From assembly GCA_018820855.1 (NCBI GenBank), contig JAHJNL010000010.1:62001-126000 (forward strand): DNA of 64,000 nt, given 5' to 3'. How positions within the stretch are numbered: position 1 is the stretch's first letter; each line of letters opens with the position of its first letter. Positions 1 through 64,000 of this stretch are shown piece by piece. The notes beneath the pieces were generated by a model. It had not been told where the DNA came from and ran no database searches. It was given only the letters and a program-made list of their open reading frames with translations. The translations under genes were made by a program, and so were the position numbers. The stretch is from Pseudomonadota bacterium. Lineage in GTDB: Bacteria > Desulfobacterota > Desulfobulbia > Desulfobulbales > Desulfocapsaceae.

Positions 1-413
1 GTGGCAAATTCCTGGACATCGAAGAGGGGAGGGGCCCAGCCATCGACTTCCCACAGGCCGTTATACTGACCGGAAAAGGCCTTGAGAATCTGCTCTTCCC
101 CATTCGCTGTACGGCAGAAAAGGACTCCGAACATTTTCCCTCGTGCTTTTCCGTAGAGGCTGTCCGTCTTCAGTTCTTTGCGGAGCAGTGTTGCCTTTGA
201 ATCAAAATCGATACACTTTTCTCCGGCCAGCTGTGTCATCAGTTTTCTTGCCGCCGCCATTGCCGGTTCGCGGGGGAGAACATGGTCGCAACCACAGTGG
301 CTGCAATAGTTGCTCAAGGGGGATGTGGAGAGGGATATATCGCTGTCATACATGTTGCTTATCGGATAACTCATACTCTGTGAGCAGGTTGGGCAGCTGA
401 AAAGAAGGGCCAT
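1..413 (-). CDS. RluA-family pseudouridine synthase, long form (N-terminal part, cut by window edge)
   Basis: This minus-strand frame is open from an ATG at 413 to the window edge and is absent from the ORF track because it has no stop here. The 137 visible residues start MALLFSCPTCSQSM and carry two Cys pairs (CPTC and, about 28 residues on, CSHCGC), like a small zinc ribbon. They then read GKARGKMFGVLFC, LKAFSGQYNG and GWAPPLFD. The GKMFGVL...AFSG...PPLFD block is, from memory, typical of the N-terminal extension of long (about 550 aa) RluA-type RNA pseudouridine synthases, which modify uridines in rRNA or tRNA. The catalytic domain would lie outside the window. The family call rests on this block alone. 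Confidence 0.62.
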   Translation of the reverse strand, partial: MALLFSCPTCSQSMSYPISNMYDSDISLSTSPLSNYCSHCGCDHVLPREPAMAAARKLMTQLAGEKCIDFDSKATLLRKELKTDSLYGKARGKMFGVLFCRTANGEEQILKAFSGQYNGLWEVDGWAPPLFDVQEFA

Positions 414-645
414 TGGTGTTGGGCCTTCTCTTTTATAAGTTCTGCATAGGAGATGGCACAATACTCTTTTTCAAGATATTGCCGAAAGAGGGAAACTCTT
501 CGCACAATATTCATGTTCTCTTGCTATGGACACTTTTCAATGATATGATTCTTTTAGTAAACGTTATCAATAAGGAAAATTCCATACACATCATACCTGC
601 AGGTCTGTTGTTTCTCGGATATGTTACTGTCGGTTAGTTACTACC

Positions 646-3570
646 ATGAATGAAAAATCAAAAGCAATTATTCTGGTCAGCCTTATCGTTATCGCCTTGT
701 CCGTGGCCTTTTTATACCAGGGTTATATCAGTCATAGCAAGGCTATTGATCGGGCCATAGCTGGTCAGGAGGCGGAACTCAACTCCACCATTGGTGCTCT
801 GGAGGAATTTTCCTTTGCTCCTTATGGCACCCGTATCCAGAACCTGCTGGACCTCAATCCCGACATGGTCGAGGCCTTTGCCCGGCGGGACAGGGAACTG
901 CTCTATCAGCTTTCTCTGTCTAAGTATATGGGGCTGCAGAAGGAAAATGAATTTTTTAAGGTCATGCACTACCACCTGCCGAACTCCATCACTTTCCTGC
1001 GTATGCATGCTCCCGATTTTTTTGGTGATGATCTGCGTCATGTCAGGCCCATTGTTGACGATGTGCACATCAATCAGAAACCGAACTCCGGTTTTGAGAT
1101 CGGTAAACATGGTGTTTTCTTTCGGGTGGTGCAGCCGGTTTTTCATGAAAATAAGTACGTCGGTGCGCTTGAATTCGGTATTCATGCCCATCAGATCCTG
1201 CAGAATATCCAGGCAAAAACTAACGTTGAGGCGACTGCCTATTTTCTCGCCAGCAACTGGCAAAAGTTTACAGTCTCCGGTCCTGACAGGAAGACGCTCC
1301 GCCGCTATGGCCAGTACATAGTTCTCAGCCATAACAATCCTATCTATGATCATTTTCCCCGTGATTTCAATCTGGATCGGGATGGTCAACAGGTCACCAT
1401 CAATGACAAGACTTACACTATTCATGCTCACCCCATATTCCGTGACTACCAGGGGAAGGTCATTGGCGGAATCTTGGTATCACAGGATATCAGCTCTTTG
1501 CTGGCCGAGAAGAAGAGTTTTCTCCGGCAAGGACTTGTCTTCTCAGCAGTCCTGCTCATATTGGCTTTTGCTGCCCTCTATTTGACCTTCGGCTCAGTGA
1601 TGGACAGCCTGCTTCATGAAGTCAGGGAAAGAAAGCAAGCCGAGGCCGATCTCGCCTTCGGTCGGCAGCGACTGCAGGCCATCTTCGACTCATCGCCGGC
1701 AGCTATCTTTATTCATGATATGGATGGTAGCATTCTTGACCTGAACCGGACGATGTTGAAGATGTTCGGGGTGGATAAAGAGGAAGGACTTACCCTGTCT
1801 CTTACAGAGGAATATTTTTCCCCGGAAAATCCCTTGGAAATGGCAGCCTATTTCTGGAAGGAGGCCAGTGAAGGGCAGCCGCAGCAGTTCGATTGGATAT
1901 TCCGGCGGCCCCATGATGGTTCCACTTTCATTGGTCAGGTGAATCTGGAAAAGATTGTTTTTGGCGATAAGGAAGTGGTTTGTGCCACGGTACTGGACAT
2001 CACGGCCAGGAAAGAGGCAGAGGAAAATCTGGCCTCGGAGCAGGAGCGGTTGGCTGTCACTCTGCGCTCCATTGCCGATGGTGTTATTGCCACAGATACC
2101 GAAGGAAAAATTGTTTTGCTGAACAAGGTGGCGGAAGAGTTGACCGGTTGGTCCCATGAGGAGGCGAAAGGGAGGCCTTCCACGGAAGTGTTTAATATAA
2201 TAAATGAAAAAACAGGGCAGAAATGTGCAAGTCCGGTTCGACGGGTACTGGACATCGGGAGAATCATAGGTCTGGCCAACCATACCGCACTTATTGCAAA
2301 AGACGGAAGCGTGAGAAGCATTGCCGACAGTGGTGCCCCTATTCGAGACCGGGAAAGTGTGATTGTCGGGGTTGTTCTTGTATTCCGGGATGTTACCCAT
2401 GAGAAAAAAATTGAGGAAGAGCTGCTCAAGATCAGGAAGCTGGAATCTATCGGTGTACTGGCGGGCGGCATTGCCCATGATTTTAACAATATTTTATCTG
2501 CTATTCTTGGTAATATTGAGTTGGCCGCCTATCGAATTGCAGAAGATGACTCCAAGACAATGACCCTGCTCGCTGAGGCACAGAAAGCAAGCAAACGAGC
2601 CGCAAAACTTACCCAGCAGCTGCTTACCTTTTCAAAAGGTGGAGTTCCAGTCAGAGAGGCAACCACCCTGCCTGAACTTATCACTGATTCTGCCGACTTT
2701 GTCCTGCATGGCAGCCAGGTTTTCTGTAAGTACACGTTTCCGGATGACCTCTGGATGGTTGACGTTGATAGCGGACAAATCGGCCAGGTTGTTCAGAATA
2801 TTATCCTGAATGCCAAGCATGCCATGCCGGAAGGCGGGGCCATCGTGATTCGTTGTGCCAATGTGAAAGATGCTGCAAGAGAGGCGCTCCTGAATGTAGA
2901 TAAAGGAGACTATGTTCGTATTACTATTCAGGATACAGGGGTCGGCATCCCTCAGGAAATCAGAGACAAGGTGTTTGATCCCTATTTCACAACAAAACAG
3001 GAAGGCAGCGGGCTGGGGCTTGCAATCTGCCATTCGATTGTCCATAAACATGAAGGATATCTTACTGTTGATTCTGTCTCAGGTAAGGGCACAACTTTTA
3101 CTATATATCTGCCTGCTGTATTTTCCCCGGACAGGCATACGGAGGAGAAACATGGAGTTGTTCCTTCAGTAAAGGCAGCTCGGATAATGGTCATGGATGA
3201 TGATGAAATGGTGCGGACGGTGGCAGCTGCGCAACTTACAATCCTTGGTCATGAACCTGTGCTGGTAACAGATGGTGAACAGGCAATCAACAGGTATCAG
3301 AAATCACAGGATCGCGGCACACCAATTGATCTTGTGATTATGGATTTAACTATTCCCGGCGGTATGGGCGGGCAGGAGGCGGCACAGAAACTCCACCAGC
3401 TTGATCCGAAAGCAATAATCATTGTTGCAAGCGGCTACTCAAATGATCGGGTAATGGCCAATTACCGTGAGTATGGATTTTATTCAGCAGTTGCAAAACC
3501 GTTTGATCTGACCGAATTATCTCGAGCTATTGAATCTGCTTTGAAGACGAACAGAGAAGAAGAGGCCTGA
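646..3570 (+). CDS. Hybrid sensor histidine kinase (Cache-like sensor, two PAS, HisKA, HATPase, receiver)
   Basis: Membrane sensor kinase of 974 aa. A first membrane segment (about 7-25) and a second (about 297-320) bracket a periplasmic domain of roughly 270 residues that resembles a double Cache sensor. Two PAS domains follow (about 343-460 and 468-590). The phosphoacceptor box reads LAGGIAHDFNNILSA near 605. The ATPase domain shows NIILNAKHAMPEGG (about 718), DTGVGIP (763) and GSGLGLAIC (787). A C-terminal receiver has acidic DDDE near 848, the acceptor Asp in IMDLTIPGG near 898 and Lys in VAKPFD near 949. The HDFNN variant is usual in hybrid kinases of Deltaproteobacteria. No partner regulator lies next to it, so the target is unknown. 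The gene converges on the hydrolase downstream with 6 bp between stops. Confidence 0.93.
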   Translation: MNEKSKAIILVSLIVIALSVAFLYQGYISHSKAIDRAIAGQEAELNSTIGALEEFSFAPYGTRIQNLLDLNPDMVEAFARRDRELLYQLSLSKYMGLQKENEFFKVMHYHLPNSITFLRMHAPDFFGDDLRHVRPIVDDVHINQKPNSGFEIGKHGVFFRVVQPVFHENKYVGALEFGIHAHQILQNIQAKTNVEATAYFLASNWQKFTVSGPDRKTLRRYGQYIVLSHNNPIYDHFPRDFNLDRDGQQVTINDKTYTIHAHPIFRDYQGKVIGGILVSQDISSLLAEKKSFLRQGLVFSAVLLILAFAALYLTFGSVMDSLLHEVRERKQAEADLAFGRQRLQAIFDSSPAAIFIHDMDGSILDLNRTMLKMFGVDKEEGLTLSLTEEYFSPENPLEMAAYFWKEASEGQPQQFDWIFRRPHDGSTFIGQVNLEKIVFGDKEVVCATVLDITARKEAEENLASEQERLAVTLRSIADGVIATDTEGKIVLLNKVAEELTGWSHEEAKGRPSTEVFNIINEKTGQKCASPVRRVLDIGRIIGLANHTALIAKDGSVRSIADSGAPIRDRESVIVGVVLVFRDVTHEKKIEEELLKIRKLESIGVLAGGIAHDFNNILSAILGNIELAAYRIAEDDSKTMTLLAEAQKASKRAAKLTQQLLTFSKGGVPVREATTLPELITDSADFVLHGSQVFCKYTFPDDLWMVDVDSGQIGQVVQNIILNAKHAMPEGGAIVIRCANVKDAAREALLNVDKGDYVRITIQDTGVGIPQEIRDKVFDPYFTTKQEGSGLGLAICHSIVHKHEGYLTVDSVSGKGTTFTIYLPAVFSPDRHTEEKHGVVPSVKAARIMVMDDDEMVRTVAAAQLTILGHEPVLVTDGEQAINRYQKSQDRGTPIDLVIMDLTIPGGMGGQEAAQKLHQLDPKAIIIVASGYSNDRVMANYREYGFYSAVAKPFDLTELSRAIESALKTNREEEA

Positions 3571-3576
3571 AAGCCT

Positions 3577-4428
3577 TTACGCAATCTGTATTCTGGTACC
3601 CACCGGAGCAAAACGAAATCTGGAACCGAAGATCTGTGCCAGGCGAGCTCCCCGCTCAAGGCCGGTGCAGTGACTGGCTGCAAGACAGCCGATATCAAAG
3701 GTATGCAGGGCTTCCACAGTGGCCTCAAATTGCTCATCGCTGGCAAAGCCCAGGTGAGTGCCTCCGATAACCGTGTGTATAGGACGATCCGGCAACTGTT
3801 GTCGAACGTGGTTGATGGTGTTGATGAGCCCGGCGTGGGCGCAGCCAAGGATGAGGACCAATCCCTTGGTGCTGTCGATAATCAGGGTTTGGTCGTCTGT
3901 AAGCGGATCCTGCAGGAGTCTTCCTGCATTATCTTCCCGTATTAGCCGGGGATCCCGTTTTTCAAATTTATTGCAGTGGGGAATCTCCCCGCTTAAATAA
4001 ATACCCTCTCCGATAGCAACAAAATCTCTGTTGAAACAGAAGTGCGCTCCAAGGGATTCGAGATAGCTCTGCGTATGCCGGATGCCGATCTCCCTGATGG
4101 TGCCCTTATATCTGTGACAGCGTCTGCCAAAGCCCTCCGCATGAATATGGACATCTGTCTTGCCGGTCCTCCGCTGCAGGACCAGGGGCAGGCCTGAGCA
4201 ATGGTCATAATGGCCATGACTGAGAATGATCTTGTCCACCTTGTGCAGATCAAAATCAAGGATGTCGCAGTTGTTGATGATCCCGAGGCCCTGTCCGGTA
4301 TCAAAAAGGATGCGTTTTGCTGAGGTCTTTAAGCCCACCGCCCATCCATGCTCTCCAATCAGCCCGTTAGGACCGGCGACACTGTTTTCACAGAGCACTG
4401 TGATTTCAATATGTTTTTGTCGTAACAA
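3577..4428 (-). CDS. MBL-fold metallo-hydrolase
   Basis: Protein of 283 aa with the metallo-beta-lactamase fold. LSHGHYDHCSGLPLV matches the metal-binding H-x-H-x-D-H motif, and further metal-site candidates are LGCAHAGLINT and GGTHLGF. The N-terminal part (ITVLCENSV...GLIGEHGWAV, ILFDTGQG) resembles the subfamily annotated as 7,8-dihydropterin-6-yl-methyl-4-aminobenzene 5'-phosphate synthase-like hydrolases in bacteria and archaea. The subfamily name does not establish the substrate here. There is no signal peptide, so it is probably cytosolic. It is transcribed away from the PilZ gene and converges on the hybrid kinase. Confidence 0.88.
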   Translation of the reverse strand: MLRQKHIEITVLCENSVAGPNGLIGEHGWAVGLKTSAKRILFDTGQGLGIINNCDILDFDLHKVDKIILSHGHYDHCSGLPLVLQRRTGKTDVHIHAEGFGRRCHRYKGTIREIGIRHTQSYLESLGAHFCFNRDFVAIGEGIYLSGEIPHCNKFEKRDPRLIREDNAGRLLQDPLTDDQTLIIDSTKGLVLILGCAHAGLINTINHVRQQLPDRPIHTVIGGTHLGFASDEQFEATVEALHTFDIGCLAASHCTGLERGARLAQIFGSRFRFAPVGTRIQIA

Positions 4429-4786
4429 AAAGTTCCTCCCGAGTAAGGCAATTTTTGAGGCAGCCGTTAATGTGACCTTACTCTACTCTTCCTGAAATAT
4501 TTTTCTATCCTTTGTTGCGATACCGGAGTCTGGATTCTCCTTCTTATTGATTGGGGGGAACTCCCAGACGCTTATTCTCTAAGAGACTTTTTTCATCTGC
4601 AGTATTTCCTGTATCAGAATTTTCTTATCCTGACTGGTTCATAGGCACCAGTCATTGGTGGTGCATATGAACCAGCACCAGCTTTCTTCGCTCAGGACAA
4701 CACTCTGTTTTTCCATGAGCGTATTGATCTCATTGATATCATAATAAATTAAAGAATTGGTACAGCCTTTGCTGTCTCTTTTTATT
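4429..4786. other. Divergent intergenic region without a gene
   Basis: This 358-bp stretch separates the start of the MBL hydrolase (minus) from the start of the PilZ gene (plus). Its A/T-rich parts may hold promoters for both, but no consensus pair could be fixed by eye. The only clear structure is the inverted repeat listed at 4634-4675. The minus ORF 4639-4848 in the track overlaps that hairpin and the PilZ start and is judged spurious. Confidence 0.5.
4634..4675. repeat. Inverted repeat upstream of the PilZ gene
   Basis: CTGGTTCATA (4634-4643) pairs with TATGAACCAG (4666-4675). Past one G/A mismatch, GCACCA pairs with TGGTGC (4659-4664), leaving an 8-nt loop. There is no T-run on either strand, so it is not an ordinary terminator. 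It lies between two divergent starts and could be an operator or a leader structure of the PilZ mRNA. Confidence 0.5.
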
Positions 4787-5101
4787 ATGGCCTTTGCAGA
4801 GCAGGACAAGAGAGCGCAGCAGAGACGGGTATTGCGGGTTCCTATCATCTGTTATCCCCATGAGAACCGGTATGATCCGCAGGCGTGGATTTTTGGGGAG
4901 ACCGTGGATGTGGGTATGGACGGTTTGCGTATTCGTTTCAGAGGCACATGCTTGCTGCAACCGGATGCTGAACTTGATCTGCTTATTCTGGAACCTGACC
5001 GGCAAGGGATTGAAGAAACGGATGTCCCTGCCTGCATTCGGGCGCAGGTTTCCTGGCTGGAGAAGGAGAAACAACTTTTTGGCGTGAAGTATCTGGAATG
5101 A
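4787..5101 (+). CDS. PilZ domain protein
   Basis: Small protein (104 aa from the ATG at 4787; the track start at 4757 is a TTG). It has the two PilZ signatures: an arginine motif RRVLRVP near the N-terminus and TVDVGMDGLRIR, a weakened form of the D/N-x-S-x-x-G motif with Gly in place of Ser. PilZ domains bind cyclic di-GMP. The altered second motif leaves binding here uncertain. The end (VSWLEKEKQLFGVKYLE) is the usual last strand of the barrel. A GGDEF protein (41.4 kb) and an HD-GYP protein (51.5 kb) in the window show that the nucleotide is likely used by this organism. No clear ribosome-binding site was seen, so the start is tentative. Confidence 0.78.
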   Translation: MAFAEQDKRAQQRRVLRVPIICYPHENRYDPQAWIFGETVDVGMDGLRIRFRGTCLLQPDAELDLLILEPDRQGIEETDVPACIRAQVSWLEKEKQLFGVKYLE

Positions 5102-5197
5102 CAAAAGATGCTTCTTTACCGTCCGTCTTTGTTAAGTTAGGCAGTGTTACAATTTGTGTGTAGGGGGATCGAACCCATATCTTTGGAGGAAATTATT

Positions 5198-8170
5198 ATG
5201 ATTGACCAGCGAGGCTATGCTTTCCAGGAACATCCGGTGCGCAGGTATCTTTTTTTCGCACTCGTAGCTTTTTTATTTGCAGTACTGACGCCGCCGCGCA
5301 TTGCTCAGGCGATGATACCGGAGGCGAAGGGTGAGTTGTTGCAGTTTACCACTGCTGGCCATGTGTTGGGATTTGAGCGTAATGGGGTTTATGTTGCCAG
5401 TGCCAATCATATGTTGAAAGTTGAATTTGCCGGAGCGCAGGGAGTTGAGCCGGAAGCGGCCGATTCCGTGGCGAATGATGATAGCCGGGTTCAGTCCTTA
5501 GGGATGGTGTCTTATAAGGAGCTGTGGCCTGGTGTTGATCTGGTCTATGAAGCAGCAGCCGGTGGTATTGTTGAGAGTACCTGGCATATAGCTGCAGGTG
5601 CTGATCCCGAGCAGATTCGTTTGCGCTACAATGCCCCGCTGGCTATTGAGGCCAGTGGTGATCTGAAGATCAGTTATGAGACCGGCTGGATGAGTGAATC
5701 AAAGCCCATTGCCTGGCAGCAGATTGATGGCCGTCGTGTTCCGGTGCAGGTGGCGTTCAGAGTTGTAGACCCGGCAGGTAACGAGCCGACTGTCACCTTT
5801 GAGCTTGGAGAATACAGTCTCGCTCATCCGCTCCTGATTGATCCTGTTCTGGGGTGGAACACCTTTCTGGGAGCATCGGATTATGATTTTGCCAATGGTA
5901 TTACTGTAGACGACAGCGGCAATGTGTATGTCGTGGGTGAGAGTGATGACTGGGGCACGTCTCCGGTGAATGCTCACTCGGGTGGTGATCAGCGTGATGT
6001 CTTTGTAGCCATGTTGAATACGTTTGGTGTATTGCAATGGCATACATTCATGGGGTCGTCCCAAGAGGATGAGAGCCCAAAGGGCATTGCCCTGGACAGC
6101 AACGAAAACGTTTATGTGCTTGGCACAAGTACCTATTCTTGGGGAACACCGGTGAATGCTCATTCGGGAGGCTACGATGCCTTTGTTGCCAAGTTAGATG
6201 ACAGTGGTGTGATGCAGTGGAACACGTTCATGGGCAGCGCAACAGGTTCTGATTATGGCTACGGTATCGCAGTGGACAGCAACCGCAATGTTTATGTGAC
6301 GGGAACCAGCCCTGTCACTTGGGGCACACCGGCCAATGCACATGCCGGTGGCGACAAATCCGATGCCTTTGTCGCCAAGTTAAATGACAGTGGTGTACGG
6401 CAGTGGAATACCTTCATGGGGGGCGCAGCAGCAGATGATAGCGGTATGGCCGTTGCGATGGATAGAAGTAATAATGTGTATGTGACGGGGTATAGCCGTG
6501 CCACCTGGGGAACACCGGTGGATGAATATACGGGGGTCTGGGAAGATGTTTTTGTCGCCAAATTGCTGGGTGCCGATGCAACCCTTGTCTGGAATACCTT
6601 CATGGGTTCTTCAGATTCTGATATGGGCAAGGCTATCACCGTGGATAATAACGGGAATATTTATGTGGTCGGTGAAAGCTCGGATACCTGGGGGACGCCG
6701 CTGAATGCTCACTCAGGTGGACCTCGTGACGCATTTGCCGCTAAGGTAAATTCAAGCGGTGTGTTGCAGTGGCATACCTTTATGGGCTCGGCAGATTACA
6801 ATGAAGGCAATGGCGTCGCAGTGGACTGTATGGATACCATTTACGTGACAGGTTCAAGTAAGGGTACCTGGGGCTCGCCGTGGAACGCCCACGCAGGAGA
6901 TCAGGAAGATGCCTTCGTTGCCAAGATAGACACCAATGGTGCCTTGCTCTGGAATACGTTTATGGGGGCGGGGACTGACTATGGCCGCGCTATTGCGGTG
7001 GACAGTGGAAATGTCTATGTGGCTGGGAGCAGTAATGCTACCTGGGGGACACCTATTGATCCGCATACGGGAGGGTTTGACGCCCTTGTTTTTAAAATTA
7101 CAGCGAATCCGCCGGAAGAAGCTACGGACTGGGCTGTTACCCAGATATCTGACAGCACGAATGGAGGTCGTGAGCCTGTTTTAAGTGACACGCATGTGGC
7201 CTGGACCAGTTGGGTCGATACGAACAGTGAAGTGTTTACCTATGACGGCCATAGTGTCACTCGCCTTACCAACAGCAGTGCAAGTGAACAGAATCTCTTT
7301 GCAAGTGATAAATATATCGCCTGGAACTGGAGAGATTCCGACGCTGGTGATGATATCTTTCTTTATGATGGGAGTACCGTGTCACAGCTTACTGATACAG
7401 GTGGCAATAACTACAGGCCGAAGATTGATGGCGAGCGTATGGTGTGGGAAGTTTCCGGTGGTATTGTCTTGTATGATATTTTAGCAGATACCACCAAGTC
7501 ATTGAGCGGCATGGATCCGTGGATATACGGCAACTGGGTTTCATTAACCTTGAGAGAATTGGGTCTGGATTATGCCTATGTTTATGATATCTCCACGCAG
7601 GCTTATCAAAAGTTGACCCTTGGCAGAGGCACAAGAGTTACTGACGATTATGTTACCTATCTCTTTTATGATGGCAACAGTAATCAGGTGATGCTCAATA
7701 AACGGGCCACGGATGCAACCAGTCAGCTGACGGAGAGTGGTACAAGTCAAATGACTGTCAGCCTGGATGGCAACCATATGGTATGGGCATGTGATTCCGG
7801 AGATAACCGTACGCTCAATGATTATCTTCTTTTTCATGATATAGCTGCCGGGACGACCAAGGTCATTGCCACCAATGTAGGTATGTATGATATCGCCTCA
7901 ATGGACGGCAATCTCATTGTCTATTCCGGCTATGACGGGAACGACTGGGAAATCTTTATCTACGAAATTGACAGCGGTGTAACAAAACAGCTGACCAATA
8001 ACGACTATTCCGACAAAGAGCCCCGAGTACGTGGGCAGAGGATTGTCTGGAGTCAGACAGATGATAATGAAGACATGGTGGTTATGCTCGCCGCTCCTCC
8101 GTCTTCTTCGGCGTCACCGTGGATACTCTTTATGCCGGCAATTCTCACTAGTGCGTTGGTTGGCAAATAG
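5198..8170 (+). CDS. Secreted SBBP-repeat beta-propeller protein
   Basis: The ATG at 5198 is preceded by GGAGGAAATT at good spacing, so the track start (5144) is too early; the product is 990 aa. A signal peptide (RRYLFFALVAFLFAVLTPPRIAQA) points to export. After an N-terminal domain of about 190 residues there are seven repeats of about 55-60 residues, each with a WNTFMG core, a VDSNGNVYV core and an S-x-x-TWG end. This is the SBBP (seven-bladed beta propeller) repeat. From about residue 648 a second region of WD40/TolB-like blades follows, with VTRLTN, SQLTD and KQLTN motifs. The protein ends in a hydrophobic stretch (PWILFMPAILTSALV) that may be a membrane or sorting tail. Such proteins are usually extracellular with unknown ligands. 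It stands alone and is followed by its own terminator. Confidence 0.88.
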   Translation: MIDQRGYAFQEHPVRRYLFFALVAFLFAVLTPPRIAQAMIPEAKGELLQFTTAGHVLGFERNGVYVASANHMLKVEFAGAQGVEPEAADSVANDDSRVQSLGMVSYKELWPGVDLVYEAAAGGIVESTWHIAAGADPEQIRLRYNAPLAIEASGDLKISYETGWMSESKPIAWQQIDGRRVPVQVAFRVVDPAGNEPTVTFELGEYSLAHPLLIDPVLGWNTFLGASDYDFANGITVDDSGNVYVVGESDDWGTSPVNAHSGGDQRDVFVAMLNTFGVLQWHTFMGSSQEDESPKGIALDSNENVYVLGTSTYSWGTPVNAHSGGYDAFVAKLDDSGVMQWNTFMGSATGSDYGYGIAVDSNRNVYVTGTSPVTWGTPANAHAGGDKSDAFVAKLNDSGVRQWNTFMGGAAADDSGMAVAMDRSNNVYVTGYSRATWGTPVDEYTGVWEDVFVAKLLGADATLVWNTFMGSSDSDMGKAITVDNNGNIYVVGESSDTWGTPLNAHSGGPRDAFAAKVNSSGVLQWHTFMGSADYNEGNGVAVDCMDTIYVTGSSKGTWGSPWNAHAGDQEDAFVAKIDTNGALLWNTFMGAGTDYGRAIAVDSGNVYVAGSSNATWGTPIDPHTGGFDALVFKITANPPEEATDWAVTQISDSTNGGREPVLSDTHVAWTSWVDTNSEVFTYDGHSVTRLTNSSASEQNLFASDKYIAWNWRDSDAGDDIFLYDGSTVSQLTDTGGNNYRPKIDGERMVWEVSGGIVLYDILADTTKSLSGMDPWIYGNWVSLTLRELGLDYAYVYDISTQAYQKLTLGRGTRVTDDYVTYLFYDGNSNQVMLNKRATDATSQLTESGTSQMTVSLDGNHMVWACDSGDNRTLNDYLLFHDIAAGTTKVIATNVGMYDIASMDGNLIVYSGYDGNDWEIFIYEIDSGVTKQLTNNDYSDKEPRVRGQRIVWSQTDDNEDMVVMLAAPPSSSASPWILFMPAILTSALVGK

Positions 8171-8186
8171 CATCCATCTAAAAAAA

Positions 8187-8240
8187 CGATACGATGTGCG
8201 GCCGGACAAGGTTGCACATCGTATCGGTTGCACCTTTTTT
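8187..8240 (+). terminator. Rho-independent terminator of the SBBP gene
   Basis: A perfect 13-bp stem, CGATACGATGTGC (8187-8199) with GCACATCGTATCG (8214-8226), has a 14-nt loop. An A-run precedes it and six T follow at 8235-8240 after a short spacer. It lies 17 bp after the SBBP stop. Confidence 0.72.
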
Positions 8241-8245
8241 CCTGA

Positions 8246-8470
8246 AAGACTGGCGCGCTTGCCGGTATTGAAGATTGTAAAACAGATTGCAGTGCGGATT
8301 TTCTGCATGATACAGATGTAACCCTGACAGCGCTTGCAGATGTAAAGAGTGAGTTCAAAGAGTGGTCCGGCGACGGTTGTACCGGCATTAATCCTTGGAC
8401 TGTAACAATGGCTCAGGCTCGTGAGATCACTGCTACGTTCAGCAGGGTTTTTTATACTATCTTTTACTGA
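8246..8470 (+). pseudogene. Orphan InlB-type B-repeat domain remnant
   Basis: The frame is open for 74 codons after a TGA at 8243-8245 and has no start codon or ribosome-binding site. It reads GIEDCKTDCSADF, then DTDVTLTALAD, then EWSGDGCTG, then WTVTMAQAREITATF. This is the recognisable core of the divergent InlB B-repeat found in secreted Desulfobacterota proteins (G-I-x-C-x-x-D-C, TLTA, WSGDC, VTM...VTATF). It appears to be a leftover C-terminal domain of a longer surface protein, possibly an older version of the SBBP gene. It overlaps the end of the convergent response regulator by 14 bp. Confidence 0.62.
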
Positions 8471-9776
8471 TTCCGTATTTTTTAATTCTGTAACGAAGCG
8501 TATTCCGACTAATTCCCATTGCCCTCGCTGCTTCAGACTGATTATAGCTGCAATTTTCTAAAACAGAGGCAATGAGTTGTTGCTCTCTGTCATGGAGGTC
8601 AGTTGAGACCACTACTGTTTTTCGTCTGTCTACTTGTCTGGCTACCTGGATTGACGAGGGCAGGTGCTCTGGATTGATTGTTTTTCCTTCGCAACTCAGC
8701 ACTGCCCGTTCAATAACATTTTTCATCTCTCTGACATTGCCGGGCCAGGTAAAAGAATGCAACAGTTTCATGCTTTCCGGGGCAAGTGTGATCTGTGATT
8801 TAACAAATTTTTTGCCGAACATGCCGAGAAAATGGTCAATGAGGAGGGTAAGGTCACCATCGCGCTGGCGGATAGGGGGCATGTGCAGGTGAACAGTGTT
8901 CAGACGGTAATAGAGGTCTTCCCGGAATGTCTTTTCAGCAAGCATTTTTCCGAGATCTCGATTGGTTGCTGATAAAATTTTGACGTTGATTTTTTGTGTT
9001 TTTCCGGAACCGACAGGGGTGATCATTTTTTCTTCCACTGCATGCAGGAGTTTTGGCTGGAGTTGCAGGGGCAGATCACCTATCTCGTCTAAAAAAATGG
9101 TGCCTCCATCTGCTCTGCTGAACGCCCCTTCCCGATTTGCCGTGGCCCCTGTAAATGCCCCTTGGATATGGCCAAAGAGCTCACTCTCCAGCAGTTCATG
9201 GGGGATGGCCGCACAGTTGACTCGGATAAACGGGCCTTCCGGGTGTTGAGAGGACTGATGGATAGCCCTTGCCGCCAGTTCTTTTCCTGTCCCGGATTCA
9301 CCGCTTATCAGCACTGAACTGTCAGTGGAGGCAAAGCGTGTGATATTCTGTCGGACTTTCTGCATGATTGCGGAGGAGCCTATCAACTCTTTGCTGTCCT
9401 GTGCGGGAGGCTGGCGGGACTCAAGTGCCTCTGCAATGATCGCCAGCAGCTCGAGGTTGTCGACAGGTTTTGTCAGATAATCGAAGGCCCCATCTTTCAT
9501 AGCCAATACTGCCGTTTCCACGGTGCCGAATGCAGTAAGAATAATAATGGGCGTCTGAGGATCAGAGTGTTTGCCGAAGCCCAGCACCTCTATGCCATTC
9601 AAGGGTTCCATCATCAGGTCTGTGAGTACCACATCCGGCCGCCATTTCTGCCATGTGTCGATGCCCTCTTGACCGTCTGCTGCGGTCTGTACATCATATT
9701 TGGCATCCAGCAGGATCAGTTGCAGGATTCGCCGGAGTCGATCGTCATCTTCAATGAGTAAGATTTTGTGTGTCAT
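8457..9776 (-). CDS. Sigma-54-dependent response regulator (NtrC/AtoC type)
   Basis: 439 aa with three domains. The receiver (1-120) has acidic EDDD, phosphoacceptor D53 in VLTDLMM and Lys in TKPVDN. The AAA+ domain has Walker A GESGTGKE near 159, the sigma-54 contact loop GAFTGA near 220 and DEIGDLPLQLQPKLL. The C-terminal Fis-type helix-turn-helix reads NQSEAARAMGISRNTLRYRIKKYGI. With GAFTGA intact it should activate sigma-54 promoters. The start overlaps the stop of the upstream histidine kinase by 4 bp, so the two form an operon and a cognate pair. The nearest recognisable sigma-54 promoter lies about 3 kb away at 12916, in front of the mop operon, which makes that operon a candidate target. 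Confidence 0.94.
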   Translation of the reverse strand: MTHKILLIEDDDRLRRILQLILLDAKYDVQTAADGQEGIDTWQKWRPDVVLTDLMMEPLNGIEVLGFGKHSDPQTPIIILTAFGTVETAVLAMKDGAFDYLTKPVDNLELLAIIAEALESRQPPAQDSKELIGSSAIMQKVRQNITRFASTDSSVLISGESGTGKELAARAIHQSSQHPEGPFIRVNCAAIPHELLESELFGHIQGAFTGATANREGAFSRADGGTIFLDEIGDLPLQLQPKLLHAVEEKMITPVGSGKTQKINVKILSATNRDLGKMLAEKTFREDLYYRLNTVHLHMPPIRQRDGDLTLLIDHFLGMFGKKFVKSQITLAPESMKLLHSFTWPGNVREMKNVIERAVLSCEGKTINPEHLPSSIQVARQVDRRKTVVVSTDLHDREQQLIASVLENCSYNQSEAARAMGISRNTLRYRIKKYGISKR

Positions 9777-12232
9777 GATGTCCTTGGTGAAGGTATTGCT
9801 GTCACTGATTGGAGTTCAGCGGAATTCGTTTTGAATGGAAGATGAATGGTTACTTCCGCACCGCTGTTGTCTCCGTTCCTGATACGGATTGAACCATTAT
9901 GTGCATGGATAAGTTGTTGGCAGACCGGGAGTCCCAGTCCCAGTCCTCGCGTTTTGGTGGAGAAAAAATTCTTGAAGACATCTTTCAGATCTTCCGCTGC
10001 GATGCCCGGGCCGTTGTCGGTTATCCGGATGACAGCCAGGTCTTCGTATTCTTTTGCTGAAAGAGTAATTTTGCCGCTGTTCCCCATGGCTTCTTCACTG
10101 TTGCGGATGAGATTGAGCAGGATCTGGCCTAGTTGGCTTATGTCGGTATGGATTGCAGGAAAATGGGTTGGAATGTCGCATTCTATCAGAATATCAGGGT
10201 GATGGGCTGCGGAGAGTTGCCATTTGTCAATGAGAGCAGGGATGGCTGTCTGCACGGTGACGGGCAGAAATATCGGGGAACGGTGTCTTGCATGTCCCAA
10301 GAGACTGGTGATGGTCAGATTGAGGCTGTCCACTTCTTCTACAATAAATGTAAGTATCTCCTCCATGATTTCAGGGCTCTGCCTTCCCGTGCTCAGGTGC
10401 TGGGCGGAACTGCGGATAACCGCAAGCGGATTTTTGAGCTCGTGTGCCAGTACCATGGACATTTCACCAATTGCTGCCATCTTTTTCTGTTGGACCAATT
10501 GCTCAAACAGTTCTTCAAGCTGACGTTTACTTTTGGACAGTGATTCATAGCGAAGGCTGTTTTCCAATGCAATGCCGGTGTGATTGGCAAGGGTGGAAAA
10601 AAAATGGATATCTTCACTGGTAAAAAGTCGGCCATTGATTTTGGGGCCGATGAAAAGCAGACCGATGAGAGCGCTGTTTCCCTGTAAGCCGAAGACCATG
10701 CTGTATCCTGCCTGCCTGATTTCTTCCAGTTCGTAAGAGAGTTGTGGCTCAGTGGTAAGAGTGTGGCAGTGGAAAAAGTCTTCTTTTTCTTTGAATTTGC
10801 TAGCCAGTCTGCTGCTGCTCCACTTTTTGGGGTTAAGAATGGGGTTTTTGGCGGGAAGGGGATCTGTCTTTTCATCTATGATCAGTATGGCTGCCCGGCG
10901 AAGAGCAAAATGCTGTGGCATGTCACGGACTACTGCCTGGACAAGATCCGGAATATCCAGGGCAGCACTGATCTGCCGGCTGAGTTTGTTGAGCAGGAGC
11001 GGGGGGAATGGTTTGTTGCCGAAAATAAAACGATCGATGGCTTTTTGCAGCCGGTTTGCCAGGGGATTGAAAATGGCTATGACAATGACCAGAAAGACAA
11101 GGAAGAGTTCTTCGGAAAGAACTTGCTTTCCCCAGAGCCATCGTTTGAGGACGATGAGAAAAAGTGAATACAGGACAGTTATTGAGATTATCAGGATCAT
11201 ATAAGCCAGGACCTTGCTGATCATCCGGTCTACCTGGAACAGGCGGTAGCGAAGAAGGGCAAAAAGGTAAGCCAGGGGTAGAAATAAGAATGTCAGAATA
11301 ACCGTCCGGAAATGAATAAGTGGGTGGTCAATGAGAAGATTGGGAAGCAGGTAAAAAAATAAATAGGGGCTGAATGTCAGCCAGTAGGCGGCAAGGGGGA
11401 GCTTGATCTGGTTTTTTGCCGGTTGCGGAGGAAGTTTGATGAAATCAATGAGGTGCTTTGCGAAGGTGCCTAAGATAATCAGAGGGAGGAAAATATTGCG
11501 CAGACGTTGCAGCCAGCTCCAGAATTCAGGATTCGGCCCGGCTGTAAGCAGTGCAGCTGAAACAGTTGCCACTGGCGGCAGAAGGTAGAAAAATGCAGCA
11601 GGCCAGCTTCGTTTTTTCAAGAGGTCTCGTTCTGAGGGGAAGCGCCAGGCAAAGTGAATCCAGGCCCCGAAGGCAAACCAGTTACTGAGAGCCAGACAGA
11701 AAAAGCTCATGGAAATAAGCATTGGATTCATGATCCCGGTATGGGAGACCAGTGTGGAGGCGATGGCGCTTGAAAAGCCACAGAGCATCAGAAAAAAAAG
11801 TCGAGTTGTATGGCCTGGGGGAGCATGGATAAGAGCAATTGATGCCAATGCCAGAAAGAGAGCAATGAGGAGAAAGTGAGGCCAGACAAGCAGGAGAAAT
11901 GAGGAAAGAGTAAAGGGGATTGTTTTGAGTGGGAGCGTGATCTGCTGCCCTTTGCGCAAGAGAGTGATCGTGTTTTTCGTGTCTGGAGGAGTCCTCGTTT
12001 GAAGGACAAGCTGTCCCAGTACCTTAGGGTAGGGAATAGTATTTACTGCAATGATCAGATCATCGGTATGGACAGGATTGAGTTGGCTGTTGGTGACCTG
12101 GGATATCCGGAGGCCGTGTTGCGTTTTATCAACCTTGAAGCCCGGATTCCCATAGAGGAAGGCGGACAGGGCAAAAAACAGGGTGAAAAAGAGGGGAAGT
12201 GCCGTACCACTGAGTAATCTGTTTTTTGACAT
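9773..12232 (-). CDS. Membrane sensor histidine kinase (multi-TM, GAF)
   Basis: 819 aa from the ATG at 12232 (MSKNRLLSG); the track start at 12298 is a GTG that would place charged residues before the first membrane segment. After the first TM helix comes a PDZ-like periplasmic stretch (KVDKTQHGLRISQV...LLRKGQQITLPL). Next is a block of about seven or eight hydrophobic helices, a GAF-like domain, the H-box LAHELKNPLAVIRSSAQHL, and ATPase motifs LIRNSEEAMG, DNGPGIA and GLGLGLPVC. It should phosphorylate the sigma-54 activator encoded immediately downstream (4-bp overlap). The ligand is unknown; the many TM helices suggest a membrane-borne or lipid-soluble signal. No strong ribosome-binding site was seen at either start. 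Confidence 0.9.
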   Translation of the reverse strand: MSKNRLLSGTALPLFFTLFFALSAFLYGNPGFKVDKTQHGLRISQVTNSQLNPVHTDDLIIAVNTIPYPKVLGQLVLQTRTPPDTKNTITLLRKGQQITLPLKTIPFTLSSFLLLVWPHFLLIALFLALASIALIHAPPGHTTRLFFLMLCGFSSAIASTLVSHTGIMNPMLISMSFFCLALSNWFAFGAWIHFAWRFPSERDLLKKRSWPAAFFYLLPPVATVSAALLTAGPNPEFWSWLQRLRNIFLPLIILGTFAKHLIDFIKLPPQPAKNQIKLPLAAYWLTFSPYLFFYLLPNLLIDHPLIHFRTVILTFLFLPLAYLFALLRYRLFQVDRMISKVLAYMILIISITVLYSLFLIVLKRWLWGKQVLSEELFLVFLVIVIAIFNPLANRLQKAIDRFIFGNKPFPPLLLNKLSRQISAALDIPDLVQAVVRDMPQHFALRRAAILIIDEKTDPLPAKNPILNPKKWSSSRLASKFKEKEDFFHCHTLTTEPQLSYELEEIRQAGYSMVFGLQGNSALIGLLFIGPKINGRLFTSEDIHFFSTLANHTGIALENSLRYESLSKSKRQLEELFEQLVQQKKMAAIGEMSMVLAHELKNPLAVIRSSAQHLSTGRQSPEIMEEILTFIVEEVDSLNLTITSLLGHARHRSPIFLPVTVQTAIPALIDKWQLSAAHHPDILIECDIPTHFPAIHTDISQLGQILLNLIRNSEEAMGNSGKITLSAKEYEDLAVIRITDNGPGIAAEDLKDVFKNFFSTKTRGLGLGLPVCQQLIHAHNGSIRIRNGDNSGAEVTIHLPFKTNSAELQSVTAIPSPRTS

Positions 12233-12877
12233 GGAGTAAGGGAGTGGCCCTGACCTGTTCCAAGGATCATTTTTTGGTTGGCACAGTGGCTGCAACACAA
12301 CAGGATGTTTGTCATACCTATCGGTTTTGACGTGAAAATAGCTTATACAGTATGGCCGGCCAGGTCAAGGAGAGTCTTAAGGCAACCCACATCGGGAGGG
12401 GAAGTTTGTGTCCCATTTCTTGATCAGTGGCGTTTGAGGTCTTTGGTCTGATTGTCGTCTTCTATAAGGTGGTGCTGAAAGGTCTTCTGTCCAGGGACTG
12501 GTTGCGGAAAACACTCTGAGTCCGTTTTCTCGTTGTTCATGCGTCTTCAGTCTTTCGATCCATCTTTGTGACGTCTTGTTGTGGGTCAGATAGCGGTGTT
12601 ATTTGTTGTAACTATATGTCATCTACGGTCGCGTGCAGTTATTCCTTGATTTAAAAAATCCATTTTTATACCGTGTAAGTAGTTATTTTTGATTGTGGGC
12701 CATAAAAAAAGGGGCAGAGTGACCCTTTCTCGCTTTCCGTGTGGTTCATTATGACCCAATACATTTAAAGGCAGTGCTGCCGAGGTGTTACAGGATAATT
12801 GTCACTCTGTTTTGCTGACGGCAGAAATAATGTTCGTTGCAGGTGAGTCATCTTGTCCCCGCTTGGTTTTTCAAAAA
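12233..12877. other. Gene-free upstream region of the mop operon
   Basis: About 650 bp lies between the kinase start and the sigma-54 promoter. No convincing ORF was found. A small hairpin (AAAGGG with CCCTTT) sits near 12708-12727. Track ORFs 12765-12986 and 12785-12967 run across the promoter and look spurious. The length would fit upstream activator sites for a sigma-54 enhancer-binding protein and the promoter of the divergent kinase. Confidence 0.4.
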
Positions 12878-12896
12878 TCCTGTCTAACAAACAGGA
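12878..12896. promoter_or_regulatory. Inverted repeat 20 bp upstream of the sigma-54 promoter
   Basis: TCCTGT (12878-12883) and ACAGGA (12891-12896) form a 6-bp dyad with a 7-bp spacer. Spacing and position suit an operator. The site is closer to the promoter than most enhancer sites, so it could also bind a repressor or an unrelated factor. Confidence 0.35.
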
Positions 12897-12915
12897 ATTG
12901 CGCGCTATTAGACAT

Positions 12916-12930
12916 TGGCACGTTACTTGC
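12916..12930 (+). promoter_or_regulatory. Sigma-54 (-24/-12) promoter
   Basis: TGGCACGTTACTTGC matches the RpoN consensus (TGGCACG, four bases, TTGC) at every fixed position, with the GG and GC elements at the required 12-bp spacing. Transcription should begin near 12942, about 370 bp before mop. A sigma-54 activator and its kinase are encoded about 3 kb to the left. Confidence 0.8.
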
Positions 12931-12956
12931 TTTAATGCAGGAACAGTTGCTCCTGA

Positions 12957-13223
12957 ATGCAAATTGAGACAACAACTAGCGACCATGAATTAAAGGAAGA
13001 CCCGAATAAGCACAGATGTGGTTCATATCTTAGTGAGGCGGGCAAGGTGATGGACATCGTGCGGGGAGATCTTCATCGCTTTTTTCATGTCCGTGCTGGG
13101 CTAAAAGCCGCTGAAGCCCATTGCATATATGTCTGTTTTGAAATGAATGCACCAGAACTGTCCACAGATAGAAATTTTGATAAAATCCGTAAAAATACGA
13201 TTTTATCAGCTTTGATTGAGTGA
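12957..13223 (+). CDS. Small ORF in the leader of the mop transcript, unknown
   Basis: An 88-aa ORF lies just downstream of the predicted start of transcription and 92 bp before mop. I do not recognise it. The middle (CGSYLSEAGKVMDIVRGDLHRFFHVRAGLK) looks protein-like, with three Cys residues, and the ends are polar. The ATG lacks a good ribosome-binding site; an AGGA lies about 14 bases upstream. It could be a genuine small protein, a leader peptide or chance. Its position inside the sigma-54 transcript is the main reason to keep it. Confidence 0.35.
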   Translation: MQIETTTSDHELKEDPNKHRCGSYLSEAGKVMDIVRGDLHRFFHVRAGLKAAEAHCIYVCFEMNAPELSTDRNFDKIRKNTILSALIE

Positions 13224-13315
13224 AAAATGCCGGACATTGCGCAGCCTGTCTTTTTCATTCTTTGCTGCCTGGTAAGTGATATTTTTTAATAATAACAATT
13301 GAATGGGAGAGTGAA

Positions 13316-16033
13316 GTGATCAAAAAGAAACTATACGTCAATGGTGTTGAAAGAAATCTTGTTGTTGAGGCTGATGACAGTTTGGCAGAGGTACTGAGAA
13401 AAAACCTGAGACTGACCGGTACCAAGATTGGATGCGGCAAAGCCCAGTGTGGTGCCTGTAATGTTATTATGGATGGTAAGCTGACCCGTTCCTGCGTGAC
13501 GAAAATGTCACGAGTTGTTGATGGTGCCGCAGTAACGACCATTGAAGGAATAGGTACTCCGGACGACCTCCATGCGATACAAATGGCCTGGATGGTTCAT
13601 GGCGGCGCACAATGCGGATTCTGTACTCCTGGATTTGTTGTTTCCGCTAAAGCACTCCTCGATTCTAATCCGGATCCTTCACGTGAAGATGTTCGTGACT
13701 GGTTTCAGAAAAATCGCAATGCCTGCCGCTGTACAGGATATAAGCAACTGGTCGATGCGGTTCAGGATGCTGCCAAGGTGATGAAGGGTGAAATCAGCCT
13801 GAAGGATCTGGCCTATAAGATACCTGCTGATGGCAAGGTGTTCGGAACCAGTCAACCACGTCCGAGTGCTGCCGCCAAGGTTACAGGAACCTGGGATTTC
13901 GGTGCAGACCGTGGCCTGCAGCTTCCGGAAAATACCTTGCAGATGGCTCTGGTGCAGGCAGAGGTTTCTCACGCCAGGATCCTTTCCGTTGATACCAGTG
14001 AAGCTGAAAAAATGGCCGGTGTCTTTAAGGTGATAACAGCTAAAGACATCAAAGGGAAAAATCGTATTACCGGTCTGATAACATTTCCGACAAACAAGGG
14101 TGACGGTTGGGATCGTCCCATTCTGTGTGATGAAAAAGTGTTTCAGTATGGTGATGCCATTGCCATAGTCTGCGCAGATACCGAGAAAAATGCCAAAGCT
14201 GCTGCTAAAATGGTCAAAGTGGAACTGGAGGAACTCCCGGCTTACATGAGTGCTCCGGCTGCAATGGAAGACGATGCCCTGGAAATCCATCCCGGTACTC
14301 CAAATATTTATTACATCCAGAAAATAGCCAAGGGTGAAGAGACTGCTCCTATTTTTGATAAATCAGATGTGGTTATTGAGGGAGATTATTATGTCGGTCG
14401 CCAGCCCCATATGCCAATAGAACCTGATGTAGGTTTCGCCTATCACAATGAAGATGGGAAACTGGTTATCCATTCAAAATCCATTGGTGTCCATCTCCAT
14501 CTCTATATGATCGCTCCGGGTCTCGGCCTTGAGCCGGAAGACCTTATATTGGTCCAGAACAATGCTGGCGGCACTTTCGGCTACAAATTCAGCCCTACCA
14601 TGGAAGCACTGGTCGGTGCCGCGGCCATTGCCACCGGTCGCCCTGTATTCCTCTGCTATGATTATTTCCAGCAGCAGACCTATACCGGCAAACGTTCTCC
14701 ATTCTTTATGAATGTGAAAATGGCTACGGATAAAGACGGTATGATCAAGGCCATGGAAACCGACTGGTCTGTTGACCATGGACCGTATTCCGAATTTGGC
14801 GATCTTCTGACCTTGCGTGGTGCTCAGTTTATCGGCGCAGGCTATGATATCAAAAATATCCGTGGTGAAGGCCGTACTGTCTGTACCAATCATGCCTGGG
14901 GGTCTGCATTCCGTGGTTATGGTTCTCCCCAGTCTGAGTTCGCTTCAGAAGTACTCATGGATGAACTGGCGGAAAAACTTGGGATGGATGCGTTGGAGCT
15001 GCGTTACAAAAACTGTTATCGCAAGGGTTCCACAACTCCAACGGGTCAGGATCCCGAGGTCTATTCTCTGCCGGAAATGCTTGATATCCTGCGACCCAAG
15101 TATGAAGAGGCAAAAAAGACATCAGCTGCCAACTCGACTGACGAGATAAAACGCGGGGTGGGTATTGCCCTGGGCGTCTACGGCTGTGGTCTCGATGGGC
15201 CTGATACGGCTGAAAGCGTAGCTGAACTGAATGCTGACGGTACTGTTACCATTTTCAATACATGGGAAGATCATGGGCAGGGAGCGGACATGGGAACGCT
15301 TGGTACGGCCCATGAGGCCTTAAGGCCACTGGGAATTTCTTCAGATCAGATCAAACTGGTCATGAATGACACCGAAACGTGCCCCAACTCCGGTCCTGCA
15401 GGCGGAAGTCGCAGCCAGGTTGTGGTTGGACAGTCGGTCCGTGTTGCCTGTGAAGAGCTGGTCAAATCCATGCAAAAGGATAGCGCTTCATTCCGCACGT
15501 ATGATGAAATGGTGGCTGACAACATCCCCACCAAAGTAAACGGCAAATGGTCTGCCCCTGCCGGCAACTGTGATGAAAACGGACAGGGCAATCCCTTCTG
15601 TTGTTACATGTATGGTCTGTTCATGGCCGAGGTTGCCGTTGAGGTGGCCACCGGCAAGACAAGTGTTGAAAAAATGACCTGTGTGGCCGATGTCGGTAAA
15701 ATCAACAACAAACTCGTAGTTGACGGGCAGCTTTACGGCGGTATGGCCCAGGCCATCGGTCTTGCCCTGACCGAGGATTTTGAAGATATTAAAAAGCACT
15801 CAACTCTGGTTGGTGCTGGATTCCCATATATCAAACAGATTCCTGACGATATGGAACTGCTCTATGTGGAAACTCCGAGACCTGATGGTCCTTTCGGCGC
15901 CTCAGGTGTCGGCGAATTACCGCTGACCTGTCCCCATGCCGCAGTGATCAACGGCATTTACAATGCATGTGGTGCTCGTATCAGACATCTGCCGGCATTA
16001 CCTGAAAAGGTTCTTGCTGCATTGCCGAAATAA
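13316..16033 (+). CDS. mop: Molybdenum-containing aldehyde oxidoreductase (Mop)
   Basis: 905 aa, almost the length of the D. gigas enzyme (907), and strongly similar to it as I recall that sequence. It oxidises aldehydes to carboxylic acids at a molybdopterin cytosine dinucleotide site. The plant-ferredoxin-like [2Fe-2S] cluster is bound by C40, C45, C48 and C60 (GCGKAQCGACNV). The second cluster is bound by QCGFC near 100-103 and CRCTGY near 137-139. The Mo domains carry GGTFGYKF, AFRGYG and, near the C-terminus, GASGVGELPLT with the catalytic Glu. The start is a GTG at 13316 with GGGAGA a few bases upstream. There is no signal peptide, as in the cytosolic D. gigas protein. It is the first main gene of the operon. 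Confidence 0.95.
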   Translation: MIKKKLYVNGVERNLVVEADDSLAEVLRKNLRLTGTKIGCGKAQCGACNVIMDGKLTRSCVTKMSRVVDGAAVTTIEGIGTPDDLHAIQMAWMVHGGAQCGFCTPGFVVSAKALLDSNPDPSREDVRDWFQKNRNACRCTGYKQLVDAVQDAAKVMKGEISLKDLAYKIPADGKVFGTSQPRPSAAAKVTGTWDFGADRGLQLPENTLQMALVQAEVSHARILSVDTSEAEKMAGVFKVITAKDIKGKNRITGLITFPTNKGDGWDRPILCDEKVFQYGDAIAIVCADTEKNAKAAAKMVKVELEELPAYMSAPAAMEDDALEIHPGTPNIYYIQKIAKGEETAPIFDKSDVVIEGDYYVGRQPHMPIEPDVGFAYHNEDGKLVIHSKSIGVHLHLYMIAPGLGLEPEDLILVQNNAGGTFGYKFSPTMEALVGAAAIATGRPVFLCYDYFQQQTYTGKRSPFFMNVKMATDKDGMIKAMETDWSVDHGPYSEFGDLLTLRGAQFIGAGYDIKNIRGEGRTVCTNHAWGSAFRGYGSPQSEFASEVLMDELAEKLGMDALELRYKNCYRKGSTTPTGQDPEVYSLPEMLDILRPKYEEAKKTSAANSTDEIKRGVGIALGVYGCGLDGPDTAESVAELNADGTVTIFNTWEDHGQGADMGTLGTAHEALRPLGISSDQIKLVMNDTETCPNSGPAGGSRSQVVVGQSVRVACEELVKSMQKDSASFRTYDEMVADNIPTKVNGKWSAPAGNCDENGQGNPFCCYMYGLFMAEVAVEVATGKTSVEKMTCVADVGKINNKLVVDGQLYGGMAQAIGLALTEDFEDIKKHSTLVGAGFPYIKQIPDDMELLYVETPRPDGPFGASGVGELPLTCPHAAVINGIYNACGARIRHLPALPEKVLAALPK

Positions 16034-16055
16034 CAGCACTGATTGGAGTCATGTA

Positions 16056-16085
16056 CAGGGGCAGCTGTGTCCGCAGCTGCCCCTG
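16056..16085 (+). repeat. Intercistronic hairpin after mop
   Basis: A perfect 12-bp G/C-rich stem, CAGGGGCAGCTG with CAGCTGCCCCTG, has a 6-nt loop and lies 22 bp after the mop stop. No T-run follows, so full termination is unlikely. It may stabilise the mop mRNA end or reduce read-through, so that the enzyme is made in excess of the accessory proteins. Confidence 0.65.
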
Positions 16086-16119
16086 ATTCCATAAGACCTC
16101 AGCACACAGGTACTTCAGG

Positions 16120-18423
16120 ATGGATCAACAGCAGCTCAGGAACTTTGAAGCACGATGTATACAGGAGGAGCAACCCTTTTGTACAGCGGCATGCCCGATC
16201 CATATCGATGTCCGACCATTCATGGCCTGTATTGCCAAAGGTGATATGCGTGGTGCACGGCGCGTTCTTGATCGTACCATGCCCTTTGCCGATATTGTCG
16301 GCCGCATCTGTGATCAGTCCTGCCGTACGGCCTGTAAACGCAGGGAGATTGATTCCCCTCTAGCCATCGGCAGTCTGGAAAGATACTGTGTGTCAACGGT
16401 GCCTGCTGTTATCAAACCCCCAAAACTTCCCGGTAAAGGCGGCAGTGTTGCAGTCATAGGCAGCGGCTTGAGCGCCATGACCGCAGCCCTTGATCTCGCC
16501 CGCAAGGGACGTAATTCTCTTATTCTGACATGTGATGAAGCAATTGGCGGTACTCTTCGAACCTATGCGGAGGAGTTGTTGCCGGCCCAGGCACTTGCCA
16601 CTGCTGTAGAAACCCTTGATTTCTACGGTGTCTCCATTCAGTTCGGCTGTTCTCTCACCAACGAATTTTTTCAAACAATCCGACAAGATCACGATGCTGT
16701 TTTTCTGGATAGAGATTGTGCCGATCTTCATGGTTTGGCCGTTGATTGCGCCCATCCGGATCCGTTTACGCTAGGCATCGGCAGAGAAGGATGTTTTGCC
16801 GGCGGCGGGTGCCTGGAAAACAGCTATTCCGTCATCAAACAGGTTGAGGACGGACGTCGCGCTGCCCTGACCATTGAGCGATATCTGCAGCAGGTGTCCC
16901 TTACCGCCCAGCGTGAAAGGGAAGGAGCCTGCCCCACCAGGATGTATACGGTGACCACAGGTATCCAGTCACAACAAGAGGTTCTTCCTGCTGATCAGCA
17001 AGCAGGGTTTACTGCTGCAGAAGCGGTGCAGGAAGCCGCCCGGTGCATCCAGTGTCAATGCATGGAATGCGTTAAAGAATGCACTTTTCTTCAGGAGTTT
17101 CACGATTATCCAAAACAACTTGTCCGTAAGATCTATAATAACGAAGCCATTGTCCAGGGAACCCGGTCGGCGAACAGGATGATCAACTCGTGCAGCCTGT
17201 GCGGTCAGTGTCAGGTTGTTTGCCCCAACGACATCCCCGTGGCTGATGTCTGCCTTGCCAGTAGAAGGAGCATGGTGGAAAAATCCACCATGCCGCCTTC
17301 AGCACATGATTTTCCCCTGCAGGACATGGAGTTTAGTCAGAGTGATTTTTTTGCCATGACAAGGCACCAGCCAGGGAGTGACAGCAGCCGTTTTCTTTTT
17401 TACCCCGGTTGTCAGCTTGCCGGATCCGCACCGCAGGCGGTTGAACAGACCTACCTGCATCTTACCCAACAGCTCAGTGGTGGGGTAGGTCTGATGTTCG
17501 GTTGTTGCGGCATTCCGGCCCACTGGGCAGGCAGGCAGGAGCTTTTTGCTAAGACCATGCAGGATTTCCTTTTTGAGATTGAGGAGATGGGTAATCCGAT
17601 TATTATTACTGCCTGCTCAAGCTGTTATAGCATTTTTAAGGAATTTGCTCCGAACCTTTCCCTCCGCTCTCTTTGGCAGATTCTTGAAGATATCGACCTG
17701 CCCGAACAGAGAGGACTGATCCCCCAACAGCCAATGGCCATTTATGACCCGTGTACGGCCAGACATGAACCAGAGATACGTGACAGTGTACGCCGCTTGA
17801 CGAAGAAACTGGGATTCAGCATTGAAGAGCATCCGCTTTCAGGAAAGTTGGCTGATTGTTGCGGATATGGCGGTCTGATGCAGTTTGCCAATCCGGAACT
17901 TGGCGGAAAAACTGCCAGAAAAAAAGGGCAGCGCAGTGTCCACGACGGTCTGGCATACTGCTCCATGTGCCGTGACAATCTCGCCTCTTCAGGAAAACGT
18001 ATTGCCCATTTACTGGACTATCTTTTTCCTGCTGCAGATCCGGAAGACCCTGCTCTGCGCAGGAATCCCGGCTTCTCAAGGCGTCATGAAAACCGGGCAA
18101 GGTTGAAACAGCGCCTGCTTACCACCCTTTGGCATGAGGAATCGGATATGACTCCGGAGTATAAAAAAATTGAGCTCTTCATTACACCACTAATTATGGA
18201 GTTGTTGAATTCACGACATATCCTGGAGGACGATATTCAAAAGGTTATCTTTCAGGCAGAACAAACGGGAAGGAGACTGGTTGATCCTGAAAGCGGACAC
18301 TTCCTTGCCAGTTACAAACCGGTGCGGGTGACATACTGGGTGGAGTATGAACCGGGTATGCAGGGATTTATCATTCATAACGCTTACAGCCATCGAATGA
18401 GTCTGCCGGGAGACGTCAAATGA
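16120..18423 (+). CDS. FAD/iron-sulfur electron carrier (GltD-like N-terminus, dicluster ferredoxin, two CCG domains)
   Basis: 767 aa and modular. The N-terminus resembles the iron-sulfur domain of glutamate synthase beta subunits (CTAACPIHIDV, CDQSCRTACKR). A single FAD-type Rossmann motif, VAVIGSGLSAMTAALDLARKG, starts near 110. It is followed by the closing FAD segment GREGCFAGG...DGRRAALTIERYL near 220-255. The NAD(P)H-binding Rossmann module that GltD proteins carry between these is not visible. Two [4Fe-4S] motifs follow (CIQCQCMECVKEC near 309; CSLCGQCQVVCP near 357). Then come two CCG (heterodisulfide-reductase-like) domains, FYPGCQL...FGCCG near 427-464 and DPCTAR...DCCGYGG near 541-585. 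It could carry electrons between Mop and a thiol, ferredoxin or quinone-linked partner. I recall the NCBI family as pyridine nucleotide-disulfide oxidoreductase/dicluster-binding protein. Confidence 0.85.
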   Translation: MDQQQLRNFEARCIQEEQPFCTAACPIHIDVRPFMACIAKGDMRGARRVLDRTMPFADIVGRICDQSCRTACKRREIDSPLAIGSLERYCVSTVPAVIKPPKLPGKGGSVAVIGSGLSAMTAALDLARKGRNSLILTCDEAIGGTLRTYAEELLPAQALATAVETLDFYGVSIQFGCSLTNEFFQTIRQDHDAVFLDRDCADLHGLAVDCAHPDPFTLGIGREGCFAGGGCLENSYSVIKQVEDGRRAALTIERYLQQVSLTAQREREGACPTRMYTVTTGIQSQQEVLPADQQAGFTAAEAVQEAARCIQCQCMECVKECTFLQEFHDYPKQLVRKIYNNEAIVQGTRSANRMINSCSLCGQCQVVCPNDIPVADVCLASRRSMVEKSTMPPSAHDFPLQDMEFSQSDFFAMTRHQPGSDSSRFLFYPGCQLAGSAPQAVEQTYLHLTQQLSGGVGLMFGCCGIPAHWAGRQELFAKTMQDFLFEIEEMGNPIIITACSSCYSIFKEFAPNLSLRSLWQILEDIDLPEQRGLIPQQPMAIYDPCTARHEPEIRDSVRRLTKKLGFSIEEHPLSGKLADCCGYGGLMQFANPELGGKTARKKGQRSVHDGLAYCSMCRDNLASSGKRIAHLLDYLFPAADPEDPALRRNPGFSRRHENRARLKQRLLTTLWHEESDMTPEYKKIELFITPLIMELLNSRHILEDDIQKVIFQAEQTGRRLVDPESGHFLASYKPVRVTYWVEYEPGMQGFIIHNAYSHRMSLPGDVK

Positions 18424-18629
18424 GCAATTTTTCCTTCATTGCAGAAACGGACTGGCGCTGTGCCTGCTGTAATAAAAACCTTCAGGCAAGCAAGGTGAAT
18501 GTGGAATATATGGGCTCTGTCTTCAATGTTGAACTGATGGTCTGTCCTGACTGCGGTTTTGTCCTTATTCCGGAAGACCTGGCCCTTGGTAAAATGCTCC
18601 AGGTTGAACAGCTTCTTGAAGATAAATAA
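18420..18629 (+). CDS. Small double-CxxC redox protein (DVU_1557-like)
   Basis: 69 aa, starting at an ATGA overlap with the previous stop. Two Cys pairs (CACC and CPDC, about 38 residues apart) make a rubredoxin-like or zinc-ribbon-like fold, followed by an acidic tail. The position in the operon and the size match what I recall as the DVU_1557 family of redox proteins next to aldehyde oxidoreductase genes in Desulfovibrio. The cysteines could bind iron for one-electron transfer or bind zinc; the sequence does not decide this. Confidence 0.8.
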   Translation: MSNFSFIAETDWRCACCNKNLQASKVNVEYMGSVFNVELMVCPDCGFVLIPEDLALGKMLQVEQLLEDK

Positions 18630-18638
18630 GAATCTCTC

Positions 18639-19376
18639 ATGTCTCTCTTATGCCACGGTCATACAGCATCCCTGCTCTGTGAACAGAAAGAACTGCAGCG
18701 GATGACAGGCGATACCCTTCGTCCCGGAGGACTGGAGCTGACAAACAGGGCCATGCAGTTCTGCAACCTGCCTGCCCACAGTACTGTTCTTGATGTGGGG
18801 TGCGGTTATGGTCAGACCATGGCTCTTCTCTCTGCACAATTCGGTCTTCATGTCATGGGGCTTGATCCGGCAGAATCCATGTTGCGGAAAACGGCAGAAC
18901 TGCTTCCAGCTTCTCTAATATTCCAGGCAGATGCAGCAGCTATTCCTGTGCGAAGCAATTTCTTCGATGCTCTCATTGCGGAGTGTGTGCTCTCTCTTCT
19001 GGCTGATATGCAGGCAAGTCTGGAGGAGATGCATCGTGTACTTGTTCAGGGCGGAAGACTGGTCCTGACCGATATCTACGCAAGAAAAGAAAACTTCCTG
19101 CCCGGAGTGCCGCAGAGTGGTATTCACAGCTGCTTTAACGGCGCGGTTTCCATTGACACCATCAGGGAATGTCTGCAGGCCGCCGGATTTACCATACTGC
19201 TTCTTGAGGATCATACCAGATTCCTGCGGCAACTCGCCGGTCAGATAATCTTCTCATTCGGCAGCCTGGAAGCGTTCTGGCAGCTCTTCATGGGGGTGGA
19301 TAAAGCGGCAACTACCTGCGGTTCCATTGCCAACGCAAAACCCGGCTATTATCTGCTTATTGCCGCAAAGGAGTAA
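18639..19376 (+). CDS. trsM: Class I SAM-dependent methyltransferase (DVU_1556-like, TrsM)
   Basis: 245 aa. Motif I is VLDVGCGYGQTMALL, the acidic ribose contact is in VMGLDPAESML, and a further motif reads FFDALIAECVLSLL. This is a Methyltransf_11-type fold. About 60 residues at the N-terminus precede the fold and include HGHTASLLCEQKELQRMTG...RPGG. Cys-rich neighbours and a radical SAM gene two positions downstream suggest a role in modifying a cofactor or peptide rather than general metabolism, but the substrate is unknown. The name TrsM follows my memory of the NCBI family; the start lies 9 bp after the previous stop. Confidence 0.8.
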   Translation: MSLLCHGHTASLLCEQKELQRMTGDTLRPGGLELTNRAMQFCNLPAHSTVLDVGCGYGQTMALLSAQFGLHVMGLDPAESMLRKTAELLPASLIFQADAAAIPVRSNFFDALIAECVLSLLADMQASLEEMHRVLVQGGRLVLTDIYARKENFLPGVPQSGIHSCFNGAVSIDTIRECLQAAGFTILLLEDHTRFLRQLAGQIIFSFGSLEAFWQLFMGVDKAATTCGSIANAKPGYYLLIAAKE

Positions 19377-19381
19377 TTGCT

Positions 19382-19837
19382 ATGGATGATACAACGTTGC
19401 GCATCATGCAGCTTGGTTCCCAGGGATTACGCTGCAGTCAGATATTGATGCAGCTTGCCCTTGAAGATATGGGGGAGGCCAACGTCGGTCTGGTTCGTGC
19501 CCTGTCGGGCCTGTGTAATGGCCTGGGCTCCGGAGAAATATGCGGAGCTGCAAGTGGAGGCGCCTGCGTTATTGCCTTTTATGCTGCAAAAGGGGACAGC
19601 AGTGAAGAGGAAGAGCAGGATTATCAGTTGATGCTTGCCGAGTTCATGGGATGGTTCAAAGAGACGGCTCCCCCCAGATGGGGAGGTGTCAGATGTGATG
19701 AGATCATTTCCGGTGGGGCTGCCATGGAAACAGAGAAATGTGGTGACATCGTCGCTGCGACCCGCAACAGGATTCTGGAAATATTGGCCACATACGGCTT
19801 TGATCCGAGTTTGCCGAGAGAATCAGGCCATGAATGA
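19382..19837 (+). CDS. C-GCAxxG-C-C family protein (DVU_1555-like)
   Basis: 151 aa with the family signature: RCSQI near residue 20, GSGEICGAASGGACVI near 55 and RCDEIISGG near 110. Families with this spacing of Cys residues are thought to bind a metal or iron-sulfur cluster, and many sit beside redox genes. It lies 5 bp after the methyltransferase, and its last codons overlap the start of the radical SAM gene by 8 bp, so translation is probably coupled. Its role in the operon is unknown; a cluster carrier or scaffold is possible. Confidence 0.83.
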   Translation: MDDTTLRIMQLGSQGLRCSQILMQLALEDMGEANVGLVRALSGLCNGLGSGEICGAASGGACVIAFYAAKGDSSEEEEQDYQLMLAEFMGWFKETAPPRWGGVRCDEIISGGAAMETEKCGDIVAATRNRILEILATYGFDPSLPRESGHE

Positions 19838-21221
19838 GAAGAGCAGCAGTGATATCCTTTCCTCAACAAAGAGCATCTGCCCTGTCTGCCTGAAGCGTCT
19901 GTCTGCTGTTCGGGAAAAACATGGTGACGATGTCTATCTGGTAAAAAAATGTTTTGAGCACGGAGAATTCAAGACGATAATCTGGCGTGGCCCCTTATCT
20001 TTTACTTCCTGGAAACGTCCGAAAAAGGCGTCGTCGCCGCAACATACGTTCACAAAATCAGAGCGGGGGTGCCCCCACGATTGCGGGCTCTGCCCCAGTC
20101 ACGGCCAGCATACCTGTACTGCACTCATAGAGATCACAACACGCTGTAATCTCCGCTGCAAGGTATGTTTTGCCGATGCCGGCAGTAACACGGCGGCAGA
20201 TCCGTCTCTAGACAAAATCGCTTTTTTCTATGACCGGCTCATGCAGGCAAGCGGTTCCTGTAACGTTCAGCTGTCCGGCGGTGAGCCCACGGTAAGAGAT
20301 GATCTTGCAGATATCGTCAGGCTTGGCCGGGAAAAAGGCTTTTCTTTTCTGCAGCTGAATACCAACGGCATCCGCCTGGCAGAGGATGAAGCCTATGCGA
20401 AAAGCCTGAAGGACGCCGGCTTATCATCTGTCTTTCTCCAGTTTGACGGCCTGAGCGACGAAGTCCACCTGGCCCTGCGGGGACGTGCCCTTTCAGAGAT
20501 CAAGGAAATGGCCATTGTAAACTGCGCTCTTGCCGGTCTCGGGGTCGTGCTGGTACCTACGATTGTGCCAGGTGTCAACACCCAGGAACTTGCCGGAATT
20601 ATAGACTATGCAGCGAGATTTTCACCAACTGTGCGCGGAGTCCATTTCCAGCCGGTAAGCTATTTCGGCCGCTATCCGGAGCCGCCGCTGGACAGTGCCC
20701 GCATAACACTGCCGGAAATATTGATGCACATAGAAGAACAGACCAACGGTGAGATACCGGCACATCTTTTTTCACCACCCTCCTGTGAACATGCCCTCTG
20801 TTCCTTCCATGCCAATTTTCTGGTTCAGGAAGATCATAGCTTGAAAGGAATTACTTCCTGGCAACAGAACTGTTGCGCAGCCACCGAGAAAAAAGGAAAG
20901 ATCCCCGCGGCTGTTGTGGGCAGAGAGAAAAGTGTCAGCTTTACTGCCAGGCAATGGTCTGCTCCCAGCGCCTGCAAGTGCACCCCTGCAGAAGTTCCTG
21001 AAAATGAAGATGAACTGGATTTCTTTCTCAGAAGGGCAAAAACCCATACCTTTTCCATCTCCGGTATGGCCTTCCAGGATGCATGGAATCTGGATATTGA
21101 GCGATTGCAGGGCTGCTGTATCCATGTAGTCTCTCCTGAAGGAAACCTGATACCTTTCTGTGCCTATAACCTGACGTCAAGTCAGGGCAGAGGGCTGCAC
21201 AGAGCAGGGGGTGGCCAGTGA
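19830..21221 (+). CDS. trsS: Radical SAM protein (TrsS-like)
   Basis: 463 aa from the ATG at 19830; the track start at 19635 lies inside the previous gene. An N-terminal Cys-rich segment (CPVCLKRL, GCPHDCGLCPSH) precedes the radical SAM motif TTRCNLRCKVCFADAG near 115. It is followed by VQLSGGEPTVRDDL (the GGE motif) and LQLNTNGIRLA. The C-terminal part has further Cys residues (CEHALCSFH, NCCAATE, CKCTP, GCCIHVV, IPFCAYN). The layout is like radical SAM enzymes with auxiliary clusters. I recall TrsS as a family with some selenocysteine members; no in-frame TGA occurs before the end here, so this would be a Cys form. It probably makes a radical-based modification in the Mop system. Confidence 0.85.
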   Translation: MNEKSSSDILSSTKSICPVCLKRLSAVREKHGDDVYLVKKCFEHGEFKTIIWRGPLSFTSWKRPKKASSPQHTFTKSERGCPHDCGLCPSHGQHTCTALIEITTRCNLRCKVCFADAGSNTAADPSLDKIAFFYDRLMQASGSCNVQLSGGEPTVRDDLADIVRLGREKGFSFLQLNTNGIRLAEDEAYAKSLKDAGLSSVFLQFDGLSDEVHLALRGRALSEIKEMAIVNCALAGLGVVLVPTIVPGVNTQELAGIIDYAARFSPTVRGVHFQPVSYFGRYPEPPLDSARITLPEILMHIEEQTNGEIPAHLFSPPSCEHALCSFHANFLVQEDHSLKGITSWQQNCCAATEKKGKIPAAVVGREKSVSFTARQWSAPSACKCTPAEVPENEDELDFFLRRAKTHTFSISGMAFQDAWNLDIERLQGCCIHVVSPEGNLIPFCAYNLTSSQGRGLHRAGGGQ

Positions 21222-22534
21222 AAAGGAGCAGCGTTGAAGTTATCATGCAGCAGAGCATGGGGCTGGGAGGAGAGTTGTTCCCTGATCGTGCTGCTATTGA
21301 GTGCTATCAGATGGGCAGGCTGCAGGAGACAATCGGTCATGCCATGAAAAACAGCACTTTTTACCGCGACAAGATGGCAGGAATAGCTGCAATGGATTTC
21401 ACTGATTATCACTCGCTTTCCCTCCTGCCCTTTACAAGTGAAGATGATCTGCGCCGCCATGGTCAGGATATGCTCTGCGTCAGTCAGGATGAGGTAGCCC
21501 GTATCATCACCATGCAGAGTTCCGGTACTACCGGCGCACCCAAGCGGCTGTTTTTTACCGAGGATGATCTTGAGCGTACCATCGATTTTTTTCATCATGG
21601 CATGAAATCCCTGGCCAAACCGGGTGAGAAGGCAGTGATTCTGCTGCCGGGCAGCACTCCTGATTCCACAGGTGACCTTTTGTCCCGCGCCCTTGAGAGA
21701 ATGAATGTCAGCAGTCGGGTATACGGACTGGTGAACGATCCGCAGCAGGCGGCAGAGGAAGTGTTTGTCGAACCATTTGACGTGCTTGTCGGCTTTCCTG
21801 TGCAGATCCTGGCCCTGTCCCGGACCCAGGCAGCACAGGCTGGCACAGCCGGACAGCTTAAATCCGTTCTCCTCTGTTCTGATTATATTCCGCAAACCGT
21901 CTGTGATGAATTGTCGGCCAGGTGGCAGTGCCGGGTATTCAGCCATTACGGTACAGTTGAAACCGGCCTTGGAGGCGGGGTTGAATGCGAAGGGCTGTGT
22001 GGCTGTCATCTGCGTGAAGCAGATCTGCTTTTTGAAGTGATCCGTCCCAAAACAGATGTTGTACTCGCTGCAGGTGAATGGGGAGAAATTGTTTGTTCCA
22101 CTCTCAGCCGCAGGGGTATGCCTCTGATTCGCTATCGTACCGGTGATTATGGTCGTCTGCTCAGCGGGCCATGTGTGTGCGGCAGTCACATTGCACGACT
22201 GGATAAGGTGCGCGGCAGAATAAGTCAGGTCCTGCAGTTGGACAACGGACACGCCATCTCCATGGATATGCTGGATGAGACCCTGCTTTCTCTGCCAGGT
22301 GTTCTTGATTTTCAGGCTGTACTGCAAAAAGAAGAGAATGGCCGTGACAGACTCTCTATCCAGTTAGCTCTCATACCGGAAAGTAAAAATCACGTTGTTA
22401 AGCATGCGGCAGTGCTGCTCAAGGAAATAGCACAGCTGGAGAATATCCGGGTCTCCCTTGAGGAAAATTCCACAGGCCGCATCAATAAAGGGAAACGCAT
22501 AATCGAAGACCAAAGAGGAAAAAAACAGCTATGA
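21218..22534 (+). CDS. PaaK-like AMP-forming CoA ligase (DVU_1553-like)
   Basis: 438 aa, starting with a GTG that overlaps the previous stop. The size and motifs fit the phenylacetate-CoA ligase (PaaK) branch of adenylating enzymes: P-loop MQSSGTTGAPKRLFFTEDD near 97, SHYGTVETGLGG near 245, and LIRYRTGDYGRL near 305. It should activate a carboxylate with ATP. Aldehyde oxidoreductase produces carboxylates, so the ligase might activate the Mop product. Equally, it might adenylate a cofactor precursor or a protein, since neighbours look like maturation factors. The catalytic Lys region near the C-terminus (SLEENSTGRINKGKR) appears present. Confidence 0.83.
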   Translation: MKRSSVEVIMQQSMGLGGELFPDRAAIECYQMGRLQETIGHAMKNSTFYRDKMAGIAAMDFTDYHSLSLLPFTSEDDLRRHGQDMLCVSQDEVARIITMQSSGTTGAPKRLFFTEDDLERTIDFFHHGMKSLAKPGEKAVILLPGSTPDSTGDLLSRALERMNVSSRVYGLVNDPQQAAEEVFVEPFDVLVGFPVQILALSRTQAAQAGTAGQLKSVLLCSDYIPQTVCDELSARWQCRVFSHYGTVETGLGGGVECEGLCGCHLREADLLFEVIRPKTDVVLAAGEWGEIVCSTLSRRGMPLIRYRTGDYGRLLSGPCVCGSHIARLDKVRGRISQVLQLDNGHAISMDMLDETLLSLPGVLDFQAVLQKEENGRDRLSIQLALIPESKNHVVKHAAVLLKEIAQLENIRVSLEENSTGRINKGKRIIEDQRGKKQL

Positions 22535-23577
22535 AAAAGCTTATTCAACAGGTTTGTGATATCTTGGCAGATGGTGAAGATCTGGTGATGGCTACCATCT
22601 GCAGCAAAAACGGGTCGGCGCCCCGTATAGCTGGAGCCAGAATGATCGTCCGTGCAGATGGCAGAATTTTCGGAACCATCGGCGGCGGCATGGTCGAGGC
22701 CAAGGCAATAAAAGAGTCGGTACAGTCCTTTACCCATAAAAAATCGACGCGCCGTTTCTTTGATCTGAGCAATGCCGATGCCGCCGGAACAGATATGATA
22801 TGCGGTGGAACCATGGAGGTTTTTCTGGAATACATCTCGGCGGAACCGGAAAATATAAAGGTGTTCAGCGAGTTGCTTACAGCTCTTGACAGCGGGCGCA
22901 GGGTCTCCTTTGTCAGCAAACTCAATGGGCAGGCGAACAGCAGTTCACGCTTTGTTATCGCTGGTTGTGGAAAATCAAACCGTTGCCAGGCTCCGGATGT
23001 ACTTCGTGCAATTGTCAATAAACTCCGTCTCACCACATCCTCCCCTACTGTTATTATTTACGATGAGGAAGAGTATCTGGTTTCCTACTTTTCAATTCCG
23101 GGTGAGATCTTTCTTCTCGGTGCCGGTCACGTTGCCGCCTGTACTGCGGAAGCTGCCGCCATGGTAGGATTTCGGATCATTGTCATGGATGACAGGTCCG
23201 AGTTTGCCAATCAAGAGCGGTTTCCCTCCGCTGACGAAGTTGTTGTCCTTCCCTCCTTCGCCGATTGTTTTCAGGGGCATGACGTTTCACCGGACAGCTA
23301 TCTGGTTATTGTAACCAGAGGACACATGCATGACCGCGATGTCCTTGAACAGGCGCTCCGTACCAATGCCGGCTACATCGGTATGATCGGCAGCCGGAAA
23401 AAACGTGATGCCATTTACAGCAATCTTCTGGAAAGCGGTATGGTACAGGAACAGTTGGATCGGGTCTTCTGTCCCATCGGTCTTTCCATAGAGGCTGATA
23501 CGCCCGAGGAGATCGCGGTGAGTATTGTCGCGGAATTGATACAGCAAAGAGCAACAGGGCAGAATCGTGGGAAATGA
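22531..23577 (+). CDS. xdhC: XdhC/CoxI family molybdenum cofactor insertion protein
   Basis: 348 aa with the two parts of the family: an N-terminal XdhC_CoxI domain (VMATICSKNGSAPRIAGARM, GTIGGGMVEA) and a C-terminal Rossmann domain (IFLLGAGHVAACTAEAAAMVGF, VIVTRGHMHD, YIGMIGSRKK). XdhC proteins bind sulfurated molybdenum cofactor and deliver it to enzymes of the xanthine oxidase family. Mop belongs to that family, so the role is well supported by context. The ATG overlaps the ligase stop by 4 bp. Confidence 0.9.
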   Translation: MKKLIQQVCDILADGEDLVMATICSKNGSAPRIAGARMIVRADGRIFGTIGGGMVEAKAIKESVQSFTHKKSTRRFFDLSNADAAGTDMICGGTMEVFLEYISAEPENIKVFSELLTALDSGRRVSFVSKLNGQANSSSRFVIAGCGKSNRCQAPDVLRAIVNKLRLTTSSPTVIIYDEEEYLVSYFSIPGEIFLLGAGHVAACTAEAAAMVGFRIIVMDDRSEFANQERFPSADEVVVLPSFADCFQGHDVSPDSYLVIVTRGHMHDRDVLEQALRTNAGYIGMIGSRKKRDAIYSNLLESGMVQEQLDRVFCPIGLSIEADTPEEIAVSIVAELIQQRATGQNRGK

Positions 23578-24718
23578 GATTGCAGCCATCATTCCCGCTG
23601 CCGGCTTTTCCTCCAGGATGGGGAAGCTAAAGGCACTGCTCCCCCTTGGGGAAACGACAGTGCTGGGACAACTCATTGCCCTGTTGCAGTGCTGCGCTAT
23701 CCGTGACATTATCGTTGTCACCGGTCACAGGTCGGAAGAAGTCGGGCAGGTTGCCGTCGAGGCGGGTGCCCGGGCCGTATACAATGATGACTATGAGCTG
23801 GGAATGTTCACTTCGATCAAAACCGGTATCAAGGCCTTGAGCCCGGAGACAGATGGCTTTTTCCTGCATCCGGTGGATATTCCTTTGATCCGCAGGGGAA
23901 CAATCGGGCTGCTGTTCGAGGCCTTTGCCGCATTTCCTCAAGCAATTATTTACCCTGTCTTTCAGGGCAGGCGGGGGCATCCGCCTCTTATTACCACCTC
24001 GCTTTCTCAGCACATTCTCAAAAGTGATGCGCCGCACGGCCTGCGTGATCTGCTTGAGCAGGCAGACAGGCAGAGCATCGTGTCAGTCCGGGAGATTGAG
24101 GTGCCGGATGCAAACATCCTCTTTGATATGGATACCATGACTGACTACCGATCCGGTGTCGATCTCTATTGCAAAAGAGATGTGCCGACCATGGATGAGT
24201 GCAGGTTTCTGTTGCAGAGGATGTTCAAAATGCCAGCAAAGGGACTTGCCCATGCAGAACGGGTTGCTGATCTTGCCGTAGCAATTTGTGCACATATAGC
24301 CGAGAAAAGGGCAGAGGGGCCGGACCGTGACATTTGCCGGGCAGCCGGCTTGCTGCACGATATCGCCAAAGGGCACGCTAATCATGAAGTGGAGGGGGGG
24401 CGTTGGCTGCGTCAACTCGGGTTTGAGCGGACGGCAGATATCGTTGCAGCCCACAAGGATACAGAACTCGCTCCGGATACTCAGGTCACGGAAAAAGAAA
24501 TTGTCTACATTGCCGATAAGATGGTGAGCGGAAACAGGCTGGTCAGTGTGGCGGAACGTTTCCAGGAAAAGATGGATCTGTATGCAGACAATCCAGAGGC
24601 CTGCGCAGCAATCAAAAGACGTCTGCACCATGCCATGAACGTTATGGCAGCCATTGAAGATGAAACAGGTACAAGTCTGGATGCCATTGCTGCCGCCCTG
24701 CAAGAGGGGATAACCTGA
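23567..24718 (+). CDS. MobA-like nucleotidyltransferase fused to an HD domain (DVU_1551-like)
   Basis: 383 aa, two domains. The first (1-190) is a MobA/MocA-type NTP transferase with AAGFSSRMGKLKALLP, VTGHRSEEV and HPVDIPLI. In related enzymes it joins CTP to molybdopterin to give the MCD form that Mop needs. The second (about 200-383) is an HD domain with HAERVADLAVAICAH and AAGLLHDIAKGHANHE, as in metal-dependent phosphohydrolases. The start is a GTG overlapping xdhC by 11 bp. The fusion is notable because MocA itself has no HD domain; the HD part might remove a phosphate or hydrolyse a nucleotide by-product. Confidence 0.88.
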   Translation: MGNEIAAIIPAAGFSSRMGKLKALLPLGETTVLGQLIALLQCCAIRDIIVVTGHRSEEVGQVAVEAGARAVYNDDYELGMFTSIKTGIKALSPETDGFFLHPVDIPLIRRGTIGLLFEAFAAFPQAIIYPVFQGRRGHPPLITTSLSQHILKSDAPHGLRDLLEQADRQSIVSVREIEVPDANILFDMDTMTDYRSGVDLYCKRDVPTMDECRFLLQRMFKMPAKGLAHAERVADLAVAICAHIAEKRAEGPDRDICRAAGLLHDIAKGHANHEVEGGRWLRQLGFERTADIVAAHKDTELAPDTQVTEKEIVYIADKMVSGNRLVSVAERFQEKMDLYADNPEACAAIKRRLHHAMNVMAAIEDETGTSLDAIAAALQEGIT

Positions 24719-24720
24719 CA

Positions 24721-25323
24721 ATGGGAAAAAGCAGATTGATTTATCTGATGCGGCACGGGCGGATAAACCAGTCCCTGCCGCACCGTTTCGTCGGACAGTT
24801 GGATCTGCCCCTGGACGATGAAGGAATCCGCCAGGCCCGGGATATGCATTTTTTTCTCAAAGATATCAAGTTCTCCCGGATATTCATGTCTCCGCTTCGC
24901 AGGACTGTACAGACTGCGGAAATAATTGCCGGCAGCAGGACAATAAGCACGCAACAGGTTCCGGGATTAGCCGAAATCAGTCTCGGCGCCTGGGATGGAT
25001 TGACCGTGGATGAGGTGCGCAGACGTTTCCCAGGTGAATATGAAAAACGGGGACAGGATCTGGCTCACTATCGTCCTCCGGAGGGAGAAAGTTTTGCTGA
25101 CCTTGCCCAGCGCAGCTTTCCTGCTTTCACTGAGTTGGCAATGGAAAATCCGGGTCCGCTCCTTGTGGTATCCCATGCAGGAGTAAATCGTGTCCTGCTT
25201 TCACGAATGCAGCAACTCCCCTTGGAAGATCTTTTTCTGATTCCACAGGACTACTGCTGTCTGAATATCATAAACCTGGATAATGGCAGCTGGCATGTTG
25301 ATGCCATTAACAGACTGCTCTAA
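24721..25323 (+). CDS. Histidine phosphatase family protein
   Basis: 200 aa. The catalytic motif LMRHGRINQSLPHRFVGQLD at the N-terminus and VVSHAGVNRVLL near 155 place it in the phosphoglycerate mutase-like histidine phosphatase branch; the RFVGQLDLPLDDEG segment resembles alpha-ribazole phosphatases (CobC). It starts 2 bp after the HD fusion and is the last gene of the operon. With no cobalamin genes nearby, a role in dephosphorylating an intermediate of the Mop-associated pathway is a reasonable inference. Confidence 0.85.
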   Translation: MGKSRLIYLMRHGRINQSLPHRFVGQLDLPLDDEGIRQARDMHFFLKDIKFSRIFMSPLRRTVQTAEIIAGSRTISTQQVPGLAEISLGAWDGLTVDEVRRRFPGEYEKRGQDLAHYRPPEGESFADLAQRSFPAFTELAMENPGPLLVVSHAGVNRVLLSRMQQLPLEDLFLIPQDYCCLNIINLDNGSWHVDAINRLL

Positions 25324-25325
25324 GA

Positions 25326-25373
25326 GCAGGAGGATATCCTCTCTGCTTCACTGTTTCTTTTTTCTCTTTTTTT
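25326..25373 (+). terminator. Likely terminator of the mop operon
   Basis: GCAGGAGG (25326-25333) and CCTC-T-CTGC (25338-25346) form an 8-bp stem with one bulged T and an ATAT loop. It is followed by a T-rich tract (TTTCTTTTTTCTCTTTTTTT). It begins 3 bp after the last stop of the operon. Confidence 0.5.
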
Positions 25374-25680
25374 ACCACGGACTAACTACCTGATTCACTC
25401 TCTTGAGAGATTTTTTTCGGAAATTTTATTTTAAAACAGAAACCCTGGCCTGTCAGGCCAGGGCAGAGCAAATTGGTTCAGCCATTTTGATTATGTATGG
25501 ACCTCTTCATTTTCTTTGCATGCCCTTTATGGCCGTGGGTAAAAGAAAACGAAGCAAAAGAAAGGGCACCCGTGTCTCTCGGTCCTTCGGACTTCCTGGA
25601 GTTTATACCACCTTGAGGGGTGCTCCTCGGAAATTGCCGGGAGTTTTATTGACAGGTTTGTACAGGGAGTCAACGTGCCC
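25374..25680. other. Intergenic region with a GC-rich hairpin, no gene
   Basis: About 300 bp separate the mop operon terminator from the end of the DMT transporter gene (minus). CCCTGGCC (25443-25450) and GGCCAGGG (25456-25463) form a perfect hairpin. On the minus strand it is followed by TTTCTGTTTT and may terminate the transporter transcript, 218 bp past its stop. The ORF 25403-25684 has a Lys/Arg-rich stretch (GKRKRSKRKGTRVSRS) reminiscent of repeated intergenic elements in related genomes; I do not regard it as a gene. Confidence 0.4.
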
Positions 25681-26595
25681 TTAGGTCAATTCATACGAGA
25701 CGGATTTCCTTCTTCTTTCGGGGAGCAGCTGCGAGAGTATCATGCCCACCAGCATCAGGGCGCAGCCGAACAGTCCTCTGGGGGAGAGTATTTCTCCTAA
25801 AAACAGCCAGCCTCCGAGAAGGGCAAAGACCGATTCCAGGCTGAGGATGATGGCGGCGTGGGCAGGGTGGGCTTTTTGCTGCGCCACCACCTGCAAGGTG
25901 TAGGCAATACCCACGGAAATGATTCCTGCGTAGAGGATGGGGTACATGGCTGCCCTGATAGCACTGATACTGATAGTCTCCCACTGCAGAGCGGCAAGCC
26001 AGCTTAAGAGCGCACAGAAGAGAAACTGGTAGAGGGAGAGGAGCAGGGAGTCGAATCTCTGGGTAAACCAGGAGATCAGTTGCACATGGATGGCCCAGAA
26101 CAGGGCGCTGACAAGGACCAGCAGGTCGCCGTGGGAGATGTTGAAGCCATCGGTGATACTCAGGAAATACATGCCGACAACCGCCAGCAAGGCTCCCATC
26201 CAGGTACCCATTCCTGTCCTCTGCTTCCAGAGGAGGCCAAGTAAGGGGACGATAATCACATAGAGACCGGTGATAAAGCCGGCCTTGCCTGCTGTGGTAT
26301 AGACTATGCCGATCTGTTGCAGGGATGAGCCGAGAAAGAGAACCACTCCCAGGCAAATCCCTCCCAGCAGTCCGAAACGGTCCAGCAGTCGAGGGCGCTG
26401 TGCCACAGGTTTTTTCAGCCTGTAGAGGATGAGTACCGGAAGCAGAGAGACTGCTCCGACCAGAAAACGCGTTGCATTGAAGGTAAAGGGTGAGACATGC
26501 TCCATACCCAGGCGCTGGGCCACAAAGGCAAAACCCCAGATCATGGCCGTTGTGAGCAGCAGCAGATTCGCCTGCCAGCTGGTTGTTGTTTGCAT
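25681..26595 (-). CDS. DMT-superfamily (EamA) transporter
   Basis: 304 aa from the ATG at 26595 (MQTTTSWQAN); the track start 19 codons earlier adds a polar leader. About ten hydrophobic helices and two EamA halves are visible: ATAMIWGFAFVAQRLGMEHVSPF starts the first, and LLVLVSALFWAIHVQLISWFTQRF the second. The end reads LLGGWLFLGEILSPRGLFGCALMLVGM, as in this family. These are inner-membrane exporters or importers of small metabolites, often amino acids, but the substrate cannot be told. It stands alone on the minus strand. Confidence 0.9.
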   Translation of the reverse strand: MQTTTSWQANLLLLTTAMIWGFAFVAQRLGMEHVSPFTFNATRFLVGAVSLLPVLILYRLKKPVAQRPRLLDRFGLLGGICLGVVLFLGSSLQQIGIVYTTAGKAGFITGLYVIIVPLLGLLWKQRTGMGTWMGALLAVVGMYFLSITDGFNISHGDLLVLVSALFWAIHVQLISWFTQRFDSLLLSLYQFLFCALLSWLAALQWETISISAIRAAMYPILYAGIISVGIAYTLQVVAQQKAHPAHAAIILSLESVFALLGGWLFLGEILSPRGLFGCALMLVGMILSQLLPERRRKSVSYELT

Positions 26596-26777
26596 ACTTT
26601 GCGATACCGGGTGTGGAGTGAATAAAAAGAGACTGTTTCTCAATCTTACCACCTGCGCAGAAAAAAACAGCAGGAACTCGCTGCTACCGTCTCTTGTCTG
26701 CTTTTTTCTTCTGTGGTAAAGCCCTTTTCATCATGAAAAGAAACTGGTAATATCTTATCTTTTCGATAAGAATAGTT

Positions 26778-28451
26778 ATGTTGTCCCCCCAACTCTCAAC
26801 TTTCCATTATCTCATGAAACAGCTGTGGCGTATCCCGGATTTTCTTGATCTTGAATACTTTTTTGTCCAGGATCAGAAACTGGCGGAAGAGGAGGGGGAA
26901 AGTGCGCTGCGGGACCGGGACCGAGCCCTTTATCTGGAAGAGATTGATGAGGAGGTGGGAGGGGCTGAGCCTGACCGGGAGTGGCTGATCTATCGCTGGC
27001 TGCAGGCGAGAAGGAGGATGGAGAACCAGGCCCAGGGAGGGCAGGCGCTGTTGCCGGGAAGGATGTGGTATGAGCTGTACGGTCTTTTCTGGTCCCTCTT
27101 TTCTTTTCTGGCTGTGGCCGCTGGTGCCGGACTTGCCTATTCCTTTCTGAGCTATTCCGGCAGGCAGCCGGTGAATGTCTCTTCCTTTTTTCTCTTCTTT
27201 GTCGGTTTGCAGACCCTGTTTCTTGTCGCTCTCCTGACTGCCGGGATGTATCGTAAGATACGTGGATTGGATCTTCGCTCTTCTCTCCTCCTGACGCTTG
27301 TCAACAGTGGGCTCAACAGTCTGCTTTTTAAGATCAGAAAGTATGGGCTGGACAGTATGGAGGCCGGACGAAGAGAACAGTTTACAGCCGCATTGGGGGC
27401 TGTGCGTGCCAGAGGCAAGGGATATGGAGCGATATTTTTCTGGCCCCTGTTCCTGCTCTTTCAGCTCTTTGGTATTGCTTTTAATTTCGGGGTGCTGGGG
27501 AGTATTCTGGTGAAGGTGGCAAGTGCTGATCTGGCCTTTGGCTGGCAGTCGACCATTCAGCTTTCCTCGGAGTTTGTCTCCACCCTTGTGCAGTGGCTGG
27601 CTTTGCCATGGTCCTGGCTGTTGTCTGCCTCCACAAGCTACCCCAGTCTGGCACAGATTGAGGGGAGTCGGATGATCCTCAAAGAAGGAATTTATCACCT
27701 GGCAAGCGAAGACCTGGCTTCCTGGTGGCCCTTTCTCTGTCTGGCAATTTTCTGCTATTGTCTTTTGCCGCGATTGCTGCTGTTTGTTGCCGGTACAGTG
27801 GGGCGCAAGCGTTCCCTGGCCAGGATTTCCTTCCGTCGTGTTGATCATAATCAACTTGTACACCGGCTGCTGACACCCCGCCTTGAGACAAGGACGTACG
27901 ATGAGCCGCAGTCACCAGCCCCGGCAGACGTGATTTCTGTTGTGCCTGAGGATGGATTGGCGGAGACGGCTCCTGTTGCTGTCGATGAAGAGGAGCCGTC
28001 TGTGGCAGCGGTAACGGCTGCAGTAAACGGGACGCTACTGGCGCTGGTTCCCGATGAACTCTTTGACGACTGCAATTTCCAGGAACTGGAACGTTATTGT
28101 CAACAGGCCTTTGGCTACGCAGTAGGTGAAATGATACGTATCAATGAGGAGTACAGCGATAGCCGTGCCCTTCTTCTGCGTCTGGGAGAGGGTCAGGCCT
28201 CCGCTTGTCCGCCACTGCTGATCCTGCAGGAGGCCTGGCAGCCGCCAATCCGGGAGATGCTGCGCTTGCTGCAGGAACTTCGTGAGACCTGTGATCAGGA
28301 GACTCATATCATTGTGGCCCTGGTGGGCAGGCCTCGGCCGGAAACCCTTTTCACCCCGGTTTCAGACAGTGATCTCCATATCTGGCGGCAGAAGACAGCA
28401 CCCCTGGGTGATCCCTGTCTGCAGGTGAGCCCTCTACTGGAGAAGCAATGA
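26778..28451 (+). CDS. DUF2868 membrane protein
   Basis: 557 aa. The N-terminal part (LRDRDRALYLEEIDEEVG...REWLIYRWLQARR) and the following hydrophobic pairs (WSLFSFLAVAAGAGLAYSFL, FLFFVGLQTLFLVALLTAGMY, FFWPLFLLFQLFGIAFNFGVLGSILV) match the DUF2868 family as I know it. Later come another TM pair and a cytosolic C-terminal region with an acidic/Ala-rich linker. The last codon overlaps the start of the DUF3482 GTPase by 4 bp; the two families occur as a pair in many proteobacteria. Function unknown; a membrane platform for the GTPase is a fair guess. Confidence 0.85.
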   Translation: MLSPQLSTFHYLMKQLWRIPDFLDLEYFFVQDQKLAEEEGESALRDRDRALYLEEIDEEVGGAEPDREWLIYRWLQARRRMENQAQGGQALLPGRMWYELYGLFWSLFSFLAVAAGAGLAYSFLSYSGRQPVNVSSFFLFFVGLQTLFLVALLTAGMYRKIRGLDLRSSLLLTLVNSGLNSLLFKIRKYGLDSMEAGRREQFTAALGAVRARGKGYGAIFFWPLFLLFQLFGIAFNFGVLGSILVKVASADLAFGWQSTIQLSSEFVSTLVQWLALPWSWLLSASTSYPSLAQIEGSRMILKEGIYHLASEDLASWWPFLCLAIFCYCLLPRLLLFVAGTVGRKRSLARISFRRVDHNQLVHRLLTPRLETRTYDEPQSPAPADVISVVPEDGLAETAPVAVDEEEPSVAAVTAAVNGTLLALVPDELFDDCNFQELERYCQQAFGYAVGEMIRINEEYSDSRALLLRLGEGQASACPPLLILQEAWQPPIREMLRLLQELRETCDQETHIIVALVGRPRPETLFTPVSDSDLHIWRQKTAPLGDPCLQVSPLLEKQ

Positions 28452-29872
28452 GACAGAGAATACCGGAATTTGCCGTGGTCGGGCATCCCAATGAGGGGAA
28501 GTCATCGGTGCTCTCCACCCTGGCCGAAGACGATTCGGTGCGCATCAGTCCCATGCCTGGAGAGACCAGGGAGTGCCAGACATTCCCCGTCTCCATTGAT
28601 GGCCGGGAGATTATCCGCTTTACCGATACGCCGGGGTTTCAGAATCCGCGCAAGAGTCTGCAGTGGATGCAGGAGTACAGGGGCAGTGATGAAACTCTGA
28701 TACGGGATTTTATAGACGCCCACAAAGAAGACCCTGATTTCCATGATGACTGCCGCCTGCTCCAGCCGCTGCTGCGCGGGGCCGGCATTATCTTTGTGGT
28801 GGATGGCTCCAGGCCTCTTCGCAATATGGACAAGGCTGAAATGGAGATTCTTCGGCTCACCGGTTGCCCGCGCATGGCCATTATCAATTGTAAGGAAGAA
28901 GAGACCGCCTGGCTGGCCAGGTGGCAGTCTGAATTCAGGAAACATTTCAACTCGATCCGGGTCTTTAACTCCTGCCAGGCAACCTATCGTGAACGTATCG
29001 AACTTCTGGAAAGTCTCAAGGGGATTGACCAGGAACTGCAGCCCGTCCTGGACCAGGTGATTGCGGCCTTCCAGCAGGACTGGCAGGCGCGGAGCAGGCA
29101 GGTGGCTGAACTGCTTCTTGACCTCTTTGAGCACGCTCTGGCCTACAGCAGGTCTGTTGCTCTGCCGCCAGGGGCAGACGAGGAAACACTCAAGGATCGG
29201 CTGCACCGGGATTATGTGGAGTTACTCCGCAAGGAGGAGAAAAAATGTCAGAAACGGATGCGGGCTCTGTATAAGCACAATATTTTCAACTGTGAATTGT
29301 CGCCCCAGTCCATTCTCCAGGAAGACCTCTTCTCGAAGAAAACCTGGGAATTTCTGGGTCTCAACCGTTCCCAGCTTGTCATGGCCGGGGCCTTGAGCGG
29401 GGCAGCTCTTGGGGCAGGTGTTGATGTGGCGGCAGCCGGTCTCTCCTTTGGTATCTTTTCGACTATTGGCGGACTGTTGGGGGCGGCAGGGACAGCGTTC
29501 AAGGGCCGGGATCTTCTTTCCGGGACCAGACTGCTCGGCATGCGTCTTGACGAGCAGCGCTTGACAGTGGGGCCGGTGAAAAATGTCCAGCTCCTCTTTG
29601 TCCTTCTCGACCGTCAGTTTCTCTTTTACAGCCATATTATCAACTGGGCCCACGGCCGTAGAGACTATGATCAGCCACCTCCTGCAGGCGAAAATCTTCC
29701 GGCCAAGATTGGCTATACCGCAGACTGGGACAGGTCCAGGCGTAAGATCTGCGAACGATTTTTTGCCTGTCTGCAGAATAATGGAGATTCTGCAGACAGC
29801 GAGATGCGCGAGTCCATGGCGCAGTTGATTCGTCAGACCCTGCAGGAAATCTCTCTTGGGGGGCGGACCTGA
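28448..29872 (+). CDS. GTPase with C-terminal DUF3482
   Basis: 474 aa. An Era/TrmE-like G domain occupies about 1-200: P-loop [14 protein letters not shown] at 10-23, a switch II-like DTPGFQNP, and [15 protein letters not shown] in place of the usual NKxD, so base specificity is weakened. The rest is DUF3482, with a Gly/Ala-rich hydrophobic stretch ([25 protein letters not shown]) that may insert into or lie on the membrane. It is translationally coupled to the DUF2868 gene upstream and to recQ downstream (TGATG junction). Role unknown. Confidence 0.87.
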
Positions 29873-32031
29873 TGGATATTTTTGCACAATTGCAGAAAGT
29901 CTTTGGCTTTTCCAGCTTTCGCAGCAATCAACAGGAGATTGTCGAGGCGATCCTTGCCGGCAAAGATGTCTTTGCTGTGATGCCTACTGGCGGCGGAAAG
30001 TCTCTCTGTTATCAGCTGCCGGCCTCCCTGCTTTCCGGCGGCTGTATTGTCATCAGTCCTCTCATTTCATTGATGAAGGATCAGGTGGATGCTGCCCTCG
30101 CCATCGGTCTTGAGGCAGCCTATCTCAATTCCACTCTGCCACAGAACGAACAGCAGGAGGTCATGGCCAGGATGCAGCGGGGAGGGTATCAACTGCTCTA
30201 TATTTCTCCTGAGCGACTGGCCCTTCCCGGTTTCCTGCAGCGTCTTAAAAAATCTCCTTTCTCTTTTCTGGCCGTAGATGAGGCGCACTGTATCTCGGAA
30301 TGGGGGCATGACTTCAGACCTGATTATCTGGCCCTTTCCCGGATTCGGGAAGAATTCCCTCATCTGCCTCTGGCCGCTTTCACTGCCACGGCAACGGAGA
30401 AGGTACAGGAGGATATCACCCGTCGTCTGCATCTCTCCGATCCGCTGCTTGTCCGGGCCTCCTTTGATAGGCCCAATCTCTTTTATCAGGTTCTGCCGCG
30501 GCAACAGGTGAACAAACAGATTGAGGGGGCCATTCGTGAGCATAAGGGCGAGGCGGGGATAGTCTATCGTCTCAGCCGTAATGATGTGGAAAAAACGGCG
30601 TCCTATCTTTCTGCCCGTGGAATTGCTGCCCTGCCTTATCATGCCGGACTTGAGGCCGGAGTACGACAGCGCAACCAGGAGGCCTTTAACCGTGATGAGG
30701 TGCAGGTGATTGTGGCAACCGTGGCCTTTGGCATGGGGATCGATAAGTCCAATGTCCGCTTTGTGATCCATGGTGATCTTCCCAAGAACCTGGAAAGTTA
30801 TTACCAGGAAACCGGTCGTGCCGGACGGGACAACGAACCGGCTCACTGCCTGCTTTTCTACAGTCGTGGCGACTTTTTCCGCCTGCGCCCCTTTATTGAA
30901 CAGCTGCAGGATAAACAGGAACGGGAGCTTGGCCTGCAGCAGTTGCGACGGATGATGGCCTTTGCCGAACAGCCCATGTGTCGGCGCAGGGCTGTCCTTG
31001 CCTATTTTGATGAAGAGTACGGTCAGGAGAACTGTGGAGCCTGTGATATCTGTGTCCACGGCACAGAAGAGATTGACGGAACGGTTGATGCCCAGAAGGT
31101 TATGTCTGCCATTTACCGTACAGATCAGCGTTTCGGTGCCGGTCATATTGTGGATATTGTCTATGGGGCGAAGAGCAAGCGTATTGTCTCCCTTGGCCAC
31201 GACCAGATCAAGACCTATGGTGTAGGGAAAAAGGAGGGAAAAGGGCATTGGCGCTCAGTGATTGATGCCCTCCTGGCCCAGGGGTTGCTGCAGGCAGAGG
31301 GCGGAGAATATCCCTTGTTGAAACTCACTGCGGCAGGAGAAGAGGTCCTCTTTGGCAAGAAAAAGTTTATTCACCACTGCATCCTTGCCCCTGAAGAGGT
31401 CGTACCCCAGGAAGAGACCCATGACCGTGAGCTCTTTGCCCGGTTGCAACTTCTGCGCCGTGAGATGGCAGAGGAAGAGGGCGTTCCTCCCTATGTCCTT
31501 TTTTCAGACCGCAGTCTGCATGAAATGTGCTGCAGCTATCCGGAAAACGACCGAGAATTTCTGGCAGTAAACGGTGTAGGGCAGGTCAAGCTCAGGCAGT
31601 ATGGAGCATCTTTCCTCGCTGTTATCAGAGACTATCTGCAAGAGCATCCGGAGATTGAAAAGGTGATACCGGCAGTAGTGGAACAGAAAGGAAAAGAGAC
31701 TCCCCATAAAGGTTTGCAAGCAAGCGATACCGTGACGGAAACCCTTGTCCTGGCCAGAGAGGGTCTGGGAGTTGCGGAAATTGCAGCCAGGCGAGGGTTG
31801 AAACCCATTACCATTGCCGGCCATCTGGAGCAGATTTTCCGGCAGGAGGAAAATGACCTCGATATCCTGCGCTTTATCGAGCCTGATCTTCTGCAGGAGC
31901 TTACTGCACAGTTTGTTGCCAACGGCAGTGTCCGCCTGAAACCAGTGGTCGAGTCCATGGCAGGGCGGGCAGACTACGATCAGGCCCGTATTGTCCGTGG
32001 TTATCTCCAGGGATCTGGGAATATTCTTTAA
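29872..32031 (+). CDS. recQ: ATP-dependent DNA helicase RecQ
   Basis: 719 aa 3'-5' DNA helicase of recombination and repair. Walker [16 protein letters not shown] near 38, DEAHC near 136, AFTATAT, and motif [11 protein letters not shown] near 315 are intact. The zinc-binding Cys cluster ([25 protein letters not shown], quoted in part) lies near 370-393, followed by the RQC winged helix. An HRDC domain ([20 protein letters not shown]) lies near 515-590. About 110 residues extend beyond E. coli RecQ; they contain a helix-turn-helix-like segment ([20 protein letters not shown]). The ATG shares its A with the stop of the upstream GTPase gene, which suggests co-expression with the DUF2868/DUF3482 pair. 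Confidence 0.95.
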
Positions 32032-32239
32032 ATTCAGTTGGATATAAAGAAAGTCGTATTCTTTCTGAGCAAGGAGTGGATTGGCCCGTGCACAGGGCAT
32101 GTCGCTCACTCTTTGCCTCTCCTCTGCAGTCTGTAGAAATTAAATTTGAATTTTGCGGTGGTTGATCTATCATGAGGCTTTGAGTGAGCGGCATTTCCAG
32201 TAGAGAGTGTTTGAAATCCTTGAAACAGTGAGAGGCAAC

Positions 32240-33232
32240 ATGGATTCATCCCATGAGCAAAAATCCGCAGGCGAGCCGGGGAACCAGATACAGGTAAGGG
32301 TGCAAAGTCTGTTTGCTGAAATCAAAGGTGCTGTTACAGCGCAGGATTTTGTAAAAGCAGAGGCCCTCCGAGATGAGCTTTTAGAAGTCGATACCATGGC
32401 TCTGAAAGAAATTATAGAGTCAGCTGAACTTATAGAGGCCGCGAAGCTGGCTGGAATTGACCAGGAACATCTACTGCTCTGGAAAGAATTTTATGATCGT
32501 CTTTCTCCTGAAGAAACAAGTCTCTTTTATTATTCCCTGAAAAATACGACTGTCCCGGCCAAGACTATACTGACCCGGCAGGGTAAATTGAGTGACCGCT
32601 TGTTTTTGATTGAGCAGGGAAGGCTTGCTGCCGTTTTTCGCAAAGGAAAAGAAAACTACTTGGTGTTGCAGCTTGGCAAAGGCGCTTTTGTCGGTGAAGA
32701 AACCTTTTTTGGTATGGCAATCTGTACCTCTTCCGTTATTACTCAGGCTGAGGCAACCTTAAAGGTTTTGGAAAAGGCAGCAACCTTTGACTGGAATGAA
32801 AAGGCCCCTGGCCTGTATGCCAAGATCGAAGCATTTTGTCATGAATATGGCCAGTATGAAGAGGCCTATGACCGAAAACGTCAGCAGGAGAACCATTTTC
32901 AACGCCTTACTGTTCAGGGTCAGGTGTCGGTTGATATCCTGAGTTCAACCGGAAAGCCGACTGGTCATCATTTCAAGGCCGCACTTGAGGATATTTCGTG
33001 CAGCGGGGCATGTTTTTTTATTAAATCCTCAAGAAAAGAAGGGACCAGGGCCCTTCTTGGCAGACCATTGAAAATGATTTTTTCAATAAAAGGGAAGACG
33101 AAGCCCGTGGAGTTCGTAGCCATAGGGCGGGTCGTTAAAGTGAAATTTCACTTAGAGAATGATTATAGTGTTCATGTGCAGTTTGCAAAAACTCTTGGAC
33201 AGGAAAAAATTGACTTGCTGCAAGCCCGCTAG
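32240..33232 (+). CDS. Cyclic-nucleotide-binding (cNMP) and PilZ domain protein
   Basis: 330 aa from the ATG at 32240, which has GAGAGG five bases upstream; the track start (32207) is a GTG. The N-terminal 70 residues have a helical UvrB/C-like segment (FAEIKGAVTAQDFVKAEALRDELLEV). Then comes a cNMP-binding-type beta-roll (TVPAKTILTRQGKLSDRLFLIEQGRLAAVF, GAFVGEETFFG). A C-terminal PilZ domain follows from about 215 (R in NHFQRLTVQG, then LEDISCSGACFFI for D-x-S-x-x-G). It could integrate a cyclic mononucleotide or another ligand with cyclic di-GMP. No enzymatic output domain is present. It stands as a single gene. Confidence 0.82.
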   Translation: MDSSHEQKSAGEPGNQIQVRVQSLFAEIKGAVTAQDFVKAEALRDELLEVDTMALKEIIESAELIEAAKLAGIDQEHLLLWKEFYDRLSPEETSLFYYSLKNTTVPAKTILTRQGKLSDRLFLIEQGRLAAVFRKGKENYLVLQLGKGAFVGEETFFGMAICTSSVITQAEATLKVLEKAATFDWNEKAPGLYAKIEAFCHEYGQYEEAYDRKRQQENHFQRLTVQGQVSVDILSSTGKPTGHHFKAALEDISCSGACFFIKSSRKEGTRALLGRPLKMIFSIKGKTKPVEFVAIGRVVKVKFHLENDYSVHVQFAKTLGQEKIDLLQAR

Positions 33233-33648
33233 TGTCTGTTCGGAAATGAGATATTTTCTTCTGCAACGAGGCGCTCACATAAGTAAAGCACTGGTTGCTG
33301 TTTGCTCTCCCTGAGCCTGACAGTTCAACGCGACTGAATGCACATGGCTCCCACCTCCTGAAGAGGGTGACCTGGAATAATTTCATGTTACTTCTGCTCC
33401 CCTACCATTCCATCCATAATTTTTAACATATGCATATTCTTCATTTTCATGAAGTTACGAAGTGTAAACAAGATGGCATTTTGAAAAGAGAATGCTTCTG
33501 AATTCCTGGAATCAGGTGTTCCCCCTGGAATTGAGAGGCTAGTTGTAGAAAGTAAAAAACTTTTGCCAGAAAAGGAAGATGCTTTAAATCCAGAGTAGTG
33601 GCGAAAAGCATCAAAATTAATGAGTGTAATATGCTACATAGGAAAGCA
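33233..33648. other. Intergenic region before the MscS gene
   Basis: About 415 bp with no supported gene. ORFs 33135-33386 and 33447-33692 on the minus strand are not credible (poor starts, overlap with coding sequence). The region is A/T-rich towards its end and probably holds the MscS promoter. I see no strong hairpin. Confidence 0.4.
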
Positions 33649-35937
33649 ATGAAACTTTGTATCCATGTGTTTGTATGGGTGCTGCTTGGCATGAACCTGG
33701 TGCTTGTTGAGCAGTCGTATGCGCAACAAGAGCAATTGTCACATTCTCCTCAGGAGATAGTGACAATTGCAATAGATATTGAACAAGTAAAGCAAAGCAT
33801 AACAGCAACAAAAGATAGATTAGAGATTGCTGAATCCATGGAGAGTGCGGAAACAGCCAGTCAACTTGGCGTACCCCTGACACGTTTGCAGGAGTACAAT
33901 GCCAACCTGCGGAAGATTGAGGCAGTCTACCAGCGTCAACTCACCTCAATAGAAAGGCGGGATTCCTTGACTAGGGAAAAGGAAAAGCTGGGCAAGCAGT
34001 TAGAGTCTCAACAGGAAAGTCTCATTGCCCAGCCTTCTCCCTATAATTTGAGTTTCTATGATAGTCTTCTTGACGAATTGACAACTGTTCAACAAGAGGA
34101 ACAGACCATCATTATTGTCCTGAAATCTGAGAAGAAAGTATTTGAAGAGGCAAAAACCAAACTTGAGCAGGCAGGACATAACGTACGTGCGGCCACGGAA
34201 GAATTACAGAAAGTGGATCAGACGGACAAATCTTTGCAGATGAGTTGGCGTCTTGAATATGCAAAAGTTGCGGAGGAACTGGCTAAGGCCTTATTAGATC
34301 TGCAGAGAATGACGGTAGAAAATGCGGAAACAGAATTGGGTCTTGCCCAATTAAAAAAGCAAATCACCCAGCGTCATGTGAATTGGGTGAGGTCAAAACT
34401 TGCCTTTGACCAGGAGGATCTGTACAACCACCTGGACTCATTGGAGGAGCGGCGTATAACTCTGCAAATACGTGTCGACACTTTGCGGCAGGGACAGCAG
34501 GATGTTGAAAGTGCATGGTTAGAGGCCCAGAATGAGTTCGAGGCCGCCCAAAGTGCTGAAGAAGCCGTCAAGGCAAGGGCCATGGCTTTTCTCAAGGCAC
34601 GTGAGGCATGGCGGGACACCTATCAGAAGGTATTGGAACAGACCGAGATTATACAGCTTATCCTTGAGCAGGAAAAGCAATTCTGGCAGCGTCGCTATGG
34701 CTTGCTTGAAAAAGATGTTCACTACGAGGAACTGGACAGTTGGGAAAAACAAACTTCTGATTATGTACAGAATATTGAGCGGAACATCCGGGTTAAAGGA
34801 AAATATCAGACCAATTTACAGTCTGAAATAGCGGGCATTCAGAAACAACTTGCCGATGAGGCGATAAGCCCGGACATGAAAGAGCAGGTGGAAACACATA
34901 TGGCCGCCTTGAACAAGATGGCGGAACGAAGTTTTGAATATCTCTCGCTCCTGCAGGGAACCAGAGCCATAGGTCAGCGCTTGCTGGATGAGATAAATTT
35001 GCGACAAAAAGATATCGCCCTTGAGAAAAAAATCGAAGGTGTGGGAGGTGTCCTGCAGGATATCTGGGAAATTGAGTTATGGGTGGTTGATGAACGTTCT
35101 GTTACTGTCAGAAAGCTGGTGATTGCGCTGTTTATTCTCGTTGTTGGGATGTGGTTGGCGAGGTGGTTCACCCACTCTGTAATCAGGCGGATTCTTGTAA
35201 AGACCCGGCTTGATAACAGTGCAGTAGCAGCCATTGATAAGATGCTCTATTCTTTCGCTCTGCTTGTCTTTTTGGTTTTTGCCTTACGTTTTGTCAACAT
35301 ACCACTTACCGTGTTTACCTTTCTGGGTGGTGCTGTTGCTATCGGTGTCGGCTTTGGTGCTCAGAATCTGCTGAATAATTTTATCAGCGGCTTCATTCTT
35401 CTGGCAGAGCGGCCGGTCAAGATAAACGACTTGATTGAAGTGGAAAGCAATTTTGGCATAATTGAAAATATCGGTATGCGTTGTACTCGTGTCCGGACTC
35501 CAGGCAACGTCCATATACTGGTACCAAACAGCAGTTTTCTTGAAAAAAATATTGTCAACTGGACCTTGTCTGACCAGGAAATCCGGGCCGAAGTTACTTT
35601 AGGCGTGGCCTGCAATTCAGATCCCCATGAAGTGGCACGGCTGATGCTCAAGGCGGTCTATGAACATAAAAAAGTGTTGAAGACACCGGAACCCATAGCT
35701 CTGTTCGACGAAATGAACGAGTGTGCTCTGCATTTTGTTGTTTACTTCTGGGTCAGCATGAAAAGTCTGCAGCTGCTGGAACGGCGGATCATTGAAAGTG
35801 ATATTCGCTTTCGTATTGTCGAATTATTCAGCAAGGCTGGCATTGAGATGGCAAACCCGCAATGCGATGTGCATCTTGATACTTCAAAGCCTCTTGAGTT
35901 GAGAGTTGTTTCGCCCGAAGATGTTATCGGAAAGTGA
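33649..35937 (+). CDS. MscS-family mechanosensitive channel with long periplasmic coiled-coil domain
   Basis: 762 aa from the ATG at 33649, chosen because AGGAAAGCA sits directly upstream and a signal peptide (MKLCIHVFVWVLLGMNLVLVEQSYAQQ) starts there; the track start is 17 codons earlier. About 440 residues of mainly helical, Glu/Gln-rich sequence form a periplasmic domain as in MscK/MscM-type channels. Then come three membrane helices (VIALFILVVGMWLARWF; LYSFALLVFLVFALRFV; the pore helix FLGGAVAIGVGFGAQNLLNNFISGFILLAERPVK, quoted in part) and the MscS beta and alpha/beta domains. It should release solutes on hypo-osmotic shock. It converges on the diadenylate-cyclase-domain gene. Confidence 0.92.
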   Translation: MKLCIHVFVWVLLGMNLVLVEQSYAQQEQLSHSPQEIVTIAIDIEQVKQSITATKDRLEIAESMESAETASQLGVPLTRLQEYNANLRKIEAVYQRQLTSIERRDSLTREKEKLGKQLESQQESLIAQPSPYNLSFYDSLLDELTTVQQEEQTIIIVLKSEKKVFEEAKTKLEQAGHNVRAATEELQKVDQTDKSLQMSWRLEYAKVAEELAKALLDLQRMTVENAETELGLAQLKKQITQRHVNWVRSKLAFDQEDLYNHLDSLEERRITLQIRVDTLRQGQQDVESAWLEAQNEFEAAQSAEEAVKARAMAFLKAREAWRDTYQKVLEQTEIIQLILEQEKQFWQRRYGLLEKDVHYEELDSWEKQTSDYVQNIERNIRVKGKYQTNLQSEIAGIQKQLADEAISPDMKEQVETHMAALNKMAERSFEYLSLLQGTRAIGQRLLDEINLRQKDIALEKKIEGVGGVLQDIWEIELWVVDERSVTVRKLVIALFILVVGMWLARWFTHSVIRRILVKTRLDNSAVAAIDKMLYSFALLVFLVFALRFVNIPLTVFTFLGGAVAIGVGFGAQNLLNNFISGFILLAERPVKINDLIEVESNFGIIENIGMRCTRVRTPGNVHILVPNSSFLEKNIVNWTLSDQEIRAEVTLGVACNSDPHEVARLMLKAVYEHKKVLKTPEPIALFDEMNECALHFVVYFWVSMKSLQLLERRIIESDIRFRIVELFSKAGIEMANPQCDVHLDTSKPLELRVVSPEDVIGK

Positions 35938-36136
35938 GGGCGTTACCGAGAGGGGTATGAAGAGAAAATTTCACCCTTTGCCCAGTGTGGCATTGGTGGA
36001 ATAGTCAGCGTATCGAGGGATGATTATATTATCGACTATGAAGGAGCCTGAGGTGAAAGAGAGTGGCATCATGGATATGAAAATCCGTTTTCTTTTTGCC
36101 GAAAAACCGGTTGCTGAAGAAGTCACTGCACATAAG

Positions 36137-37591
36137 TTATGATGCGGCATCCAGCCACTCTTCCAGTAATGAAGAATCAAAGATACAGCTTTTCGGTGCC
36201 CGCCAGATGCATTGCCCGTTCATCTCAATTCCTCGCCGGATGACGGAAACCGGTCTGTCGGATGAGACAACCACCACAATCACGGCCTTATGCTCTTTAG
36301 AAAAACGAAGAGCCGAGTTGTATCGTGCTCCGCGGGCAAGATCCTCCCCGGGAATGGCATGGCCATCCAGAAGACAGGAGAAGCCTTTTAAATGGCAGTC
36401 TGCACCAATATGGAGGGCACCGTCCATCGCAGAGAGTGAGTAGGCAAGGCGAAGCAACCTGCTTTCTGAGAGATCGAGGGGGAGGGCAAATTTGTGTCCG
36501 GGTATGCTGAGGGGAATTTTTTCCAGATCGATTACGAGCGTACAGCCGTGAGAAGATTTTTCTGCATTATGGACAAGGGCTGCGATGATTTGAAAAAGTG
36601 TACATGCACAGTCACTGGATACAGATTCTACCTCCAGCAATGCCTCTTCCACTTCAACGAGTTTGGCCCTGTTGGTAGTGGAATGAAATCTGCCGTCTGC
36701 AAAACTGCAAACTCTCTGTGATCCTGTTCTGATAAAGCCATATCTGCCGTTAAATTCAGTAAGTATTGAGAATTTGAGGTGGCCTTCAGTGGCGATCCCC
36801 ACGATACTGACACCGTTTGAGACCAGATTGTTTTGTGAACCTTCCACGCTCTGCAGAAGTTTTCGTACATGCTTGAAATTTTCCAGCTGAGGTCGCTCGT
36901 TTTCATGAAAACGGGCGAGGAACGGAACCTGATCCATCAGCTTGGGCTCTACAAAGAGTAGACGACCCTGGGGCCAGGCCCCTTCTTCCAGTGTTTTTGA
37001 TATACCCAGGATAGCCCTCAGGACAGGGTAGACACGGATCTCGGAGTCCAGACCCATGTGGAAATTGCCTTCATCAATAAGGTGATCGCGAACCGCATGG
37101 CCGGCATATTCCTTGAGGAAATTGCCCGATATCCCGGTGTAGAGTGCTTCCTCGTTGGCAATATCATGGGAAAAACGGAGTACAGCATGTTCAAGCCAGC
37201 GTTCGGTTGGTCCGGTTGAGCAGATATTCGGATGATGTTCTGTGAACCACATTTGATAAAAGACCGATCCTGAACGTCCGCCATAGGTGATAAGACCGTC
37301 TAGATGCATATTCTTTTCCGTAAGAATATGAGCGAATTTGGCTTTGTCATTCTTTAAACCCAGATCGGCACACCAAACCTTTTCTTCTATAAATATCTTT
37401 TTCAGAATCGGATCATAGTTTCTTAGCAGACTTTGGGGGTCGCAGATACAGATCTCTGATTGAGGGGTGAGGCAGTAGATTACCGCTGCCCGGCTTGGCC
37501 CGGAAAATTCAGATAAGCCCTCTTGTAAGCCATGCAGGATGTCGCTTATGCAGCGATTAACAAAAGGGTTGTGTTCTTGATTGGAGTGCAT
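36137..37591 (-). CDS. Diadenylate cyclase (DisA_N) domain protein with N-terminal sensor region
   Basis: 484 aa. The C-terminal 150 residues resemble the DAC domain that makes cyclic di-AMP: AMDGALHIGAD near 389 (the DGA motif), GFSCLLDG, then RGARYNSALRFS near 425. In canonical DisA/CdaA the last motif is RHR-like (GTRHRTA); here His is replaced by Tyr, a form I recall in proteobacterial sensor-linked DAC proteins. The N-terminal 330 residues have no motif I can name with certainty; they may be one of the DACN-type sensor domains. It is transcribed towards the MscS gene, with about 200 bp between the two stops. Cyclic di-AMP synthesis is likely but unproven. Confidence 0.75.
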   Translation of the reverse strand: MHSNQEHNPFVNRCISDILHGLQEGLSEFSGPSRAAVIYCLTPQSEICICDPQSLLRNYDPILKKIFIEEKVWCADLGLKNDKAKFAHILTEKNMHLDGLITYGGRSGSVFYQMWFTEHHPNICSTGPTERWLEHAVLRFSHDIANEEALYTGISGNFLKEYAGHAVRDHLIDEGNFHMGLDSEIRVYPVLRAILGISKTLEEGAWPQGRLLFVEPKLMDQVPFLARFHENERPQLENFKHVRKLLQSVEGSQNNLVSNGVSIVGIATEGHLKFSILTEFNGRYGFIRTGSQRVCSFADGRFHSTTNRAKLVEVEEALLEVESVSSDCACTLFQIIAALVHNAEKSSHGCTLVIDLEKIPLSIPGHKFALPLDLSESRLLRLAYSLSAMDGALHIGADCHLKGFSCLLDGHAIPGEDLARGARYNSALRFSKEHKAVIVVVVSSDRPVSVIRRGIEMNGQCIWRAPKSCIFDSSLLEEWLDAAS

Positions 37592-38115
37592 TTTTTAAGA
37601 TTCCCAGGCTTGGTAACTCTCCGGAACAGGTTTTGTAAAAATGAGGTGACTTTCTTGAAAGTCAGGCAAATGGACCTCAACATACCCGCAACTGTAACAT
37701 AAAAGGGTGTCTGAGCCTACTCTTTGTTGAGCGCTGGGCCCGGGTTTTGTAGGTTTGGCTTGGCTCAAATTACTGGAGGGAACATTATTGATTCCTTGGC
37801 AGAAAAACAGGGGATTTCATGGTGTGTGAGGTGATTTGCGTGCCACCATGGTTGGTTTTTTTATTTTACTGTCTCTATTCATGTCATCATATTCGCAGGG
37901 CGGCACGTCATTCCGGCCTTAGCCATACTGAGACCCATGAGGATCTGTTTTCAATTTTCTGAATTTTTTATCAAATGTTACCCTTTTGTTACCTTTGCTC
38001 ATTTATCATATATGATATTTCCTGTCTTTTTCTGAACGGCAACCATTTGTTATCAAGGTTAATGTGTGGGTTGCGCCGTATGTTTCTATCTCCTGTATTT
38101 GTCTCAAGAGGAAAG
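37592..38115. other. Intergenic region between the DAC gene and the small secreted protein
   Basis: A divergent gap of about 520 bp. The track ORF 37975-38538 starts inside it, but its true start is placed at 38116. T-rich runs (TTTTTTTATTTTACTG) and an A/T-rich segment near 37960-38010 could be promoters. No hairpin with a T-run and no RNA gene was recognised. Confidence 0.4.
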
Positions 38116-38538
38116 ATGAGGGGGGTGCTTTTTAGACTGTCAAACCGGTTAATGTCAGGACTGTCTGTATTGTCTTGCTTCAGTGTTCTGGTTTGCATTT
38201 TTTCTGCATTTGCCGGTAATGCGGATGTGGACAATCAATCTGTTGACAGGGCCTCTTTTCAAGGAAGCAGTTTTTCCGTCTATATCCTTTCCCGCGGGAA
38301 AGGAGTGCCGGAAGAGGCCCGCACGGCTTTCAACCAGATTTATCAAGAATTAGTAGAATTGAAAGGACACGGTAAGCTTAATTATCTGAAAAAGGAAATG
38401 ATCGGTTTGGAAGGAGAACGCAGAGTATGCGCGGAATTTAGAGACAGCGAAAATGCACGAGCCATGTTCACAAAGATAAAAAAACTTGCCGTGGAGATAG
38501 ACCTGTTTGATGTAGTGCCTGAATCCTGTGTGAAATAA
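38116..38538 (+). CDS. Small secreted protein, unknown
   Basis: 140 aa from the ATG at 38116, which has AGAGGAAAG directly upstream. A signal peptide (SGLSVLSCFSVLVCIFSAFAGNA) is followed by a mature domain of about 95 residues: FSVYILSRGKGVPEEARTAF, then GLEGERRVCAEFRDSENARA, and DVVPESC. The two Cys residues in the mature part could form a disulfide. I do not recognise a family with confidence. It lies 53 bp before the metzincin lipoprotein gene and may be co-transcribed with it; an inhibitor or chaperone of that protease would fit but is speculative. Confidence 0.7.
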   Translation: MRGVLFRLSNRLMSGLSVLSCFSVLVCIFSAFAGNADVDNQSVDRASFQGSSFSVYILSRGKGVPEEARTAFNQIYQELVELKGHGKLNYLKKEMIGLEGERRVCAEFRDSENARAMFTKIKKLAVEIDLFDVVPESCVK

Positions 38539-38591
38539 TTCTTTGCAAGAAAGGCATCTATTGTGCTGGAGAGATAAAAAAGGAGGGCAGC

Positions 38592-39878
38592 ATGCAGCAG
38601 AAAATTAATCGCAGAGCAACTGTTATTTTTGGTTTGCTGGCACTTGTCACTACTGGATGTGTTCAACATGAAAGCGGAGTGCAGAATTTCGAGGAAATTA
38701 GGGGGTTGGCCAAGAAGGCGGCACAGCAGGAACGAGAAAAGTACAGGGACATGACCTTTGAGGAGTTTGAAAAAACAGTCTATCACGAACCTTTTCCGGG
38801 AGGTAAGTATATCGTCAATGGCGACACACCTATCCTGAACAGAAAACAGCTCGAAGAATTTTTCAGGAGCAGGATTCAGAAAGAGCCGGAAGAAGCTTCC
38901 GGAGTTGAATTAATTGTCCATCAGGTGGGTGGCTTGGATGCTGTCTGGAACAGTGAACAGAAGAAGCAGCTGACCTACTGTGTCAGTACAGCTTTTGGTT
39001 CTGATTATGCCAAGGTAGTGGCTGATATGAAGAGCGCCACTGACGCCTGGGAAGCTGTGGCGGATTTGGATTTCATCCATCTGGATACAGAGGATTCATC
39101 ATGCACGGCAACGAACGGGAAAGTGATTTTTGACGTTCGTCCGGTTCAGGTCAATGGCGAATACCTGGCTCGTGCATTTTTTCCAAATGAACCGCGGCCT
39201 CAGCGCAATGTTTTGATTGACGACAGTGCCCTTACCCTTGAGCCGGGAGAGAATCTGCAGCTTGCAGGCATATTGCGCCATGAACTGGGACATACCCTGG
39301 GGTTTCGCCATGAGCATACCAGGCCTGATTCGGGAAAATGTTTTGAAGACAGTAACTGGCGTCCGCTGACAGAGTATGATCCGTTTTCTGTGATGCATTA
39401 TCCCCAGTGTAATGGACTGGGAGACTGGACGCTCACCTTGACTGACGAGGATAAGATTGGTGCCGCCTGTCTTTACGGTACCGCGTCGGGGTTTCTTCTT
39501 GATCCGGCTCTCTGTCCCGGTGGCGGGGGTGGTGAGGGACCTAAGCCCAGTCCAGGTCCTGCCCTGACAGAGGTATTTGATAACCAGTCCGTAGCCTTGA
39601 ACGAGGAAAAATATTATGGACCGTTCAAGGTGGTGACAGGGACAATTCTGCATGTGGAGATGACAGGGATAGGGGAGAGCGGCGATCCGGATATATATGT
39701 GCGTTTCGGACAGGAGCCCATGGTCTGGACTTTCGATTGCAGGCCTTACCTGATAGGAGGAGATGAAGAATGTCATATAGACGTTCCTGAATATCAGGAT
39801 AAGGCCTTTGTAATGGTCTATGGCTACAGGGCTGGCCAATATCACCTCCAGGTGACACACCAGCCACCGGGTGACTGA
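38592..39878 (+). CDS. Metzincin (astacin-like) zinc protease, lipoprotein, with C-terminal PPC-like domain
   Basis: 428 aa, start supported by AAAGGAGGGCAGC before the ATG. The lipobox LVTTGC puts the lipid-anchored Cys at 23. The zinc motif LRHELGHTLGFRHEHTR near 228-242 gives three His ligands and the catalytic Glu, and the Met-turn SVMHYP follows near 266. These define a metzincin, closest in pattern to astacin/M12A-type or M57-type bacterial enzymes. A short Gly/Pro linker (GGGGGEGPKPSPGP) leads to a beta-rich domain of about 100 residues (FDNQSVALNEEKYYGPFKV) like PPC domains of secreted proteases. It should act at the outer surface or in the periplasm. A trypsin-like protease gene follows at once. 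Confidence 0.88.
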   Translation: MQQKINRRATVIFGLLALVTTGCVQHESGVQNFEEIRGLAKKAAQQEREKYRDMTFEEFEKTVYHEPFPGGKYIVNGDTPILNRKQLEEFFRSRIQKEPEEASGVELIVHQVGGLDAVWNSEQKKQLTYCVSTAFGSDYAKVVADMKSATDAWEAVADLDFIHLDTEDSSCTATNGKVIFDVRPVQVNGEYLARAFFPNEPRPQRNVLIDDSALTLEPGENLQLAGILRHELGHTLGFRHEHTRPDSGKCFEDSNWRPLTEYDPFSVMHYPQCNGLGDWTLTLTDEDKIGAACLYGTASGFLLDPALCPGGGGGEGPKPSPGPALTEVFDNQSVALNEEKYYGPFKVVTGTILHVEMTGIGESGDPDIYVRFGQEPMVWTFDCRPYLIGGDEECHIDVPEYQDKAFVMVYGYRAGQYHLQVTHQPPGD

Positions 39879-39960
39879 TACGCTGTTCGCACTCTCTTGT
39901 CAGGTTGTGGGATCAGGACTCTTCGGCGATGCCGACGGTGACAGGTATACAGGAGTAGAG

Positions 39961-40713
39961 ATGAAAGCACATTGGGTCATGTCGGGAACAGGTCCGCAGG
40001 AATTCATATGGCAAGGTGGGGAGGGTAACCATCCTGAAATGCCGACGGGATTTGGAGCCGTGATAGGTTCCCAGAATTTTAAGGAAATCTGGTGGCTGGA
40101 AGCTGCCTTGAAAGCGGCCCGCAGTGTTGCCCGGGTGAAGCTGCCGGCAGGTGCAGCTACCGGGTTTTTGGTGGGACCGGATCTGTTTATGACCAACCAT
40201 CATGTCTTTGAGAACGAGGACGATGCCCGTTCTGCCATATTGCAGTTTAACTATCGCCTTTCAGTCGATGGTGATGTGGCTGAAAGAGACGAATGGCAGT
40301 GTGTCCCGGACAGTCTGTTCAAGACGAATCCTGAACTTGATTACACCCTTGTCCGTGTGCAGCAGAAGGAGAACAGATCTGCTGCGGATGTATGGGGATT
40401 TCTAAATCTCCGCCATGGTGCGGAGGCGCATGTCAATCAGCGGGTGAATATCATTCAGCATCCACAGGGACGGTTTCAACAGATTGCCTTTCGCGACAAT
40501 CAGGTCAAGGCCATTGGCGACAACTTTATTCAGTACCTGACGGACACTGACTATGGAACATCCGGTTCGCCTGTTTTTGATGACTGGTTTCATGTGGTTG
40601 CCCTGCATAACATGCGTGTTCCCGACCCCAGTGAGCCGTATCGCTGGTATCGGAACCAGGGCTACAAGATCGAAGCCATTCTGGCGGATGCGGGTGCGCT
40701 GATACCGGTTTAA
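39961..40713 (+). CDS. Trypsin-like serine protease
   Basis: 250 aa from the ATG at 39961, which has AGGAG at ideal spacing; the track start is a GTG 30 codons earlier that overlaps the previous gene. The catalytic triad is visible: His in FMTNHHVFENE near 80, Asp in PELDYTLVRV near 126, and Ser in DYGTSGSPVFDDW near 201. The domain matches the trypsin-like (DegP/S1-type) core without PDZ. No signal peptide is visible in the chosen start or in the longer frame, so a cytosolic location is possible. It lies 82 bp after the metzincin gene. Confidence 0.86.
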   Translation: MKAHWVMSGTGPQEFIWQGGEGNHPEMPTGFGAVIGSQNFKEIWWLEAALKAARSVARVKLPAGAATGFLVGPDLFMTNHHVFENEDDARSAILQFNYRLSVDGDVAERDEWQCVPDSLFKTNPELDYTLVRVQQKENRSAADVWGFLNLRHGAEAHVNQRVNIIQHPQGRFQQIAFRDNQVKAIGDNFIQYLTDTDYGTSGSPVFDDWFHVVALHNMRVPDPSEPYRWYRNQGYKIEAILADAGALIPV

Positions 40714-40840
40714 CAGAACAGTCCACCGGATTGCTTTTCAGAATCTTCCTGGCAGAGACTCCCTGGTGAGAAATCCAGGTGCTGAAATAATCTGAAATTT
40801 CTGGAAAGTCAGGCAGGTATCAACGTAGAATCGTAAACAG

Positions 40841-40908
40841 CTTTTTTTAAAAAACCTCTTTCAGCATGGAGTTGGCATTGTCGTATACCAACTCCATGCT
40901 GAAAGAGG
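40841..40908 (-). terminator. Perfect 21-bp hairpin terminator, minus strand
   Basis: The left arm (40855-40875) and right arm (40888-40908) are exact inverted repeats of 21 bp with a 12-nt loop. On the minus strand the stem is followed by TTTTTT and then A-rich sequence (40841-40854). No annotated minus-strand gene ends here, only the 45-aa ORF whose stop is 55 bp upstream. Confidence 0.6.
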
Positions 40909-40963
40909 ATGCACCCTAACGCATAGTATGAGCATTGAAGCTTTCTGGGAGTGATAGTTTTTT

Positions 40964-41101
40964 TTAATATGAAAAGTCATTTTTCAGAGCACCGATAGTA
41001 TGTTGTGCAATTCTTATCAGAATACTCTTGGCTGCAATCCTGGCCAAATCTAATGCCCAAACGACGTTAATAATGACTATGATCAAAGGACCGTAATCCA
41101 T
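40964..41101 (-). CDS. Possible small hydrophobic peptide gene (45 aa)
   Basis: The ORF is too short for the track. The peptide begins MDYGPLIIVIINVVWALDLA and goes on with a basic amphipathic part (RIAAKSILIRIAQHTIG), which is typical of a single-span membrane peptide. A strong terminator-like hairpin follows 55 bp downstream on the same strand. There is no good ribosome-binding site. An overlapping upstream frame (MKTPVQQSDRISQKHLIRKQ) ends just inside it, so a frameshifted remnant of a longer protein is the main alternative. Confidence 0.3.
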   Translation of the reverse strand: MDYGPLIIVIINVVWALDLARIAAKSILIRIAQHTIGALKNDFSY

Positions 41102-41398
41102 TCAATCTGTTTTCTAATCAGGTGCTTCTGAGATATGCGGTCTGACTGTTGCACTGGTGTCTTCATGGCTGGGGCGGGCGTTATTTTTCTTTGATACCTC
41201 GCTTTTTTCTGGTATGCCTCTTAAAGAGATTGCGGTGGTGGGTCAGGGGGAGAAAGCTGCAATCTGATAGGTCTCTCCAGTCTAAGAGGTGTGAAGACCC
41301 TTATCTTCTCCTGTCTGCCAGGTGCCATGGGTTTTTGTCAATTCATAGAAAGGTGTGTGTGATCTTTCCTTTTACTGTTTGCTTTTTTCGGAATTAAA

Positions 41399-43609
41399 AT
41401 GTGCCCAAAATGTTTAAGTGAAATAATGACTCCGGGAGTAATCGGGGTTTCGCCGGAGACGCCGGTTTCCGACGCTCTTAAGGTTCTGCGAAATAAAAAT
41501 ATCAGTTGTGTGCTGGTCCTGGAAGACAGAGAGCCCATAGGTATTGTTACGGAGCGCAAGGTAGTTCAACTTGCGGCCAAGCAGGGGCTGCAGCTTGATA
41601 AGTATGTCGTCAGCGACATAATGACCTCCCCGCTTTTGACTGCTGGCCGAGAGATGGATATCTATTCGGCGTATGATCTTCTCAACACCCATAAAATCAG
41701 GCACCTGGTGGTTGTCGACGATGATAATAAACTCTGCGGAGTAGTGACCCAGTCCAATATGATGGATCATCTCGGTTATGAATATTTCATCGAATTCAAG
41801 AAAATATGTCAGGTCATGACCAGGGACCTGTTCACCGTCTCCCAAAATTATCCAGTGGAACAGGCTCTGCAGGAGATGGCCAGGATTTCTACAAGCTGTC
41901 TGGTTGTCGAGGAAAATGAGCGCCCCGTTGGTATCGTGACCGAACGCGACATGACTCGCATGTTGATCGATGGCACGGATATTTCCCGGTTGATTGTCAA
42001 AGAGATCATGAGCAAACCGGTTTATTCCGCCCAGTTGGATCTGCCTCTGCTTGAGGCGGCCCGGATTATGAAGGAAAAACGTATCCGCAGAATCGTGGTG
42101 GTGGATGAGAACGGGAAAATCGCAGGCTTAACAACCCAGTCTGATATCATCAAGGGGTTGCATGGCCAATATCTCCAGAATCTCAAACAGCTGGTGATTG
42201 AAAAAGACCGGGAATTGGAACAGACAAATCGAAAATTAGCGGAAAAGACCGTTTATCTCGACAATATCCTCCATTCTTCCGTGGATATGGGGATGATCGC
42301 AGCAGATTTAAATTGTCATATTGTCTATTTCAATCCGGCGGCAGAAAAACTCCTGGGACTTTCTGCAACCGAGGTGATTGGCCGTGATATCAGAGAGGTG
42401 CATAAGAAAAACGGGATTCTGGCAGTGCGTTTTGACAATCTCGTTGAGATGATTCAAGCGAGAAAACGGCATGAGTTTTCTTTTGTAAAAGCAGGGGAAA
42501 AGGGGGCGCGTTTTATCAAGGCTCTGGTAACCGGGATATGGGATCCGGAACGTAAGCTTGTCGGCTTTGTCCTCATGCTCCAGGATGTCACTGAGCGAAC
42601 CTTGGCCGAAACGGAAATCAAACGGCAGAAATCGGATCTTGAGTTGATCAATGTCGAGTTGTCGGCCCTTTATTCGGTTTCTTCCAAGATCAGCCGAACC
42701 CTTGAAATGTCGGAGCTGCTCAAGGAAGTCCTGGATGTGATCACCAAGATCGAGATTTTCAACTTTGCCCGGCAGGGAGGAGTCTTTACCGTTGATGGAG
42801 ATGAAATGCAGCTCGTCTCCCAGATCGGGGTGGTGGATGACTGGCTTGATTGTCAAAAATCAATGCGGATTGATGATTGTGTATGTGGTAAGGCCGTCAA
42901 AACCGGGGAGGTTGTCATTCTCGGTAGTGAGGAAATCAAAGGGGCAGGTCTGGAGAAAACAAAACTGCATGGAGCTGTTGTCGTTCCCCTTAAGGCCAAG
43001 GGAAAGGTGATGGGAGTGCTCTGTCTGTACACCTCATCTGATTTTTCCGGGATGAGTGAGGCTAAGATCACTCTCCTTTCAGCCATCGGCAATCAGGTCG
43101 GAATTGCCATGGAGAATGTCAGACTTTATGAGCAGACACGGTTTCTTTCCCTCTATGATCCGTTGACCAATGTGGCCAACAGGCGCTTTATGGATATGGG
43201 ACTTGAGAAATACTTTTCTTTTTCCAAGAGGTATGGAAAATCCTTTTCCATCATCATGCTGGATATTGATGATTTTAAAAAATACAATGACACTCACGGT
43301 CACAGCGCCGGAGATAAGATGCTTACCAGAGTCGCCCAGGTGCTGATTGAAGATATCAGGAATGCTGATGCCGTTGCCCGCTATGGGGGCGAGGAGTTTC
43401 TGGTTATGCTTCCCGAAACTACCCAGGCAGCGGCTCTTGTTACTGCAGAAAGGGTGAGGAAGGGTGTTGCTGAAAAAACCGATGTCACCATCAGTCTTGG
43501 TGTCGCCTCGTACAATCAGGAGATGGTGAAAAAGGAGGATCTGGTCAATAAGGCCGATGAGGCCCTGTACCGGTCCAAGAGAACAGGGAAAAACCGAGTT
43601 TCCTATTAA
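41399..43609 (+). CDS. Diguanylate cyclase with CBS, PAS and GAF domains
   Basis: 736 aa, no signal peptide or TM segment, so cytosolic. Two CBS pairs (about 1-260) show repeats of MTPGVIGVSPETPVSDAL, IMTSPLLT, VMTRDLFTV and IMSKPVYSA; CBS pairs usually bind adenine nucleotides. A PAS domain (about 290-400) and a GAF domain (about 430-580) follow. The C-terminal GGDEF domain has the active-site form YGGEEF near 662 and an RNAD inhibitory I-site five residues before it. It should make cyclic di-GMP and be product-inhibited. Energy charge sensing by the CBS part is an inference. The start ATG has a weak GGA upstream. Confidence 0.93.
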   Translation: MCPKCLSEIMTPGVIGVSPETPVSDALKVLRNKNISCVLVLEDREPIGIVTERKVVQLAAKQGLQLDKYVVSDIMTSPLLTAGREMDIYSAYDLLNTHKIRHLVVVDDDNKLCGVVTQSNMMDHLGYEYFIEFKKICQVMTRDLFTVSQNYPVEQALQEMARISTSCLVVEENERPVGIVTERDMTRMLIDGTDISRLIVKEIMSKPVYSAQLDLPLLEAARIMKEKRIRRIVVVDENGKIAGLTTQSDIIKGLHGQYLQNLKQLVIEKDRELEQTNRKLAEKTVYLDNILHSSVDMGMIAADLNCHIVYFNPAAEKLLGLSATEVIGRDIREVHKKNGILAVRFDNLVEMIQARKRHEFSFVKAGEKGARFIKALVTGIWDPERKLVGFVLMLQDVTERTLAETEIKRQKSDLELINVELSALYSVSSKISRTLEMSELLKEVLDVITKIEIFNFARQGGVFTVDGDEMQLVSQIGVVDDWLDCQKSMRIDDCVCGKAVKTGEVVILGSEEIKGAGLEKTKLHGAVVVPLKAKGKVMGVLCLYTSSDFSGMSEAKITLLSAIGNQVGIAMENVRLYEQTRFLSLYDPLTNVANRRFMDMGLEKYFSFSKRYGKSFSIIMLDIDDFKKYNDTHGHSAGDKMLTRVAQVLIEDIRNADAVARYGGEEFLVMLPETTQAAALVTAERVRKGVAEKTDVTISLGVASYNQEMVKKEDLVNKADEALYRSKRTGKNRVSY

Positions 43610-43749
43610 GTCTTCTGCCAGATGCAGAGCCATTCAATCTGTATGGCGTCATCGATCCCCTCTTTTTTTAAAAAAAATCCCAGTGCGCTCATGATCTGTT
43701 TGCCGTGAGTAATAAAAGAAAAAACGGTTTCTTCTCAAAAGGAAACAAA

Positions 43750-44370
43750 ATGCAAAAAAATACTCGTGTGCTGATTGTCCTTGTTGTCATTTGTTTGCTC
43801 CAGGCTTGTGCCAAGAGCAAACTTGTTAGCTCTTGGATGGATGAAGCCAGGACAGGATACCATACGGATAAGATATTGGTTCTCGGTGTTTTCAAGGATG
43901 CCATTACGCAGGAAATCTATGAGAACAGTTTTGTCGATCTTCTCAAAAATGCCGGGGTGCAGGCGGTTGCCGGAAACAAGTATGACTTGGGGCCGGAAAA
44001 ACCTCGGAAAGAGGCAATTGACTCGGCCTTGGAGAAATCAGGAGCAACAAGTGTGCTGATTACTCATGTGATAAGTGAAACGGAAAAGACAATTACCACG
44101 TCACCTGCGGATGATTATGCGCTATATGGAGGGTATTGGGATTCTTTCCACGGCTATTATGGGTATGTCTATGAACAGGTCTGGGGACCTGCTGACACTG
44201 TGGAAAAACTGTACGAGCGGAGAGAAGCAATTCTTTTTGATGCCGCTGGCGGAAAACCCGTCTGGTCTGCCCGTTCAGAAAGCGTTGATCTTGAAGGCCG
44301 GCTGAGAACTGACGATGAGCAACTGGAACGTCTTTTTGTTGCTGATTTGCGTAAGAAAAAAATCCTGTGA
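43750..44370 (+). CDS. Small lipoprotein (DUF4136-like)
   Basis: 206 aa from the ATG at 43750, which follows AAAGGAAACAAA; the track start 15 codons upstream is a GTG. The lipobox CLLQAC gives a lipid-anchored Cys near 20. The mature part (SSWMDEARTGYHTDKILVLGVFKD... EIYENSFVDLLKNAGVQAV) resembles DUF4136-type lipoproteins with an alpha/beta fold. There are Tyr/Gly-rich stretches in the middle (YALYGGYWDSFHGYYGYVYE). Outer-membrane anchoring is likely. The function is unknown. A strong terminator follows. Confidence 0.72.
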   Translation: MQKNTRVLIVLVVICLLQACAKSKLVSSWMDEARTGYHTDKILVLGVFKDAITQEIYENSFVDLLKNAGVQAVAGNKYDLGPEKPRKEAIDSALEKSGATSVLITHVISETEKTITTSPADDYALYGGYWDSFHGYYGYVYEQVWGPADTVEKLYERREAILFDAAGGKPVWSARSESVDLEGRLRTDDEQLERLFVADLRKKKIL

Positions 44371-44433
44371 GACCTGTTGTTGGGAAGTGTATTGAATTTT
44401 CTTGTTTTTGAATGCGTTGTCGTTTTTTTATGG

Positions 44434-44473
44434 AGCACCCCGGTCAGTTTTGACCGGGGTGCTTCTGTTTTTC
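44434..44473 (+). terminator. Rho-independent terminator
   Basis: AGCACCCCGGTCA (44434-44446) and TGACCGGGGTGCT (44451-44463) form a perfect 13-bp stem with a GTTT loop, followed by TCTGTTTTT. It ends the lipoprotein transcript. Confidence 0.85.
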
Positions 44474-44558
44474 CGGCATGTCCAGCCCTTTCAGCTCTTC
44501 ATCCTGATGGTTCTCTGCTTGAGAGTTGAAAGCAGAGAGGCCGGGCGCTGATCTCTGC

Positions 44559-45410
44559 TTATTTGGTTTTGCCGTTGCCAGTGCTGCTTTTGGCTTTGCC
44601 CTTGTCTGTATTCCCGTTGTCGCTGTTGCTGCCGCCACTGTTGCTGCCGCCGCTGTTGCCTGGCCCGCCACTGGAATCACGTGCACTGGAACTGTTGTCG
44701 GAACCGCCTTTCACATTGGCGCTGTTGCCTTGGGTCTGTGCACCCTTGGCAAGTCCCATGCCCTTATCGGTACCGGAATCCTTGGCGGTGCTCAGACCGT
44801 GTCCTTTGGCCCAGCCGGTTTTGGTGTCTCTGATGGTGGCTTCGGCAATCTCAGTGTCTCCAGCAGTCAGGTCGGTCTCTCCGCTGATCATATTGCGGTG
44901 GCGATTGCGGTGTGTGTAGCCAAGTCCCAACAGACCGGGTTGTACACCAAGTTCATGGGCAATCTGTCCCCAACCCATGTTGTCGTCACGCATCTCTTTG
45001 ATATCAGCAGTCAACACCCCTGCGAGATCTGCAATGGCCTCGGCGTAGGCATCTTCAGCAGCAGCGAGGGCCTCTGCAGCGGCCTCTATGGCGTCCTGGT
45101 CTGCAGCCGCTTCGGCGTCAGCAAGGGCGTCCTGGGCATCTGAGACAGCCTGCTGGGCATCAGCTGTCGCTTCATTGGCTTCTGCGGCAGCTGCTTCGGC
45201 CAGACTTGCAGCATGGGCTGCCTGGGCTGGATTGCTGAATGTCGGGCTGTCATCTCCCAGAGTGCTGTCATCAGCGCTTTCAAGGTCGCTGGCTGCCGGA
45301 CTTTCAGTATCCGCAATGCCATCATCAACCGAATCTTCACAAAAAGCGGTTTGTCCGTGTGACAAAATCAAAAAGCTGATTGCTGTCAGGTAAAGTAAAA
45401 ATTTCTTCAT
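44559..45410 (-). CDS. Secreted Ala-rich, Gly/Ser/Asn-tailed protein
   Basis: 283 aa. A signal peptide (MKKFLLYLTAISFLILSHGQTAFC) is followed by an acidic stretch, then about 80 residues rich in Ala, Glu and Asp that should be a long helix (AAAAEANEATADAQQAVSDA). Next is a conserved-looking segment, IKEMRDDNMGWGQIAHELGV, and the C-terminal third is Gly/Ser/Asn/Lys-rich and probably disordered. The GWGxIAxELGV motif recurs in secreted proteins of Deltaproteobacteria whose function is not known. The start overlaps the end of the TPR gene by 4 bp, so it belongs to the ECF sigma factor cassette and may be a target or effector of it. Confidence 0.75.
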   Translation of the reverse strand: MKKFLLYLTAISFLILSHGQTAFCEDSVDDGIADTESPAASDLESADDSTLGDDSPTFSNPAQAAHAASLAEAAAAEANEATADAQQAVSDAQDALADAEAAADQDAIEAAAEALAAAEDAYAEAIADLAGVLTADIKEMRDDNMGWGQIAHELGVQPGLLGLGYTHRNRHRNMISGETDLTAGDTEIAEATIRDTKTGWAKGHGLSTAKDSGTDKGMGLAKGAQTQGNSANVKGGSDNSSSARDSSGGPGNSGGSNSGGSNSDNGNTDKGKAKSSTGNGKTK

Positions 45411-46561
45411 ATTTGTTTCTCCTCTGTTGTACCCATCTCTTTATTGGCAAAGATCAAAATCCCTTTGGTAAGATGATAGGGGTTAGTGTTTGCAGTAACG
45501 GTTTCAGCCTCTCCAAACCAGCTTAATCGGATTCGGGATTGTACTTTTTTGCCTGTGGCGGCAAGGAGCAGGTTCTTGAGTTCCTGGGCCTGAGATTTCG
45601 CTGATTCACTGTCTTTTTCCTGAAATGTGACAATGTTCAAGTCCAGATTCGGATTCTCCAGCAGCAGGAGAGCAAGGGTTCTGATCTCTCTGTCCCGGTC
45701 GTCCGGGGAATTGCTTTCCCCCAGGAGGGCCTGGTGGGAAAACACAATTCTTCGGTTACCCAGCTGGTATGAGCGGTAGCTGAAATCACCGAGGTTGTTG
45801 AGGTGGGAAACAGCGCGCCCGGCCCATTTTCCGGAACGGTGGTGGGTGAGGTACTGTTTCCAGGCCTCTCTCTCTTCGTTCCGTTGTCCTTTTTCCCTGT
45901 AGATCAGTCCCTTGTTGTACAGTGCTGCAGACTCCTGAGGGTTCAGGGTCAATACGGCTTCATACTGGGTAAGAGCTGCATCCAGTTCTCCTGACTCGAG
46001 GAAATTATGGCCCAAGTTGAGGAGGAGAGGGAGTGCGTCGGAAGCATGGGCCAGACCTCTCTGATAGCTTGCGCGTTCAAGTTCAAGATTGTCTGTGGCC
46101 TGGTAGGCCAGTCCTTCATAATAGGCGTATTCAGGATTCTCGGGTACAAGTCTTCCTGCTTCCTGAAGGTAGGGCAGCGCCTCTTCTCTCTGCCCTGCGA
46201 CCAGCAGGTGACGACCTTGCTGAAAGATTTCCTGGATATCGGCGCCCGCTTCGACAACAGAGAGCTTTTGTCTGGGGTCATTGCCTTGCAGGAAGGAGGC
46301 ATTTTGTGAATTAAGTGTCAGGCCCATCCAGAAGGCAAGGCCAAGGGCAGTAACTCCTGCCGCCAGACGGATGGGATGCAAGGTGAACGTCCGGGGAGTT
46401 GTGAACAGCCTCGTTATCTGCCTGAGCAGAGAAGATGGTTTTTCTTCTATCTGTCGCATTATCCTGTGCGTCAAATAAGGTGGTTCCTTTTCTTCCGGAA
46501 GTTTGTGCAGAAGTTCCTTGAGCTTGTCCGTAGTATAGTGCTGATCGATTTGTTCAGGCAT
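45407..46561 (-). CDS. TPR membrane protein, putative anti-sigma factor
   Basis: 384 aa from the ATG at 46561, which has GGAGG eight bases upstream inside the end of the sigma factor gene. The N-terminal 60 residues (DKLKELLHKLPEEKEPPYLTHRIMRQIEEKP) look like an anti-sigma-type cytosolic segment, though without a zinc HxxxCxxC motif. One membrane helix (LAAGVTALGLAFWMGLTL) follows, then TPR repeats (YAYYEGLAYQATDNLELERA, AALYNKGLIYREKGQRNEE). The C-terminal 120 residues have a segment like a weak OmpA-type domain (SQAQELKNLLLAATGKKVQSRI). It overlaps the sigma factor gene by 8 bp, which supports a sigma/anti-sigma pairing. Membrane topology was judged by eye. Confidence 0.75.
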   Translation of the reverse strand: MPEQIDQHYTTDKLKELLHKLPEEKEPPYLTHRIMRQIEEKPSSLLRQITRLFTTPRTFTLHPIRLAAGVTALGLAFWMGLTLNSQNASFLQGNDPRQKLSVVEAGADIQEIFQQGRHLLVAGQREEALPYLQEAGRLVPENPEYAYYEGLAYQATDNLELERASYQRGLAHASDALPLLLNLGHNFLESGELDAALTQYEAVLTLNPQESAALYNKGLIYREKGQRNEEREAWKQYLTHHRSGKWAGRAVSHLNNLGDFSYRSYQLGNRRIVFSHQALLGESNSPDDRDREIRTLALLLLENPNLDLNIVTFQEKDSESAKSQAQELKNLLLAATGKKVQSRIRLSWFGEAETVTANTNPYHLTKGILIFANKEMGTTEEKQI

Positions 46562-47108
46562 CAGTGTCACCTCCCAGTCTTTTCTGGAGCTCTGCCAGGG
46601 ACCTGTGCAGTCTCATTTTTACGGCGCTGGGCGTGAGCTCAAAAATTTCGGCCAGTTCAGTGATTGAATGATCATAATGGTATCTGAGCATGAGCAGTTC
46701 TCGTTTTTCCAGTGGCAGAGTCATCATTGCCTGCGTTACACGATCCATCCTTTCCTGGTCTTCCACTTGCTCTACCGGAGATTTCTGTCTCTGTTGCGTT
46801 GGTTCCTGAGTGGGCGGAAAGGAGGTCTCTTGTACTTGTCGTTTCTGCTTTCTCAGCCAATCGCGGGCATGGTTCATGGACAAGGTATAGAGCCAGGAAA
46901 AAAAGCTGCGCTTTCTTTGAAAATGGTTCAGTTTTTCAAAGGTCTTGCAGAATACATCCTGGGTCAGGTCTGCCGCATCTTCCGGGGACCGGCTGCAGCG
47001 ATACATCAGATTGTAGATCTGATTCTGGTAACGGCATATGAGTATTTCAAATGCCTGAGTATCCCCTTGCAGTACCTGGCTGACTATCGATTCGTCTGTT
47101 TGCTCCAT
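46554..47108 (-). CDS. ECF-type RNA polymerase sigma factor
   Basis: 184 aa, the usual length of an RpoE-like extracytoplasmic function sigma factor. Region 2 is visible as FEILICRYQNQIYNLMYRCSRSPEDAADLTQDVF (quoted in part) and SFFSWLYTLSMNHARDWLR. Region 4 reads LPLEKRELLMLRYHYDHSITELAEIFELTPSAVKMRLHRSL (quoted in part), a helix-turn-helix that binds the -35 element. A linker rich in Gln, Pro and Thr separates them. It heads the cassette with the TPR protein and the secreted Ala-rich protein. Confidence 0.93.
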   Translation of the reverse strand: MEQTDESIVSQVLQGDTQAFEILICRYQNQIYNLMYRCSRSPEDAADLTQDVFCKTFEKLNHFQRKRSFFSWLYTLSMNHARDWLRKQKRQVQETSFPPTQEPTQQRQKSPVEQVEDQERMDRVTQAMMTLPLEKRELLMLRYHYDHSITELAEIFELTPSAVKMRLHRSLAELQKRLGGDTDA

Positions 47109-47329
47109 GAAACGTTATTTAACCTTTTGTTGAGATATACGATGAACCTGGGAAGTGGTCACAAAAATAAAAGATTATTTTGAGTCTCTACAATGGTTGC
47201 TGAGAATTGGAGGGTGAAAAAAGAAGGGAAGGAGTTGTTTGGCGGGATGGTTGGTATGGCAGACAAGCGTTGGAATTCGTGCTGGAATCTGTTTGTGATC
47301 CTCCCCGCAATTGGTGGAGGTGGACAATT

Positions 47330-48334
47330 TCAGATCCCGCTTATAAAAAAGGCAACAGATTCATCAACCGACAGTTTTTTTCCTTGTATGGTGATTTTCT
47401 CGGGTTGAGAAAACCAGCTGGTACCAATATCTTTTTTCGTTATCTCCGGGTTGTTATCCAGCAGGTGTTTTTTTATGGCCTGCGCCTTTTCTTTGGCCAG
47501 AGCTTTGTTGTTTTTCTGATAAACGATTACCTGCAGGCTTCCTTTATGCATGTTCTTGAAAATTGTGGCGATCAGTTTTAACGAAGGAGAGGAACCCCGT
47601 TCGAGGTTGGCAGTAAACGGTTGAAAGGCAATTTTTTCAATTGAGACAGTTCTGGCTCCCAGGCGATAATTGCGATAGGAGAAGTCCTGTAAACTGTTCA
47701 GGTGAGTAACGGCCTGGCGGGCCATGGCGCCAGAGGGGTAGCGAGCAAGGTACTCCAGCCAGGCCTGTTTTTCTTCCGGCGTCCTGTCCAGTTTGGAAAA
47801 GATGAGTGCGCGGTTATAGAGTGCTGATGGACTGTCCGGCCAGAGTTTAAGCGCCTTGTTGTAATTTTCCAAAGCCATTGTGTATTGCTTGGCCTGCAGG
47901 AGATTGTGGCCATAATAGAGCAGGGCCTGCAGATGCTTTTTCTCAAGGCTTAAGGCTTTTTCGTATTGCTGCCTCTCTTGTTTTCTCTGGTTCAGGCTGC
48001 CATAGGCAACACCTGTCCAGAAATGATAGTCGGCATCGTCGGGTTTGAGCGTACAGGCCTTTTGCAGGTATGGTAAGGCCTTTTCGTTTTTGTTGTTGGC
48101 CAGGAGCATGCGACCATAAAGGTAATTGTTCAGATGGCTGTCCGGGTCTTTCTGCAGGGCATGCTGGAATTTTTTTTCACCTTCCTGATATTTTTTGTGG
48201 CTGAGATAATAGTCTCCCTGCACGGTTGATTTGACGACCCCGCCAAAGTCCTTAAGGCTGTTTTGTAATGTCGTTACGCAGCCGGAAAGAAAAAAGGGGG
48301 CTATGAGGAAGAAAAGTATAAGGGGCCTGTTCAT
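47330..48334 (-). CDS. TPR lipoprotein, paralogue of the 45.4-46.6 kb protein
   Basis: 334 aa. The signal sequence ends in a lipobox (FFLSGC, Cys near 19). Four or five TPR units follow (YLSHKKYQEGEKKFQHALQK; NNYLYGRMLLANNKNEKAL; FWTGVAYGSLNQRKQERQQ; ALYNRALIFSKLDRTPEEK). The end (HLNSLQDFSYRNYRLGART, then AIKKHLLDNNPEITKKDIGTSWF) aligns with HLNNLGDFSYRSYQLGNRR and SRIRLSWFGEAE in the putative anti-sigma protein, so the two share a C-terminal domain. It lies 221 bp before the sigma factor gene on the same strand and may be in the same regulon. Confidence 0.8.
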   Translation of the reverse strand: MNRPLILFFLIAPFFLSGCVTTLQNSLKDFGGVVKSTVQGDYYLSHKKYQEGEKKFQHALQKDPDSHLNNYLYGRMLLANNKNEKALPYLQKACTLKPDDADYHFWTGVAYGSLNQRKQERQQYEKALSLEKKHLQALLYYGHNLLQAKQYTMALENYNKALKLWPDSPSALYNRALIFSKLDRTPEEKQAWLEYLARYPSGAMARQAVTHLNSLQDFSYRNYRLGARTVSIEKIAFQPFTANLERGSSPSLKLIATIFKNMHKGSLQVIVYQKNNKALAKEKAQAIKKHLLDNNPEITKKDIGTSWFSQPEKITIQGKKLSVDESVAFFISGI

Positions 48335-48899
48335 GTTGTTGACTGGAAAAAGTATGTAAAGTCCTTTCTGATTGAAGAGGAATACACTGTTGGAGTGTGG
48401 ATCGGCTTCGCAGTAGATTGCTTGTGAGCTATAGAGTCAGTTTTGTCCGCGAGAGCGGAATGCTTGTTCTTAATCTCTGTCTTGTCAGGTGCTTCTGCAG
48501 ACAAGCAAATTTCGTATAATAACGTGTATACTCGGAAAATTATTTTTTGTTAGTTATTTCTGATTGACTGGAATGTTTTCCTGAACAGGAGGCCGCTCTG
48601 TTTTATCATCCTGATAAGACAGAATATGTATGGTTTACGCTGGCTCTGTCTACCTTCTGGTTGCAAAGAAAATCTTGGACAGGAGAAAATTGAATTGTGA
48701 AAAATTAAAGTGCTCCTGAGCGGCATCACATCTGGAGAGAACAGTTTTTTTAAAACAAGAAATATTAAGTATCGAATGAGAAAATTTATGTCACAGGATT
48801 GCTGAATATTGCTTTGAAAAGTATCTTGCTACAGTTCTTTTTGGAAAATTTCTGTCCGTGGAGATTTTTTATTCCTGTTCTGTTTAACTGAGTTGAGCC
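48335..48899. other. Divergent intergenic region without a gene
   Basis: 565 bp between the TPR lipoprotein (minus) and the DUF2207 gene (plus). Nothing coding is supported. Near 48676-48695 the sequence CTTGGACAGGAGAAAATTGA matches the end of the PilZ gene at 33196 in 19 of 20 bases, but the frame is broken around it. Confidence 0.4.
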
Positions 48900-50246
48900 A
48901 TGACCACTGTTTTTCACTTATTCTTTTTGTGTGTCTTGTTGCTTCCCCATGCTGTTGTTGCCCGGACCATTTTCTGGCATGACATGGAAGTCAAGGCCAG
49001 TCTGGACGGAGATGGCTGTCTTCATATTCGGGAAGAGCAGACTATGGTGTTCTCTGGGAACTGGAACGGTGGTGAGCGGGATTTTCAGGTGCGGCCTGGC
49101 CAGCGTATGCAATTTGAGGGGATCAGTCGACTTGATGAGAATGGCCAGGAAATTCCACTTATCCAAGGAGATATGAAACTGGTGGATCACTGGGATTATA
49201 ATGGCAGCACCACAATCCGTTGGCGTTCCCGCTTGCCGTCAGATCCCGTTTTTAACAAGACAAAGATTACCTACGTTTTACGCTACAGTCTCAGTCACAT
49301 CTTGATTGCCAATAAGGAAGGCTATCTGCTCAACCATGATTTCTGTTTTCCGGAGCGGAGTGGGCTGGTGAAAAATTTTCGCCTGGACCTTGAGTTCGAT
49401 CCGGTCTGGCAGAGTCCCCCGGTAAGCATGATCCGCACCAATATCGCCCCGGGGCAGGGGGTTGTTCTGCGGCAACAGCTTTATTTCTCCGGGCAGGGCA
49501 CCCCAACCATTTTTAAAAAGCAGCCTTCAGCTCCTGCCACTATTCCATCGTTGCCAGCGTCTCCTGCTGCGGTCTGGCTTCGTTTAATCCTCCTCGTCGT
49601 CCTTATGGCAGGAAGCCTGTGGCGGATAAGGATGTTTTTTCGGTGGGAAAATGGTCTTGAGCGTTTTGTTCGAGTGGAGTCAGCAGATACGATAGATCGG
49701 CGATGGCTGGAGAAAGAACTCTTTGTCTATAAGCCCGAGGTGGTTGGGGCAACATGGGATAAGACATCGTCCACAGCTGAAGTGGCGGCAGTCCTTGCCC
49801 GCTTAGTGCAGGAGGGCAGGATGGAGAGTTGGCTGGAGCCGTATCGACTGCCTTTTTTTAATTATCGCATCCCAGGTATGGCACCTGTTCTCCACCTGAA
49901 ACTCTTGCAGGCCAGGGGATCTTTTTTGGGCTATGAACAGAAGCTGATCAAGGGACTCTTTGTTAACAACAGTATGACAACGGATACAAAAACTATAAGA
50001 AATTATTATCAAAAAAAGCAGAGGACCTTTGATCCGGTGTCGAAGATACAGGAGCCGTTGAAGAGGCAGATGGAAAAGCTGACCGATGAGGGGGAAATCC
50101 GTTTGAAGATGATATGGATGCCCACTGTGGTGCTTGCTGGATTTTTGGTACTTTTGTTATTTCCCAGCTCGGCTCTGTTGCTACTGGGTCTTTTTTTCTT
50201 GGCTGCGGCAAGCATTAATAATATCATTAATCTCCTCAGATCATGA
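48900..50246 (+). CDS. DUF2207 membrane protein, C-terminus cut by an in-frame TGA
   Basis: 448 aa to the TGA at 50244-50246. A signal peptide (HLFFLCVLLLPHAVVA) precedes the DUF2207 domain: MEVKASLDGDGCLHIREEQTMVF, WRSRLPSDPVFNKTKITYVL and a LNHDFCFPERSG segment. A TM helix (LRLILLVVLMAGSLWRI) follows near 230, then a cytosolic region with WDKTSSTAEVAAVLARL, and a second TM pair near 405-440. The reading frame stays open after the TGA for 107 codons and ends in the Gly/Ser-rich tail usual for this family. So either the gene is a recent nonsense mutant or the TGA is read through. Its role is unknown. Confidence 0.8.
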   Translation: MTTVFHLFFLCVLLLPHAVVARTIFWHDMEVKASLDGDGCLHIREEQTMVFSGNWNGGERDFQVRPGQRMQFEGISRLDENGQEIPLIQGDMKLVDHWDYNGSTTIRWRSRLPSDPVFNKTKITYVLRYSLSHILIANKEGYLLNHDFCFPERSGLVKNFRLDLEFDPVWQSPPVSMIRTNIAPGQGVVLRQQLYFSGQGTPTIFKKQPSAPATIPSLPASPAAVWLRLILLVVLMAGSLWRIRMFFRWENGLERFVRVESADTIDRRWLEKELFVYKPEVVGATWDKTSSTAEVAAVLARLVQEGRMESWLEPYRLPFFNYRIPGMAPVLHLKLLQARGSFLGYEQKLIKGLFVNNSMTTDTKTIRNYYQKKQRTFDPVSKIQEPLKRQMEKLTDEGEIRLKMIWMPTVVLAGFLVLLLFPSSALLLLGLFFLAAASINNIINLLRS

Positions 50247-50570
50247 GAGAGTGTTGAGGGACTGGCTTTACATCGCAGGTTTGCTGCGGCGCGCAATTAT
50301 TTTAAGCAGGAACTGGCTTGTGCGGAACCGGAAATCAGCGATTCCTGGTTTCGTAAATATGGCCGCTTCGCTGGCAGTACCCTTGGCGTAACTGCTGGCA
50401 GTTCCGGACCAGGGTTTACTGGTGGCGGTGGGGCCTTTGGCGGTGGGGGGGCCAGCGGTTCATGGAGCACGGCAGTAGGCTCGCTTGCTGCGAGTGGCAG
50501 TGATTCTTCTTCCGGCAGTGGCTCCAGCGGCGGAGGCAGTTCCGGAGGTGGGGGAGGAGGAGGGTGGTGA
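50247..50570 (+). pseudogene. In-frame C-terminal part of the DUF2207 gene after a TGA codon
   Basis: Same frame as the upstream gene, open for 107 codons to TGA at 50568. It begins ESVEGLALHRRFAAARNYF, then DSWFRKYGRFAG, and ends in TGGGGAFGGGGASGSW and a run of Ser/Gly with a final Trp. DUF2207 proteins normally end in an E-G-L-x-x-(Y/F)-(I/L) helix and a GGGGxSGGGGGGGW-type tail, so the piece clearly belongs to the upstream gene. No credible start codon or ribosome-binding site precedes it. Confidence 0.72.
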
Positions 50571-50782
50571 AAATATTCAGGTATGAGGTGTGGATTGCTG
50601 AGTTTTGCTGTTTAAACTGGAAATTGATCATCTGCTGAACGGCCTCAGAATACTGAGAAGTCGTGTTTGGTCACTGCGTCTGGTTGATATGATACTGCTA
50701 TTCTATGCTTTTTGTGGTATTTTTGAATGCTACTATTTTAGTTCACTCAGGGTTTTTCTTCCAATTAGAAGTGGGTATTGCA

Positions 50783-51448
50783 ATGCACAAGGGACGACAG
50801 ACAGATCAGCTTGATGCGTTTGCCTTGTTTCCTGATCTGATGCAGACTCTTTTTGCTGCAGGCTCGGAGAAGAGGCGCGGCAGGACAGCAGAGGTACCTG
50901 CACAAGAGGTCGGAAAAAAACTGTCTGAACCGAAGGGAAATTGCGTGGTTCCGCCACAGCCGCCGGATTTGAGCTGGCTCAGAAAAGAAGATTGTCAGGA
51001 ACAGGAGAGGTTGGAGGATATTCCGACTGCCCTGGTCCTTATGGGCAAAGGGCAGACGACTGATGTCCTTTTTTCTGACTTGCAGGCCCTGGGCTACCGG
51101 GTGGAGACTGCCGATACCCCTGTTGATGCTTTCAATAAGTTGAAATTCACAAGTTTTGCCGCAATCTTAATGCATGCAGAGTTTGAGAGAGATTCACTGG
51201 CAGAATCGGCACTTCATAGCTATTTAACATGGCTTCCCACAGCAAAAAGAAGAACCATTTTTTATATCCTTGTGGGACCTGATTTTCACACCCTGTATGA
51301 CCTAGAAGCCCTTGCCTTGAGTGTAAACCTGGTTATAAATGATACTGATGTCAAACAGTTGAAAACAATTTTGAAGAAGAGTTTTCGTGATCATGAAGAG
51401 CTGTTCGGGCCTCTTGTTGAAGCTTTGGCTGAGTGCGGAAAAGAATAG
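50783..51448 (+). CDS. Receiver-like domain protein, unknown role
   Basis: 221 aa from the ATG at 50783; the track start at 50705 adds a hydrophobic leader and cannot be excluded. The first 70 residues are polar and low in structure. The C-terminal 150 residues resemble a response-regulator receiver (TALVLMGKGQTTDVLFSDLQALGYRVETADTPVDAFNKL, quoted in part) without the acidic pocket and with LMHAEFE where the acceptor Asp would be. The end (SYLTWLPTAKRRTIFYILVG, LEALALSVNLVINDTDVKQL) is like zinc-ribbon/receiver proteins I recall from Geobacter and Desulfovibrio. It is probably a degenerate receiver that acts by binding partners. Confidence 0.62.
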   Translation: MHKGRQTDQLDAFALFPDLMQTLFAAGSEKRRGRTAEVPAQEVGKKLSEPKGNCVVPPQPPDLSWLRKEDCQEQERLEDIPTALVLMGKGQTTDVLFSDLQALGYRVETADTPVDAFNKLKFTSFAAILMHAEFERDSLAESALHSYLTWLPTAKRRTIFYILVGPDFHTLYDLEALALSVNLVINDTDVKQLKTILKKSFRDHEELFGPLVEALAECGKE

Positions 51449-51489
51449 GTGCTTTTGAGAGAGCAACTGACGTCCCGACCAAAACCTGA

Positions 51490-52722
51490 TTAATGGAGGG
51501 GACTGAGATCGTTTTTGTTCTGTTGGAAGATGTGCATTTTATCGCTGCTCCACTTTTCAGGAGAATCGTAGCCGGCAATATTAATACCGATCTTGGAGAG
51601 ATCAATTTCCTGTATCTGAATTGCTGTCTTTTTCTTGTCATTGTAGAAGATACGTACGACCGGTTGCAGAATGTTTTCAGTGGAGTTGATAACTACTCCG
51701 CTTAATTCGTTTGCCAGCCTGACGTAGGTTCCGATGGGATATACACCTATACTCCGGATGAATTTATAGGTCAGCTCCTTGTCAAAGTAATGGTCGCTCC
51801 ATTCGTAGAGCTTCCTCAATCCCTGTACACGGTCCAGGCCGTTTTTGTAGCATCTTATCGAGGTGATGGCATCGTAGACATCGCAGATAGCCGCAATTCT
51901 TGATCCGAATTCAATTGTGTCACCTTTCAGGCCATGGGGATAGCCGGTTCCATCGTATCGCTCATGGTGGTGCAGGGCGATGTCGTGGGCTTCGGGGGGC
52001 AATTCTGTAGTCTCTGCCAGGACCTTTGCTGAGTATTCTGCATGTTTCTTCATAATTGTAAACTCCTTCTGGTCGAGTTTACCCGGTTTATTGAGGATAC
52101 TGTTCGGAATCCTGGTCTTGCCGATGTCATGAAAAAGGGATCCCATGGCAAGATTAATGGTCATGTCATAGGAAATGTCGCAGGAGCTGCAAAAGGCCAG
52201 GACCAGAGAACTGACACTGATCGAGTGCATAAGGGTATATTCGTCTTTTTTCCTTATGCGTGTTAACAGGATAAGGGCATCTTTGTTGCGCGTGACCGAT
52301 TCTTGCATCTTTTCTACGAGCCGAAATGCATTGTCCGGATCAATGCATTTTCCTTCCTGTACGGCTCTCATTGCTTCCCGCATGGTAACAACGGCTTCAT
52401 TTCTGATCGTCCTGGCCATCTGGACTTCATCTTTGAGAGGGATAGGTGGCGGTGTTGCCGTTCTTTTTCTTTGCGCCAGTTTGTGCAGGTTTCTATTGGT
52501 CTCCTGTTGTACCTCATAGGCGGTCTTTGCGGGTTCGACGTCAAGTCCCAGGTCGGTATCAATATAGACTTCTTTGATTCCCCAGGAACGTATGATTTTT
52601 ATTGCCCTCTCGTCTTTGATCAGGGCCTTGCTGATAAAGATATTTTCTCCGGCCCAGTCACAGTTGAAGTCGTGAACAAATATTCCCGGCCTGAGTTGCT
52701 CTGTCTTAATCTTCTTGATCAT
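51490..52722 (-). CDS. HD-GYP cyclic di-GMP phosphodiesterase with DUF3391
   Basis: 410 aa. The N-terminal DUF3391-like region (KIKTEQLRPGIFVHDFNCDW, GIKEVYIDTDLGLDV) is followed by the HD-GYP domain: SVSSLVLAFCSS, LFHDIGKTRIP near 197, MKKHAEYSAKVL and IALHHHERYDGTGYPHGLKG near 250. It also has AAICDVYDAITSIRCYK. All metal-binding His/Asp residues and the GYP triad are intact, so it should hydrolyse cyclic di-GMP. It balances the GGDEF enzyme at 41.4 kb. The stop lies 41 bp from the end of the receiver-like gene on the other strand. Confidence 0.93.
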   Translation of the reverse strand: MIKKIKTEQLRPGIFVHDFNCDWAGENIFISKALIKDERAIKIIRSWGIKEVYIDTDLGLDVEPAKTAYEVQQETNRNLHKLAQRKRTATPPPIPLKDEVQMARTIRNEAVVTMREAMRAVQEGKCIDPDNAFRLVEKMQESVTRNKDALILLTRIRKKDEYTLMHSISVSSLVLAFCSSCDISYDMTINLAMGSLFHDIGKTRIPNSILNKPGKLDQKEFTIMKKHAEYSAKVLAETTELPPEAHDIALHHHERYDGTGYPHGLKGDTIEFGSRIAAICDVYDAITSIRCYKNGLDRVQGLRKLYEWSDHYFDKELTYKFIRSIGVYPIGTYVRLANELSGVVINSTENILQPVVRIFYNDKKKTAIQIQEIDLSKIGINIAGYDSPEKWSSDKMHIFQQNKNDLSPLH

Positions 52723-52973
52723 TGGGGTGATGGTCGGTGTTTCATTTAAACCGTCTTTTCTGTACTAAGGACAATAGGGATAAAAGAATTCTCTTTAATA
52801 ATAGAGTGCTCATGAGAGAGAGTCAAAATAAAAGCAGAACTTCAATGGATATTAGGCAGAAAAGGCTCAGATGAGGTATGGGGCAAGTCCGCGTGTTTCG
52901 TTTCAGGTAATGAGTCGTCTGCTGAGAGCTGTTCAATGGAATGTCTAAAAAAAACAGTCGGACAAAAATAATA

Positions 52974-53306
52974 TCAAGGAAGAACTTCTTGATCTCTCGC
53001 TTCCTGTACCAATGGATACTTGATTGCATTCAACTGCATTTTTTCCCTGGCGCAGGTCAGAGGGTCAAGGTCGAATTTGTCGGCCAGCATGGTGAGGTAG
53101 ATCATTACATCACCCACCTCTTCTGCAATGTGAGCTCGCGTTGCGTCATCTACTTTCTGACTGTTGTCGCCCTCCATCCATTGAAAGATCTCGGTTAGTT
53201 CTGCGGTTTCGACGCTCAGGGCCATGACCAGATTCTTGGGGGAGTGGTAGCGTTGCCACCTTCTTGCAGCTGTAAATGCGCGAAGTGCTGTTTTCAGTTT
53301 TTCCAT
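52974..53306 (-). CDS. MazG-like nucleotide pyrophosphohydrolase
   Basis: 110 aa from the ATG at 53306 (MEKLKTALRAFTAARRW), the usual start of this family; the track start is 29 codons earlier. Metal-binding motifs are SVETAELTEIFQW (E-x-x-E) and AEEVGDVMIYLTMLADKF (E-x-x-D). These small all-alpha NTP pyrophosphohydrolases remove non-canonical or excess dNTPs. It is divergent from prc. The substrate is not predictable. Confidence 0.85.
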   Translation of the reverse strand: MEKLKTALRAFTAARRWQRYHSPKNLVMALSVETAELTEIFQWMEGDNSQKVDDATRAHIAEEVGDVMIYLTMLADKFDLDPLTCAREKMQLNAIKYPLVQEARDQEVLP

Positions 53307-53431
53307 GGCTGTCACCGTTTCTGTTGGTATTTCTTCTCGGATTCTGGTAATTTTCTTCGTTTTACGTATTATAAGGTACCATCGTAGCGTCAAACTGCAA
53401 CGCTCTTTCCCTTTTACCCACAGAGAAACAA

Positions 53432-55534
53432 ATGAAAAAAATAGTTAGTGCATGTCTGGCAGGCGTTTTTTCCCTCACTCTTTTACTGCCAACCATATCC
53501 ATAGCCGAATCTGCGGCACCGCAGGAGATTGACTCCGGCCGCAACAAGCTGATCGGTTATATGCTTGGCAAACAGTTGCCGGTCATGCATTTCAGCGACA
53601 AAGAGGTGGATGACGATCTGGCCTTTGCCGCCTTTGATCTCTATATCAAACAGCTGGACTTTCAGAAACGATTTCTCCTTCAGGAGGATGTGAACAAACT
53701 GTCGGTCATGGCCCCGGCTATTGATAATAATCTCTTGAAAGGGACTATTGCCTTACCGGATGAGGGGTATACTATTCTGTCCCGACGGATTGATGAGGTT
53801 GAGAAAATAACAGGCGAGCTTCTTGCTGCCGGCTTTGATTATAACCGGGACGAGAATTATGAAACTGATCCGGATAAGCTGAAGTATGCCGTTACGCTTC
53901 AGGATCTTCGGGAGCGCTGGCGGAAGATCCTGAAAGGACAGATTGTTTCCCGTTATCTTGATCTCGTGGAAGAGCAGAAAGAGGCCAAGGAGCAAAAGGA
54001 TGACAAGGAATTGTGGAAAGAGGCGGAGGATAAGGTAGCGAAACGCAATCAGAATTTCTTTCATCGTATGCACCAGGAGACACTGCAGGATCATTATGAC
54101 CGATATTTTAATTCCATAACCAGGGCCTTTGATCCGCATACGAATTATATGCCACCGGCCAATAAAGAAGATTTTGACATCCACATGCGGGGTAGTCTTG
54201 AAGGAATAGGAGCCCTGCTCCGGGAAGAAGACGGTTATATCAAGGTGGTCAACATCATTCCAGGTTCTGCCTCGGCCCGCCAGGGTATGCTGCAGGCAGA
54301 GGATATCATTCTTGAGGTGGCCCAGGGCGCTGAAGATCCTGTGGAAATTACTGACATGCGCCTGCGTGACGCTGTTCGTCTTATTCGCGGTCCCAAGGGG
54401 GGCGAAGTGCGCCTGACCGTGAAAAAAATAGACGGGACCAAGGTAATCATTCCGATTATTCGTGATGTGGTGCAGATCGAAGAGACCTTTGTCAAGTCCA
54501 GTCTGTTGGAGGGGCCTGGGGGGAAAAAAATCGGTTATGTCATGATCCCGAGCTTCTATCGAGATTTTGAGAAGACTCGTAACGGCTCTGATGCAAGAAA
54601 TTCTACCGATGATACCAGGAAGGTGGTGGAGGAACTGAAAAAAGCAGGGATGTCCGGTCTGATTCTTGATCTGCGCAATAACGGTGGGGGCTCTCTTATG
54701 GACGCCGTGGATACCGCAGGTCTGTTTTTTCCAGTCGGACCGGTGGTACAGGTCAAAAATAACTACGGTTCCATACGGGTACTCAGCGACGAGGATCCCT
54801 CCATCGTTTGGGATGGCCCGCTTCTGGTCCTGGTGAATCAGTTTTCTGCCTCAGCTTCCGAGATTGTGGCAGCTGCGCTCCAGGACTATGGTCGTGCAGT
54901 GATCGTGGGCGGGGCTCACACCCATGGCAAGGGCACTGTACAGACTCTGATAGACATGAATGAAAATATCCCCCTCCTGCATCTGAAAAAATATGAAGAT
55001 CTTGGGGCATTGAAGGTGACGATCCAGAAATTCTACCGGGTCAATGGCGGATCAACGCAGTACAAGGGCGTGGAACCTGATATTGTCCTTCCCTCCCTCT
55101 TTCAGCATCTCGAGTCTGGTGAGCAGTATCTTGATTATTCTCTGCCGTGGGATCAGGTAGAGCCTGTCTCGTTTGTCAGGTATGGTTCTACACCGATAGA
55201 TCTTGACCTGTTAAAGGCAAAAAGTAGTCAAAGGGTGGCAAAAGATGAGGGGTTACAGGTCATTGCCGACGAAGCTGAAAAGGCATTGCAGCGATCCAAG
55301 CAAACCACGATGTCCTTGAAACTTAGTGACATGACGGCCCAGTTGGAGGAGGCCAAGGTCGCACGTGATAAAATTGGGGCACATTATCGGAAGTTTCGTG
55401 AGGAGCAGGGCGCAGACAGGGGAGAAGAACCCAGTCCCGGCCTGGAGGAAGAGCAGGACAAAGATAAGTGGAAGGAAGATATTAAGGAAGATCCGTATAT
55501 TAATGAGTCTATTCATATCCTTGGAGATATGTGA
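53432..55534 (+). CDS. prc: Carboxy-terminal processing protease (Prc/Tsp)
   Basis: 700 aa periplasmic serine protease. A signal peptide (KKIVSACLAGVFSLTLLLPTISIAES) is followed by the N-terminal Tsp domain, a PDZ domain (about 255-335; LEGIGALLREEDGYIKVVNIIPG, quoted in part) and the S41 protease domain. The substrate loop is LDLRNNGGGSLMDAV. The catalytic Ser is in NQFSASASEIV near 472 and the Lys in HTHGKGTVQTL near 499. The C-terminal 150 residues are a charged DUF3340-like tail (DMTAQLEEAKVARDKIG). It degrades misfolded or tagged proteins and processes envelope proteins. It has its own promoter region, divergent from the MazG-like gene. Confidence 0.94.
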   Translation: MKKIVSACLAGVFSLTLLLPTISIAESAAPQEIDSGRNKLIGYMLGKQLPVMHFSDKEVDDDLAFAAFDLYIKQLDFQKRFLLQEDVNKLSVMAPAIDNNLLKGTIALPDEGYTILSRRIDEVEKITGELLAAGFDYNRDENYETDPDKLKYAVTLQDLRERWRKILKGQIVSRYLDLVEEQKEAKEQKDDKELWKEAEDKVAKRNQNFFHRMHQETLQDHYDRYFNSITRAFDPHTNYMPPANKEDFDIHMRGSLEGIGALLREEDGYIKVVNIIPGSASARQGMLQAEDIILEVAQGAEDPVEITDMRLRDAVRLIRGPKGGEVRLTVKKIDGTKVIIPIIRDVVQIEETFVKSSLLEGPGGKKIGYVMIPSFYRDFEKTRNGSDARNSTDDTRKVVEELKKAGMSGLILDLRNNGGGSLMDAVDTAGLFFPVGPVVQVKNNYGSIRVLSDEDPSIVWDGPLLVLVNQFSASASEIVAAALQDYGRAVIVGGAHTHGKGTVQTLIDMNENIPLLHLKKYEDLGALKVTIQKFYRVNGGSTQYKGVEPDIVLPSLFQHLESGEQYLDYSLPWDQVEPVSFVRYGSTPIDLDLLKAKSSQRVAKDEGLQVIADEAEKALQRSKQTTMSLKLSDMTAQLEEAKVARDKIGAHYRKFREEQGADRGEEPSPGLEEEQDKDKWKEDIKEDPYINESIHILGDM

Positions 55535-55777
55535 TTGGATAGACTGAAGAAAAATTAATACCATTCCGGCAGCGCTGAGGTTTATTTGTTGAAAAATTAA
55601 GAAGTAAGTAGGTGCGTCATTGGTTCTTGGTGACTTCTCCATAGGCCTGTAGTCTTTTTAAAAAACAGTTACCTCCAATTTTAAAATTTTCTTGATTAAC
55701 AAATGAAAAGGTGCTAAATCTCGTTGGTTATGAATGGTCATTCATTCAATTTGGATTAAAAAGGGGCAGGGAAATCT

Positions 55778-56314
55778 ATGGGGCTTGCTGAAGCTTTCCG
55801 TAATTATGAAGATAAGATAGTCAGCCGTTGGGTCGACTACACCTTGTCAACTTATAAGGCATCAACGTTTTTCAGAAAGGAACGCGATAAATTCGCCAAC
55901 CCCGTGGGGGGCAACACCTACGAGGCATTGAGTAAGCTTTTCAAACTCCTGGCAAAGAATGCCGATCCGAAAGAGTTTGTTGCGCCGCTGGATCAGATCA
56001 TGCGTATCCGTTCCATTCAGGAGTTTGCCGCATCCGAGGCAGTGGGTCCGATTCACGCCGTTAAACACATTACCCGCGAAATCCTGGATAAGGACAAGGA
56101 ACGCAGGCACCTCATTGCAGAACTCTATGAATTTGAATTTGCAGTGGATATGGCTGTGCTTGCTGCTTTTGACCTGTATATGCAATGCCGGGAGCAGTTG
56201 TACAAGGTGAGAATTCAGGAGATTAAATCCGGTAGTCACATTCTCACAGACAGCAAGTGTCCGTCGAACTTGTTGCATAGAAATACAGATGATTTCGTGA
56301 AAATTCGAATCTGA
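55778..56314 (+). CDS. RsbRD N-terminal domain protein upstream of dsrMKJOP
   Basis: 178 aa, start supported by GGGGCAGGGAAATCT before the ATG. The all-helical sequence (KIVSRWVDYTLSTYKAST, ADPKEFVAPLDQIMRIRSIQEF, HAVKHITREILDKDKERRHL) fits the RsbRD_N domain that senses signals in stressosome-type proteins. No STAS output domain follows, so it is a free-standing sensor domain. From memory, such genes often precede dsrMKJOP in sulfate reducers. It lies about 105 bp before dsrM on the same strand and could regulate or be assembled with the complex. Confidence 0.83.
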   Translation: MGLAEAFRNYEDKIVSRWVDYTLSTYKASTFFRKERDKFANPVGGNTYEALSKLFKLLAKNADPKEFVAPLDQIMRIRSIQEFAASEAVGPIHAVKHITREILDKDKERRHLIAELYEFEFAVDMAVLAAFDLYMQCREQLYKVRIQEIKSGSHILTDSKCPSNLLHRNTDDFVKIRI

Positions 56315-56419
56315 AAATTTACGGAATCATCACGGTTATTAACAGGTTTCTGTACCGGAGCAGGGGAACTCGTCCGGGCGGCTACCAACACTGTTCAATT
56401 TGAAGCGAGGTAAGAAGAA

Positions 56420-57448
56420 ATGAAGTATACCTTCTCATTCCTGGCAGTCATTGCACTCGTTTTGATTGCATGGCTGGGATCCCAGATACCGGGTATGCAG
56501 TACCTTTTTGGTGTTGCCATCCCCTATCTGGCAATCATGATCTTCCTGGGTGGCTTTGTTTACAGAGTCGTGCAATGGGCAAAATCGCCTGTTCCATTTT
56601 CCATTCCGACCACTTGTGGTCAGGGTGCGTCACTGGATTTCATCAAACAGGATAAGCTTGACTGCCCTACCAAGACATCAGAAGTTGTCGCCAGGATGTT
56701 CCTGGAAATTGTTACTTTCCGCTCCCTTTTCCGGAATACCAAGTCCGAGCTTCATGAGGGGCCGAAAATTACCTATGAGTCCTCCAAGTGGCTCTGGCTC
56801 TTTGCCTTGATTTTCCACTACTCTTTTCTGGTGGTCGTTATCAGGCATATGCGTCTTTTTCTCAATCCTGTCCCTGCCTGGCTGGAATTTCTTGATTTTC
56901 TGGATGCCGGTGCGGCCCTGCAGGTTGGCGCGCCTCTGCTTTATGCCACTGATCTTGCACTGGTGCTGGGTGTTGTCCTGCTCTTTGGCAGGCGCCTGGT
57001 CAATCGTCAGGTGCGTTATATCTCACTTGCCAATGACTATTTTCCGCTTTTCCTCATCTTTGGGATTGCCACCACCGGTATCCTGATGCGTTACTTTCTG
57101 CGCACAAATATTGACATTATCTCCATCAAAGAACTTCTGGTTGGCCTGGTCACCTTTTCACCAGTATTTGCCGCCAAGATCGGATCCATCTTTTATATCC
57201 ATCTCTTCCTGGTCAGTACCCTGCTCATCTATTTCCCCTTCAGTAAATTGATGCACTTAGGCGGTGTCTTTATGAGCCCTACCAGGAACATGGCAAACAA
57301 CAGCCGTGCCAAGCGGCATATCAATCCATGGAATGATCCTACAATCAAACCTCATTCCTATGCCGGATATGAGGATGAGTTTAGAGAGTTCATGGTCGAT
57401 GCCGGCATCCCTGTTGAGAAAGAGCTGCCTCCTCAAAAGGACGAATAA
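56420..57448 (+). CDS. dsrM: DsrM, heme b membrane subunit of the DsrMKJOP complex
   Basis: 342 aa, integral membrane protein like the gamma subunit of nitrate reductase (NarI). It has about six hydrophobic helices (FLAVIALVLIAWLGSQIPG; YLAIMIFLGGFVYRVVQW; WLFALIFHYSFLVVVIRHM; LYATDLALVLGVVLLFGRRL; YFPLFLIFGIATTGILMRY; HLFLVSTLLIYFPF). His residues in the third and last helices can coordinate heme b. It oxidises menaquinol and passes electrons to DsrK. RBS GAGGTAAGAAGAA precedes the ATG. Confidence 0.96.
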   Translation: MKYTFSFLAVIALVLIAWLGSQIPGMQYLFGVAIPYLAIMIFLGGFVYRVVQWAKSPVPFSIPTTCGQGASLDFIKQDKLDCPTKTSEVVARMFLEIVTFRSLFRNTKSELHEGPKITYESSKWLWLFALIFHYSFLVVVIRHMRLFLNPVPAWLEFLDFLDAGAALQVGAPLLYATDLALVLGVVLLFGRRLVNRQVRYISLANDYFPLFLIFGIATTGILMRYFLRTNIDIISIKELLVGLVTFSPVFAAKIGSIFYIHLFLVSTLLIYFPFSKLMHLGGVFMSPTRNMANNSRAKRHINPWNDPTIKPHSYAGYEDEFREFMVDAGIPVEKELPPQKDE

Positions 57449-57485
57449 CAGGATTGTTGACCCAAATTTATAAGGATAAAGAATA

Positions 57486-59147
57486 ATGGCACTTGCAAAA
57501 TTAGAACAATTATCGAAAAGCGTAGTGCAGGGACCGTCCTTGGCAACAGGAGCTGTACCAACCAAGGACTGGATGGAGACCCCGGCTATTTTTAAAGAGG
57601 GGAACTTTGCCTACCCTGCCAAAAAAGAAAAGGTAGAATATCTGAACAGTCAGGCCGGGCTTGAGTTCCCTAATGCCCGTATCTGGTCTCCGGACGAGGA
57701 TGACTGGAAGCTGCCCGAGAACTGGCAGGAGATCATCCTGAATGGTCTCAAGGAGCGTCTCGGCAAATTCAGATCTCTCAAAATCTTCATGGACTGCTGT
57801 GTACGCTGCGGTGCCTGTGCGGATAAATGTCACTTTTTCCTCGGTACCGGTGATCCGAAAAATATGCCGGTTCTTCGTGCCGAGTTGCTGCGGTCCATCT
57901 ATCGGAATGATTTTACCCTGGCAGGAAAGCTGTTTGGGAAAATGGCTGGTGCCCGGGAAATGACCGTTGGTGTATTGAAAGAATGGTTCATGTACTCCTA
58001 CCAGTGTACAGAGTGTCGACGTTGCTCGGTCTTTTGTCCCTATGGTATTGATACGGCAGAAGTAACCATGATGCTTCGTGAGCTTCTGCATCTGGTCGGT
58101 GTTGGTATTAACTGGATTCTTGAGCCGGCTTCGAACTCCAACCGTACCGGTAACCACATGGGGCTGCAGCCCCATACTTTCAAGGACAATGTTGATTTCC
58201 TTGCAGAAGACCTGGAAACTCTCACAGGCGTCAAAATTAACCATTCGTTCAACCGCAAGGGAGCGGAGGTGCTCTTCATCACTCCGTCAGCCGACGTCTT
58301 TGCTGAGCCCGGCCTCTATACTGCCATGGGCTATCTAGCGCTGTTTGAGCAGATTGGCCTTGATTATACCTGGTCAACCTATGCCTCTGAAGGTGGTAAC
58401 TTCGGTCTCTTCACTTCCAATGAGTTGATGAAGAAACTGAATGCCAAGATGTATGCCGAGGCCAAGCGTCTTGGCGTTAAATACATTATCGGTGGTGAGT
58501 GTGGTCATATGTGGCGTGTTATTCATCAGTACATGGATACCATGAACGGTCCTGCTGACTTTTTGGAGGTTCCCAAATCTCCGCTCACGGGAACGGTATT
58601 CAATAATGCCGCATCAACAAAGATGGTTCACATCAGTGAGTTTACGGCAGATCTGATCCGGCACGGCAAGATTAAACTTGATCCGAGCCGTAATTCCCAT
58701 GTTTTGCCTACCTATCATGATTCCTGTAACCCGGCGCGTGCCATGGGCCTTATGGATGAACCGCGTTATATCCTGGATCATGTGGTACCCAAATGGGTTG
58801 AAATGCCCGAAAATACTATCCGTGAGCAGACTTTCTGCTGCGGTTCCGGAACTGGTCTTAATACCGACGAGATCATGGAACTGAGGATGCGTGCCGGATT
58901 GCCGCGCGCAAATGCAGTGAAGCACGTTATCGACAAACACGATGTTAACATGCTTTCCTGTGTCTGTGCCATCGATCGGGCAACCCTTACCTCGCTGATG
59001 AATTACTGGAATCCAGGCTGTGGAGTCTGCGGACTTTCTGAGCTTGTCGGCAATGCTCTGGTAATGGATAACGAGAAACGAGCCATGGGCTATGACGCTG
59101 AAGGAAACGAGACTGAACTTCCTGAAGGCTTCAGGACTATGGTCTAA
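57486..59147 (+). CDS. dsrK: DsrK, HdrD-like iron-sulfur catalytic subunit
   Basis: 553 aa. Two [4Fe-4S] motifs lie near 100-180 (CCVRCGACADKCHFF, CTECRRCSVFCPYGID). Two CCG-type regions follow, with CNPARAMGL, QTFCCGSGTGLNTDEI and MLSCVCAIDRATL, and CGVCGLSELVG near the end; these bind the non-cubane cluster in heterodisulfide reductases. DsrK is thought to reduce the DsrC trisulfide or disulfide formed during sulfite reduction. It sits 38 bp after dsrM with AAGGATAAAGAATA before the ATG. Confidence 0.97.
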   Translation: MALAKLEQLSKSVVQGPSLATGAVPTKDWMETPAIFKEGNFAYPAKKEKVEYLNSQAGLEFPNARIWSPDEDDWKLPENWQEIILNGLKERLGKFRSLKIFMDCCVRCGACADKCHFFLGTGDPKNMPVLRAELLRSIYRNDFTLAGKLFGKMAGAREMTVGVLKEWFMYSYQCTECRRCSVFCPYGIDTAEVTMMLRELLHLVGVGINWILEPASNSNRTGNHMGLQPHTFKDNVDFLAEDLETLTGVKINHSFNRKGAEVLFITPSADVFAEPGLYTAMGYLALFEQIGLDYTWSTYASEGGNFGLFTSNELMKKLNAKMYAEAKRLGVKYIIGGECGHMWRVIHQYMDTMNGPADFLEVPKSPLTGTVFNNAASTKMVHISEFTADLIRHGKIKLDPSRNSHVLPTYHDSCNPARAMGLMDEPRYILDHVVPKWVEMPENTIREQTFCCGSGTGLNTDEIMELRMRAGLPRANAVKHVIDKHDVNMLSCVCAIDRATLTSLMNYWNPGCGVCGLSELVGNALVMDNEKRAMGYDAEGNETELPEGFRTMV

Positions 59148-59174
59148 ACCGGACCGGAATGGAGGATTAATTCA

Positions 59175-59576
59175 ATGTATAACAAAGGAACAATCATACC
59201 GGGACTTGCTTTATTTGTCCTTTTTGTGACTTTTCCAATCTGGTTCAACGGGTTGACAACAGCAGGAGACCTGCCTAAGCCCGAGTTACCGCCAGGTGGA
59301 GAAAAACAGTGCGTAATGCCTGCTGATTATATGCGGGCCAATCATATGCAGTTGCTCAATGAGTGGCGTGATAACGTTCTGCGTGACGGCAATCGCGAAA
59401 TCCTTGAGATAGACGGCAAAAAATACCGAAAAGGCCTGCAGATGGCATGTATGGCATGTCATACCAAAAAGGAGAAATTCTGCGATAGCTGCCATACCTA
59501 TGCCGCAGTAACTCCTTATTGCTGGGATTGTCATCTGACTCCCAACGAGGCAGCATCAAAGGAGGCGATTCACTAA
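59175..59576 (+). CDS. dsrJ: DsrJ, triheme cytochrome c
   Basis: 133 aa. An N-terminal signal anchor (IIPGLALFVLFVTFPIWFNGL) exports a small periplasmic domain with three CxxCH heme motifs: CMACH, CDSCH and CWDCH. The three motifs agree with the known DsrJ protein. It has a ribosome-binding site (GGAGGATTAATTC) and its stop shares the A of the dsrO start codon. Confidence 0.96.
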   Translation: MYNKGTIIPGLALFVLFVTFPIWFNGLTTAGDLPKPELPPGGEKQCVMPADYMRANHMQLLNEWRDNVLRDGNREILEIDGKKYRKGLQMACMACHTKKEKFCDSCHTYAAVTPYCWDCHLTPNEAASKEAIH

Positions 59577-60415
59577 TGGATAAGCAAAGAAGAAAATTCC
59601 TTAAAATTGCAGGGGTATCAGCACTTGCAGGAATCGGAGCACCCGCAATTATTAAGCTGACCTCCTCAAACGCTGTGGCTTCTTCGGGAGGGCAAGAGGC
59701 AGCTGCCGGGCATGCAGCACCAGCTGCTGCCGGTCATGGAGTAGCGGCGGTAGAGGCACCTCAAGGTGTACGTCTTGGCATGGTCATTGACATGCGTAAG
59801 ATGGCAGAACAACCCGGACAATTGGATAGTGCCATTGCTGCATGTATCAATGCTCATAATATTCCAGAGTTTCCTGATAGCAAAAATGAGATTAAATGGC
59901 TCTGGAAGGCACCCTTTCAAAATGTCTTTCTTGATCATTCCTCCTATCATTCTTCAACAAGAGTGGCCAACACCCCATTTCCAGCCCTCTGTAACCACTG
60001 TGATGATCCGCCATGCGTTCGGGCCTGTCCCACCAAGGCAACGTTTAAGCTCGCCAAGAACGGGGTCGTAGCCATGGATTTCCATCGCTGCATCGGTTGC
60101 CGTTTCTGTATGGCTGCCTGCCCCTATGGTGCCAGGTCTTTCAACTGGCAGGATCCGAGACCGTATATCAAGAAATACAATGCGGACTTTCCATCACGCA
60201 TGAAGGGTGTTGTCGAGAAATGCAACTTTTGCGGTGAGCGGCTTGCTCTTGGGCAGGAGCCTGCCTGTGTTGAAGCCTGCAAAGCAACGGGTGCCATTAC
60301 TTTTGGTGATCTGAACGATCCTCAGTCCGAGGTCAGGCAGGTACTTGATAACGAATTTACTATCCAGAGGAAGACTAATCTGGGTACTAAACCATCAGTC
60401 TTTTACATAGTGTGA
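59576..60415 (+). CDS. dsrO: DsrO, periplasmic iron-sulfur subunit
   Basis: 279 aa from the ATG at 59576, chosen because AAAGGAGGCG precedes it and a twin-arginine signal (RRKFLKIAGVSALAG) follows; the track start is 19 codons earlier. Ferredoxin-like Cys motifs are CNHCDDPPCVRACPT, CIGCRFCMAACPYGA and CNFCGERLALGQEPACVEACKA. This is the four-cluster subunit type of NrfC/HybA. An Ala/Gly/His-rich segment (GQEAAAGHAAPAAAGHG) follows the signal. It works with the NrfD-like DsrP. Confidence 0.96.
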   Translation: MDKQRRKFLKIAGVSALAGIGAPAIIKLTSSNAVASSGGQEAAAGHAAPAAAGHGVAAVEAPQGVRLGMVIDMRKMAEQPGQLDSAIAACINAHNIPEFPDSKNEIKWLWKAPFQNVFLDHSSYHSSTRVANTPFPALCNHCDDPPCVRACPTKATFKLAKNGVVAMDFHRCIGCRFCMAACPYGARSFNWQDPRPYIKKYNADFPSRMKGVVEKCNFCGERLALGQEPACVEACKATGAITFGDLNDPQSEVRQVLDNEFTIQRKTNLGTKPSVFYIV

Positions 60416-60422
60416 GGTAGTC

Positions 60423-61595
60423 ATGATTGAAAAAACACTCAAAGGCAAACCAGCGTACTGGATCTGGCTTGCATTTTTAGGAATGTTCATGGCTATTGGT
60501 GCTGCCTGCTACATCAGGCAGTACAATTTCGGCCTTGGCATGACAGGCATGAGCCGTGATGTCTCCTGGGGGCTCTATATTTCCCAGTTCACCTTCCTGG
60601 TCGGAGTGGCCGCTGGAGGTGTGATGCTGGTGCTTCCCTATTATATCCACAATTATAAGGAATTCGGAAGGATTACAATTCTTGGTGAGTTCCTGGCAAT
60701 TGCCGCTATCGTCATGTGTATGCTTTTCATCATGGCTGATCTTGGGCAGCCGATGCGGGCCTTAAACGTTATTCTCCATCCCACACCTAATTCCATGTTG
60801 TTTTACGACATGTGCGTACTCTGTGGTTATCTTTTTCTCAATATCCTCTGTGGTTGGGTTATTCTCACGGCAGAGCGGAAACAGGTGCATCCCCCGAAGT
60901 GGATTTATTTCTTCGTCTATCTCTCTATCCCCTTCGCTGTTTCCATTCATACCGTTACCGCTATGTTGTACTGCGGTCTGCCAGGTCGTCATTTCTGGCT
61001 ATCCGCAATCATCGCTCCCCGTTTTCTCGCATCAGCCTTTGCCGCAGGACCAGCCCTTATCGTCCTGGCCTGTATTATTCTGAAGCGTGTTGCAGGGTTT
61101 GATGCCGGAAAAAAGGCAATGAATAAGCTTGTTACCATTATAATTTATGCTGCATTGCTGAATATGTTTTTTGTAGGTCTTGAATTTTTTGTCGGCTACT
61201 ATTCCAACATTCCAGGACATAAGTTTGCACTGGAATATCTGTTTTTCGGTATTGAGCATCACGGTCATGTCTATAACAATCTGGTTCCATTTATGTGGGC
61301 CTTTGTGATCCTTGCTTTTGGAGCCATTGGACTGCTGGCTTCACCCCTGGCGAAGAAGGAGGACAATGACTTCTTTCTCGGACTGGGCTGTGCCATGCTG
61401 TTTGTCGCGTTTTGGCTGGATAAAGGAATTGGCTTTGTCCTCGGTGGCTTCGTTCCCAATCCGCTGCATGAGATCGTTGAGTATGTTCCTACGGCCAATG
61501 AGTTAGCAATTACCGCTGGAGTCTGGGCAACAGGATTTTTTGTGCTGACCCTGCTCTATAAGATTGCTATTGGTGTTGAACACGAGATTGAATAG
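60423..61595 (+). CDS. dsrP: DsrP, NrfD-like membrane subunit
   Basis: 390 aa with about ten membrane helices (YWIWLAFLGMFMAIGAACYI; LYISQFTFLVGVAAGGVMLVL; ILGEFLAIAAIVMCMLFIM and on). It belongs to the NrfD/PsrC family, which exchanges electrons with quinones; DsrO docks on its periplasmic face. GAGGTAGTC precedes the ATG, 7 bp after dsrO. It ends the operon before a strong terminator. Confidence 0.96.
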   Translation: MIEKTLKGKPAYWIWLAFLGMFMAIGAACYIRQYNFGLGMTGMSRDVSWGLYISQFTFLVGVAAGGVMLVLPYYIHNYKEFGRITILGEFLAIAAIVMCMLFIMADLGQPMRALNVILHPTPNSMLFYDMCVLCGYLFLNILCGWVILTAERKQVHPPKWIYFFVYLSIPFAVSIHTVTAMLYCGLPGRHFWLSAIIAPRFLASAFAAGPALIVLACIILKRVAGFDAGKKAMNKLVTIIIYAALLNMFFVGLEFFVGYYSNIPGHKFALEYLFFGIEHHGHVYNNLVPFMWAFVILAFGAIGLLASPLAKKEDNDFFLGLGCAMLFVAFWLDKGIGFVLGGFVPNPLHEIVEYVPTANELAITAGVWATGFFVLTLLYKIAIGVEHEIE

Positions 61596-61635
61596 TGTGA
61601 GTATAACGTAACGAATACATTCTAGCTGTTTTAAG

Positions 61636-61666
61636 AGCCTCCGAGTCAATCGGGGGCTTTTTTTTT
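61636..61666 (+). terminator. Terminator of the dsrMKJOP operon
   Basis: AGCCTCCGA and TCGGGGGCT form a 9-bp stem (one G/T pair) with a GTCAA loop, followed by nine T. It lies 40 bp after the dsrP stop. Confidence 0.9.
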
Positions 61667-61786
61667 GTCCTTTTCTGCTGTATAGTGGCATGCTAAAGTC
61701 GGCTTCCGGGGAGTTGACTCAATAAATGAGTAGGCTCGCCTGTGTCGCTGGCTATTACTCAATGTGTTGTAAAGGCGTGGAGCATC

Positions 61787-62479
61787 GTGGCTGGAAAACG
61801 TGTACTTGTTGTATCTTACTCTTATAGTCATCAGACAAGGAATTTGTTGAAAGGTCTGATTAGAGGATTGGAAGAAGAAGGGGTGGATTTGACGTGGGAG
61901 AGGGTATCCACTGTACAGGCACTTCGTTTCCCCATTGGAACCATTCCTTCCACCGTGGTTATGATGTTGAAGACTTTTCTTCGTAAGCGGTATCCGATTA
62001 AACCTCTTAAACCCATAGTCTTTAAGCAGTGGGATATGATCATTCTGGCGGGTCCGACCTGGTCCTATAATCCTTCAGGTCCTATTCTTTCACTGCTGGA
62101 CAGGGATGGTGAAAAACTTTTCAGCGGACAATCGGTTTTGCCGTTGATTTCCTGTCGAGGATATTGGCGGGTACATTTTTGGGGACTGCATTCTCTTCTG
62201 AAAAAATGTGGGGCAAAGATTATCTGCTCTCCCATTGTTTTTTCCCATCCTACCCCTGAACCGTGGCGTACCATCGGCGTATTTTTAAAACTTGCCGGGA
62301 AGGATCCCGAAGTGGGAACTTCTTGGTTTGGCAAGTTTTATCCGAAGTATGGGCATAGTCGGATACAGATGGAGCGGGCATATAGACTTGGTAGAGAACT
62401 GGGACATGATATCATGTCAGGCACGAAACCGTCAGAACTCCAATTTCAGGCACCGGTTCGCAGTGAAGCGAATTCATGA
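61787..62479 (+). CDS. Flavodoxin-fold protein
   Basis: 230 aa from a GTG at 61787 that follows GTGGAG; the track start 15 codons earlier is also a GTG. The phosphate loop of an FMN-binding flavodoxin fold is seen as SYSYSHQTRNLLKGL, and the second loop as ILAGPTWSYNPSGPI. The middle (LPLISCRGYWRVHFWGLHSLLKKCGAKII) is typical of the NAD(P)H-quinone reductase-like group. It is an orphan gene right after the dsr terminator. The substrate and partner are unknown. Confidence 0.8.
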   Translation: MAGKRVLVVSYSYSHQTRNLLKGLIRGLEEEGVDLTWERVSTVQALRFPIGTIPSTVVMMLKTFLRKRYPIKPLKPIVFKQWDMIILAGPTWSYNPSGPILSLLDRDGEKLFSGQSVLPLISCRGYWRVHFWGLHSLLKKCGAKIICSPIVFSHPTPEPWRTIGVFLKLAGKDPEVGTSWFGKFYPKYGHSRIQMERAYRLGRELGHDIMSGTKPSELQFQAPVRSEANS

Positions 62480-62568
62480 GAGTGCATTTCTGAGGTACTT
62501 TGAAAAATTAAAGTGTTGCCCGAGTCAAGGGACAGGAGAGGGTTCATCTGTGAAGAAGTAGGGCCTGT

Positions 62569-63369
62569 TCAATACGGAAAAGAGACAGTGAGGTAATACT
62601 GATACAAGTGAAAAATCTGTTCTCGGAAAAAAACGTAGGTAAGGGCAGCCAGGGAAAGAAAAGGGCCAAAGGGAATGCGGGTCTGCCCCCCCTTCTTCTG
62701 TTTTATCATGGCCAGCAGGCCTATGAATGTGCCGCTGAGAGAGCTTGCGAAGATTACAAAAGGCAGGGCTTGCCAGCCAAGAAAGGCACCGATCATTGCC
62801 AATAATTTGATATCACCGCCTCCCATCCCCTCTATCCGTCGCCACAGAAAATAGATCAGGGCAATGCCGTAGAGTATACCTCCTCCTGCGAGAATACCGA
62901 TCAGAGAGTCACTCCAATGCAGTGCAGGGCTGATCAGGGAGAAGAGCAGGCCGGCAAAGATGCCTGGTAATGAAATGATGTCCGGGATGATCTGGTGTTT
63001 GATATCTATCCAGATAATGACCAGCAGGGCGGCACAAAACAGAAAATAGCCTGCTGCTGTAACGCTCAAACCGAATTGTTGCACCAGGGCAGCAGAAAGC
63101 AGGGCCATGCTCAGTTCTACCAGAGGATACTGGAATGAGATCTTCTTGTTGCAATGACCGCAACGCCCGCGCAGAAAAAGAAAGCTGAGTATGGGGATGT
63201 TTTCATACCAGTGCAGTTCGGTCAGACATGCGGGACAATGAGAGGCGGGAAAGACAATGGATGCCTCTTCTCTGGGAAGGCGGAGGATGACTACGTTGAG
63301 AAAACTTCCGACAATGGTCCCAAAAAGGAAAGCAGTGACGATGGAAAAGCTTGTAAAATCTATGAGCAT
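62569..63369 (-). CDS. pilD: Prepilin peptidase (type IV leader peptidase)
   Basis: 266 aa with about seven or eight membrane helices. Start: FGTIVGSFLNVVILRLPR, the family signature. A cytosolic zinc-binding loop has CPAC near 45 and CGHC near 70. The two catalytic Asp residues lie in WIDIKHQIIPD near 122 and GMGGGDIKLLAMIGA near 182. It cleaves and N-methylates type IV prepilins and pseudopilins. No pilin genes are in the window. Confidence 0.94.
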   Translation of the reverse strand: MLIDFTSFSIVTAFLFGTIVGSFLNVVILRLPREEASIVFPASHCPACLTELHWYENIPILSFLFLRGRCGHCNKKISFQYPLVELSMALLSAALVQQFGLSVTAAGYFLFCAALLVIIWIDIKHQIIPDIISLPGIFAGLLFSLISPALHWSDSLIGILAGGGILYGIALIYFLWRRIEGMGGGDIKLLAMIGAFLGWQALPFVIFASSLSGTFIGLLAMIKQKKGGQTRIPFGPFLSLAALTYVFFREQIFHLYQYYLTVSFPY

Positions 63370-63403
63370 AAGGGTATTTTAATGAATGCAGATAAAATGG
63401 GAT

Positions 63404-63428
63404 GCAGGGCAGCATAAACTGTCCCTGC
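63404..63428. repeat. Inverted repeat between pilD and pyrK
   Basis: GCAGGGCAG (63404-63412) and CTGTCCCTGC (63419-63428) pair with one bulged T and a CATAAA loop. There is no T-run directly after it on either strand. It lies between the divergent starts of the two genes, so it may be an operator or the 5' end of the pyrK transcript. Confidence 0.3.
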
Positions 63429-63495
63429 TCTTATTAATGTCTTCACCGGGTTTTTTAAAAAAACTCCAGATTCTTTTTACAATGTAGCCTTAACC

Positions 63496-64000
63496 ATGTC
63501 TCAAATCCAGGAAAAAACACAAGTTATCCGTTTAGAACAGTTGACCTCTGATATTGTGCGCTTGACGCTTGATGCACCGGAGATCTCCTCCATTGCCAGT
63601 CCGGGACAGTTTGTCATGATACGCACTGGAAACACCAGTGATCCCCTGCTGCGCAGGCCCTTCTCCATTTCGCAAACGAGCAGTGATGGAAGCTTTCAGA
63701 TTCTCTTTAAGGTGGTAGGGCGGGGGACCAGTCTTCTTTCCCATTGCCGGAAAGGGGAATATCTTTCGGTATTGGGTCCGTTGGGGCGAGGGTATCGAAT
63801 TGACCCACATCGTCTTGCCTGTCTGGTAGGTGGCGGCATGGGGATTGCACCGTTGCTCTTTCTCGGCAAAACGATCATGCGAAAATATCCGGATCAAGGT
63901 CCTGTGGTTGTGCTGGGAGCGAAAAACCGTGAGGAGCTTGCGCCTCTGATTGATGATTTTGCAGACCTTGGTCTCAAGGTGCATGTGGCAACAGACGACG
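63496..64000 (+). CDS. pyrK: Dihydroorotate dehydrogenase electron transfer subunit PyrK (partial)
   Basis: 168 codons from an ATG at 63496 to the window edge, absent from the track because it has no stop here. It belongs to the ferredoxin-NADP reductase family: LRRPFSISQ binds FAD, and LVGGGMGIAPLLFL is the NAD-binding motif; GPLGRGYRI fits PyrK. The [2Fe-2S] Cys motif would be past the edge. PyrK passes electrons from PyrD to NAD in pyrimidine synthesis. Confidence 0.88.
   Translation, partial: MSQIQEKTQVIRLEQLTSDIVRLTLDAPEISSIASPGQFVMIRTGNTSDPLLRRPFSISQTSSDGSFQILFKVVGRGTSLLSHCRKGEYLSVLGPLGRGYRIDPHRLACLVGGGMGIAPLLFLGKTIMRKYPDQGPVVVLGAKNREELAPLIDDFADLGLKVHVATDD

Follow-up and report, generated by a model that had tools for sequence, protein, structure and literature searches.

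The molybdopterin-dependent aldehyde oxidoreductase operon (mop) in the window, i.e. the whole 64,000-nucleotide stretch of DNA analysed here, is very probably transcribed from a sigma-54 promoter that is worked, through three upstream dyads, by a two-component system encoded on another contig (C74) of the same genome. This system would control mop together with two iron-dependent alcohol dehydrogenase operons (adh1 and adh2), and the genomic island that carries mop would have been acquired with the enhancer in place. The predicted regulon concerns the oxidation of alcohols and aldehydes. Its putative operator, a triple of GGGTCA-N3-TGACCC dyads that the initial annotation had overlooked, appears to be the decisive regulatory feature of the mop upstream region. 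The features of both loci are listed in Table 1.

Table 1 Features of the mop region and of the C74 regulator locus. Positions are those of the window unless C74 is given
Feature	Position	Strand	Remarks
NtrC-type response regulator (adjacent pair)	8457-9776	-	Receiver, sigma-54 AAA+ domain, Fis-type HTH; resident, probably not the mop activator
Membrane histidine kinase (adjacent pair)	9773-12232	-	GAF/HisKA/HATPase; resident, unlikely to be the mop kinase
mop island, 13.3 kb	12381-25701	.	With promoter and enhancer; absent from G018
Enhancer dyad 1, GGGGCAGAGTGACCC	12711-12725	+	11/12 to GGGTCA-N3-TGACCC; centre -224
Enhancer dyad 2, GGTTCATTATGACCC	12743-12757	+	11/12; centre -192; 32 bp from dyad 1
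Enhancer dyad 3, GAGTCATCTTGTCCC	12845-12859	+	10/12; centre -90; 134 bp from dyad 1
Dyad TCCTGT-N7-ACAGGA	12878-12896	.	Not conserved, chance frequency; probably not functional
Sigma-54 -24/-12 element, TGGCACGTTACTTGCT	12916-12931	+	Predicted start ~12942
Untranslated leader, ~370 nt	12943-13315	+	3' half shared with relatives
mop, molybdopterin-dependent aldehyde oxidoreductase	13316-16033	+	NF045668, 1711 bits; GTG start
Pyridine nucleotide-disulfide oxidoreductase/dicluster-binding protein	16120-18423	+	NF045663
DVU_1556 family methyltransferase	18639-19376	+	NF045667
DVU_1555 family C-GCAxxG-C-C protein	19382-19837	+	NF045669
Radical SAM protein TrsS	19821-21221	+	NF045646
DVU_1553 family AMP-dependent ligase	21218-22534	+	NF045666
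XdhC-family aldehyde oxidoreductase maturation factor	22531-23577	+	NF045664
DVU_1551 family NTP transferase, HD domain	23567-24718	+	NF045665
Histidine-phosphatase/phosphoglycerate-mutase-like, last operon gene	24721-25323	+	ORF named from sequence reading; same place in relatives
NtrC-type response regulator, GSFTGA loop (ADH-linked regulator)	C74 460-1797		Sigma-54 AAA+ domain
PAS kinase	C74 1797-2996
Fe-alcohol dehydrogenase 1 (adh1)	C74 2990-4210

The initial annotation had placed an RpoN-consensus promoter with correct spacing at 12916, and this proposal holds. TGGCACGTTACTTGCT is an exact match to TGGCACGN4TTGCW with the correct GG/GC spacing, and the element is kept upstream of mop, with the enhancer at a fixed distance, in three relatives (L003, L004 and L013). 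Its score of 19.1 is the top possible value of the consensus-based sigma-54 matrix used, while shuffles of the relatives' upstream regions gave a 95th-percentile best score of about 8-13; for the high-scoring regions of the relatives, shuffling the upstream 600 bp 100 times never yielded such a score. The rpoN gene was found in the genome. The strict sigma-54 pattern occurs twice in the 4.82 Mb genome (reversed control: 0), the second match being the adh2 promoter. Since base composition alone predicts about one strict match per genome, the string is weak on its own and its position and context are decisive. The same expectation, together with the absence of the promoter upstream of most mop operons, could be taken to mean that the match is fortuitous and that mop is driven from another promoter; the element lies 56 bp past the third dyad, however, just as the other regulon promoters do (53-56 bp), and its conservation in L003, L004 and L013 likewise makes a coincidence hardly credible. 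The element is thus likely the promoter of the mop operon, and sigma-54 control of mop, as judged from sequence, is well supported.

The 15-bp dyad GGGTCA-N3-TGACCC was derived by comparing the sequences that precede the sigma-54 sites of mop and adh genes. All three copies at mop are conserved in the alignment with L003, L004 and L013. Among 20,000 shuffles of the region 12233-12915, none contained three such dyads and two contained two. In the window's own genome, the same triple is found at mop, at adh1 (C74) and at adh2 (C38), with spacings of 32 and 134-136 bp and about 55 bp ahead of the -24 element; in relatives, the layout recurs at mop, adh1, adh2 and a rubrerythrin-like gene. Overall, site 2 follows site 1 at 31-32 bp, site 3 follows site 1 at 132-136 bp, and the -24 element starts 53-57 bp after site 3. 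A degenerate pattern of this triple matched ten times in 193 genomes (reversed control: 0), and exactly three of these matches belong to the window's own genome, namely on C38, C64 (mop) and C74. The first gene downstream is adh2 in five cases, adh1 in two, mop in two and a gene for an aldehyde:ferredoxin oxidoreductase in one (G012), whose promoter, TGGCTTGGCTCTTGCT, lies at the expected distance from the triple. One detail counts against the favoured explanation: the adh1 promoter of the window's genome carries TAGCACG, not TGGCACG, at -24.

The regulator on C74, which has a sigma-54 AAA+ domain, is encoded together with a PAS kinase and an Fe-alcohol dehydrogenase and is referred to here as the ADH-linked regulator. 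It is 78-80% identical to its orthologs in L003-L006 and L013. The regulator and its kinase adjoin mop in ten mop-bearing relatives (L003, L004, L005, L006, L009, L013, L015, L018, L034 and L063), and Fe-alcohol dehydrogenase 1 is also located beside mop and the regulator pair in nine of the ten; G028 is arranged alike. The regulator is present in 39 of the 193 genomes, and all seven triple-bearing genomes are among these 39 (chance probability 8.7e-6, kinship not corrected). The 30 loci surrounding regulator orthologs contain 37 dyads that match at least 10 of 12 positions, where 5.1 would be expected, and a -24/-12 element frequently lies nearby. From this genomic association we infer that the GGGTCA-N3-TGACCC dyads are predicted sites of the ADH-linked regulator.

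The second alcohol dehydrogenase gene, adh2, is found on C38 with hdr/flox-like genes and a sigma-54 promoter. The start of C74 and the end of C38 share an identical 141 bp (L133 1-141, L141 12633-12773), an assembly-graph overlap that joins both contigs, and the gene order of G018 matches the joined arrangement. Hence the adh1-kinase-regulator genes, tungstate-uptake-like genes and adh2-hdr/flox genes form one locus.

Based on these data, a mechanism of mop induction can be proposed. A cue, which may be an alcohol, an aldehyde or a redox signal, would act on the PAS kinase of C74. Of the aldehyde or membrane signal suggested by the initial annotation, the aldehyde comes near to this picture, as the predicted regulon deals with alcohols and aldehydes. 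The regulator, phosphorylated by its kinase, would bind the dyads at 12711, 12743 and 12845, oligomerise on the three sites and loop to the sigma-54 RNA polymerase, and its GSFTGA AAA+ motor would open the promoter at 12916-12931, with mop transcription starting near 12942. The same regulator is predicted to activate both alcohol dehydrogenase operons, adh2-hdr/flox and adh1-kinase-regulator, the second of which includes its own gene. With one regulator for adh1, adh2 and mop, the oxidation of alcohols and, by mop, of aldehydes would therefore be induced jointly.

A different activator had been suggested by the initial annotation, namely the kinase and regulator encoded next to mop at 8457-12232. 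The description of this pair was confirmed: the regulator has an intact GAFTGA loop, and the pair is divergent from mop; the domains are given in Table 1. Adjacency, divergent orientation and the intact loop would all suit an activator of the mop sigma-54 promoter; against this, the pair is conserved in relatives that lack mop. Orthologs of the pair are found in G018 (83% identity), G019, G001, G002, G012 and further genomes of the genus, while a search of 19 other same-genus genomes returned no mop. In G018, the pair is located beside the flanking transporter gene, with no mop between the two. Conversely, no kinase of the adjacent type was found anywhere in the relatives whose mop has this promoter and enhancer, and in the ten mop-bearing relatives it is the ADH-linked pair that adjoins mop, not the pair adjacent to it in the window. 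Six genomes with the adjacent pair and without the ADH-linked regulator (G001, G002, G009, G010, G013 and G019) have no triple enhancer, and the recognition helices of the two regulators differ. Activation of mop by the adjacent pair is thus very improbable, and the comparison of relatives associates the mop enhancer with the ADH-linked regulator instead. The regulator of an acquired operon need not be the neighbouring activator. In G012, a PEP-CTERM protein gene is located close to the ortholog of the adjacent pair, from which an envelope-related role of the pair could be guessed. A second sigma-54-like site, TGGCACAGTGGCTGCA (12279-12294), was rejected as a candidate; it is located in the upstream region of the resident kinase and is not kept in G018.

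Similarly, the initial annotation had pointed to a dyad, TCCTGT-N7-ACAGGA, just upstream of the promoter. The sequence is indeed present, but it can be dismissed as an operator on account of non-conservation and a chance-level count. Its second arm is missing in the upstream alignment of the relatives, and the genome holds two exact copies and 18 places with at most one mismatch, compared with 30 in the reversed control. This dyad and the ~330 bp of island DNA ahead of dyad 1 are left unexplained by the triple enhancer, which would leave room for two inputs, the ADH-linked regulator acting through the triple and the adjacent regulator as a local extra. However, no further conserved element was found and the TCCTGT dyad occurs at chance frequency, so that such dual control is quite improbable.

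The origin of the mop island was assessed by comparison with G018, the nearest relative. There, the upstream region of the kinase aligns up to window position 12380 and the flanking transporter gene aligns from 25702 on, with 17 bp between them; the window thus carries a 13.3-kb insert at exactly that site. For the mop accessory proteins encoded on the island, identity is 66-80% with those of L003, L004 and L013, which match genomes of another family (f3), and 50-65% with those of L005 and L006, which match genomes of f1, the family of the window. The f3-like identities and the empty site in G018 favour a transfer with the enhancer in place. The island would have arrived so equipped beside an unrelated resident kinase/regulator pair. 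Marks of a mobile element were sought at the island ends: the window has no tRNA gene, and direct repeats between the ends do not exceed 7 bp. The GC content of the island is similar to that of its flanks. The alternative to gain, a loss of the island in G018, is less likely on the sequences compared. The best reading is that the mop operon was probably acquired with an enhancer already fitting a resident, DVU2394-like two-component system of alcohol oxidation. There is about an even chance that the horizontally moved island brought the full three-site enhancer for the resident regulator, one transfer thereby extending an existing alcohol regulon to the oxidation of aldehydes, and that in this genome it may have assumed the regulated role of the tungsten-type aldehyde oxidoreductase.

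A close known counterpart of the proposed system is DVU2394/DVU2395 of Desulfovibrio vulgaris, in which DVU2394 controls the adh-hdr operon DVU2405-2397 (Rajeev 2011, PMC3333781; Kazakov 2015, PMC4641369). Both regulators are sigma-54 NtrC-type response regulators with a GSFTGA loop and an Fe-alcohol dehydrogenase-hdr operon as target, the latter predicted for the system described here. In a check of the likeness to DVU2394, genomes of Nitratidesulfovibrio (near D. vulgaris) were found to encode a 52-54% identical protein and its kinase. Unlike in D. vulgaris, the predicted regulon includes mop. The site predicted here is an inverted repeat in three copies, whereas the validated DVU2394 motif was reported as a direct repeat, which counts against the favoured explanation. 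As that motif is reported from no strains other than D. vulgaris Hildenborough and Miyazaki (PMC3333781), the dyad is proposed as the operator for other lineages. In Clostridiales, genes for aldehyde oxidoreductase and alcohol dehydrogenase are the predicted targets of the sigma-54 activators AorR and AdhR (PMC6615313). These are separate activators for each gene and concern a different aldehyde enzyme, whereas here one two-component system appears to span the route from alcohol to acid.

The arrangement of sites also resembles a known one. At E. coli glnAp2, NtrC acts on a sigma-54 promoter from two operators 32 bp apart and from promoter-proximal sites. The 32-bp spacing of the pair is alike, but the sites in the window are farther upstream, and regulator and signal differ. 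Both the kind of promoter and the kind of operon are known; what would be new are the predicted membership of the regulon and the predicted operator. The latter, three GGGTCA-N3-TGACCC dyads at fixed spacing, would serve the alcohol-dehydrogenase response regulator that is widespread among sulfate reducers, in lineages other than D. vulgaris. Aldehyde oxidoreductases of both the molybdenum and the tungsten type would fall into one predicted regulon with alcohol dehydrogenases and an hdr/flox electron route.

Each gene at 13316-24718 matches, in order, one of the curated families that make up the aldehyde oxidoreductase cluster of the DVU_1551-1559 type, and by these matches the operon is of this known kind. 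The GTG start of mop aligns with the ATG of relatives. The 3' half of the leader is conserved with L003, L004 and L013, and the window lacks a block of more than 100 nt found in these. A riboswitch in the leader was considered and discarded, as Rfam gave no match at E values of up to 5. Neither of the two D. vulgaris regulome papers covers regulation of the mop operon in its main text, and a search for literature naming DVU1559-1554 returned only unrelated 'TrsS' matches.

Many mop operons, notably those of Desulfovibrio, have neither this promoter nor the enhancer. The mop genes of Acetobacterium paludosum (L074 9537) and Desulfogranum japonicum (L069 9689) have a consensus-like sigma-54 element but no triple, which suggests other activators. 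The control of mop thus varies by lineage.

Further observations concern other members of the predicted regulon and the window itself. In G012, the triple enhancer and TGGCTTGGCTCTTGCT precede a gene for a tungsten-type aldehyde:ferredoxin oxidoreductase (L154 6199-8252); the upstream region of the corresponding gene in the window's genome (C38, near 78090) lacks the triple. The adh1-kinase-regulator promoter has TAGCACG for TGGCACG at -24, with the correct distance to the triple, in two genomes of the genus (L152 and L143, i.e. G000 and G006). The rubrerythrin-like gene, which separates the regulator from mop, carries a triple enhancer of its own and a TGGCACC-N4-TTGCC element (L003 4128-4346, L004 8314-8532, L013 8280-8497). 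Finally, the open reading frame at 646-3570 of the window has weak similarity (~25-33%) to the adjacent histidine kinase and probably encodes another sensor kinase.

Follow-up and report, generated by a model that had tools for sequence, protein, structure and literature searches.

A DUF2207 gene with an in-frame TGA and two in-frame deletions in a Desulfocapsaceae bacterium: very probably a recent pseudogene

The window, i.e., the whole 64,000-nucleotide stretch of DNA analysed here, contains a gene for a DUF2207 membrane protein that is interrupted by a stop codon and lies in the order TPR, DUF2207, 247-aa ORF, HD-GYP, MazG-like and Prc (Table 1). The names TPR, HD-GYP, MazG and Prc come from reading the translations; among these neighbours only the 247-aa ORF was scanned against Pfam. 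By eye this ORF resembles a response-regulator receiver. It has no Pfam match and no counterpart at the matching locus in any relative examined. In the genome with the closest copy of the DUF2207 gene (G006), there is no 247-aa gene, and of the HD-GYP gene, which has decayed, only fragments lie downstream of the intact DUF2207 gene (L019:5933-6127). In another relative (G010, L070) prc occupies two frames split near residue 353-366, through either a pseudogene or an assembly frameshift. An Rfam scan of the window returned no match.

Table 1. Features of the DUF2207 locus and its surroundings (window positions)
Feature	Position	Strand	Basis
TPR gene	47330-48334	minus	
5' part of the broken gene: signal peptide, DUF2207 N-terminal domain, membrane helix, start of DUF2207_C	48900-50246	plus	ORF list; Pfam; 71% identity to G006 copy
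Junction of 198-bp (66-codon) in-frame deletion	50134-50135	plus	Protein and DNA alignments; placed within ~10 bases
Premature in-frame TGA	50244-50246	plus	Codon alignment; DNA alignment with G006
Former 3' coding part: C-terminal helix remnant and Gly/Ser-rich tail ending GGGGGGGW; original stop 50568-50570	50247-50570	plus	
Sole remaining copy of 13-bp direct repeat GATTCCTGGTTTC at junction of 48-bp (16-codon) in-frame deletion	50340-50352	plus	
247-aa ORF	50705-51448		
HD-GYP-type gene	51490-52722	minus	
MazG-like gene	52974-53393	minus	
Prc-type protease gene	53432-55534		

According to the ORF list, a reading frame starting from the ATG in position 48900 runs for 448 codons to the in-frame TGA, beyond which the same frame stays open for another 107 codons (50247-50567) and ends in a second TGA. 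The initial annotation had described this uninterrupted continuation correctly. Both sides of the first TGA match a single unbroken protein of ~640-650 aa in relatives, and the DUF2207_C match lengthens on read-through, so that the open frame after the stop reflects homology rather than chance. Translation is not expected to restart internally, as no in-frame ATG, GTG or TTG is found after the TGA. An ATG at 50243-50245 overlaps the stop in a different frame, which closes after four codons.

The assignment to DUF2207 is based on the N-terminal domain, for which PF09972 scores 29.1 bits (E 1.3e-6), above the cut-off of 24.4. The C-terminal profile PF20990 (DUF2207_C) reaches 22.0 bits (E 1.4e-4), or 26.8 bits when the TGA is read through and the end of the match moves from residue 438 to 479; both values lie below the cut-off of 33. 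Since the intact relative in G006 scores 42.4 bits and passes this cut-off, the shortfall of the window copy is probably due to the deletions described below. The gene thus shares with the DUF2207 family (PF09972 with PF20990) the N-terminal match and the order of the domains in one membrane protein, but differs in being broken by a TGA, in lacking two segments and in its C-terminal score. A studied member of the family, SMU.243 of Streptococcus mutans, is intact, in contrast to the window copy, and bacteria from which it is deleted tolerate acid and oxidative stress less well and form less biofilm (PMC10457818).

Alignment with relatives, which the initial annotation had proposed as the way to find the normal residue, gives Arg or Ala at the position of the stop. 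The codons of the six aligned relatives are AGA, AGG, GCA, GCA, CGG and CGG, the copy in G026 has Arg there too, and neither Cys, Sec nor a stop occurs in this column in any of them. The TGA cannot be taken as the natural end of the protein, as no aligned relative ends there. In the DNA alignment, TCA AGA GAG AGT of the G006 copy faces TCA TGA GAG AGT of the window. Judged from the alignments, one base change, probably in an Arg codon, would explain the stop. The single-base origin suggested at the outset (for example CGA to TGA) is sound in this respect, with AGA rather than CGA in the nearest relative, and a recent nonsense mutation, one of the options listed then, is the best fit.

In addition to the TGA, the gene has lost two segments in frame, 66 codons upstream and 16 codons downstream of the stop, which had initially been overlooked. 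Since more distant relatives also carry these segments, the gaps are losses in the window lineage and not gains elsewhere. The larger one takes out a hydrophobic, predicted membrane-helix region present in all relatives. A search at a lag of 198 gave no clear direct repeat for it, and by eye only a short similar stretch, GGATTTTT/GTATTTTT, is visible. The smaller one removes the WFPYLLAFGLG motif, which is present in every relative with at most small changes. The region beyond the TGA had been said to hold the usual C-terminal helix and Gly/Ser-rich tail of the family; it is indeed homologous and open, but it is not complete, 16 codons including this motif being gone. As to the origin of the 48-bp gap, G006 has both copies of a direct repeat, with the missing segment exactly between GATTCCTGGTTTC and GACTCCTGGTTTC, while the window keeps one. 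Outside the tail of the G006 gene, 48 was the only spacing among those of 30-300 bases with a match at 12 of 13 positions. There is thus good support for a deletion between direct repeats, and replication slippage was probably the mechanism. Neither deletion shifts the frame, an outcome with a chance of ~1 in 9 under neutrality alone and a point against inactivation of the gene.

Measured against intact homologues, the gene carries disabling lesions: a TGA in a column of Arg or Ala and the loss of 66 and 16 codons. Very probably, the DUF2207 gene at 48900-50570 was inactivated recently, i.e., it is a recent pseudogene or a gene being lost. A shortened protein might have been made before the TGA arose, or might still be made despite it.

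A search of 56 genomes found the gene in eight others, four from the same genus and four from the same family; only 5 of the 20 genomes of the genus have it. Five relatives carry full-length copies of ~640-650 residues. The contig scan matched only the G006 relative. No second intact copy was detected in the genome itself, where a weak DUF2207_C match on contig C49 coincides with a diguanylate-cyclase-like frame and is probably a false hit. Several of the other copies are damaged. In that of G026 (L007), the Trp conserved in VGATWDK has independently given way to an in-frame TGA, on a contig of only 4 kb where an error is possible; that of G023 (L008) has lost most of the N-terminal domain through a frame-shifting internal 5' deletion, and that of G020 is without this domain. 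Assembly errors may account for part of this damage. In G018, which belongs to the same genus and has a 90% identical Prc, the block from DUF2207 to HD-GYP is gone while the TPR and MazG/Prc genes are kept. Its interval L057:2570-3110 corresponds to window 48335-53000, and ~190 non-coding bases (window 48451-48636) are still recognisable in it. The picture suggested by these comparisons is one of repeated loss of an accessory DUF2207 locus.

Against this background, it is unlikely that the TGA, and perhaps the deletions too, are errors of sequencing, amplification or assembly that conceal an intact gene in the organism. One wrong base would be enough to create the TGA, and the genome is the only one available for its species and is split into 106 contigs. 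However, this explanation has to account for three separate lesions in one gene, on a contig of 209,526 bases, and for a 48-bp deletion that bears the biological signature of a direct repeat and leaves the frame intact; moreover, relatives, too, have degraded or lost the locus. With two in-frame deletions alongside the TGA, sequencing error alone becomes much less likely, and gene decay is indicated.

If the gene is being lost, the question arises of how long ago it was damaged. Between the window and G006, dN/dS is 0.18 before the TGA and ~0.11 after it, so that both halves would have been under selection for nearly all of the time since the two lineages split. Amino-acid changes specific to the window and to G006 number 36 versus 44 with G008 as the outgroup, 31 versus 28 with G013 and 36 versus 20 with G012. 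The window lineage shows no consistent excess across the three outgroups, nor is selection clearly relaxed in the N-terminal part; the lesions are probably too recent for this test. As the code after the TGA still bears the mark of purifying selection and the excess is lacking, the lesions are probably young. Since both halves were under selection until recently, the selection data do not separate a dead gene from a truncated one that is still useful. The latter possibility, in which the N-terminal 448 aa form a functional membrane protein and the TGA merely trims its tail, is nevertheless improbable. The one clean frame before the TGA, its low dN/dS and the lack of a consistent excess of changes are in its favour. 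However, the corresponding constraint on the untranslated part shows only that the lesion is young; furthermore, the 66-codon deletion falls within the truncated protein itself, and the C-terminal motif is kept in all relatives.

A reading in which the TGA is translated, either into selenocysteine or through programmed read-through, to give a 556-residue protein is scarcely credible. In its favour, the genome does encode tRNA-Sec (73 bits, above the cut-off) and SelB (368 bits), the code after the stop looks constrained, and stops kept with constrained dN/dS are reported for other bacteria (PMC7918605). However, those stops are conserved whereas this one is conserved in no relative, and the column holds Arg or Ala, never Cys, Sec or a stop. 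The RNA that follows the TGA is not more stably folded than shuffled sequences (z 0.58, -0.06 and 1.39, by folding energy only), and even the extended product would be missing WFPYLLAFGLG as well as 66 residues of the membrane region. Selenocysteine is thus rejected despite the machinery, and the early doubt about it, for want of a SECIS-like hairpin, is borne out: no bSECIS hairpin was found after the TGA by folding energy. Since both deletions also remove conserved parts, functional read-through is unlikely as well; it is very improbable that it occurs at a useful rate and yields a shortened functional DUF2207 protein in which the membrane region is altered and the Gly/Ser tail is retained.

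For the recently inactivated gene, the following course of events can be proposed. The intact ancestor would have encoded a ~640-aa protein composed of a signal peptide, the DUF2207 N-terminal domain, membrane helices, WFPYLLAFGLG and the Gly/Ser-rich tail. The window lineage would then have gained the nonsense codon, probably from Arg, and the two in-frame deletions, of which the smaller arose between 13-bp direct repeats, probably by replication slippage. The product, if any, would be a truncated protein of 448 aa without the C-terminal part, and the gene may be heading for the loss already seen in a near relative. Like ordinary bacterial pseudogenes, it combines a nonsense codon with deletions, of which one lies at a direct repeat, and relatives have lost it in a patchy manner; it differs only in how young its lesions are and in that the frame stays open past all of them.

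Beyond annotation, the significance of this case is slight: the appropriate label for the gene is pseudogene, and neither selenoprotein candidate nor two genes. It adds one more example to the recurrent decay of the accessory DUF2207 locus in this bacterial family, and this recurrence suggests that the DUF2207 protein is dispensable under some conditions.
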